NCBI GenBank assembly: GCA_019747795.1
Contig: JAIEQK010000051.1
Span: 1 to 33,426 of the forward strand
Length of the DNA stretch: 33,426 nt
Origin: Gammaproteobacteria bacterium
Lineage (GTDB): Bacteria; Pseudomonadota; Gammaproteobacteria; Ga0077536
Direction: 5' to 3'
Shown in pieces: positions 1 through 33,426 of the stretch; position 1 is the first letter of the stretch, and each line of letters starts with the position of its first letter. The translations under genes and the position numbers were made by a program. The notes beneath the pieces are model-generated. The model had not been told where the DNA came from. It searched no databases and was given only the letters and a program-made list of their open reading frames with translations.

Positions 1-1
1 C

Positions 2-970
2 GCGAGCGGCGCCTTCGCCCGCGAGGCGCGGCTGGCCGACGGCGGCGTGCGGCTGCGCCGCCTGCGCGACGGCGCGCGCATCGAGGTGCTGGTGGTGAAG
101 GACGCCAGCGTACGCGCGCTGAAACTCGTCGCCGGCGAGATCGACCTCGCCCAGGGCAACCTGCCGCCGGAGATGCTCGACTGGCTGGGCACGCAGGCCG
201 GCGTGACCGTGATGGCGCGGCCCGGGACCACCTACAGCTACCTGGGGCTCGCGCTCGCCCACCCCGCGCTCGCCGACAGACGCGTGCGCGAGGCGCTCAG
301 CCTGGCCATCGATCGCGAGGCCATCACGCGCCATCTCTTTCGCGGTCTCGCGCGGCCGGCCGGCGGTCTGCTGCCGGCCAGCCACTGGGCCGCGGCGGAT
401 CTCGCGCCGCCGCCTTACGACCCGGCGCGTGCCCGCGCGCTGCTGGCCGAGGCCGGCTACGGCGCGCGGCCGCTTCGGCTGCGCTACAAGACCTCGGCCG
501 ACGCGTTCCGCCTGCGCGTGGCGACCGCGCTGCAGGCGCAGCTCGCGCAGGTGGGCGTGGAACTCGCGATCGACAGCCTGGACTGGGCGACCTTCTACGC
601 CGACGTCAGCCACGGGCGCTTCGAGCTCTACGGGCTCTCCTTCGTCGGCGTGAGCCTGCCCGACATCTTTCGCCAGGTCTTCCACGGCAGTGCGCGGCCG
701 CCGGCGGGGCTCAACCGCGGTGGCTACGCGGCACCCGACACCGACAGGCTGATCGAGGCGGCCGAAGCCGAGACCGACGACGCGCGCCGTGTGGCGCTGT
801 ACCGGGCGGTGCAGCGGCGCGTGGAGTACGATCTGCCGCTCCTTCCCCTCTGGTTCGAGGATCAGACCGCGGTGCTTCGACGCGAACTCCACGACTACGA
901 ACTCGATGCCCAGGGCAGCTTCGACGGGCTGGCGCGGGTGCGACGGGTGACGGCCGATGGCGGACGTTGA
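2..970 (+). CDS. ABC transporter substrate-binding protein, family 5 (peptide type), 5' truncated
   Basis: This is the C-terminal part of a periplasmic solute-binding protein of the oligopeptide/dipeptide/murein-peptide class (SBP_bac_5). The frame is already open at base 2, so the start lies left of the window. Recognisable pieces are 'RVREALSLAIDREAI' followed by 'YDPARARALLAEAGY', the usual hinge and domain II signatures of this family, then a C-terminal 'RVEYDLPLLPLWFEDQ' segment. It should bind a peptide in the periplasm and pass it to a DppB/DppC-type channel; such permeases lie about 3.2 kb downstream on the same strand. The next gene starts 14 nt before this one ends, which suggests translational coupling. 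The family is clear. The substrate is not visible, although the neighbourhood (YkuD, NagZ) makes murein peptides an attractive guess. Confidence 0.9.
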   Translation, partial: ASGAFAREARLADGGVRLRRLRDGARIEVLVVKDASVRALKLVAGEIDLAQGNLPPEMLDWLGTQAGVTVMARPGTTYSYLGLALAHPALADRRVREALSLAIDREAITRHLFRGLARPAGGLLPASHWAAADLAPPPYDPARARALLAEAGYGARPLRLRYKTSADAFRLRVATALQAQLAQVGVELAIDSLDWATFYADVSHGRFELYGLSFVGVSLPDIFRQVFHGSARPPAGLNRGGYAAPDTDRLIEAAEAETDDARRVALYRAVQRRVEYDLPLLPLWFEDQTAVLRRELHDYELDAQGSFDGLARVRRVTADGGR

Positions 971-1445
971 ACGCATCGAAGTCGACCTCGGCCGCCAGGA
1001 GCTGCGCCTGCTGGACGGCGCGCGGGTGCTGGCCCGCTACGCGGTGTCCACCGCGCGCAACGGGGCGGGCGAGATCATGAACAGCGAGTGCACGCCGCGC
1101 GGCGCGCACGCCATCGCCGAGAAGATCGGCGCCGGCTGCGTGCCGAACACGGTGTTCGTCGCGCGTCGTCCGACCGGCGAGATCTACGACGCCGAGTTCG
1201 CGGCCCGCCATCCGGGGCGCGACTGGATCCTGACCCGCATCCTGTGGCTCACGGGGCTCGAGCCCGGTTTCAACGCCGGCGGCGAGCGCGACACCCACGC
1301 CCGCTACATCTACCTGCACGGTACGCCCGACAGCACGCCGCTCGGCGTCGCCGGTTCGCGGGGCTGCGTGCGCATGCGCAATGCCGACATCCTGGAACTG
1401 TTCGAGCGGGTGGCGGTCGGCACCCGGGTCGACATTCGCGAATGA
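957..1445 (+). CDS. YkuD-domain L,D-transpeptidase/L,D-carboxypeptidase-like protein without signal peptide
   Basis: This 162-residue protein consists almost entirely of a YkuD catalytic domain. The active-site signature is complete: HGTP at residues 121-124 and SRGCVRM at 134-140, with Cys137 as nucleophile. YkuD enzymes normally cross-link peptidoglycan in the periplasm, but this one starts directly with the domain ('MADVERIEVDLGRQELRLL') and shows no signal peptide or membrane anchor. The ATG at 957 overlaps the upstream binding-protein gene by 14 nt. From memory, the arrangement resembles the small cytoplasmic YkuD proteins such as Acinetobacter ElsL/LdtK, which act as L,D-carboxypeptidases on recycled murein tetrapeptides. 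Placement beside a peptide ABC transporter and nagZ fits that role. The YkuD fold is certain; cytoplasmic carboxypeptidase activity is inferred. Confidence 0.9.
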   Translation: MADVERIEVDLGRQELRLLDGARVLARYAVSTARNGAGEIMNSECTPRGAHAIAEKIGAGCVPNTVFVARRPTGEIYDAEFAARHPGRDWILTRILWLTGLEPGFNAGGERDTHARYIYLHGTPDSTPLGVAGSRGCVRMRNADILELFERVAVGTRVDIRE

Positions 1446-1530
1446 GCGACGGGCGCTCAAGGCCTGCGGCCCACGGCCGATGGACGACGGGCCGGCACTT
1501 GCCGTGAACACCGCTTCCTCGAGACCGTCC

Positions 1531-2445
1531 ATGCGCGCCATCCTTCGTTCGCTTCGCCCACGCGTCGCCTGGGTGCTGCTCGGCCTGTTGGGGTCGACCA
1601 CGGTGGCCGCGGTCGACGCCGAGTTCTCCTGGGCCTCGCTGAGCGCCGAACAGCGCTACGTCCTGCAGCGCTACGCGGGGCAGTGGTCGCGGGCGAGCGT
1701 CGCGTCGCGGCGCACGATGGTGATGCGTGCGAACGCCATGCTGGTGGCGAGCCATGCAAAGAGCAGTCAGTCGGAACCGGCCGGCGAGCCAGGCCCGGGC
1801 GAGTCGGTTGCCGAGGATGAAGGTGTGAGCACGGCGCGCGATAAAGCTCATGCCGATTCCCCGCGCCGCAAGCCAGTGGCGAGTCAGACGGCAAGACTGT
1901 CGAGTAGCGAGGCCGTGCTCTCGGCGCACAGCTCCAAGCTGCGCGCGCGCCTGCGGGAGACCCCTGGCCTGTCCCTTGCCGAAAGGAAGGACGTGCTGGA
2001 GCGGTGGTCGAAGCTGTCGCCGCGGGAGCGCATAGCACTGGTCGAGCGCTACGCGAACACCTTCATCGACAACGAGGAGATCACGTTGCAGCGCGCATTG
2101 CGCGAGGGCACCATTCGCGCGTCCAAGCTGCAGCGCGGACTGGTGACGGAGCGCATCACGCCGCGCGACGCGGCGGCGGCCATGCGCGATGGTAAGTTGA
2201 GCACCAAGACCTTGCGCGCGGCATTGCCCGACGATCTGGACGTCGCCTTCGAAATCGAGACCGCCGCCCGCACAGGCGAGGACCCGCCGCCGCTCGACGG
2301 TCGATTGACCGACACGGTGCGCCGCAACCGCAAGGAGGGCGGCGAGCTGGCCGCCTCCTCCAAGTCCACCGACCGTCCCATCACCGACATACGCAAGGCG
2401 GCAGCCAGTACCGCGGCTGGACGTGTCGAGCGAGGTGAGCGGTAA
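1531..2445 (+). CDS. exported DUF3106-like protein
   Basis: This is a 304-residue protein of unknown function. I chose the ATG at 1531 because it puts a signal peptide at the N-terminus: basic start, a hydrophobic run 'VAWVLLGLLG', and a likely cut near residue 27-30. The same frame is open further upstream, but that part overlaps the YkuD gene. The mature part is charged and mostly helical in appearance. Two stretches, 'LSAEQRYVLQRYAGQW' near residue 37 and 'VLERWSKLSPRERIALV' near residue 156, resemble the W-x-x-LSPEER pattern of DUF3106 proteins. A Ser/Glu/Lys-rich linker lies between them. It follows the YkuD gene by 85 nt on the same strand. The export signal is well supported; the DUF3106 assignment rests on motif resemblance only. 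Confidence 0.6.
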   Translation: MRAILRSLRPRVAWVLLGLLGSTTVAAVDAEFSWASLSAEQRYVLQRYAGQWSRASVASRRTMVMRANAMLVASHAKSSQSEPAGEPGPGESVAEDEGVSTARDKAHADSPRRKPVASQTARLSSSEAVLSAHSSKLRARLRETPGLSLAERKDVLERWSKLSPRERIALVERYANTFIDNEEITLQRALREGTIRASKLQRGLVTERITPRDAAAAMRDGKLSTKTLRAALPDDLDVAFEIETAARTGEDPPPLDGRLTDTVRRNRKEGGELAASSKSTDRPITDIRKAAASTAAGRVERGER

Positions 2446-2571
2446 GCCCGCCGCCCGCATTGTTGCAAATTGTGAACTAGGACCGGGCGCGCGCCTCAAG
2501 GCAAAGGCCCCGGCGGCCGATAGGGCAGCCAACAACCCTTATCCCGCCTCGCGCGGAGCGGAGCCAGCGCC

Positions 2572-3576
2572 ATGCCGAAGCCGTCCCTCGATGTTCACGC
2601 CGCCGTCGGCGCGCAGCCTGTGATTCCGTACCCCGCGGAGCGGGGCGCGAAGAGGGCGCAGTCGAAGCCGCCACGCTGGTCGCGCCTGATCACGGTCCAT
2701 CCCTGTTTCATCGACGGCGTGCGCACGCTGGTGCACGCGCGCGGCCTGGAGAAGTCCCGCGAGCTGTTCGTCCGGCTCGAGGCCTACGCGCGCCGCCACG
2801 GCTTTCGCCTGCTGGCCGATCGCCGCCGCCGCGAGCTGACCTGCCGCGACGAGCGCCGCCGCCTGGCGCCGCTCCTGCTGTTCGCCGCCGGCCTGCTCGG
2901 CCAGGGCGTGCAGGCGGCCGACGGCGAGCTGCGCGACGGGCCGACGGCCGTGGTGCCGACCATCGATGTGATCGGCGAGCGCCCGACGGCGCCCGGCGGT
3001 CGCGACTACCTGATCGAGGCCGGCAAGCGTTTCGTGTCGCGCCCTCACGGTACGACCGAACTGATCCTCGGCATCGCCGAGGAGGTCAAGGCCAAGGGCG
3101 AGAAGCACCGCGTTCGCACGCGCGGCATCCACATGCCGGCGGAGTACACCGACAGCTTCGTCGACCGTTACGACTACACCCTGCCGACCGCCTGCGGTGA
3201 GGCGACCTTCAGCTATTACGAGGGCGAGGGCTTCGGCGCGCTCGGCTACCACGCCGGCCGCGGGACGGTGATCCTGGACGTGCTGGCTGGTGGCGGGCCG
3301 TTCTCGGCGCCGCGCCTGTGGGGTCCCTACGACCAGGTGCTGAACGCCAACATCCGCATGGACCTGATGATGGGCGACGGCCTCAAGGACGGCATGGGCC
3401 TGCTGCAGGCGTCCTACAAGATCGGCCTCGTGCCGGTGATGCGCAAGGCGACCAAGAACTACTACGGAGAGCTCTACGCGCGCGCGGTGCTGGACGCCGC
3501 CAACTGCGTGATGCCGAACTCGCCGGCCGTGATCCAGGCGGCGGCGCAGAACACCATGGCCGCGGTCGAGGAGTAA
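2572..3576 (+). CDS. unknown protein with an internal signal/anchor-like segment
   Basis: I do not recognise this 334-residue protein. Residues 1-97 are basic and look cytoplasmic ('VRTLVHARGLEKSRELFVRL'). They end in a strongly basic cluster (RDERRR, 92-97). A hydrophobic stretch follows at 98-115, finishing in 'GQGVQAADGE', which looks like a signal-peptide core with an A-x-A cleavage site. The remaining ~215 residues are neutral and contain aromatic, Gly-rich patches. They would therefore lie outside the inner membrane. After the segment comes 'PTIDVIGERP', which loosely recalls a TonB-box-like strand; this is a resemblance only. Either the true start lies inside the frame, or this is a type II membrane protein with a cytoplasmic head. 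An independent promoter could lie in the 126-nt gap upstream, but no convincing -35/-10 pair was seen. Confidence 0.65.
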   Translation: MPKPSLDVHAAVGAQPVIPYPAERGAKRAQSKPPRWSRLITVHPCFIDGVRTLVHARGLEKSRELFVRLEAYARRHGFRLLADRRRRELTCRDERRRLAPLLLFAAGLLGQGVQAADGELRDGPTAVVPTIDVIGERPTAPGGRDYLIEAGKRFVSRPHGTTELILGIAEEVKAKGEKHRVRTRGIHMPAEYTDSFVDRYDYTLPTACGEATFSYYEGEGFGALGYHAGRGTVILDVLAGGGPFSAPRLWGPYDQVLNANIRMDLMMGDGLKDGMGLLQASYKIGLVPVMRKATKNYYGELYARAVLDAANCVMPNSPAVIQAAAQNTMAAVEE

Positions 3577-3585
3577 GGGCGCGCC

Positions 3586-4089
3586 TCAGCGCTGCCCGCG
3601 CGCGATCTCGTCGATGATGGCGCGCGCGAGTTTCTTCACCTTGGCGTCGTAGAGCACCAGCTCGCCGCCGGTGCGCACCGCCGCCATGGCGAGCGTGCCG
3701 AGCAGGAACAAGAGCAGGATGGCGAGCAGCCAGGCGACGAAGTAGGCCACGCTCACGTCCCGCGGCGCGGCACCGGGCGCCTGGCTGTCCTCAGGCAGGC
3801 GCGCCGCGTCGGGGCGCACGCCAAGGTCGAGCTGGCGCCGCGCGTCGCTGGCCGCGCCGCGCACCGCCTTGTCGATGTGCGAGCCGCGCTCGATCGCGCG
3901 AGCGAAGCCGTCGATGTTGGACGGGTCGTGGTACAGCGACCAGGCGCTGACGATGACGGTCAGCGCCACCACCAGGCCGAACACCATCAGCAGCATGCCG
4001 AAGCCGCGCGCTGCGAGGTGCATGACGCGATGACCGCGCTCGGTCCAGTGTTCGGGCGGCGGATCCTGCTTGAATTCGAAACGGGCCAC
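3586..4089 (-). CDS. two-span inner-membrane protein of unknown function
   Basis: This 167-residue minus-strand protein starts with GTG at 4089. It has two clear hydrophobic helices, about residues 30-50 ('GFGMLLMVFGLVVALTVIVS') and 113-137 ('VAYFVAWLLAILLLFLLGTL'). Between them is a ~60-residue polar loop containing a Pro/Asp-rich part. The tail is basic and helical ('DAKVKKLARAIIDEIARGQR'), probably cytoplasmic. No family comes to mind. It is convergent with the upstream unknown gene, 9 nt separating their stop codons, and divergent from the permease gene, 76 nt between starts. It is the only minus-strand gene among the first 15 kb and interrupts the link between the binding protein and the permeases. 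Confidence 0.7.
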   Translation of the reverse strand: MARFEFKQDPPPEHWTERGHRVMHLAARGFGMLLMVFGLVVALTVIVSAWSLYHDPSNIDGFARAIERGSHIDKAVRGAASDARRQLDLGVRPDAARLPEDSQAPGAAPRDVSVAYFVAWLLAILLLFLLGTLAMAAVRTGGELVLYDAKVKKLARAIIDEIARGQR

Positions 4090-4129
4090 GCCGCGATTCT
4101 ACACGAGGCCGGCGGCCGCCCCGGTTGGC

Positions 4130-4157
4130 TTGCCTGCGCGCCGCAATGGGCTACAGT
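4130..4157 (+). promoter_or_regulatory. candidate sigma-70 promoter for the permease genes
   Basis: TTGCCT at 4130-4135 and TACAGT at 4152-4157 are separated by 16 nt, each matching four of six consensus bases. A start of transcription about seven bases after the -10 box would fall almost on the ATG at 4166, giving a leaderless or near-leaderless message. No Shine-Dalgarno sequence is evident before the ATG. Confidence 0.3.
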
Positions 4158-4165
4158 CGCCGCCC

Positions 4166-5095
4166 ATGCGTCCTCTGTTACTGGTGGTGCCGAAGCTGGC
4201 CAGCGCGCTCGTCGTCGCGCTCGGTGTGGCATCGCTGGTGTTCCTGCTGCTGCACCTGGTGCCGGGCGACCCGGTGGAGGTGATGCTCGGCGACTACGCC
4301 GGCGCGGCGGACCGCGCCGCGTTGCGCGCGCGGCTCGGGCTCGACCTGCCGCTCATCGAACAATGGCTGCGTTTCCTCGCCGGCCTCGCGCGCGGCGACC
4401 TCGGCGTGTCATTGCACAGCGGCGACACGGTGCGCGCATTGCTCGCTCGCCACTTCGCCGCAACCGCGCTGCTCGCGCTCGCCGCGTTCTGCGTGGCGCT
4501 CGCGCTCGGGCTGCCGCTCGGCGCGCTCGCCGCGCTCCACGCCGGGCGGCGCCTGGACGGGCTCGCCAGCGCCTTCGCGGTGCTGGGCATGTCGCTGCCG
4601 AGCTTCGTGCTCGGGCCGCTCTTGCTGATCCTGTTCGCGGCGCGGCTGCGCTGGTTTCCGATCGGCGGCGCCGAGAGCGCGGCCAGCCTGGTGCTGCCGG
4701 CCGTGACCTTGGGACTCGGGCTCGCCGCGGTGCTCGCACGCATGACCCGCGCGGCGCTGCTGGACGTGCAGAACCAGCCTTTCGTGCTCGCCGCGCGCGC
4801 GCGCGGCGTGGGCGAGGCGGCGGTGCTCTTGCGCCACGCGGCGCGCAACGCCGCGCTGCCGGTGGTCACCGTGCTCGGCCTGCAGCTCGGCGCGCTGCTC
4901 GGCGGCGCGGTGGTGACCGAGACGGTGTTCGACTGGCCCGGTGTGGGGCAGCTCTTGATCGAAGCCATCCAGCGTCGCGACTACCCGGTGGTGCAGGGCG
5001 CGGTGCTCCTGATCGCGCTCTGCTACATCGGCGTGAACGCGCTGGTCGAACTTCTCTACGCGTGGCTCGACCCGCGCATCGGCGGCGCGCGATGA
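4166..5095 (+). CDS. ABC transporter permease, DppB/OppB type
   Basis: This 309-residue integral membrane protein is one of the two channel subunits of a peptide-class ABC importer. It begins 'MRPLLLVVPKLASALVVA', the first span of DppB/OppB proteins, followed by 'HLVPGDPVEVMLG' and 'ARLGLDLPLIEQWLRFLAG', both typical of the family. The cytoplasmic EAA loop, which docks the ATPase, is 'ARARGVGEAAVLLRHAARNA', and the late 'ETVFDWPGVGQLLIEAI' segment is also diagnostic. The ATG at 4166 was preferred over an upstream extension because it gives the normal family start and length. Its stop overlaps the next permease start (ATGA). No ATP-binding subunit is present in the window. The likely partner is the binding protein at the left edge, by strand and family. 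Confidence 0.93.
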   Translation: MRPLLLVVPKLASALVVALGVASLVFLLLHLVPGDPVEVMLGDYAGAADRAALRARLGLDLPLIEQWLRFLAGLARGDLGVSLHSGDTVRALLARHFAATALLALAAFCVALALGLPLGALAALHAGRRLDGLASAFAVLGMSLPSFVLGPLLLILFAARLRWFPIGGAESAASLVLPAVTLGLGLAAVLARMTRAALLDVQNQPFVLAARARGVGEAAVLLRHAARNAALPVVTVLGLQLGALLGGAVVTETVFDWPGVGQLLIEAIQRRDYPVVQGAVLLIALCYIGVNALVELLYAWLDPRIGGAR

Positions 5096-5898
5096 GGTAC
5101 GCCCGCCGCGCTGCGTTGGCGGTGCTCCTCGTGTGGCTCGCGCTGGCGCTCGTGGCGGACGTGCTGCCGCTCGCGCCGAACGCGGTCGATCTGCCCGGCA
5201 TCCTCGCCGCGCCCGACGCCGAGCACTGGCTCGGCCGGGACGACCTGGGGCGCGCGGTGGGCGCACGCCTGGTGCAGGGCGCGCAGGTCTCGCTGCTGGT
5301 GTCTGTGCTGGTGGTGACCTTGACCACGTGCTTCGGCACGGCGCTCGGCCTCTTCGCCGGCTGGCGCGGCGGCCTGGTCGACGCGCTCCTGATGCGGGTC
5401 ACGGAGCTCTTCCTGGCCTTTCCCGGCATCCTGCTCGCCATCGCCCTGGCCGGGGTGCTGGGGCCAGGCCTCGGCAACGTGGTGCTCGCGCTGGGCGCGG
5501 TCGGCTGGGTCGGCTTCGCGCGCCTGGCGCGCGCGCAGACGCTGGCGCTCCGCGACCGCGACCACGTGCAGGTCGCCCACGCCCTCGGCCAGCCGCCGCT
5601 CGTCATCGTGTTGCGCCACGTGCTGCCGCTCCTGGCCGGTCCCTTGATCGTCGAGGCGAGCTTCGCCGCCGCCGCCACCGTGGTGGCCGAGGCCGGGCTG
5701 TCGTTCCTGGGCCTCGGCGTGCAGCCGCCCACGCCGTCCTGGGGCAGCATGCTGCGCGATGGCGCGCGCTACCTGCTGGTCGCGCCGCACTTGGTCCTGG
5801 TCCCGGGGCTCGCGCTCGCGAGCCTGGTGGTGGCGCTCAACCTGCTCGGCGATGCGCTGCGCGATCGCCTGGACCCGCGTGCGGTCAGGCTACACTAG
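5092..5898 (+). CDS. ABC transporter permease, DppC/OppC type
   Basis: This is a 268-residue inner-membrane protein and second channel subunit of the peptide-class importer. Family features are the N-terminal span, then 'HWLGRDDLGRAVGARLVQGA' (the DppC hallmark 'LGTDxxGRDxxSR' in variant form). The transmembrane block includes 'FLAFPGILLAIALAGVLGPG', and the ending is 'AGLSFLGLGVQPPTPSWGSM'. The EAA-like loop is in the 'RDHVQVAHALGQPPLVIVLR' region. The gene starts in an ATGA overlap with the DppB-type gene and ends 25 nt before nagZ. It is slightly shorter than many DppC proteins because the N-terminal cytoplasmic tail is short. The function is secure at family level; the transported substrate is inferred only from neighbours. 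Confidence 0.93.
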   Translation: MRYARRAALAVLLVWLALALVADVLPLAPNAVDLPGILAAPDAEHWLGRDDLGRAVGARLVQGAQVSLLVSVLVVTLTTCFGTALGLFAGWRGGLVDALLMRVTELFLAFPGILLAIALAGVLGPGLGNVVLALGAVGWVGFARLARAQTLALRDRDHVQVAHALGQPPLVIVLRHVLPLLAGPLIVEASFAAAATVVAEAGLSFLGLGVQPPTPSWGSMLRDGARYLLVAPHLVLVPGLALASLVVALNLLGDALRDRLDPRAVRLH

Positions 5899-5923
5899 GC
5901 CATCCCATCGCCAGCCTGCGCCC

Positions 5924-6985
5924 ATGCTCGGACCCTTGATGATCGATGTCGAAGGCACGACGCTCAGTCCTGCCGATCGCGACGTGCTGCGTCACCCGCT
6001 GGTCGGCGGCGTGATCCTGTTCGCGCGCAACTACGAGAGCCCGGCGCAGGTCGCGGCGCTCACCGCCGAGATCCACGCGCTGCGCGAGCCGCGGCTCCTG
6101 ATCGCGGTCGACCAGGAGGGCGGGCGGGTGCAACGCTTCCGCCAGGGCTTCAGCGAGCTGCCGGCGCTGGCGCGGCTGGGCGAGGTGTACGACCGCGCGC
6201 CGGAGGCGGCGCTCGCGTTGGCCGCCGACTGCGCCTGGCTGATGGCGAACGAGCTGCGCGCGGTGGGCGTGGATTTCAGCTTCGCGCCGGTGCTCGATCT
6301 GCAGAGCCCGCAGAGCACCGTGATCGGCGAGCGCGCGCTGCACGCCGATGGCGCGACGGTGGCGCGGCTGGCGCGGGCCTACATCGCCCAGCTGCACCGC
6401 TGCGGCATGGCGGCGGTGGGCAAGCATTTTCCCGGGCATGGGCTGGTCGTCGCCGACTCCCACCACGAGCTGCCGGTCGACGAGCGCGACTACATCGATC
6501 TGCAGCAGGCCGACCTGGTGCCGTTCCGCGCGGCCATCGCCGCGGGTATCGAGGGCATCATGACCGCGCACGTCCTCTACCCGCGCGTCGACGCGGCGGT
6601 GGCCGGCTACTCGCGCCACTGGATTCGTCATGTGCTGCGCGAAGAGCTGCATTTCAGCGGTGCGGTGTTCAGTGACGACCTCAGCATGGCGGGCGCCGAC
6701 CTCGGCCAGAACTACGGCGCGCGCGCGCGGCAGGCGCTGGACGCCGGCTGCGACGTGCTCCTGGTGTGCAACAACCGCGCGGGCGCGCTGGAGGTGATCG
6801 ACGCGCTGCCGGACCGCGCCTGGCCCGAGACCCAGGTGCGGCTGATGCGCATGCACGCGCGCGGCGCGGCCCCCGACCTGGCCGCGCTGAAGGCCGGCGA
6901 CGAATGGCGTGAGATCAGCGCGCGCGTGCTGCGCCTGGCGGACAGTCCCGAACTCGACCTCGCCGATGACCGCCGCCCGGCGTGA
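5924..6985 (+). CDS. nagZ: beta-N-acetylhexosaminidase NagZ
   Basis: NagZ is a cytoplasmic glycoside hydrolase family 3 enzyme. It removes GlcNAc from GlcNAc-anhydroMurNAc-peptides during peptidoglycan recycling. The 353-residue sequence begins 'MLGPLMIDVEGTTLS', as is usual for proteobacterial NagZ. It contains 'VDQEGGRVQRF' (substrate loop), 'KHFPGHG' at residues 167-173 with the His/Asp acid-base loop ('ADSHHELP') just after, and 'SDDLSM' at 250-255 carrying the nucleophilic Asp. The length is slightly above the usual ~340 because of the C-terminal tail. It follows the permease gene by 25 nt, and its end overlaps the TraB-family start by 20 nt. A TACACT sequence at 5891-5896 could be a -10 element, but read-through from the permeases is equally likely. 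Confidence 0.97.
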   Translation: MLGPLMIDVEGTTLSPADRDVLRHPLVGGVILFARNYESPAQVAALTAEIHALREPRLLIAVDQEGGRVQRFRQGFSELPALARLGEVYDRAPEAALALAADCAWLMANELRAVGVDFSFAPVLDLQSPQSTVIGERALHADGATVARLARAYIAQLHRCGMAAVGKHFPGHGLVVADSHHELPVDERDYIDLQQADLVPFRAAIAAGIEGIMTAHVLYPRVDAAVAGYSRHWIRHVLREELHFSGAVFSDDLSMAGADLGQNYGARARQALDAGCDVLLVCNNRAGALEVIDALPDRAWPETQVRLMRMHARGAAPDLAALKAGDEWREISARVLRLADSPELDLADDRRPA

Positions 6986-7892
6986 GCGCCTCGCGCGCGT
7001 CGTCCGGCTGTGCCTGCTGCTGTGGTCGACCCTGTCGTGGGCGCTGGAGGACCCGGGCTGCACGCCGCTGGTTCGCGCCGCGCCGCGCACCGCAAGCGTC
7101 GCCCATCCGAGCGGTCTCCTGTGGCGGCTGACGCCCGCGCAGGGCGCGCCCAGCTACCTGCTCGGCACCATGCACATCGGCGATCCGCGTGTGATGCGCG
7201 TGATGGACATCGCCCGTCCGCAGTTCGACCAGGCCTCGCGCTTCGTGCTCGAGGTGGCGCTCGACGACGCGGCGCTGCGCGGGCTCGGTGAAGCGATGTT
7301 CTACCGAGATGGCCGGCGCCTCCGCGCGGTGGCCGGCGAGGCCCTGTTCGACGCGACCGAGGCGCGGCTCGCCGCGCACGGCATCGCCGGGCCGCTGGCC
7401 GACAGCATCAAGCCCTGGGCGGCCTTCACCACGCTCAGCATGCCGGCCGAGAGCGGCGCCGCGCTGCCGCTCGACCTGGCGCTGATGGCGGCCGCGCAGG
7501 CGGCGGGCAAGGACGTGGTGGGCCTGGAGAGCGTGGCGGAACAGGTCGCGGTGTTCGAGGGCGTGGCCGAGACCGACCAGGTGGAGATGCTGCGCGAGGT
7601 CGTGTGTCACTACGGCGTGTTCCAGGCGGAACTGGCCGAGATGATCGATGCCTACGTCGCGCGCGATCTTGCGGCGCTGGTCAGCCAGGCCGAGCGCTAC
7701 GCCAACGACGCCAAGGACGCGCTGATGGAACGCCTCCTGTTCGCGCGGAACGAGCGCATGGCCGCGCGCATCGCGCCGCTCGTCGACCAGGGGCAGGCCT
7801 TCATCGCCATCGGCGCGCTGCATCTGCCCGGCGAACGCGGCGTGCTCAGCCTGCTGGAGGCACGGGGTTACCGGGTCGAGCGGGTATACTGA
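6966..7892 (+). CDS. exported TraB/GumN (YbaP-like) family protein
   Basis: This 308-residue protein belongs to the TraB/PrgY/GumN family, a possibly metal-dependent hydrolase fold whose proteobacterial members have poorly known roles. Its paired GxxH motifs are present: GTMH at 67-70 and GALH at 283-286. A signal peptide is apparent ('VVRLCLLLWSTLSWA', cut near residue 26), so it should be periplasmic or membrane-associated. The ATG at 6966 lies inside the end of nagZ (20-nt overlap) and provides the signal peptide; the frame further upstream is only nagZ in another reading. Co-expression with nagZ is likely. Family membership is clear; the substrate is unknown. Confidence 0.88.
   Translation: MTAARRERLARVVRLCLLLWSTLSWALEDPGCTPLVRAAPRTASVAHPSGLLWRLTPAQGAPSYLLGTMHIGDPRVMRVMDIARPQFDQASRFVLEVALDDAALRGLGEAMFYRDGRRLRAVAGEALFDATEARLAAHGIAGPLADSIKPWAAFTTLSMPAESGAALPLDLALMAAAQAAGKDVVGLESVAEQVAVFEGVAETDQVEMLREVVCHYGVFQAELAEMIDAYVARDLAALVSQAERYANDAKDALMERLLFARNERMAARIAPLVDQGQAFIAIGALHLPGERGVLSLLEARGYRVERVY
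7885..7890 (+). promoter_or_regulatory. possible -10 element upstream of dapF
   Basis: TATACT at 7885-7890 matches five of six bases of the sigma-70 -10 consensus in an otherwise GC-rich context, 23 nt before the dapF ATG. It overlaps the last codons of the preceding gene. No good -35 partner is visible at the proper distance. Confidence 0.3.
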
Positions 7893-7913
7893 GCGCTCAG
7901 CCAGGACCCACCC

Positions 7914-8747
7914 ATGAAAATCCCCTTTGCCAAGATGCACGGGCTCGGCAACGACTTCGTCGTGCTCGATCAGCGCGCGCGTCACTACGGGCTCGCGCCT
8001 GAGCAGCTGGCGTTTCTGGCCGATCGGCACCTGGGCGTGGGCTGCGACCAGCTCCTGTCGCTCGAGCCGCCGCGCAACGCCGAGGCCGCCGTGCGCTACG
8101 TGATCTTCAACGCCGACGGTTCGCCCGCCGAGCACTGCGGCAACGGCGTGCGCTGCGTGGCGCGCTACCTGGATCTCCGCGGCGAGGTGCGGGGTGGACG
8201 GGTCGGCGTCGAGATCGGCGACGCGGTGTACGAACTCGCGGTGCTGGACAACGGCGACGTGCGCGTCGACATGGGCCGGCCGCGCTTCGCGCCGCGCGAC
8301 ATTCCGCTCGCGGCGGCAGCCGAGAGCGATCGCTATGCGCTCGACGCCGAGGGCCGCGCCTGGCAGTTCGGCGCGGTGTCCATGGGCAATCCACACGCGG
8401 TGTTCGAAGTGCCCGACACCGCCAGCGCGCCGGTCGCGACGCTCGGCCCGCTGCTGCAGGATCACCCGCTGTTCCCGCGCCGGGTGAACGTCGGCTTCAT
8501 GCAGGTCGAGGCCGCGGAGCGCATCCGTCTGCGGGTGTTCGAGCGCGGCGTGGGCGAGACCCGCGCCTGCGGCACCGGCGCTTGCGCGGCGGTGGCGGTC
8601 GGTCGAAGATGGGGCCGGCTCGCGCCCGAGGTCGAGGTGCTGCTCACTGGCGGACGTCTCACCATCGCCTGGGACGGACAGCCCGACCATTCGCTGTGGA
8701 TGACCGGTCCCGCCACGTTCGTCTTTGAAGGAACCATCGATCTATGA
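7914..8747 (+). CDS. dapF: diaminopimelate epimerase
   Basis: DapF interconverts LL- and meso-diaminopimelate in the cytoplasm, the last step before lysine formation and the source of meso-DAP for peptidoglycan. The 277-residue protein begins 'MKIPFAKMHGLGNDFVVLD', the standard family start. It carries both catalytic cysteines, Cys75 in 'EHCGNGVRC' and Cys219 in 'ACGTGACAAV', which are the acid/base pair. The 'GNPHAVF' substrate loop is also present. The length is normal. It follows the TraB-family gene by 21 nt and overlaps the DUF484 gene (ATGA), reproducing the dapF-DUF484-xerC order common in gammaproteobacteria. Confidence 0.98.
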   Translation: MKIPFAKMHGLGNDFVVLDQRARHYGLAPEQLAFLADRHLGVGCDQLLSLEPPRNAEAAVRYVIFNADGSPAEHCGNGVRCVARYLDLRGEVRGGRVGVEIGDAVYELAVLDNGDVRVDMGRPRFAPRDIPLAAAAESDRYALDAEGRAWQFGAVSMGNPHAVFEVPDTASAPVATLGPLLQDHPLFPRRVNVGFMQVEAAERIRLRVFERGVGETRACGTGACAAVAVGRRWGRLAPEVEVLLTGGRLTIAWDGQPDHSLWMTGPATFVFEGTIDL

Positions 8748-9451
8748 CCCTGCCCGGCCACACCGAAGGCCTCGCCACCGCCGTCGAGCCGCGCGCGGTG
8801 ATGGATTTTCTCGCCGCCAACCCGACCTTTCTCGATCAGCATCCGGATCTCCTCCGCCAGCTCAGCATTCCGCATGGGAGCGGCGATGCGGTTTCGCTGC
8901 TCGAGCGCCAGGTGGTGGTGCTGCGCGAGGACAACGCGCGCCTGCGCCAGCAGCTCGACTCGCTGCTCCGCCACGCGCGCAGCAACGAACTGCTGACGCG
9001 GAAGATTCACGCCCTGGTGCTGACGCTCATGAACGCGGTCGGACCGCAGGCGGTGTTCGCGAGTCTGGAGCGCGGTCTGTGCGCGGACTTCGGCGCGGAC
9101 CGGGTAACGAGCCTGGTGTTCGCGCCGTCGGCCGCGGTCGACGCGCAGGATCTCGCGCCCTTCGTCGGCGTCGACTCGCCGCTGCGCGCGGCCTTCGATG
9201 CCCTGCTCATCGCCGGCGCCTCGGTGTGCGGACCCCTGGCCCCGGACCAGGCGCGCGCGGTGGCGGAGGACTTCCAGGGCTCGGCGGTGATCCTGCCGCT
9301 CAAGGGGCGCGGCTGGGACGGCGTGGTGATCTGCGCGAGCGCGGACCAGCACCGCTACTCGGCCGACATGGGGACCGAACTCCTCGACTACCTGCGCGAG
9401 GTGGCGACCCTGGTGATCGATCCGTGGGTGAAACGCAGTCCGCGTCCCTGA
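8744..9451 (+). CDS. DUF484 family protein (GAF-like)
   Basis: This 235-residue protein matches DUF484, a family found almost always between dapF and xerC. Its biochemical role is unknown. The N-terminal signature 'VMDFLAANPTFLDQHPDLL' is characteristic. It is followed by a heptad-rich helix ('LLERQVVVLREDNARLRQQL', roughly residues 46-70) that should form a coiled coil. The remaining ~150 residues look like a GAF-type alpha/beta domain. The start overlaps dapF (ATGA), and the end overlaps the xerC start by 28 nt, so the three genes are probably translated in a coupled fashion. There is no signal peptide. Confidence 0.88.
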   Translation: MTLPGHTEGLATAVEPRAVMDFLAANPTFLDQHPDLLRQLSIPHGSGDAVSLLERQVVVLREDNARLRQQLDSLLRHARSNELLTRKIHALVLTLMNAVGPQAVFASLERGLCADFGADRVTSLVFAPSAAVDAQDLAPFVGVDSPLRAAFDALLIAGASVCGPLAPDQARAVAEDFQGSAVILPLKGRGWDGVVICASADQHRYSADMGTELLDYLREVATLVIDPWVKRSPRP

Positions 9452-10353
9452 CCCCGGCGCAGGCCGCGCGCCGCGCCGCCTGCGAGGACTTCCTGCGCAC
9501 CCTGGCCGGGCGCTCGGCCCATACCCGCGCGGCCTACGCGCGCGATCTCCTGCAGTTCACGCAGTGGCTCGAGGGGCGCGGCATCGATGACTACCAGGCC
9601 ATCGACAGCCATTGCCTGCGCGCCTACGTCGCCGACCGGCATCGCGACGGCCTCGGCGGCACGTCCCTGGCCCGCGCGCTGTCCGCGCTGCGCGCCTGGT
9701 TCAAGCACCTCGGCGCGCAGGGCCTGATCGGCGCCAACCCGGCTCACGGCCTGCGACCGCCGAAGTCGCCACGCCGCCTGCCACGCACCCTGGACGTCGA
9801 CCAGGTGACCCGCGTGCTGGAACAGGACGTAGAAAGCGTGCTGGCGATGCGCGATCGCGCCATGTGGGAGACGCTCTACTCGAGCGGCTTGCGCGTGTCG
9901 GAACTGGTGGGGCTCGATCTCGCCAGCCTCGACCTGCGGTCGGCGGAGGCACGGGTGCTCGGCAAAGGGCGCAAGGAGCGCGTGGTGCCCGTGGGGCGCC
10001 ACGCAGTCGAGGCGCTCACGGCGTGGCTCGCGCGGCGCCACGAACTCGCGCGGGCCGAGATGCCGGCGGTATTCGTCAATCATCGTGGTGGCCGGCTCAC
10101 CACGCGGGGGGTGCAGCAGCGCCTCGCGCGCTGGTGCGTGACCCAGGGACTCGATCTCAGTCTGCATCCGCACATGCTGCGTCATTGCTTCGCTTCGCAC
10201 CTGCTGGAATCCTCGGGCGACCTGCGCGCCGTGCAGGAGCTGCTCGGCCACGCCAACATCTCCACCACGCAGATCTACACCCACCTCGATTTCCAGCGCC
10301 TCGCCCAGGTCTACGATGCGAGCCACCCGCGGGCGCGTCGCCGCTCCGGGTAA
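9424..10353 (+). CDS. xerC: tyrosine recombinase XerC
   Basis: XerC acts with XerD at the dif site to resolve chromosome dimers. The 309-residue reading uses GTG at 9424 (start '[17 protein letters not shown]'), which overlaps the DUF484 gene by 28 nt. Longer in-frame extension upstream is only a shadow of that gene. The N-terminal SAM-like DNA-binding domain covers about residues 18-105 ('[20 protein letters not shown]'). The catalytic domain contains Arg157 in 'SSGLRVSEL', Lys in 'GKGRKER', the '[12 protein letters not shown]' box (His and second Arg), the '[15 protein letters not shown]' box and the nucleophile Tyr285. Its position after dapF-DUF484 separates it from XerD or an integron/phage integrase. 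Confidence 0.96.
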
Positions 10354-10399
10354 GGCCATCGTGTACAATCGCCGCCTGACCGCCGGAAACCCTTCGAAC

Positions 10400-10933
10400 G
10401 TGCTGCACGGAACCACCATCCTGTCTGTCCGCCGCGGGCGCGACGTCGTCATCGGCGGCGACGGCCAGGTGTCGATGGGCGACACCATCCTCAAGGGCAA
10501 CGCGCGCAAGGTGCGGCGTCTGTACCAGGAGCAGGTCATCGCCGGTTTCGCCGGCGGCACCGCCGATGCCTTCACCCTGTTCGAACGCTTCGAGGGCAAA
10601 CTCGAAGAGCATCGCGGCAACCTGCTGCGCGCCGCGGTGGAATTGGCCAAGGACTGGCGCACCGATCGCATGCTGCGTCGGTTGGAGGCCATGCTCGCGG
10701 TCGCCAACCGCGATCACTCGCTGATCATCTCCGGCACCGGCGACGTCATCGAGCCCGAGCACGACATCATCGCCATCGGCTCCGGTGGCGCCTATGCGCG
10801 CGCCGCGGCGCGCGCGCTGCTGGCCGAGACCAGCCTGTCGCCGGAGGCCATCGTGCGCCGTGGGCTCGCCATCGCCGGCGAGATCTGCGTCTACACCAAC
10901 GACCACGTCACCCTCGAGAGCCTGACCGGCTGA
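10400..10933 (+). CDS. hslV: ATP-dependent protease subunit HslV
   Basis: HslV is the threonine peptidase of the HslVU protease, a two-ring dodecamer capped by HslU. The conserved mature N-terminus 'TTILSVRRG' supplies the catalytic Thr once the short leader is removed. '[20 protein letters not shown]' and '[17 protein letters not shown]' are typical, as is '[19 protein letters not shown]'. With GTG at 10400 the product is 177 residues, with leader M-L-H-G before the Thr, close to the M-x-x-x-H-G leaders of related proteins. An alternative GTG at 10361 has a better Shine-Dalgarno (AAGG, 5 nt away) and would give a 17-residue leader. An ATG at 10316 lies within xerC. hslU follows after 10 nt. 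Confidence 0.96.
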
Positions 10934-10943
10934 GCGCGCCACC

Positions 10944-12278
10944 ATGGGCATGAGCACCCTCACCCCGCAGGAGATCGTCGAACAGCTCGACAAGCACATC
11001 GTCGGGCAGGCCGAGGCCAAGCGCGCGGTCGCGATCGCGCTGCGCAACCGCTGGCGTCGCGCCCAGGTGGAACCCGGGCTGCGCAACGAGATCACGCCCA
11101 AGAACATCCTGATGATCGGGCCGACCGGTGTCGGCAAGACCGAGATCGCGCGGCGTCTCGCGCGCCTCGCCGGCGCACCCTTCATCAAGATCGAAGCGAC
11201 CAAGTTCACCGAGGTCGGCTACGTCGGCCGTGACGTCGACTCGATCATCCGCGACCTCGCCGACATCGCGGTCAACATGGAACGCGAAGCCGCGATGGGG
11301 CAGGTGCGCGCCCTGGCCGAGGACGCCGCCGAGGAGCGCCTGCTCGACGTGCTGCTGCCCGGGCCGCGCACTTTCGGCGAGCCCGCCTCGCAGGACGACA
11401 CCTCGGCGACCCGCCAGCGCTTCCGCAAGATGTTGCGCGAGGGCAAGCTGGAGGATCGCGAGGTGGAGATCGAGGTCGCCACGCCCAATGTCGGGGTAGA
11501 GATCATGTCGCCGCCCGGCATGGAGGAGATGACCAGCCAGCTGCGCGGCATGTTCCAGAACCTGTCGGCCGGGCGCAAACGCAGCCGGCGCGTGCAGATC
11601 GCCCAGGCGCGCAAGCTGCTGGTCGAGGAAGAGGCCGCCAAGCTCATCAACGAAGAAGACCTGCGCGTGCGCGCGCTCGACAACCTCGAGCAGAACGGCA
11701 TCGTGTTCTTGGACGAGATCGACAAGGTCGCGAAACGCTCCGACACCCATGGTCCGGACGTCTCGCGCGAAGGCGTGCAGCGCGATCTCCTGCCGCTGGT
11801 GGAGGGCTGCTCGATCAGCACCAAGCACGGCATGGTGAAGACCGATCACGTGCTCTTCATCGCCTCGGGTGCGTTCCACTTCGCCAAGCCCTCGGATCTC
11901 ATCCCTGAACTGCAGGGACGTCTGCCGAACCGCGTCGAACTCGCGCCCCTCACGGTCGAGGACTTCGTGCGCATCCTCACCGAACCCGACGCGTCGCTCA
12001 CGCGCCAGTACAAGGCGCTGCTCGCGACCGAGAACGTCGCGCTCGACTTCACCGCCGACGGCGTCGCGCGCATCGCCGAAATCGCCTGCTCGATCAACGA
12101 GCGCAGCGAGAACATCGGCGCGCGGCGTCTGCACACGGTGATGGAGAAGCTCCTGGAGGCGGTGTCCTTCACCGCCCCCGGGCTGGACGGCCAGCACCTG
12201 GTCGTCGACGCCGACTACGTCAATCGTCACATCGGCCGCCTGGTGGCGGACGACAACCTGGCCAAGTACATCCTCTGA
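10944..12278 (+). CDS. hslU: ATP-dependent protease ATPase subunit HslU
   Basis: HslU is the AAA+ unfoldase that feeds substrates into HslV. The 444-residue protein begins '[20 protein letters not shown]'. It shows Walker A GPTGVGKT at 59-66, the substrate-gripping pore loop GYVG at 92-95, and Walker B with Asp257-Glu258 ('IVFLDEIDK'). The family-specific intermediate domain lies between about residues 110 and 240. Sensor and arginine-finger regions follow ('[11 protein letters not shown]', '[16 protein letters not shown]'). It ends in 'LAKYIL', the C-terminal tail that docks into HslV pockets. The length is normal. The gene sits 10 nt after hslV, and the DUF971 gene starts one base after its stop. 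ATG at 10950 (Met3) is a possible alternative start. Confidence 0.98.
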
Positions 12279-12279
12279 C

Positions 12280-12645
12280 ATGTCCACCCATCTGCCGACC
12301 GACATTCGTCTGCACCAGCAGTCGCGCAAGCTCGAGCTCTGCTTCGAGGACGGCAAGACCTTCATGCTGCCCTGTGAATACCTGCGCGTGCATTCGCCCT
12401 CCGCGGAAGTGCGTGGCCACAGCCCCGAACAGGCGGTCCTGCAGGTGGGCAAGGAAGACGTCAACATCACCGCCATCGAGGCGGTCGGCAACTACGCCAT
12501 CAAGCTCGTCTTCAGCGACGGTCACGACACGGGTCTGTATGCCTGGGACTACCTCTACGAACTCGGCGCGCGCCAGGCGGAGTACTGGCAGCGCTACCTG
12601 GCCGCGCTCGCGGCCGCGGGCGTGACGCGCCGCGCGGACGGCTGA
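12280..12645 (+). CDS. DUF971 (gamma-butyrobetaine hydroxylase N-terminal-like) protein
   Basis: This 121-residue protein consists of a single DUF971/GBBH-like N-terminal domain. In eukaryotes the same module sits at the front of gamma-butyrobetaine hydroxylase. Stand-alone bacterial copies have an undefined role and commonly lie between hslU and ubiE, as here. Diagnostic strings are 'IRLHQQSRKLELCFEDGKTF', 'LRVHSPSAEVRGH' and 'IEAVGNYAIKLVFSDGHDTG', then 'YAWDYLYELG'. It begins one base after the hslU stop and ends one base before the GTG of ubiE, so all three are probably one transcript. It is cytoplasmic by composition. Confidence 0.9.
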   Translation: MSTHLPTDIRLHQQSRKLELCFEDGKTFMLPCEYLRVHSPSAEVRGHSPEQAVLQVGKEDVNITAIEAVGNYAIKLVFSDGHDTGLYAWDYLYELGARQAEYWQRYLAALAAAGVTRRADG

Positions 12646-12646
12646 C

Positions 12647-13408
12647 GTGACCACGGACGGGCAGGACGACGGCGAGAGCCTGTTCGGCTACGAGCGGGTC
12701 GCGCCTGGCACCAAGACCGCGCGCGTGCGCCGGGTGTTCGACGCGGTCAGCCCGCGCTACGACTTGATGAACGACCTGATGTCCGCGGGCCTGCACCGTC
12801 TGTGGAAGCGCTTCGCGGTCGATCTCCTGAAACTCAGGCCTGGCCACGTGGTGCTGGATCTCGCCGGCGGCACGGGCGACATCGCGCGCCTGCTGGCCAG
12901 GCGTTTTCCCGGTCGGAACCAGGTGCTGGTGAGCGACATCAACGCGCAGATGCTGTGGCGCGGACGCGACCGCAGTCTCGATGCCGGCGTGGTCGAGGGC
13001 GTGGAGTACGTGCAGGCAAATGCCGAGGCGCTGCCCTTCGCGAGCGGCAGCATCGATCGCGTGACGATGGGTTTCGGCCTGCGCAATGTCACCCACAAGC
13101 AGGCCGCGCTCGGCGAGATCGCGCGCGTGCTCCGGCCGGGCGGCCGGCTGGTGGTGCTGGAATTCTCCGCGGTGAAGTCGCCGCTCCTGGCGCGCGCCTA
13201 CGATGCGTACTCGTTCCAGGTGCTGCCGCGTCTCGGCCAGCTGGTGGCGGGCGACGGCGACAGCTACCGCTATCTCGCCGAGTCCATCCGTGTGCACCCC
13301 GACCAGGAGGCGCTCAAGTTCATGATGGAGCGCGCCGGCTTCGAAGACGTGCGCTATCACAACCTGCTGGCCGGCGTGGTCGCCGTGCACGCGGGCTGGA
13401 AGTTCTGA
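12647..13408 (+). CDS. ubiE: UbiE methyltransferase (ubiquinone/menaquinone C-methylation)
   Basis: UbiE is a class I SAM-dependent methyltransferase that C-methylates the ring of 2-polyprenyl-6-methoxy-benzoquinol (ubiquinone path) or demethylmenaquinol. The 253-residue product starts at GTG 12647. It contains 'VFDAVSPRYDLMNDLMSAGL' (family signature 1), the SAM-binding 'LDLAGGTGD' at 70-78, and 'GFGLRNVTHKQAALGEIARV' (signature 2). It ends 'GVVAVHAGWKF', as in E. coli UbiE. The length is normal. It is followed after one base by ubiJ and then ubiB, the classical ubiEJB operon. Confidence 0.98.
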   Translation: MTTDGQDDGESLFGYERVAPGTKTARVRRVFDAVSPRYDLMNDLMSAGLHRLWKRFAVDLLKLRPGHVVLDLAGGTGDIARLLARRFPGRNQVLVSDINAQMLWRGRDRSLDAGVVEGVEYVQANAEALPFASGSIDRVTMGFGLRNVTHKQAALGEIARVLRPGGRLVVLEFSAVKSPLLARAYDAYSFQVLPRLGQLVAGDGDSYRYLAESIRVHPDQEALKFMMERAGFEDVRYHNLLAGVVAVHAGWKF

Positions 13409-13409
13409 C

Positions 13410-14054
13410 GTGGCCGAGGCGCGCGGCGACTTCACCGATCCGCTGCTCGAGCGCGCGGAGCGGTTGATCTCCGCCGCCGTGTCGCGGCTCCTGAAGACCC
13501 ACCCCGACACCGCCGAGCGCCTCGCCGGGCTCGAAGGCCAGGTCATCGAGGTGGCGCTGCGCGACGGCTCGCGCAGCGTCTACGCCTTTCCCGGCGCCGA
13601 GGGCGTGCGCCTGAAGCGTCGTCATGCCGGCCCGGTGGCGGTCAAGGTGAGCGGTCGGTTGTCGGACTTCCTGGCCTATGCGCGCGCCAGCCGGCGCGGC
13701 GAGACGCTCGGCGCCGGGCGCATCGAGATCATGGGCGACCTGGCCGTCGCGCAGCGCGTGCAGGGCCTGCTCGCCGAGCTGCGCATCGACTGGGAAGAGC
13801 TGCTGTCGCGGCTGGTGGGCGACGTGCCTGCCCACCAGGTCGGCCGCGCGGCGCGCGCGCTGCTCGCTTTCGGGCGGGAAGCGCTCGGCAAGCTCGAACG
13901 CGATACCGCCGAGTACCTGAAGCACGAACTCAGGCTCGCCGTGGAACGCGACGAGGTGGAGCGTTTCGGCCGCGACGCGTTTCGGCTCGCCGATGACGTG
14001 GATCGTCTGGAGGCGCGCCTGCGCCGCCTCGCCGAGCGCCGCGGCCGGCGATGA
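13410..14054 (+). CDS. ubiJ: ubiquinone biosynthesis accessory factor UbiJ
   Basis: UbiJ is a lipid-binding assembly factor of the cytoplasmic ubiquinone-synthesis complex, needed with UbiK for the ring-modifying steps. The 214-residue protein starts at GTG 13410. An SCP2-like domain covers about residues 20-125 ('VSGRLSDFLAYARAS', 'GRIEIMGDLAVAQRVQGLL'). A helical, charged C-terminal region follows ('ELRLAVERDEVERFGRDAF'), probably a coiled coil that contacts UbiK. It is sandwiched between ubiE (1-nt gap) and ubiB (ATGA overlap), which is its normal place. The assignment rests on domain pattern plus position. Confidence 0.92.
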   Translation: MAEARGDFTDPLLERAERLISAAVSRLLKTHPDTAERLAGLEGQVIEVALRDGSRSVYAFPGAEGVRLKRRHAGPVAVKVSGRLSDFLAYARASRRGETLGAGRIEIMGDLAVAQRVQGLLAELRIDWEELLSRLVGDVPAHQVGRAARALLAFGREALGKLERDTAEYLKHELRLAVERDEVERFGRDAFRLADDVDRLEARLRRLAERRGRR

Positions 14055-15736
14055 TCCTGCTGCCGCGTTTCGTTCGGGTGCTCGCCATCCAGCGCGTGCT
14101 CATCCGCCACGGCTTCGACGAGCTCATCCTCTCCACGCCGGCCTTCCGCTCGGTCGGCTTCCTGCTCTACCTGTTGCCCTGGAACTGGCGCCGGCGGCAG
14201 TACCTGCCGCGCGCCCAGCGGCTGCGCGCGGTGCTCGAGGATCTCGGCCCGCTGTTCGTGAAGTTCGGGCAGATCCTGTCCACGCGCCGCGACCTCTTGA
14301 ACGACGAGTTCGCCGGCGAACTGGCCAAGCTGCAGGACCACGTGCCGCCCTTTCCGGGGCGCCAGGCGCGCGCGATCTGCGAGAAGGCCTACGGGCAGCC
14401 GCTGGACAGGATGTTCGCGGCGTTCGACGAGAACCCGCTGGCCTCGGCGTCCATCGCCCAGGTGCATGCCGCGCGCCTGCTCGACGGGCGCGAAGTGATC
14501 GTGAAGGTGGTGCGCCCGAACCTGCGCCAGACCATCGACCAGGACATCAGGCTCATGTACCTGCTGGCCGACGCCGTCGAGCGGCTGTGGCCGCGTGGGC
14601 GACGCCTGAACCCGAGCATCGTGGTGGCGGAGTTCGAGAAGACCCTGCTCGATGAGCTCGACATGATGCGCGAGGCGGCCAACTGCTCGCAGCTCCGCCG
14701 CAATTTCGCCGATTCGGATCGCATGTACGTGCCGGAGGTGTTCTGGGACTTCACGCGCGAGAACGTGCTGGTCATGGAGCGCGTGTCGGGCCTGCACATC
14801 GCCGATGTCGCCGGTCTCGCGCGCGCCGGCATCGATCTCAAGTCGCTCGCCGAGCAGGGCGTGGAGCTGTTCTTCACCCAGGTGTTCCGCGATCACTTCT
14901 TCCACGCCGACGTGCATCCCGGCAACCTGTTCATCCTGCCGAGCGAAGGCGGACAGCCGCCGCGCTTCGCGCCGGTCGATTTCGGCATCATGGGATCCTT
15001 GAGCGAGTTCGATCAGCGCTACCTGGCCGAGAACTTCTCCGCGTTCCTCAATCGCGACTACCGGCGCGTGGCCGAACTGCACGTGGAGTCGGGCTGGGTG
15101 CCGGCGCACACCCGCGTGGACGAGTTCGAATTCGCGATCCGCGCGGTGTGCGAGCCGATCTTCGACCGGCCGATGAAGGACATCTCGGTCGGCAACCTGC
15201 TGCTGCGCCTGTTCCAGACCGCGCAGCGCTTCGAGATGGAAATCCTGCCGCAGCTCCTCCTGCTGCAGAAGACGCTCGTGAATGTCGAGGGCATCGGCCG
15301 CCAGCTCTATCCCGATCTCGACCTGTGGCGCGCGGCGCGGCCCTCGCTCGAGAAGTTCATGCTGGAGCGGGTGGGCGTGCGGCGCCTGTTCAGCGCCTTC
15401 ACGGCCACCGTGCCGCACTGGCTGGATCGCCTGCCGGAGTTGCCCATGTTGACCGTCGAAGTGCTGGACCAGCTGAAGAGCGGACGGCTCAAGGTGCAGA
15501 CCACCGACCCGAAGCTGGACGAGATCCGCCTCGAGATCCGCAACTTCCAGCGGCGCATGGTGCTCGCGCTGATCGGCACGGGCTGCGTGGTCTGCACCGC
15601 CATCCTGCTGTCGGTGAAGGGCTCCGCCACCACCCAGGTGGGGCCGTTGCCGCTCGGCGTGTGGCTTGTCGGCGCGCTGGGCGCGCTGGCCGCCTTCCTG
15701 TCGCTGAAGCCGCGCGCGAAACGCGGGCATCGCTGA
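14051..15736 (+). CDS. ubiB: UbiB, atypical kinase-like ubiquinone biosynthesis regulator
   Basis: UbiB (ABC1/ADCK/COQ8 family) is a membrane-anchored atypical kinase/ATPase that supports ubiquinone synthesis. The 561-residue protein has the family's KxGQ motif (KFGQ, residues 71-74) and the Ala-rich nucleotide loop 'ASASIAQVHA' at 131-140. A catalytic 'FFHADVHPGNLFIL' stretch follows, then 'APVDFGIMG' with the metal-binding Asp. Two C-terminal transmembrane helices follow around residues 505-550 ('MVLALIGTGCVVCTAILLSV', 'LGVWLVGALGALAAFLSL'). The length matches E. coli UbiB (~546). The start overlaps ubiJ (ATGA). It ends four bases before a REP-like inverted repeat that may terminate the transcript. 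Confidence 0.97.
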   Translation: MILLPRFVRVLAIQRVLIRHGFDELILSTPAFRSVGFLLYLLPWNWRRRQYLPRAQRLRAVLEDLGPLFVKFGQILSTRRDLLNDEFAGELAKLQDHVPPFPGRQARAICEKAYGQPLDRMFAAFDENPLASASIAQVHAARLLDGREVIVKVVRPNLRQTIDQDIRLMYLLADAVERLWPRGRRLNPSIVVAEFEKTLLDELDMMREAANCSQLRRNFADSDRMYVPEVFWDFTRENVLVMERVSGLHIADVAGLARAGIDLKSLAEQGVELFFTQVFRDHFFHADVHPGNLFILPSEGGQPPRFAPVDFGIMGSLSEFDQRYLAENFSAFLNRDYRRVAELHVESGWVPAHTRVDEFEFAIRAVCEPIFDRPMKDISVGNLLLRLFQTAQRFEMEILPQLLLLQKTLVNVEGIGRQLYPDLDLWRAARPSLEKFMLERVGVRRLFSAFTATVPHWLDRLPELPMLTVEVLDQLKSGRLKVQTTDPKLDEIRLEIRNFQRRMVLALIGTGCVVCTAILLSVKGSATTQVGPLPLGVWLVGALGALAAFLSLKPRAKRGHR

Positions 15737-15739
15737 CCC

Positions 15740-15837
15740 CTGTAGGTCGGACTTCAGTCCGACATTCGCGCTCGGCGCGTCGCGCGAAGCTCTGGAAGGA
15801 ATGTCGGACTGAAGTCCGACCTACAGTCCGACCTGCA
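15740..15837. repeat. REP-like palindromes in an inverted pair (BIME-like), with a partial third unit
   Basis: Two 28-bp arms, 15740-15767 and 15799-15826, are perfect reverse complements of each other, with a 31-nt spacer. Each arm has an internal near-palindrome with core GTCGGACTTCAGTCCGAC, so each can also fold alone. Immediately after, the 12-mer AGTCCGACCTAC at 15813-15824 is repeated with one change at 15825-15836. This 'GTAGGTCGGACTTCAGTCCGAC' type is, from memory, a widespread repetitive extragenic palindrome in high-GC proteobacteria, probably spread by RAYT transposases. It fills the convergent gap between ubiB and ctpA, where a long RNA hairpin could stop transcription from both sides. 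Confidence 0.9.
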
Positions 15838-15862
15838 CGGCGCGGGGAGCGCCGCGTCTATG

Positions 15863-17293
15863 TCACTGCCCCGCGATGCCCTTGCGGTTGGTGAGCATCA
15901 CCATGCCCTTCAGCATGTTGAACGCTTCGTAGAGTTCGTAGTCGCGCTCGGCGAGCGGTTCCTTCTCGGCCTCGTCCTTCGCGGCGCTGGTCGCGGGCGC
16001 GGCGTCCTTGTCGCCGCTCTTGTCCTTCACCGCGTCCTTGGGCAGTTCCTTGGTGGGATTCGACAGGTGCCGGCTCAAGTCGGCCTCCTTGACCATGTCG
16101 CCCGCCGTGGCCTGCACGGCCGAGACCTTGACCTTGTCGATCGCGATGTCGGGCTCGATGCCCTCTGCCTGGATGGAGCGGCCCGACGGCGTGAAGTAGC
16201 GTGCCGTGGTGAGTTTCAGCGCCGCGCTGTTGTTCATCGGCAGGATGGTCTGCACCGAGCCCTTGCCGAAACTGCGACGGCCCATGATCAGCGCGCGGCC
16301 ACGATCCTGCAGCGCGCCGGCGACGATCTCCGAGGCCGAGGCCGAGCCCTCGTTGATCAGCACGATCAGCGGCGCGCCGCCGAGCAGGTCCGGCGGCTTG
16401 GCCGAGAATTCGAGCTTGGCGTCGGCCACGCGGCCGTCGGTGTAGACGATGCGGCCGGTCTCGAGGAAGGTATCGGCCACCGACACCGCCGCGCCGAGGA
16501 TGCCGCCGGGATTGTTGCGCAGGTCGAGGATCATGCCCTTCAGGCTGTCGCCGGCCTGCTGCTTGAGCGCGGCCACCTGCTTGACCACGTCGTCGCCGGT
16601 CGCCGCCTGGAATTGGGAGATGCGCACGTAGCCATAGCCCGGCTCGAGCATGCGGCCCTTGACGCTCGCGACCTTGATCAGCGCGCGGGTGAGCTTCAAC
16701 ACCAGCGGCTTCTGCTCGCCCTCGCGCACGATGGTGAGGCCGATGTCGGTGCCCGGCTTGCCGCGCATCTTCTTCACGGCGTCGTTGATCGACATGCCCT
16801 TCACCGGCGTGTCGTCGAGCTTGATGATGGTGTCGCCCGCGAGGACACCCGCCTGCTGGGCCGGCGTGTCGTCGATGGGCGAGATGACCTTGAGGAAGCC
16901 CTCGTCCATACCGACCTCGATGCCGAGCCCGCCGAACTCGCCGGAGGTGCCTTCCTGCAGATCGGTGTAGTCGTCGGAATCGAGGTAGGCGGAATGCGGA
17001 TCGAGGCCCGACAGCATGCCGCGCATGGCGTTCTCGATCAGCGTCTTGTCGTCGATGGACTCGACGTAGTCGCTCTTGATCTTGTGGAACACCTCGACCA
17101 GCACGCGAATGTCGTCCACCGGGATGGGCTCGCTCGCGGGCGCGACGCTCGGGCTATCGGCCTTGTCCCCCGCGGCGGGCGTCACGCCGGGCGCCTCGAC
17201 CTCGGCATCCTCTGCCCTCGCGGCCTGACCGCACAGCAGCGACAACAGCAGCAGGGACAGGGCGGCGCGGCGCGCGGCGGGCTCTAGCGGCAT
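15863..17293 (-). CDS. ctpA: C-terminal processing protease CtpA (S41 family)
   Basis: CtpA is a periplasmic PDZ-containing serine protease that trims or degrades envelope proteins; in Pseudomonas it controls peptidoglycan hydrolases. The start was set at ATG 17293 (476 residues) because it yields a proper signal peptide ('AALSLLLLSLLCGQAARA', cut after ~27). A longer frame exists upstream without support. After a low-complexity linker come the N-terminal helical part, a PDZ domain (~112-195, 'GGLGIEVGMDEGFLKVISPI') and the S41 core. The catalytic dyad is Ser319 in 'GSASASE' and Lys344 in 'SFGKGSVQT', spaced 25 residues as expected. A 50-residue Lys/Ala/Asp-rich segment precedes the end. It lies 135 nt downstream of gpmI on the same strand. 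Confidence 0.96.
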   Translation of the reverse strand: MPLEPAARRAALSLLLLSLLCGQAARAEDAEVEAPGVTPAAGDKADSPSVAPASEPIPVDDIRVLVEVFHKIKSDYVESIDDKTLIENAMRGMLSGLDPHSAYLDSDDYTDLQEGTSGEFGGLGIEVGMDEGFLKVISPIDDTPAQQAGVLAGDTIIKLDDTPVKGMSINDAVKKMRGKPGTDIGLTIVREGEQKPLVLKLTRALIKVASVKGRMLEPGYGYVRISQFQAATGDDVVKQVAALKQQAGDSLKGMILDLRNNPGGILGAAVSVADTFLETGRIVYTDGRVADAKLEFSAKPPDLLGGAPLIVLINEGSASASEIVAGALQDRGRALIMGRRSFGKGSVQTILPMNNSAALKLTTARYFTPSGRSIQAEGIEPDIAIDKVKVSAVQATAGDMVKEADLSRHLSNPTKELPKDAVKDKSGDKDAAPATSAAKDEAEKEPLAERDYELYEAFNMLKGMVMLTNRKGIAGQ

Positions 17294-17428
17294 TGCGGGG
17301 CCTTTACTCTCAGGTTGGTCTGGCGTTAGGAGGGTGCTGCGCGCCGCGAGTTCCGAACGCGACGGCGGATGGAGCATAGCCGCAGGCCGCGCGGGGGTCG
17401 AGCCACGCGACCTGGCGGTGAGTGAGGC

Positions 17429-18988
17429 TCAGGCGGCGTGCTGCGCGCTGGTGCGCAGACGCAGCAGCGAGTGGCCGGTCATCTCGCGCGGAATCTCGAG
17501 GCCCATCAAGGTCAGCATGGTGGGCGCGATATCCGCCAGGCTGCCGTCGGCCACCGCGTCCGCCGCGCGACCGACATAGACCAGCGGTACGACGTTGCTG
17601 GTGTGCGCGGTGTGGGCTTCGTCGCCCTCGGTCATCTTCTCGGCGTTGCCGTGATCGGCGGTGATCAGCACGTCCACGCCGTGCGCGCGCGCCGCGGCCA
17701 GCACGCGACCGAGACAGGCGTCCAGCACCTCGATGCATTGGACCGTCGCATCGAAGTTGCCGGTGTGGCCGACCATGTCGGCGTTGGCGTAGTTGCAGAT
17801 GATGGCGTCGTAGGTGTCGCTGGAGAGAGCCGCGACCAGCTTGTCCGTGACTTCGGCGGCGCTCATGCCCGGGTCCAGATCATAGGTCGCGACGTTGGGC
17901 GAGGGCACCATCACGCGGTCCTCGCCCTCGAATACCTGCTCCTCGCCGCCGTTGAAGAAGAACGTGACGTGGGCGTACTTCTCGGTCTCGGCGATGCGCA
18001 GCTGGCGCAGGCCGTGCGCGGCGACCACTGCGCCAAAGGTATTGACCAGGTCCTCGGTGTCGTAGGCCACTGGCAGCTGGAACTGCTCGCCGTAGTTGGT
18101 CATGCACACGTAGGTGCCGAGCGCCGGCACGCGGGCGCGCGGAAAGCCGGCGAAATCGGTCGCGGTGAGCGCGGTGGTGATCTGACGGGCGCGGTCGGCG
18201 CGGAAGTTGGCGAACAGCACGACGTCGCCGTCCTCGACGCGGTGGGCCGTGGCGCCCGGCGGCACGATCACCGTCGCCTCGACGAACTCGTCGCTCTCGC
18301 CGCGCGCATAGGCGGCTTCCAGGCCGGCCAGCGCATCGCTCGCGCTGTGCGCGGCGACGCCGTCGACGATGACATCATAGGCCGGCTGAACGCGGTCCCA
18401 CTTGCCGTTGCGGTCCATGGCGAAGTAGCGGCCGACGATCGACGCGACGCGCGCGGTGCCGAGCGCCGCGCCCTTGGCGGACAGGCGTTCGAGGGTCGGG
18501 GCGGCGCTCTTCGGCGGCATGTCGCGGCCGTCCAGGAAGGCGTGCACGTAGGTGCGCTTCACGCCGCTCGCGTGGGCGAGCTCCATGAGCGCGAGCATAT
18601 GGTCTTCGTGGCTGTGCACGCCGCCGGGTGAGGCCAGGCCGAGAATGTGCACCGCACGGTCGGTCGCGGCGGCCCGCTCGCAGGCCGCGGACAGTACCGG
18701 GTTGCGCATGAAGTCGCCGTTCGCGACCGCCTTGCCGATTCGCGAGAAGTCCTGGTCGATCAAGCGGCCCGCGCCCAGGTGCATGTGGCCGACCTCGGAA
18801 TTGCCCATCTGCTGGTCGGGCAGGCCGACGTCGGTGCCGGAGCAGCGGATCAGGAGGTGCGGGCACTCGGCCCACAGGCGGTCCCACACCGGCGTATGGG
18901 CGGCCAGGATGGCATTGGACTCCACGCTCTCGCTGTGGCCCCAGCCATCGAGAACGATGAGCATGACGGGATGTTTGGCGTTCGGCAT
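17429..18988 (-). CDS. gpmI: 2,3-bisphosphoglycerate-independent phosphoglycerate mutase
   Basis: GpmI interconverts 3- and 2-phosphoglycerate in glycolysis and gluconeogenesis, using two Mn ions and a phosphoserine intermediate. I chose ATG 18988 (519 residues) since the protein then starts 'MPNAKHPVMLIVLDGWG'. An upstream extension to 19132 looks like non-coding promoter DNA. Key residues are Asp14 in 'VLDGWG', the nucleophile Ser64 in 'MGNSEVGHMHLGAGR', and the substrate loops 'GGVHSHEDHMLAL', 'DGRDMPPKSA' and 'FRADRARQI'. The metal site 'NYANADMVGHTGNFDA' and 'ITADHGNAEKM' are also present. It is divergent from the rhodanese gene, as in E. coli, and is followed by ctpA rather than envC. 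Confidence 0.98.
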   Translation of the reverse strand: MPNAKHPVMLIVLDGWGHSESVESNAILAAHTPVWDRLWAECPHLLIRCSGTDVGLPDQQMGNSEVGHMHLGAGRLIDQDFSRIGKAVANGDFMRNPVLSAACERAAATDRAVHILGLASPGGVHSHEDHMLALMELAHASGVKRTYVHAFLDGRDMPPKSAAPTLERLSAKGAALGTARVASIVGRYFAMDRNGKWDRVQPAYDVIVDGVAAHSASDALAGLEAAYARGESDEFVEATVIVPPGATAHRVEDGDVVLFANFRADRARQITTALTATDFAGFPRARVPALGTYVCMTNYGEQFQLPVAYDTEDLVNTFGAVVAAHGLRQLRIAETEKYAHVTFFFNGGEEQVFEGEDRVMVPSPNVATYDLDPGMSAAEVTDKLVAALSSDTYDAIICNYANADMVGHTGNFDATVQCIEVLDACLGRVLAAARAHGVDVLITADHGNAEKMTEGDEAHTAHTSNVVPLVYVGRAADAVADGSLADIAPTMLTLMGLEIPREMTGHSLLRLRTSAQHAA

Positions 18989-19051
18989 CGGGCTTGGATC
19001 TTGTCGTTGTGTTACGCGGGTAAACGGCGGTTCCGCCGCGGATTTTGAGTG

Positions 19052-19057
19052 TATCAT
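19052..19057 (+). promoter_or_regulatory. possible -10 element for the rhodanese-secB-gpsA run
   Basis: TATCAT at 19052-19057 matches five of six -10 consensus bases in the 135-nt divergent gap between gpmI and the rhodanese gene. A small palindrome, CGGCGG-TT-CCGCCG at 19025-19038, lies just upstream where a -35 box or operator would be. No convincing -35 sequence is seen, so this is tentative. Confidence 0.35.
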
Positions 19058-19123
19058 ACGGCCCCGCCGGCCCCGGCCGCGCGAGACCAACGACCCCGTC
19101 ACAGCCCCCGCGTCCACGTCACC

Positions 19124-19537
19124 ATGGAACACCTCTCAGAATTCGTCACGAACCATTGGATGCTGGTCACGGCCTTCTGCGTGCTGCTCGGCCTGGTGGT
19201 GGCCAGCACCATCACGACCGCCACCGGCATTCCGCCGCAGGAAGCGGTCAGCATGATCAACCGCGAGGGCGCGGTGGTGATCGACATCCGCAACGCCGCC
19301 GATTTCAAGGCCGGTCACATCATCGACGCGGTGAATTTCCCGCTCGCGGATCTCGCCCAGGCCGGCGACAAGCTGAAGAAATACGCTGACAAGCCGCTCA
19401 TCGTGTGCTGCACGAGCGGCAACCTGGCGGGCCAGGCGGCGCGCGAGCTCAAGTCGCAGGGCATTGCACGGGCGTTCGCCCTGCGCGGCGGCATCGGCGC
19501 GTGGCGCGCCGAGAACCTGCCGGTCGCGGCCGGCTGA
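19124..19537 (+). CDS. membrane-anchored rhodanese-like protein (YibN type)
   Basis: This 137-residue protein has one N-terminal transmembrane helix (about residues 12-34, 'MLVTAFCVLLGLVVASTITT') and a single rhodanese domain. The domain starts around 'PPQEAVSMINREGAVVIDIR' and has the active-site loop 'CCTSGN' at 95-100 (Cys95 or Cys96 would be the sulfur-carrying residue) and a 'LRGGIGAWRAENLP' end. It resembles E. coli YibN, which sits at the head of yibN-grxC-secB-gpsA and is divergent from the phosphoglycerate mutase gene. The same layout is seen here minus grxC. ATG 19124 was chosen because it starts the membrane anchor. The physiological sulfur acceptor is unknown. Confidence 0.9.
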   Translation: MEHLSEFVTNHWMLVTAFCVLLGLVVASTITTATGIPPQEAVSMINREGAVVIDIRNAADFKAGHIIDAVNFPLADLAQAGDKLKKYADKPLIVCCTSGNLAGQAARELKSQGIARAFALRGGIGAWRAENLPVAAG

Positions 19538-19584
19538 GCGCCGCCGCCCATTCCACACAGTCAACCTATCGGAGCCCATCAGTC

Positions 19585-20067
19585 ATGGCGGACGACAACG
19601 CCCCGCAGGCCATCACCGGCCAGCTGGCCATTCAGAAGATTTACGTGAAGGACGTGTCCTTCGAAGCGCCGAATTCGCCGGCCGTGTTCACCAGCGAAAC
19701 CAATCCCACCGCCGATGTGCATTTCGCCAACCGCACCCAACTGCTGGACGCCGAGAACCACGAAGTGGTGCTGACCGTGACCGTCAAGGTCCACCACGCG
19801 GATCGCACCATCTACCTCGTTGAAGTGCAGCAGGCCGGTATCTTCACCATTCGCGGCTTCGCCGAGGAGCATATCGGCGCGATCCTCGCGACCGCCTGCC
19901 CCAACACGCTCTTTCCCTTCGCCCGCGAAGTGATCTGCGACCTGGTGGTCAAGGGTGGTTTCCCGCAGCTCTTGCTCGCGCCGGTCAACTTCGAATTGCT
20001 CTACGCCCAGGAACTGCAGCGGCGCATGGCGGCCGGCAACGGCGGCGCCCAGGCCGGCGGTCACTGA
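19585..20067 (+). CDS. secB: protein-export chaperone SecB
   Basis: SecB is a cytosolic tetrameric chaperone that keeps preproteins unfolded and delivers them to SecA. The 160-residue sequence has the typical 'IQKIYVKDVSFEAPNSPAVF' start region, 'YLVEVQQAGIFTIRG' and 'LATACPNTLFPFAREVICDL'. It also has 'GGFPQLLLAPVNFELLYAQ', the region of the dimer interface and SecA contact. A Gly/Ala-rich tail ends the protein. ATG 19585 has a GGAG upstream. It lies 47 nt after the rhodanese gene and 24 nt before gpsA. The glutaredoxin gene grxC, which often sits between rhodanese and secB, is absent. Confidence 0.98.
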   Translation: MADDNAPQAITGQLAIQKIYVKDVSFEAPNSPAVFTSETNPTADVHFANRTQLLDAENHEVVLTVTVKVHHADRTIYLVEVQQAGIFTIRGFAEEHIGAILATACPNTLFPFAREVICDLVVKGGFPQLLLAPVNFELLYAQELQRRMAAGNGGAQAGGH

Positions 20068-20091
20068 GACGCCCGCGGGCGGCGAGCGCCG

Positions 20092-21096
20092 ATGGCTGAA
20101 GCGCCGATACTGGTGATGGGCGCCGGTGCCTGGGGCACCGCGCTCGCCGCGGTCTGCGCCCGCGCCGGCCGCGAGGTCTGCCTCTACGACACCGACGCCG
20201 CGACCATCGAGGCGCTCCGCGCCACCCACCATCACCCGCGCTTCGCGCCCGAGGTCGAACTGCCGGCGGGCATCACGCCCGTCGCCAGCCTCGCCGGTCT
20301 GCCGGTCCCCGCTTTCGCGCTGATGGTGGTGCCTTACCAGGTCATGCGTGGCGCGCTCGAAGCCCTGCGCCCCATGCTGCCGGCGCTTCAGGCGGTGGCC
20401 TGCGCAAGCAAGGGCTTCGAACTCGACACCGGCATGATGGCTCACGAGATCGTCGCCGCCGTGCTGGGCACCGAACTGCCCTTCGCCCAGGTGTCGGGGC
20501 CCAACTTCGCGGTCGAGATCCTGCGTGGCAGCCCGGCGGCCATCACCGTCGGCGCGAGCGACGCCGCGCTCGGCCAGCGGATAGTCGCCGCCATGCACGG
20601 GCCCGCGTTCCGGCCCTATTACACCGACGACGTGCTCGGCGTAGAGGTGGGCGGCGCGCTCAAGAATGTCATCGCCATCGCCGCCGGCATCGCCGACGGC
20701 CTGGGCCTCGGCGCCAATACGCGCGCCGCGCTCATCACGCGTGGACTGGCGGAAATCGCGCGCTTCGGCATGGCGCGCGGCGGACGCAGGGAAACCTTCA
20801 TGGGGCTCTCGGGGATGGGAGATCTCGTGCTGACCTGCACCGACGACCAGTCGCGCAACCGTCGCTTCGGCAAGGCCCTCGCGGCCAGCGGTTCGGTGAG
20901 CGCGGCGCAGGCCGAGGTGGGCGCGCTGGTCGAGGGCGTGGCGACCGCGCGCGCGATCGCGGCGCTCGCGCGCCAGAGCGGCGTGGAGATGCCGATCGTG
21001 ACCGAGGTCACCCGCGTGCTGAACGGTGAGACCTCGCCTACCGACGCGGTGCGGCGCCTGCTGGCGCGCGACCCGACCGCCGAGACCGGCGCCTGA
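20092..21096 (+). CDS. gpsA: glycerol-3-phosphate dehydrogenase [NAD(P)+]
   Basis: GpsA reduces dihydroxyacetone phosphate to sn-glycerol 3-phosphate, supplying the backbone of phospholipids. The 334-residue enzyme has an N-terminal Rossmann domain with GAGAWG at residues 10-15, then 'ASKGFE' and 'SGPNFAVE' (from residue 135). The catalytic Lys191 is in 'VGGALKNVIAIAAG'. The all-helical C-terminal domain contains 'GMARGGRRETFMGLSGMGDL' and 'TDDQSRNRRFG'. Length and order are normal. It is 24 nt downstream of secB, which is the usual position. In E. coli the next gene would be cysE; here an unrelated membrane-protein gene follows after 167 nt. Confidence 0.98.
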   Translation: MAEAPILVMGAGAWGTALAAVCARAGREVCLYDTDAATIEALRATHHHPRFAPEVELPAGITPVASLAGLPVPAFALMVVPYQVMRGALEALRPMLPALQAVACASKGFELDTGMMAHEIVAAVLGTELPFAQVSGPNFAVEILRGSPAAITVGASDAALGQRIVAAMHGPAFRPYYTDDVLGVEVGGALKNVIAIAAGIADGLGLGANTRAALITRGLAEIARFGMARGGRRETFMGLSGMGDLVLTCTDDQSRNRRFGKALAASGSVSAAQAEVGALVEGVATARAIAALARQSGVEMPIVTEVTRVLNGETSPTDAVRRLLARDPTAETGA

Positions 21097-21122
21097 GCGT
21101 CGACGCGCCGCGCCGCGCGTGA

Positions 21123-21152
21123 TTGACGCGCCTTCGGGCGCCTGCCCATACT
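21123..21152 (+). promoter_or_regulatory. candidate sigma-70 promoter upstream of the YaaH-like gene
   Basis: TTGACG at 21123-21128 (five of six) and CATACT at 21147-21152 (four of six) are separated by 18 nt. Inside the spacer is a GCGCC-TTCG-GGCGC hairpin (21128-21141), which might also help end the gpsA transcript. The resulting leader would be about 105 nt. Confidence 0.4.
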
Positions 21153-21263
21153 CGCCCTGCCTTGGGGAGGCGATCCGCGGTCCAGCCGTGACGCCGTGAC
21201 GGCACATTGTCCGGCGCGGCGCGACTCCGCGCGGCATGTCGTAGCAAATCCCCAGGAGTCGCC

Positions 21264-21905
21264 ATGTCCGCCGTTCCCCCTGTCGTGCCTCACTGGGCGG
21301 ATGCCTCGCCCGCCTCGCTGTTCTCGCTCGGCGCCGGCACCACCGCGGTGTGGGCCGCGTTGACCGGTCGAGCCGGTCCGGCCGATCAGCCGGTGCTCGT
21401 GGTGTGGCTGCTGGCGGTCGCGCTGGTGCAGGTCATCACCGGGCTCGTCGCGCTGCGCCGCGGCGACTCGGTGGGCGGCAGCATGAATCTCGTGTTCGGC
21501 ATCCTGTTCTGGGCCGCGCCGGCCTGCACCACGGCGCTGTTCGTCGCGTCCGTGGGCGGCGCGCCGGCCGCGCCGCTGACGCTGGTGATGAACGGCTGGG
21601 TGTTCGCCTTTCTGGGGCTCGTGCTGTTCGCGCACATTCCCATCATGGCTGCGCAGAGCGTGCTTCTGTTCCTCGCGATGACCATGTTCACGGTGGCTGT
21701 CGCGCTGCTCGCCGCGCTCAACCTGCAGTTGCCCGCCGAACAGGCGCAGGCGCCATGGCCGATGGTGTCGTGGAGCGCCGGCTGGCTGATTGGCGCGGCG
21801 GGCCTCCTGATGAGCTATCCCGCCATGGCGGCGATCGCCAATAACGCCTTCGGGCGTGCGGTTCTGCCGGTTCCCGGTCCGGCAGGCTTCATGCGCGTGC
21901 GCTGA
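21264..21905 (+). CDS. six-span membrane protein, GPR1/FUN34/YaaH (acetate/succinate channel)-like
   Basis: This 213-residue protein has six hydrophobic helices, roughly 18-34, 43-63, 73-95, 104-124, 128-154 and 167-190, the number and size typical of the acetate uptake transporter family (SatP/YaaH). Supporting strings are 'VQVITGLVALRRGDSVGG' and 'NLVFGILFWAAP', matching the family's 'GNTFG...YGxFW' region. The C-terminal 'AFGRAVLPVPGP' corresponds to the usual 'GRTVLPVG' end. Homology looks distant, so transport of acetate or succinate is only suggested. ATG 21264 is preceded by a good AGGAG five bases away. The gene has its own candidate promoter and converges on the PEP-CTERM-type gene with 3 nt between stops. 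Confidence 0.68.
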   Translation: MSAVPPVVPHWADASPASLFSLGAGTTAVWAALTGRAGPADQPVLVVWLLAVALVQVITGLVALRRGDSVGGSMNLVFGILFWAAPACTTALFVASVGGAPAAPLTLVMNGWVFAFLGLVLFAHIPIMAAQSVLLFLAMTMFTVAVALLAALNLQLPAEQAQAPWPMVSWSAGWLIGAAGLLMSYPAMAAIANNAFGRAVLPVPGPAGFMRVR

Positions 21906-21908
21906 GCC

Positions 21909-22634
21909 CTACGCCCGTGCACGCTGACGGCGGCCGCGGACGGCCAACGTCGCCAAGGCCGGCCCGAGCAGCCATGCGCCGGCCGGCAGCGGCACCGGCG
22001 CGGGCTGGAACGCCAGGTGATCGTAAGCAATGCCGTCGTGATTGCCCACTTGGTTGTCGAGGTGTACGCCGCGGATCACCTCGCCCGGCGCGGCGTCGAT
22101 GCGCAGGTAGCCCACGCGGCCGCTGCTGGGCGCGAGCAGGCTGCTGGAATTGAGGAAGAAACTGAAGCCGCCGCCGAGGTCGAGGCTGATGCCGATATTG
22201 CCCTCGGCCTGCTGGATGCTGAACCCGACCGACGTGACGCCGCCTTCGAACAGGAAGCGCACGTCACTCCAGCCACCGTCGTTCGCATAGGACGTGATCG
22301 GTACGAACGGCCGATTGACCAGGGATTTCGTGCCATCCCAGGCGCTGCCCACGAAGGCGTTCGAGACCTGATCATCGACCGCCGGCGTGAACGTGAAAGG
22401 CAGGGTGCCGGTCGGGCCGTAGCCGCTCAACGAGGGGGGCAGCACCTGGACTTTGAGACCGCTGACGAGTTGAGTGTCTTCGAAGTCCTCGATCACGTAG
22501 CCCGAGACGCCGAGCACCGTGTCGCTCGCTCCCCACCCTGCCGGACCGAAGGCCACCGCCGAGGCGGCGTTCGCGTTGATTGAAGCCGAGAGCAGGCCTA
22601 AGGCCGCAAAGGTCGCAAGGCTTTTGAATCGCAT
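21909..22634 (-). CDS. exported protein with VPLPA-type (PEP-CTERM-like) C-terminal sorting signal
   Basis: This 241-residue protein has a signal peptide ('LATFAALGLLSASINANA', cut near 24-27) and a tripartite C-terminal sorting tail: the motif 'VPLPA', a hydrophobic helix 'GAWLLGPALATLAV' and a basic end 'RGRRQRARA'. This architecture marks substrates of exosortase-type enzymes, which handle proteins exported along with exopolysaccharide. The mature part is Gly/Ser/Asp-rich and apparently beta-sheet ('GVTSVGFSIQQAEGNIGISL'), with few cysteines, similar to many extracellular matrix PEP-CTERM proteins. ATG 22634 is preceded by AGGAG and gives the signal peptide; the frame runs further upstream without support. 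No exosortase gene is in the window. Its binding partner or function is unknown. Confidence 0.88.
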   Translation of the reverse strand: MRFKSLATFAALGLLSASINANAASAVAFGPAGWGASDTVLGVSGYVIEDFEDTQLVSGLKVQVLPPSLSGYGPTGTLPFTFTPAVDDQVSNAFVGSAWDGTKSLVNRPFVPITSYANDGGWSDVRFLFEGGVTSVGFSIQQAEGNIGISLDLGGGFSFFLNSSSLLAPSSGRVGYLRIDAAPGEVIRGVHLDNQVGNHDGIAYDHLAFQPAPVPLPAGAWLLGPALATLAVRGRRQRARA

Positions 22635-22738
22635 GGCGAGGTCTCCTGTCTGGTCCGTGGCCGTCATCCAAAGGGCGGTATGCGCGCCGCCCTCTGCATG
22701 TCGGGCAAGACTAAGGCGCTGGTCTGGTCCGCCGCCAC

Positions 22739-22763
22739 GCCCGCCCGCGCCAGCGAGGCGGGC
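22739..22763. terminator. GC-rich hairpin between trmL and the VPLPA-CTERM gene
   Basis: GCCCGCC at 22739-22745 and GGCGGGC at 22757-22763 form a perfect seven-base-pair stem with an 11-nt loop. It lies about 50 nt after the trmL stop on the minus strand. There is no T-run, so it may be a weak terminator or a pause site. Confidence 0.35.
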
Positions 22764-22774
22764 ATACCCAACAT

Positions 22775-22794
22775 CTTCACAGTTCTTCACAGTT
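22775..22794. repeat. two tandem copies of a 10-bp unit
   Basis: CTTCACAGTT occurs twice head-to-tail at 22775-22784 and 22785-22794, in the 175-nt gap upstream of the VPLPA-CTERM gene (read on the minus strand as AACTGTGAAG). One helical turn of spacing would suit a protein-binding site, but no known operator is recognised. Confidence 0.5.
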
Positions 22795-22809
22795 CGTGAC
22801 GACTGCGCT

Positions 22810-23319
22810 TCAGTCGCGGGGGGCGAGTTCGGTGTCGGCGTCGCGCGCGGTTGGCGCGCCCGCGCCCGCGTAGTCGTGCTGGCGCCAGGCCTCGTAGAGC
22901 GCGATGGACACAGCGTTGGAGAGGTTGAGACTGCGGCTGCCCGCCACCATGGGAATGCGCACGCGCCGCGCCGCGGGCAGGCGCGCCAATACTTCCGTCG
23001 GCAGGCCGCGCGACTCTGGTCCGAACAGCAGGCTCGCGTCGGCGGGAAACGCGGTCTCTGCGAGACTCACGCCGCCGCGCGTGGTGAAGGCGAACAACAC
23101 ACTGTCGCCGAGCGTGGCGAGACAGGCCTCCAGCGAGGCGTGACAGCGCAGGCTCGCGTACTCGTGGTAGTCGAGCCCGGCGCGTCGCAACTGGCGATCG
23201 TCGAGCGTGAAACCGAGCGGTTCCACCATGTGCAGCCGCGCCCCGCTGTTGGCGCAGAGCCTGATAATATTGCCGCTATTCGGCGGGATTTCCGGCTCGT
23301 AGAGGATGATGTTGAACAC
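22810..23319 (-). CDS. trmL: tRNA (cytidine/uridine-34 2'-O)-methyltransferase TrmL
   Basis: TrmL is a SPOUT-class, knotted SAM-dependent enzyme that methylates the 2'-OH of the wobble nucleotide in tRNA-Leu isoacceptors. The start was placed at GTG 23319 (169 residues), giving 'FNIILYEPEIPPNSGNIIRL', the universal start of the family. A much longer open frame continues upstream but is antisense to pyrD. Motifs are 'FGPESRGLP' at 99-107 and 'RSLNLSNAVSIALYEAWRQ' from 129, the knot and SAM site. The usual length is ~155; a ~20-residue C-terminal extension is present. It is divergent from pyrD with only 36 nt between starts. In E. coli trmL also lies near gpsA, after cysE. Confidence 0.95.
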   Translation of the reverse strand: MFNIILYEPEIPPNSGNIIRLCANSGARLHMVEPLGFTLDDRQLRRAGLDYHEYASLRCHASLEACLATLGDSVLFAFTTRGGVSLAETAFPADASLLFGPESRGLPTEVLARLPAARRVRIPMVAGSRSLNLSNAVSIALYEAWRQHDYAGAGAPTARDADTELAPRD

Positions 23320-23355
23320 GGTTGAAGGCGCGCTCGCGAGGCCGCGGCGGACGTC

Positions 23356-24297
23356 ATGACGACTGATCAGAGGCTCGCGCTCGAGTTCTGCGGCATGCGC
23401 TTCGCGACCCCGCTGGTGTTGCTGTCCGGGTGCGTGGGCTTCGGCGAAGAGTACACACGGGTCGAAGGCTTTGCCAACGCCGAGGCCGGCGCCGTGTGCC
23501 TGAAGGGCACCACCCTCGCGCCACGTCTCGGCAATCCCGCGCATCGCGTGTACGAGACGCCCGGCGGCATGCTGAACGCCATCGGCCTGCAGAATCCCGG
23601 CGCGCGCGCGGTGGTCGATACCATCCTGCCGACGCTCGACTTCGCCGAGACGCGCTTCATCGCCAACGTCTCGGGCTCGACGGTGGAGGAGTACGAAGAG
23701 GTCACGCGCATCTTCGACGACTCGCCGATCGACGCGATCGAAATCAACATCTCCTGTCCGAACGTCAAGGAAGGCGGCGTGACCTTCGGCAACGATCCGG
23801 ACATGTCGGCGCGGGTCGTCGCGGCCTGCCGCCGCGCGACGAAGAAGCCGCTCATCACCAAGCTCTCGCCCAACCAGACCGACATCGCGGCCAACGCCCG
23901 GCGCTGCATCGAGGCCGGCACCGACGGCTTCGCGGTGATCAACACGCTGATGGGCATGGCCATCGACATCGAGCAGCGGCGGCCGGTGCTGGGCAACAAC
24001 CAGGGCGGACTGTCCGGCCCTGCGATCAAGCCGGTGGCGGTGTTCCGCACCTTCCAGGTGGCGCAGGTGGCGCGCCCGCACGGCATTCCGATCATCGGCC
24101 AGGGCGGCGTGACCTCGGCGGCCGACGCCATCGAGTTCCTGCTGGCCGGCGCGACCGCGGTGGGCGTGGGCACGGGGCTGTTCTACGACCCGCTGCTACT
24201 CGCCTCCATCAATGCCGGCATTCTCGACTACCTCGATCGTCACGGCTTCGCGCAGGTGAGCGATCTCACCGGTGCGCTGCGCCTGAACGGCGCCTGA
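23356..24297 (+). CDS. pyrD: dihydroorotate dehydrogenase, class 1 (1B-like catalytic subunit)
   Basis: This 313-residue FMN enzyme should oxidise dihydroorotate to orotate in pyrimidine synthesis. The catalytic base is Cys134 in 'NISCPNVKEGG', which is diagnostic of class 1 cytosolic enzymes (class 2, usual in gammaproteobacteria, uses Ser). Other family strings are 'GLQNPGA', 'NVSGSTVEEYEEV', 'NTLMGMAIDIEQRRPVLGNN' and 'GGLSGPAIKPVAV', all close to the 1B (NAD-linked) type. 'IIGQGGV' replaces the common 'GMGGI'. Type 1B enzymes normally pair with the iron-sulfur/FAD subunit PyrK, and no such gene is nearby. There is no membrane anchor. It converges on the TPR gene with 5 nt between stops. 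A related dihydropyrimidine oxidoreductase is a less likely alternative. Confidence 0.88.
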   Translation: MTTDQRLALEFCGMRFATPLVLLSGCVGFGEEYTRVEGFANAEAGAVCLKGTTLAPRLGNPAHRVYETPGGMLNAIGLQNPGARAVVDTILPTLDFAETRFIANVSGSTVEEYEEVTRIFDDSPIDAIEINISCPNVKEGGVTFGNDPDMSARVVAACRRATKKPLITKLSPNQTDIAANARRCIEAGTDGFAVINTLMGMAIDIEQRRPVLGNNQGGLSGPAIKPVAVFRTFQVAQVARPHGIPIIGQGGVTSAADAIEFLLAGATAVGVGTGLFYDPLLLASINAGILDYLDRHGFAQVSDLTGALRLNGA

Positions 24298-24302
24298 GGC
24301 GC

Positions 24303-24617
24303 TCAGCCGCGCTCGAGACGCTTCAGGAACACGCGCATCTCCTTCGCGGCCTGTACGTCGCCGCGCTGCTCGGCGACGCTGATGCCCTGCGCGTAGGCTT
24401 CCCTGGCCTGCAGGTCGGCGCCGCTCGCGGCGAGCGCGCGGCCGAGCAGTTTCCAGGCGGCGGAGTAGGCCGGATCGAGCGCCACTGCGCGACGCAGGTG
24501 CTCGGCCGCGGCGGCGGGATCCTCGTCCATGAGCGCGTTGCCCAGGCCGAAGCGCAGCAGCGCGCTCTCCCCCTGGCTCGCGAGCAGCGCTTCCAGCCGC
24601 TCGACCGCGGGCTTCAT
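24303..24617 (-). CDS. small tetratricopeptide-repeat protein
   Basis: This is a 104-residue soluble protein made of about two to three TPR-like helical hairpins: 'LLRFGLGNALMDEDPAAAAE', 'HLRRAVALDPAYSAAWKLLG' and 'ALAASGADLQAREAYAQGIS'. These have the small/large residue pattern (A8, G/A, Y/A, P32) of TPRs. It presumably mediates protein-protein contact; no catalytic residues are seen. It follows ntrX by 10 nt on the same strand, so it is probably the last gene of the def-to-ntrX transcript. In many gammaproteobacteria trkA would be found in this place. Confidence 0.85.
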   Translation of the reverse strand: MKPAVERLEALLASQGESALLRFGLGNALMDEDPAAAAEHLRRAVALDPAYSAAWKLLGRALAASGADLQAREAYAQGISVAEQRGDVQAAKEMRVFLKRLERG

Positions 24618-24627
24618 CGCGCGCCGC

Positions 24628-26004
24628 TCATTCGCGGCCTTCTTCCTTGATGCGCTTGGGCTCGAGGCCGAGGCTGCGCAGCTTGCGATAGAGATGGGTG
24701 CGCTCGATGCCGACCTGCTCCGAGACGCGACTCACGCTGCCGTTGAACACGCGCAGCTGGTACTCGAGGTACGCGCGCTCGAACTGCTCGCGCGCTTCGC
24801 GCAGCGGCAGGTCGAAGCCCGGCATGACGGGCTCCGCGCTGACCTCGGGATTGAGCCCCAGCATGCTGTTGACCTCCGCCACTTCCACCTGCCCGGTCCC
24901 GCCCAGGATCAGCAGGCGCTGGATGAAGTTCTTCAGTTCGCGCACGTTGCCCGGCCAGTCGTAGTCCTGCAGCCGGTGGCGCACGGCATTCGACAGCGCG
25001 CGACGCGGCAGACCCTCGCGCGCCTCGAAGTAGGCGAGGAAGTGATCGACCAGTTCATCGATGTCGCCGCGCCGCTCACGCAGCGGCGGCACGCTCAAAG
25101 GCAGCACGTTCAAGCGGTAGTAGAGATCTTCGCGGAACCTGCCGGCGGCGACCATCTCCGCGAGGTTGCGTCGGGTGCTCGCGATGATGCGCACGTCGAT
25201 GCTCACCGGTTCGCGGCCGCCGACCCGCAGGAAGGACTGGTTCTCTAGCGCGCTCAGGAGCCGCGCCTGGGTGCTCATGTCCATGTCGGCGATGTCCTTC
25301 AGGAACAGGGTGCCGCCGTTCGCGAGTTCGAGCGAGCCGAAGCTCAGATTGCCGCCGTCCTCCACGCCGAACAGTTCCGCGTCGGGATTCTCGCGCGCGA
25401 GACCGGCCACGCTGACGTTGATGAAACGATTGCCTGCGCGGCTGCCCTGGCCGTGGATGAAGCGCGCGATGGTCTCCTTGCCGACGCCCGACTCACCGTT
25501 GATGAAGACGCTGGTCTTGTGATCGGCGATGCGCCGTGCGTCGGCCCTGAGCTTTTCCATCTCGGGATTCGAGCCTATCGGTTCCTGGGACGACTGGCTG
25601 CGCTGCCTGAGACCGATGTTCTCGGACACCAGGCTCGCGTTCTCCAGCGCGCGCTGCACCGTGACGAGAATCTTGGCGATGGACAGCGGCTTCTCGATGA
25701 AGTCGTAGGCGCCGAGCCTGGTCGCCTCGACCGCGGTCTCCACCGTGCCGTGGCCGGACATCATGATCACCGGCGTGTCGACCGTGCTGCCGTCGGACCA
25801 TTCCTTCAGCAGCGTGATTCCGTCGGTGTCAGGCATCCAGATGTCGAGCAGGATCAGATCGGGGCGGCGCTGGCGACGGGCTTCCCGAGCGCGCTCCGCG
25901 TTCTCGGCGATGGTGACTTCGAAACCCTCGTCCTCGAGGATTTCCTTGAGCAGCCCGCGGATGTCGGGCTCGTCGTCGACGACCAGAATATGGGCGGTAC
26001 TCAT
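24628..26004 (-). CDS. ntrX: NtrX-like response regulator with degenerate sigma-54 AAA+ domain
   Basis: This 458-residue response regulator pairs with the NtrY kinase encoded just upstream. The receiver domain (1-120) has the phospho-acceptor Asp54 ('LLDIWMPDTDG') and Lys105. The central AAA+ domain has Walker A GESGVGKE at 170-177, but the GAFTGA loop that contacts sigma-54 is missing. The stretch between 'ELFG' (210) and 'ELANGGTLFL' is short ('VEDGGNLSFGSL'). Walker B reads 'GGTLFLKDI' (K236, D237) instead of 'GGTLFLDEI'. The Fis-type helix-turn-helix is at ~425-445 ('SRVSEQVGIERTHLYRKLRS'). It therefore probably regulates DNA by binding with sigma-70 polymerase rather than by activating sigma-54. 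It overlaps ntrY by 4 nt. Confidence 0.93.
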   Translation of the reverse strand: MSTAHILVVDDEPDIRGLLKEILEDEGFEVTIAENAERAREARRQRRPDLILLDIWMPDTDGITLLKEWSDGSTVDTPVIMMSGHGTVETAVEATRLGAYDFIEKPLSIAKILVTVQRALENASLVSENIGLRQRSQSSQEPIGSNPEMEKLRADARRIADHKTSVFINGESGVGKETIARFIHGQGSRAGNRFINVSVAGLARENPDAELFGVEDGGNLSFGSLELANGGTLFLKDIADMDMSTQARLLSALENQSFLRVGGREPVSIDVRIIASTRRNLAEMVAAGRFREDLYYRLNVLPLSVPPLRERRGDIDELVDHFLAYFEAREGLPRRALSNAVRHRLQDYDWPGNVRELKNFIQRLLILGGTGQVEVAEVNSMLGLNPEVSAEPVMPGFDLPLREAREQFERAYLEYQLRVFNGSVSRVSEQVGIERTHLYRKLRSLGLEPKRIKEEGRE

Positions 26005-28262
26005 ACGGCATCCTTCAGCAATGCTTCTTCGTTCTGTGCCGGCTCCTTGTCGAGCGGCAGACGGATGATGGCAACGGCGCCGACCTCCGGGTTGTTGCGC
26101 AGCGTGACGACGCCGTTGTGCTCCTCGACGATCTTCTTGACGATGGCGAGACCGAGGCCCGTTCCCTTGGCCTTGCTCGTGACGTAGGGTTCGAAGATGT
26201 TCGACAGCAATGGTTCGGGCAGGCCTTCGCCGCGGTCCTCGATGCGGATCTCCACGTGATCCGCCTGCGCGTACTGCGTGATCGAGGTCGACACGATGAT
26301 ATGCGCATTCGCAGGCTCCGGCGACGCCTCGAAGGCGTTCTTCACCAGGTTGTTCAGCACCTGGCGCAGGCGCGTCGGGTCGCCGGACAGCGGTGGCAGG
26401 CCTTCTGCCAGCCGGGTCTCGATGCGCGCTTCGGGGTAGCCGCCGCGGAACAGGTCGACGACGCCCGCGATCAGCGCGTTGATGTCGACCGCCGCGCGGG
26501 TGATGACCGGTGACTTCGCGTAGTCGGAGAAGGTATTGACGATGGCCTTCATGGTCTCGACCTGCTGCACGATGGTGCTGGTCAGGCGTTCCAGCGCCTC
26601 GCCTTCTTCCGGGCCGAGCTTCTTCAGGTATTTCTGCCGCAGACGCTCGGCCGCCAGCTGGATGGGCGTGAGCGGGTTCTTGATCTCGTGGGCCAGGCGC
26701 CGCGCCACCTCGGACCAGGCTGCATCGCGCTGTCCTTGAATGATGGCGGTGATGTTCTCGAACACGATCACGTAGCCGCGCGCGGCGCTGTCGTGGCGCG
26801 CCAGCGAGGTGCCGCGGCACATCAGCACCCGGCGGCCGTTGGAGGCGAAGATGGTGATCTGCTCCTGCCACTCGGAACGCTGCTCGGCGAGCAGCGGCTC
26901 GAGCGTGTCGGCCAGCGGGTGCAGATGATCGTCGCGCCGGCAGGTCTCGATGAAGCCGAGGCCCGGGGCCGCGTCGTCATCCAGTTCCAGCATGCGTCGC
27001 GCGGACTCGTTCAGGGTGGTGATGTGCGCCGCCTCGTCCAGCGCGACAACGCCGGAGGACAGCTGCCGCAGCACCGTGTCCAGGTATTCGCGCTGGGTCT
27101 CGGTCTCGGCGCGCGCGCGGCCGATGCGTCGCGTCATGTCGTTGAACGAGCTGACCAGGAAGCCCATCTCGTCGTTGCTCTGCACCGGCAGGCTGGTGGC
27201 GTAGTCGCCGGCCGCGACCGCCGCCGTGCCGATCGCGAGATCGCGGATCGGCGCCGCCAGCCGCCGCGCCGAGTAGAACGCCGCCCACACCGCGGTGACG
27301 ATGCTGAACAAGAGCACCATGGTGAGCGTCATGGCGAACGACAGCTTGAGCTTCTCGCGCAGGTAGTCGAGCTCGTGGTACTTGGCGTAGGCGTTCTCCA
27401 CCGTGCCGGCGAGCCGGTTGATGCGCGGCGCGATGGGGTACAGCGCGTGCAGCACGCGCTTGGCGCCGGCGCCCGGCGCGACGTTGACGCTGACCGCCAC
27501 GCGCACGAAGAGCGTGCCGTCGCGCAGCGGATCCAGGCCGATGTAGCTGCGCCCCTGGCGCAGCTGCACCAGCAGCGACTCCGCCGGCAGGTGGGGAATG
27601 AGATCGCTGATGCGGCTGCTGGTCGCGAGCGGTTCGCCGTCGGCGCTGAGCAGCGTGAGTTCGTCGGCGCCGCTGCGCGCGCGCATCGCGTCCAGCACCG
27701 ACGGGCCCGGGGTCCAGGCGCTCGCGGTCACGATGCTGCCCGGATCGCGCAGCGCGTCCAGGTTCAGCGTGGTGCGTTCCGGGGGCGCGCCCTGCGTGAT
27801 CTCCTCGGCCATGCTCTCGGTCTGCGACAGCAGTTCACGCATGCGCAGATCGAGCGCCTCGCGACTCAGTTCCAGCGAGCTCTGCAGCGCGTCGCCGACC
27901 CGCACGTCGAACCAGCTGTCGATGCCGCGTCTCAGGAAATCGAGGGAGAATGTGTAGAGCACCGTCACCGGCAGCACCGCCAGCGCGACGAAGATCACCA
28001 GCATGCGGAGCGTGAGACGCGCGCCCGGTTCGCGCGCCCGGATCTGGCGCAGGAGGCGCCGCACGTTGACGCCGATGAGCCACACGAAGGCCATGAGACC
28101 CGCGGTGTTCGACAGCAGCAGCACCGAGTACAGCGCGCCGAAGCGATCGGAATTCTGCATGGCGGCGCTCATCAGCACCAATGAGCCGAGCAGCGACAGG
28201 GTCAGCAGCCCCACCGTGCCCAGCATCACCGCGCGTCGCCGCCTTACAACTGCGTTCGCCAT
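26001..28262 (-). CDS. ntrY: NtrY-like membrane sensor histidine kinase
   Basis: This 753-residue kinase has several N-terminal transmembrane helices (about 14-32, 40-62 and 85-105 before a large periplasmic part, and one near 310-335). It then has HAMP ('RRLAAPIRDLAIGTAAVAAG'), a PAS domain and HisKA with phospho-acceptor His525 in 'AHEIKNPLTPIQLAAERLR'. HATPase_c is complete ('NNLVKNAFEAS', 'EDRGEGLPEP', 'GTGLGLAIVKKIVEEHNG'). The H-box with 'NPLTPIQLAAERL' and the topology are characteristic of NtrY. ATG 28262 follows a GGGTGG; GTG 28271, three codons upstream, is an alternative. It overlaps the DUF4390 gene by about 19-28 nt and the ntrX start by 4 nt. Possible signals are nitrogen or redox status, as in other NtrYX systems. 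Confidence 0.95.
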   Translation of the reverse strand: MANAVVRRRRAVMLGTVGLLTLSLLGSLVLMSAAMQNSDRFGALYSVLLLSNTAGLMAFVWLIGVNVRRLLRQIRAREPGARLTLRMLVIFVALAVLPVTVLYTFSLDFLRRGIDSWFDVRVGDALQSSLELSREALDLRMRELLSQTESMAEEITQGAPPERTTLNLDALRDPGSIVTASAWTPGPSVLDAMRARSGADELTLLSADGEPLATSSRISDLIPHLPAESLLVQLRQGRSYIGLDPLRDGTLFVRVAVSVNVAPGAGAKRVLHALYPIAPRINRLAGTVENAYAKYHELDYLREKLKLSFAMTLTMVLLFSIVTAVWAAFYSARRLAAPIRDLAIGTAAVAAGDYATSLPVQSNDEMGFLVSSFNDMTRRIGRARAETETQREYLDTVLRQLSSGVVALDEAAHITTLNESARRMLELDDDAAPGLGFIETCRRDDHLHPLADTLEPLLAEQRSEWQEQITIFASNGRRVLMCRGTSLARHDSAARGYVIVFENITAIIQGQRDAAWSEVARRLAHEIKNPLTPIQLAAERLRQKYLKKLGPEEGEALERLTSTIVQQVETMKAIVNTFSDYAKSPVITRAAVDINALIAGVVDLFRGGYPEARIETRLAEGLPPLSGDPTRLRQVLNNLVKNAFEASPEPANAHIIVSTSITQYAQADHVEIRIEDRGEGLPEPLLSNIFEPYVTSKAKGTGLGLAIVKKIVEEHNGVVTLRNNPEVGAVAIIRLPLDKEPAQNEEALLKDAV

Positions 28263-28807
28263 CGGTACCACCCGCTGGACATGTGCCAGCCCGGCGAGAT
28301 GAAGGCAATCGGGATCAGCGGTCCGGGCAGCGAGCGAATGGCCAGCCGCAGGCGCAGCGAGATCTCGACGTCTTCCCCGGCGAGCTGGCTGGCCTCGGCG
28401 ATGGGCAGGTCGCGGATGCGCGCGAGGTCCTGGATCGCGAGGCCGAGCTCGCCGTGGATACGTCGTTCGCCCGTGGCGCGGTCGGAGAGCACGAACTGGT
28501 CGCTCAGCGCGTGGCGTTCGATGGTGAAATCACGGTGCGCGGACAGCACCTCGGCGTCCCACAGGAGCTTGCGCGGCCGCGCGATGCGCAGATCGAACTC
28601 GATGGTGATCGGCACGCCGCTGTTCATCGCCTTGATCGCGTCCTCACTGAATTCGATGCGCGAATCGGCGTCGACCATCAGCATCTCGTGGGTGACGTGT
28701 TCCGAGGCCGATTCGATCTCGATGTCACTCGCCCACAGCAGCGGCAGCCACAACGCGAGCAGGACCAGCTGAGCCAGGAGGAGCAGGCGGCGGGCGTGGG
28801 CTGGCAT
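28244..28807 (-). CDS. DUF4390 exported protein
   Basis: This 187-residue protein has a signal peptide or anchor ('RLLLLAQLVLLALWLPLLWA', cut after ~25) and a beta-rich mature domain of the DUF4390 family, whose role is unknown. Typical strings are 'EALKSGVPLTIEFDLR' in variant form ('AIKAMNSGVPITIEFDLRI') and 'LIPIAFISPGWHMSSGWYRW' at the end. It is found in many proteobacteria exactly between rsmB and ntrY, as here. ATG 28807 overlaps the rsmB stop by one base (TGATG), and its end overlaps ntrY. The linkage with the sensor suggests, but does not show, a part in envelope signal sensing. Confidence 0.88.
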   Translation of the reverse strand: MPAHARRLLLLAQLVLLALWLPLLWASDIEIESASEHVTHEMLMVDADSRIEFSEDAIKAMNSGVPITIEFDLRIARPRKLLWDAEVLSAHRDFTIERHALSDQFVLSDRATGERRIHGELGLAIQDLARIRDLPIAEASQLAGEDVEISLRLRLAIRSLPGPLIPIAFISPGWHMSSGWYRWRTQL

Positions 28808-30108
28808 CAGGCGGTGGGCGGCTTGTTGATGAGGCAATAGTAGAAGCCATCCATGTCGTCGTCGCCAGGCAGGACCTGGCGACCGTGCAGCGTGGCGCGG
28901 CCGAAGGCGCCGGCGATGGGCTGCACGCGGGCTGCGGGCGTCGCGGCCAGGAAGGCCGCCACCACGTCGTCGTTCTCCGCGCGCAGCACCGAGCAGGTGA
29001 CATAGAGCAGGCGTCCGCCCGGGGCGAGCAGAGGCCACAGCGCCGTGAGCAGGCGCGCCTGCGCCGCGCGGGCGGCGTCCACGTCCTCGGGCATCCGCCG
29101 GAGGCGGATGTCGGGGTGACGGCGCATCACGCCGAGCGCGGTGCAGGGCGCGTCGAGCAGGATGGCGTCGAACGGGCGTCCGTCCCACCACTGTTCGGGC
29201 GCGCCGGCGTCGGCCTCGCGCACCGTGCAGGCCAGGCCGAGCCGCGTGAGGTTCTCGTGCACGCGGGCGAGCCGCGGAGCGGCCTGGTCCAGGGCGGTGA
29301 GATCGAGCCCTGGCCCGGCTATCTCGAGCAGCTGCGCGGTCTTGCCGCCCGGGGCCGCGCAGGCGTCCAGTACCCGCTCGCCGGCGCGCGGCGCGAGGAT
29401 TTCCGCCGCGAGCTGCGCCGCCTCGTCCTGCACCGAGACCAGGCCCTCTTCCAAGCCTGGCAGCGCCTGCACCGCCACGCCGGTGGCGAGCCGCAGCGCG
29501 GCACTGGCATGACGACCCGGCTGCGCCTCGATCCCGGCCGCGGCGAGGGCTTGCGCGTAGGTGTCGCGCGTACCGCGCAGCCGGTTGACGCGGAGGGTCA
29601 GCGGGGCATGGGCGTTGCTCGCCACGAGCAGCGTTTCCAGCGCGTCTGGCCAGTCGCCGCGCAGCCGCTCCACCAGCCAGGGCGGGAACTCGCTCTCGGC
29701 CAGGGCGGGCGGGCCGGCGGGGCGGCGCTGGGCATTGCGCAGCACGCCGTTCACGAGCCGGCTCGCCCACGGTTTGCCGAGCATGCGGGCGCCTTCGACC
29801 GTGGCGGAGACCGCGCCGTGGGGCGCGGTGGCGAGATGATCGAGCTGGTAGAGACCGACCAGCAAAAGAGCCTCGACATCGGCGTCCTTGCGGCGCAGCG
29901 GCTTCGGCATCAGGGCCGCGAGGCGCGCGTGCAGGGCGTGGTAGTGACGCAGCACGCCGTAGGCGCAGGCCTGGGCGAAGGCGCGGTCGCGCTCGCCGGA
30001 CAGCTCGCGGAGCGCGCGGGGCGCCGCCTCGGCGAGCGACCGTCCTTCGTCCACCACCGCGGCGACGATACGTGCGCCCACCACGCGTGCCGCGGCGCCC
30101 TCACTCAC
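28807..30108 (-). CDS. rsmB: 16S rRNA (cytosine-967-C5)-methyltransferase RsmB
   Basis: RsmB (Sun/Fmu) methylates C967 of 16S rRNA. The 433-residue protein has an N-terminal NusB-like RNA-binding domain (1-130, 'RALRELSGERDRAFAQACAY') and a C-terminal Rossmann methyltransferase. SAM-binding 'DACAAPGGKT' is at 248-257, motif IV 'DAPC' at 319-322 (Cys322) and motif VI 'TCSV' at 371-374, with Cys372 as the attacking nucleophile. Start at GTG 30108 gives a 4-nt GTGA overlap with fmt. It ends in a TGATG overlap with DUF4390. The def-fmt-rsmB order is standard. Confidence 0.97.
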   Translation of the reverse strand: MSEGAAARVVGARIVAAVVDEGRSLAEAAPRALRELSGERDRAFAQACAYGVLRHYHALHARLAALMPKPLRRKDADVEALLLVGLYQLDHLATAPHGAVSATVEGARMLGKPWASRLVNGVLRNAQRRPAGPPALAESEFPPWLVERLRGDWPDALETLLVASNAHAPLTLRVNRLRGTRDTYAQALAAAGIEAQPGRHASAALRLATGVAVQALPGLEEGLVSVQDEAAQLAAEILAPRAGERVLDACAAPGGKTAQLLEIAGPGLDLTALDQAAPRLARVHENLTRLGLACTVREADAGAPEQWWDGRPFDAILLDAPCTALGVMRRHPDIRLRRMPEDVDAARAAQARLLTALWPLLAPGGRLLYVTCSVLRAENDDVVAAFLAATPAARVQPIAGAFGRATLHGRQVLPGDDDMDGFYYCLINKPPTA

Positions 30109-31031
30109 AGGTGCTGCCCGTAGCCATGCCGTAAGGCGCGCGCGCTCATGCGCTGCTTGCCGGCGGGCTGCAGTTCGGTGATGGCATAGCAGCCGTCCGC
30201 GGTCGCCACCAGGATGCTGTCGTCTTCATGGCCGAGCAGCGCGCCGGCGGCGGCGCCGCGGCCGTCCGCGCGTGGGTGACCGGCGAGTACCTTGACCTCC
30301 AGCCCGCCCAGGCGGGTCTGCGCACCGGGCGCGGGCGCCAGCGCGCGCACCTGGCAATCGATCTCGCGAGCGGTGCGCTGCCAGTCGATGATGCGGTCCG
30401 CGGGACCGAGCTTGGCGGCGTAGGTGACGCCAGCCTCGTCCTGCGGGGCTTCCACGATGTCCCCAGCCAGGTAGCGCGCGATGGCCTCATCCAGCGCCAG
30501 CGCGCCGAGCGCCGCGAGGGTGTCGTGCAGCTCACCGCCGGTGGTGGTCGGGTCTATCGGGCATTCGCGCGTCAGCCACACCGGGCCCGCGTCCAGCTTC
30601 AGCACCACGCGCATGATCGAGATGCCGCTGCGTGTGTCGCCCGCCATGATCGCGCGCTGTATCGGCGCCGCGCCGCGCCAGCGGGGCAGCAGCGAGGCAT
30701 GCACGTTGAGCGCCGTGATCGGCGGGTCGATGAAAGAGGGAGGCAGCATGAGCCCATAGGCGGCCACCACCAGGAGGTCCGGCGCATAGGCCGCGAACGT
30801 CGCCTGGGCCTCCATCGGTGTGACGCGTTCGGGCTGCTCCACCGGCACGCCCGCCGCCATCGCGACGCGCTTGACCGGACTTGCCTGCAGCTGCCGCCCG
30901 CGGCCAGCAGGGCGATCGGGTTGCGTGTAGACGGCCACCAGTTCGAGCTCCGGACGCTCGAGCAGGGCTTGGAGACTTGGCACGGCGAAATCCGGCGTGC
31001 CTGCGAACACGGTGCGAACGCGGCGGGTCAT
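30105..31031 (-). CDS. fmt: methionyl-tRNA formyltransferase
   Basis: Fmt formylates initiator Met-tRNA from 10-formyl-tetrahydrofolate, allowing translation initiation. The 308-residue sequence begins 'MTRRVRTVFAGTPDFAVPSL'. It contains the catalytic triad Asn109, His111 and Asp147 in 'NVHASLLPRWRGAAPIQRA' and 'LKLDAGP'. The C-terminal OB-fold-like tRNA-binding region follows residue ~205. Family length is ~315. It lies 80 nt downstream of def and overlaps rsmB by 4 nt. Confidence 0.98.
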   Translation of the reverse strand: MTRRVRTVFAGTPDFAVPSLQALLERPELELVAVYTQPDRPAGRGRQLQASPVKRVAMAAGVPVEQPERVTPMEAQATFAAYAPDLLVVAAYGLMLPPSFIDPPITALNVHASLLPRWRGAAPIQRAIMAGDTRSGISIMRVVLKLDAGPVWLTRECPIDPTTTGGELHDTLAALGALALDEAIARYLAGDIVEAPQDEAGVTYAAKLGPADRIIDWQRTAREIDCQVRALAPAPGAQTRLGGLEVKVLAGHPRADGRGAAAGALLGHEDDSILVATADGCYAITELQPAGKQRMSARALRHGYGQHL

Positions 31032-31111
31032 GGGGCTCGACTACTGTAGTGCATGCGGGGAACGCGCGCCGCGAGGCCTGGCCTCTGCGACGCGCTGGGA
31101 TCTGGCCCAGT

Positions 31112-31618
31112 TCAACTGGCCAGACGCTGCTGCTCTTTGATGAGCTTCTTGCGGATGCGGGTCTGCTTCAGCTGCGACAGGTAGTCGACGAAGAGCTTGC
31201 CTTCGAGGTGGTCCATCTCGTGCTGGATGCACACCGCCAGCAGACCATCGGTCTCGACTTCGAATGGCTGGCCCTGGGCGTCCAGGGCCGCGACGCGCAC
31301 CCAGTCGGCGCGGCTGACATTCTCGAAGATGCCCGGCACGGACAGGCAGCCTTCCTCCATTTCCTCTTCGCCGCGTCGCTCGATGATTTCCGGGTTGACC
31401 AAGCACAGCGGCGCCTGCTTGTCGCTCGATACATCGATGACGATCACCCGCTGTTGGACATTGATCTGGGTCGCGGCGAGCCCGATGCCGGGCGCCGCGT
31501 ACATGGTCTCGAACATGTCCTCCACCAGCGTCACGAGCGCCGTGTCGAACACGCTCACGGGCTCGGCCTTCAGCCTGAGCCGCGGGTCGGGATGATGGAG
31601 GATCTGCCGCAGGGCCAT
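31112..31618 (-). CDS. def: peptide deformylase
   Basis: Def removes the formyl group from nascent proteins and needs a metal (Fe/Zn/Ni). The 168-residue protein has the three canonical motifs: GIGLAATQ at 44-51, EEGCLSVP (89 onward, with metal ligand Cys91) and [12 protein letters not shown] with His133, catalytic Glu134 and His137. The C-terminal helix is normal ('[20 protein letters not shown]'). It is the first gene of the minus-strand run def-fmt-rsmB-DUF4390-ntrY-ntrX-TPR. It is divergent from the LysM gene across an AT-rich gap of 163 nt. A sigma-70-like promoter can be seen upstream. Confidence 0.98.
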
Positions 31619-31648
31619 GCCGTCACCGGAAATCGTCTTGCTGTCGCG

Positions 31649-31677
31649 AGGATATCTCTAAGGCACTGATTACTCAA
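31649..31677 (-). promoter_or_regulatory. candidate sigma-70 promoter for def
   Basis: On the minus strand TTGAGT (31677-31672) and TATCCT (31654-31649) are spaced by 17 nt, four of six matches each. The -10 end is 30 nt from the def ATG at 31618. The surrounding gap is distinctly AT-richer than the coding DNA, which supports a promoter. Confidence 0.45.
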
Positions 31678-31723
31678 ACAGAATTACGTCCGCGGCGCAC
31701 CGCCTGGGCGCCCTTTTTAAGTA

Positions 31724-31751
31724 TTTCATTTTTGCCTTGTTCTGCTAAACT
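31724..31751 (+). promoter_or_regulatory. candidate extended -10 promoter for the LysM gene
   Basis: TG-C-TAAACT (31743-31751) looks like an extended -10 element, and TTTCAT at 31724-31729 lies 16 nt before its hexamer. It sits in the same AT-rich divergent gap, about 30 nt upstream of the LysM start. TTGCCT at 31732-31737 is another possible -35 but is too close. Confidence 0.35.
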
Positions 31752-31781
31752 ACATTAAGGACGTCATGTAAGAGCGTTGAC

Positions 31782-32954
31782 ATGTCGGGGAAATTTTCCG
31801 TTTTTCTCGCCGCGCTGCTGGTCTGCGCCATTGCAGCCGCAGACGAGGTGCAGCTGCGCGCCGACAGGCCTGCGACCTACACCGTCGTCAAGGGTGACAC
31901 GCTGTGGGATATCTCGGGCCGCTTCCTGACCCATCCCTGGCAGTGGCCCTCGATCTGGCATGCGAACCCGCAGATCGCCGATCCGCACTGGATCTATCCT
32001 GGCGACGTCCTCACCCTGGTCTACGTGGACGGCAAGCCGCAGCTCAAGGTGGTCGACCGCAACATCAAGCTGTCGCCCTCGGTCCGCAGCGTCGCGCATG
32101 CCGAGCACGTGCATGCCATTCCGCTCGATGCTGTGGCGCCGTTCCTGAGCCGCCCGCGCGTGGTGTCCGAGGCCGAGCTCGACGCGGCCGCCTACGTGGT
32201 CGGCTCGCAGGACGAGCACCTGGCCTACGGCGCCGGATTCCGCGTCTACGTGCGCAACCTGGGCGCCCCGGACACCGCCAAGTTTTCAGTCTATCGCCGC
32301 GGCGGCCTGTACCGCGACCCGGACACCAACACCATTCTCGGCTACGAGGCCGAGCACGTGGCCGATGCCCTGGTCGAGAAGTTCGGCGACCCGGCCACGG
32401 TGCAGATCGTCAATTCCAGCAAGGAAGTGATGAACGGCGACCGCCTCCTGCCGCAGACCGAAGACACCATGCAGGAGTTCTATCCGCATGCCCCCGCCGC
32501 TCCGGTCGACGCCAAGATCATCTCGGCCATGGGCGGCATCGCGCAGATCAGCCAGCACCAGGTGGTGGTCCTGAACCGCGGTCTCAAGGATGGTATCGAG
32601 CCGGGCCACGTGCTGGCCATCTACCAGCGCGGCAAAGTCGTGCGCGACTCGGTGGGTGGCGATGTCGCCTACCAGAACGCCGAGGCCGAGCGGGAGCGCA
32701 TGGAGCGTGAGGCGCCGACCGGTCCCGGGCGGCTGTGGGCCAGCGTGGTCAACGACTTGCGTCAAATCGATCGCGATGCGCGCGACTTCGTCGGCACCCC
32801 GGTCAAGGGCAGCAACGCGGTCACCGTGCAGCTGCCGGAGGAGCGGGCGGGCGAACTGATGGTGTTCCGCGCGTTCGAGGGCGTGAGCTACGGGCTCGTG
32901 ATGCGCCTCGAGCGGCCCGTCTACGTGATGGACAGCGCGCGCAACCCCGACTGA
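31782..32954 (+). CDS. secreted LysM-domain protein
   Basis: This 390-residue envelope protein has a signal peptide ('[18 protein letters not shown]', cut around residue 20-22). A single LysM peptidoglycan-binding domain follows at about residues 33-79 ('[16 protein letters not shown]' ... '[14 protein letters not shown]'). The ~300-residue rest has no family I can name, apart from repeated short beta-like stretches ('[20 protein letters not shown]'). Such long LysM proteins commonly lie between def and dprA in gammaproteobacteria, divergent from def. It probably binds the cell wall. ATG 31782 is supported by the signal peptide. A hairpin follows its stop. Confidence 0.93.
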
Positions 32955-32969
32955 CGCGCTCCCGCCCGG

Positions 32970-32994
32970 CGCCGGCCGTGCCAAACGGCCGGCG
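32970..32994 (+). terminator. GC-rich hairpin after the LysM gene
   Basis: CGCCGGCCGT (32970-32979) and ACGGCCGGCG (32985-32994) form a perfect ten-base-pair stem with a five-base loop, 16 nt beyond the LysM stop. There is no T-tract, so it is a terminator-like or RNA-stabilising hairpin. TATGAT at 33002-33007, just after it, could be the -10 box of dprA. Confidence 0.55.
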
Positions 32995-33039
32995 GCATGG
33001 CTATGATGACCGCCGGTGTACAACGGATTGGACATCGCC

Positions 33040-33426
33040 ATGCTGCGCAGGATCCTCGCGCTTCACGCCGCGCTTTACCGTGCCCCTCGCGCCTTGCCCG
33101 AGGCTGTCGCGGCCTTCGAACAGTCACTGCCTCCCGAACACCTCGACTTCATCCTGAACGCTGTCGCCGCCCGCGGTGCGGCGCCCGACTGGACGGCGGC
33201 CGACCAGGCGCTCGACTGGCTGGCGGCGCCCGGGCGGGGCGTGCTCCTGCTCGGAAGCGCCGGCTACCCGCCGTTGCTGCGCGCGACGGCGGCGCCCCCG
33301 GTGCTGCTGTTCGTCGACGGTGACCCGTCGGCGCTCGCAAGCCCGCAGATCGCGGTGGTCGGCAGCCGCCAGGCGACCCCCCGCGGCCGCGACATCGCGC
33401 TCGAATTCGCCCGCGGCCTCGCGGTC
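33040..33426 (+). CDS. dprA: DNA-processing protein DprA, 3' truncated by window edge
   Basis: DprA (Smf) loads RecA onto single-stranded DNA during natural transformation. The frame is open to the window end, giving the first 129 residues. The N-terminal SAM-like region is followed by 'YPPLLRATAAPPVLLFVDGD' and 'IAVVGSRQATPRGRDIA', the start of the Rossmann-like DprA domain and hallmark of the family. ATG 33040 was chosen. An in-frame GTG at 33016 would add eight residues. The gene is 85 nt downstream of the LysM gene on the same strand. The def-LysM-dprA neighbourhood is common in gammaproteobacteria. Confidence 0.93.
   Translation, partial: MLRRILALHAALYRAPRALPEAVAAFEQSLPPEHLDFILNAVAARGAAPDWTAADQALDWLAAPGRGVLLLGSAGYPPLLRATAAPPVLLFVDGDPSALASPQIAVVGSRQATPRGRDIALEFARGLAV

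Follow-up and report, generated by a model that had tools for sequence, protein, structure and literature searches.

A probable ElsL-type L,D-carboxypeptidase gene beside peptide ABC transporter genes and nagZ in a gammaproteobacterium

We found that a small YkuD gene near the start of the window (the whole stretch of DNA analysed here, 33,426 nucleotides) very probably encodes an ElsL-type cytoplasmic cysteine L,D-carboxypeptidase that would replace LdcA in murein recycling. The enzyme adds to a family already described (Dai et al. 2021), and its kind has been known since 2021. The part without a published description seems to be the cluster in which elsL stands with nagZ and the genes of a peptide ABC system. 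In the literature on nagZ, ElsL, AmpG and murein-peptide transport, as far as it was accessible and with subscription journals thinly covered, we found no description of the order SBP-elsL-oppB-oppC-nagZ, where SBP is a family-5 binding protein. The result places an ElsL-type enzyme in a genus with an uncultured gammaproteobacterium as its named relative, and it shows the strength of the exclusion between ElsL and LdcA across the class. In addition, the coupling of elsL to SBP and permease genes offers a candidate, open to testing, for a second route of murein-peptide uptake in Gammaproteobacteria. Such a route, if true, would bear on cell-wall recycling and the beta-lactam response.

The elsL gene and its product

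The elsL reading frame is complete and starts with ATG. The initial annotation had described its product as a protein of 162 residues with a complete YkuD active site and no signal peptide, and this description held in every part. The only Pfam match was YkuD (PF03734, 76.7 bits over residues 6-160; cut-off 23.4), and no S66 domain was found in the protein by the same search. The active-site motifs are H121-GTP and S134-R-G-C137-V-R139-M, and in an alignment of 21 sequences H121, S134, G136 and C137 are among the 25 invariant columns. The open frame around elsL has 164 codons, with a stop two codons 5' of the ATG. Thus, an upstream start adding a signal peptide, the possibility against which the earlier reading had been set, is excluded.

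The most hydrophobic 15-mer in the first 40 residues of the window protein reached 0.69 (Kyte-Doolittle), whereas all 23 other YkuD frames have a hydrophobic 15-mer ahead of the domain (1.37 to 3.27). However, the first 35 residues of 38 ElsL relatives gave values as high as 1.85, which exceeds the minimum among the other frames (1.37), and the two groups, compared over stretches of unequal length, are not cleanly separated by hydropathy alone. On the hydropathy basis, the window protein agrees with the published description of ElsL proteins (105-200 aa, without signal peptide or membrane anchor; PMC8649774). Neither the frame nor the hydropathy revealed an export signal, the hallmark of a secreted L,D-transpeptidase.

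The predicted fold of the protein is YkuD (mean pLDDT 94.7), and the best structural neighbour of the model among the chains compared was YkuD of B. subtilis (1y7m; Z 16.3, rmsd 2.5, 113 aligned). A sequence search against solved structures returned seven YkuD/Ldt-type chains, all with alignments confined to the active-site part. The structural neighbours of the model are YkuD/L,D-transpeptidase domains, for the most part from exported enzymes. Meanwhile, the NCBIfam model LD_carbox_ElsL (NF040925) matched almost the whole protein (194.7 bits, E 8.9e-58; residues 6-158 against model positions 7-156 of 164), which supports the ElsL-type identity proposed at first. The score is below the curated cut-off of 270. 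None of 276 sampled Gammaproteobacteria genomes reaches this value, so it may have been set narrowly. Three L,D-transpeptidase models also matched, but each of these matches spans no more than 42 to 45 residues surrounding the active site. Furthermore, elsL is the only match to the ElsL model in its own genome (E <= 1e-10), despite two other YkuD genes there.

ElsL of Acinetobacter baumannii is also named LdtK. According to the accessible text of two reports, it is cytoplasmic and cuts the tetrapeptide but not the pentapeptide (PMC8649774, PMC9239154), and its discoverers counted 788 orthologs (PMC8649774). The window protein resembles it as a small YkuD protein with no signal peptide and a near full-length profile match, and the catalytic cysteine is residue 137 here and 138 in A. 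baumannii. Both come from genomes with no LdcA or LdcV-type enzyme. Unlike the A. baumannii enzyme, the window protein remains at 194.7 bits where the model asks for 270.

A YkuD tree, which had been proposed as a check, combined 23 ElsL-type rows, of which one was the window protein and 22 came from the 38 relatives fetched, with 23 further YkuD frames. The latter were the matches with a locus, minus one partial match (L190); non-ElsL matches lacking a locus were left out, and the A. baumannii ElsL sequence was absent from the rows. In each of the three trees the rows closest by path to the window protein were ElsL rows, and in the first tree the two other YkuD proteins of its genome were placed away from it. 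The window protein was thus kept among the ElsL rows, with one reservation: a secreted-looking YkuD class of five rows with the motif DWTxGCIAL nested within ElsL in two of the three trees (branch length 4.1). Removal of the LdtD-like rows still did not make ElsL one clade; the AU test on that set does not reject a single ElsL clade (p 0.307). When the five DWTxGCIAL rows were removed, ElsL formed one clade (support 99/95). This class (L184, L186, L188, L189 and L194) has frames of 202-263 aa and a very long branch, and it is not represented among the three YkuD genes of the window's own genome.

A viral origin of elsL was also considered and rejected; a scan of viral contigs returned no relative.

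ElsL and LdcA in gammaproteobacterial genomes

The window's own genome (G000; 5.94 Mb, 99% complete) carries three YkuD genes, namely elsL and two longer frames with hydrophobic N-terminal stretches. A search for ldcA, as the initial annotation had advised, gave no match to Peptidase S66 (PF02016) in this genome. VanY-type peptidase (PF02557), which we take as a proxy for the LdcV-type enzyme, also had no match there. The same genome encodes one AmpG over the cut-off and one Mpl over the cut-off (573.7 bits). LdcA is a serine peptidase unrelated to ElsL, and the proposed reaction and pathway step are the same for both. The earlier reading of elsL as a replacement or partner of LdcA thus stands for its first half: the own genome has no S66, and S66 over the cut-off occurs in only 2 of 207 ElsL genomes. 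A partner role was rejected for the own genome, where there is no S66 protein to be partnered.

A full-length ElsL relative (E < 1e-20) is present in 44 of 58 genomes (the own genome and 57 relatives), and three more have partial matches only. S66 was found in one of the 58, and that genome has no ElsL match. VanY-type peptidases over the cut-off occur in five, one of which (G036) has ElsL as well. AmpG was matched in 50 of the 58, the own genome included (47 over the cut-off), and in 37 of 41 chosen named genomes.

We then surveyed 276 Gammaproteobacteria genomes with completeness of at least 90%, using the ElsL model at 1e-10 and S66 over its cut-off. ElsL was present in 207 genomes and S66 in 27. 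Both were present in only two (G121 and G230), against about 20 expected under independence. Expressed as a contrast, ElsL occurs in 2/27 S66 genomes and 205/249 others (Fisher p 4.5e-15), and per genus in 3/22 against 163/194 (p 3.5e-11); neither p value is fully corrected for kinship, and the lists and genera were compared by hand. Two further genomes with an S66 match below the cut-off were set aside, and both have ElsL. In one genus (g59), S66 was found in two genomes and ElsL in one. These distributions indicate that ElsL and LdcA are largely mutually exclusive in Gammaproteobacteria, and the exclusion fits an exchange of non-homologous enzymes at one step. A swap of this kind had been suggested by the ElsL authors, in the accessible part of their report (PMC8649774).

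In the proposed pathway, murein turnover products with tetrapeptide stems would enter the cell via AmpG, which is encoded here, and possibly also via the neighbouring peptide ABC permease. Cys137 and His121 of ElsL would then remove the terminal D-Ala, as judged from the characterised Acinetobacter enzyme. NagZ would take off GlcNAc and Mpl would reload the tripeptide onto UDP-MurNAc; both genes are encoded, and these roles are those expected from their families. ElsL would thereby substitute for LdcA, for which the own genome gave no match.

It is very improbable that the protein is instead a small L,D-transpeptidase that reaches the periplasm along an unusual export pathway. The YkuD domain with its full active site, the structure matches to YkuD/L,D-transpeptidase domains and the nesting of the secreted-looking class inside ElsL in two of three trees would all be compatible with export, but no upstream start can supply a signal, and the ElsL model matches at 194.7 bits. 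Moreover, ElsL is largely exclusive with LdcA, a cytoplasmic enzyme, and the two longer YkuD frames of the genome, with their hydrophobic N-terminal stretches, can serve as L,D-transpeptidases. The neighbouring nagZ also speaks against export, since NagZ acts in the cytoplasm.

The gene cluster around elsL

The features of the cluster are listed in Table 1. The SBP gene is incomplete because the window starts at base 1 of its contig (C283). The frame of this gene ends within elsL, and the 14-nt overlap noted at first was found again (957-970). The permease genes and nagZ do follow on the same strand, as had been stated, but not directly: elsL and oppB are 2.7 kb apart, with two plus-strand ORFs and one minus-strand ORF between them.

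Table 1. Features of the elsL region in the window
Feature	Position	Strand	Evidence and remarks
Family-5 SBP gene (SBP_bac_5), 3' part	2..970	+	Pfam; overlaps elsL by 14 nt
elsL-like gene	957..1445	+	162-aa YkuD protein, H121/C137 active site, signal peptide absent
304-aa ORF	1531-2445	+	Weak DUF3106 match, 24.8 bits; 35% identical in G001, G002
334-aa ORF	2572-3576	+	No Pfam/NCBIfam match at 0.001
167-aa ORF	3586-4089	-	No family match; 5' of oppB
oppB-type permease (BPD_transp_1)	about 4163..5095	+	Profile match
oppC-type permease (BPD_transp_1)	5092..5898	+	Profile match
nagZ, beta-N-acetylhexosaminidase	about 5936..6985	+	NF003740, 440.3 bits (cut-off 207)
Post-nagZ run	6987-15736	+	TraB/PrgY/GumN-like, dapF, DUF484, XerC-like integrase, 444-aa AAA ATPase; then GBBH-like_N, UbiE, SCP2, ABC1-kinase genes

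Some of the intervening and following genes are conserved as well. The 334-aa ORF has counterparts with 68-76% identity at a similar place in four relatives (G001, G002, G008 and G015), and the 167-aa ORF recurs downstream of elsL in 14 of 25 regions from the own family and in one other locus (L053), with 37-65% identity. The first four genes of the post-nagZ run, from the TraB/PrgY/GumN-like gene to the XerC-like integrase gene, recur in many relatives.

To describe the conservation of the cluster, we retrieved the neighbourhoods of 38 of the 43 full-length ElsL genes in the 57 relatives and identified neighbouring genes by tblastn. Of these 38 loci, 26 have an SBP gene upstream in the same orientation, 22 have oppB downstream and 25 have nagZ. 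In 32 regions the sequence reached 1.7 kb or more upstream and 5.5 kb or more downstream: all three genes were present in 19, nagZ alone in 4, SBP alone in 2, oppB alone in 1 and nothing in 6. The relative loci are not independent, because many belong to the own family, whose members often keep the region as far as dapF. Among 80 named loci, SBP was found in 28, oppB in 19 and nagZ in 31; 54 of these were long enough, with all three in 10, nagZ alone in 13, SBP alone in 5, SBP plus oppB in 2, oppB alone in 1 and none in 23. The relative set and the named set share at least five genomes.

The full cluster also occurs beyond the own family, in f11 (L062), f12 (L053) and f23 (L051), and thus in at least four families. 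Furthermore, it was found in loci titled Legionellales (L113), Thiodiazotropha (L139) and Lamellibrachia endosymbiont (L127). In several loci (e.g., L052, L061 and L064), nagZ starts about 0.5 kb past the elsL start and the transporter is absent. No such clustering of elsL with SBP, oppBC and nagZ is mentioned for Acinetobacter in the accessible text of the two ElsL reports (PMC8649774, PMC9239154).

Three titles in the named set deserve a remark. The locus titled Klebsiella pneumoniae (L076) is identical to a contig of G032, a member of the window's own family. The loci titled Phycisphaerales (L097) and Myxococcota (L142) have elsL genes 60-64% identical to that of the window, and they may be misbinned.

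The SBP stop and the elsL start overlap by 4 to 26 nt in 22 of 24 measured loci, and the other two have gaps of 3 and 8 nt. For this measure elsL starts were set by rule, and two loci with SBP about 2.6 kb away (L045 and L047) were left out. Because of this overlap in 22/24 loci, the gene layout suggests that SBP and elsL are translationally coupled. The five full-length SBP relatives examined all have a signal-like N-terminal stretch, and four of the five have a lipobox-like cysteine after the hydrophobic stretch.

A candidate murein-peptide importer

An SBP gene and two permease genes lie beside recycling genes in the window, as would be expected for an importer. This suggests that the cluster may encode a murein-peptide ABC importer beside AmpG, with the murein peptide as putative substrate. 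For the initial label of a murein-peptide uptake cluster, the one supporting observation is the conserved gene order; AmpG is present in the genome as well, and no peptide-transporter ATPase gene was found in the cluster. In a wider form, many Gammaproteobacteria with ElsL in place of LdcA would have a dedicated murein-peptide importer (exported SBP with OppB- and OppC-like permeases) in the elsL-nagZ cluster, acting beside AmpG or, in a few, replacing it, with an ATPase borrowed from another peptide transporter, here the YejF-like one on C320. We put this forward tentatively, at somewhat below an even chance.

By profile comparison, the SBP and the permeases belong to the peptide/nickel class with no specific subfamily, and no specific match of the SBP to MppA, OppA or NikA was found. 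The SBP resembles MppA, a murein-peptide protein, no more strongly than it does many others, and elsL overlaps a family-5 SBP gene in 22 of 24 loci. A cytoplasmic YkuD peptidase acting on general nutritional peptides imported by the ABC system, rather than on murein peptides, would account for both. However, nagZ adjoins elsL with no transporter in several loci, ElsL and LdcA largely exclude each other, and the known specificity of ElsL, in the accessible text, is for tetrapeptide stems (PMC8649774). We therefore consider a nutritional role highly unlikely and prefer a role in murein recycling.

The ATPase was sought by tblastn with YejF-like and OppDF-like queries in the window and in 34 full-cluster regions. 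No peptide-transporter ATPase was found there apart from a weak match on the opposite strand of L099 (99.8 bits, 27-29% identity), the other 34 having none, and an ATPase specific to the cluster was rejected. An ATPase encoded elsewhere could serve, so its absence from the cluster does not exclude importer function. The own genome has one OppD/F-tail match (30.7 bits, cut-off 27.1), within a YejF-like fused ATPase on C320. This ATPase (600.6 bits, below the YejF model cut-off of 834) sits in another peptide operon, and it could power both permeases. An OppD/F-tail match was found in 53 of the 58 genomes. Sixteen of these places were fetched, two of them being read gene by gene, and an OppB-like gene lies nearby in 14/16 and an OppC-like gene in 15/16; thus, these places look like other peptide operons.

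We also asked whether the ABC system generally replaces AmpG. This was unsupported: AmpG was matched in 50 of the 58 genomes, the own genome among them, so the transporter does not simply stand in for AmpG. SBP lies upstream of elsL in 4/4 AmpG-less and 19/30 AmpG-bearing ElsL genomes at least 90% complete (p 0.19), and in 3/4 and 22/37, respectively, of the named genomes (p 0.49). These counts were read by hand, the named ones from 41 of the 80 loci, picked mostly by gene order and with at least five shared with the relatives, and they gave no significant link between AmpG absence and SBP presence.

Two known systems invite comparison. In E. coli, MppA works with OppBCDF in murein tripeptide uptake, a family-5 SBP using a core encoded elsewhere. 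The window SBP is likewise of family 5, but it has no specific similarity to MppA, and permease genes are encoded near it. The other precedent is YejBEF-YepA of Agrobacterium, which, in the accessible text of the report, is a muropeptide-importing peptide ABC system (PMC9790009). The likeness lies in the uptake of murein fragments through a peptide ABC transporter and in a component encoded apart, there the SBP YepA, from the rest of the transporter (PMC9790009). In the same accessible text, reports of YepA are confined to Alphaproteobacteria, in orders mostly without AmpG (PMC9790009). In contrast, genomes of the window type mostly have AmpG; such an ATPase is absent from their cluster, and SBP and permease genes adjoin elsL and nagZ.
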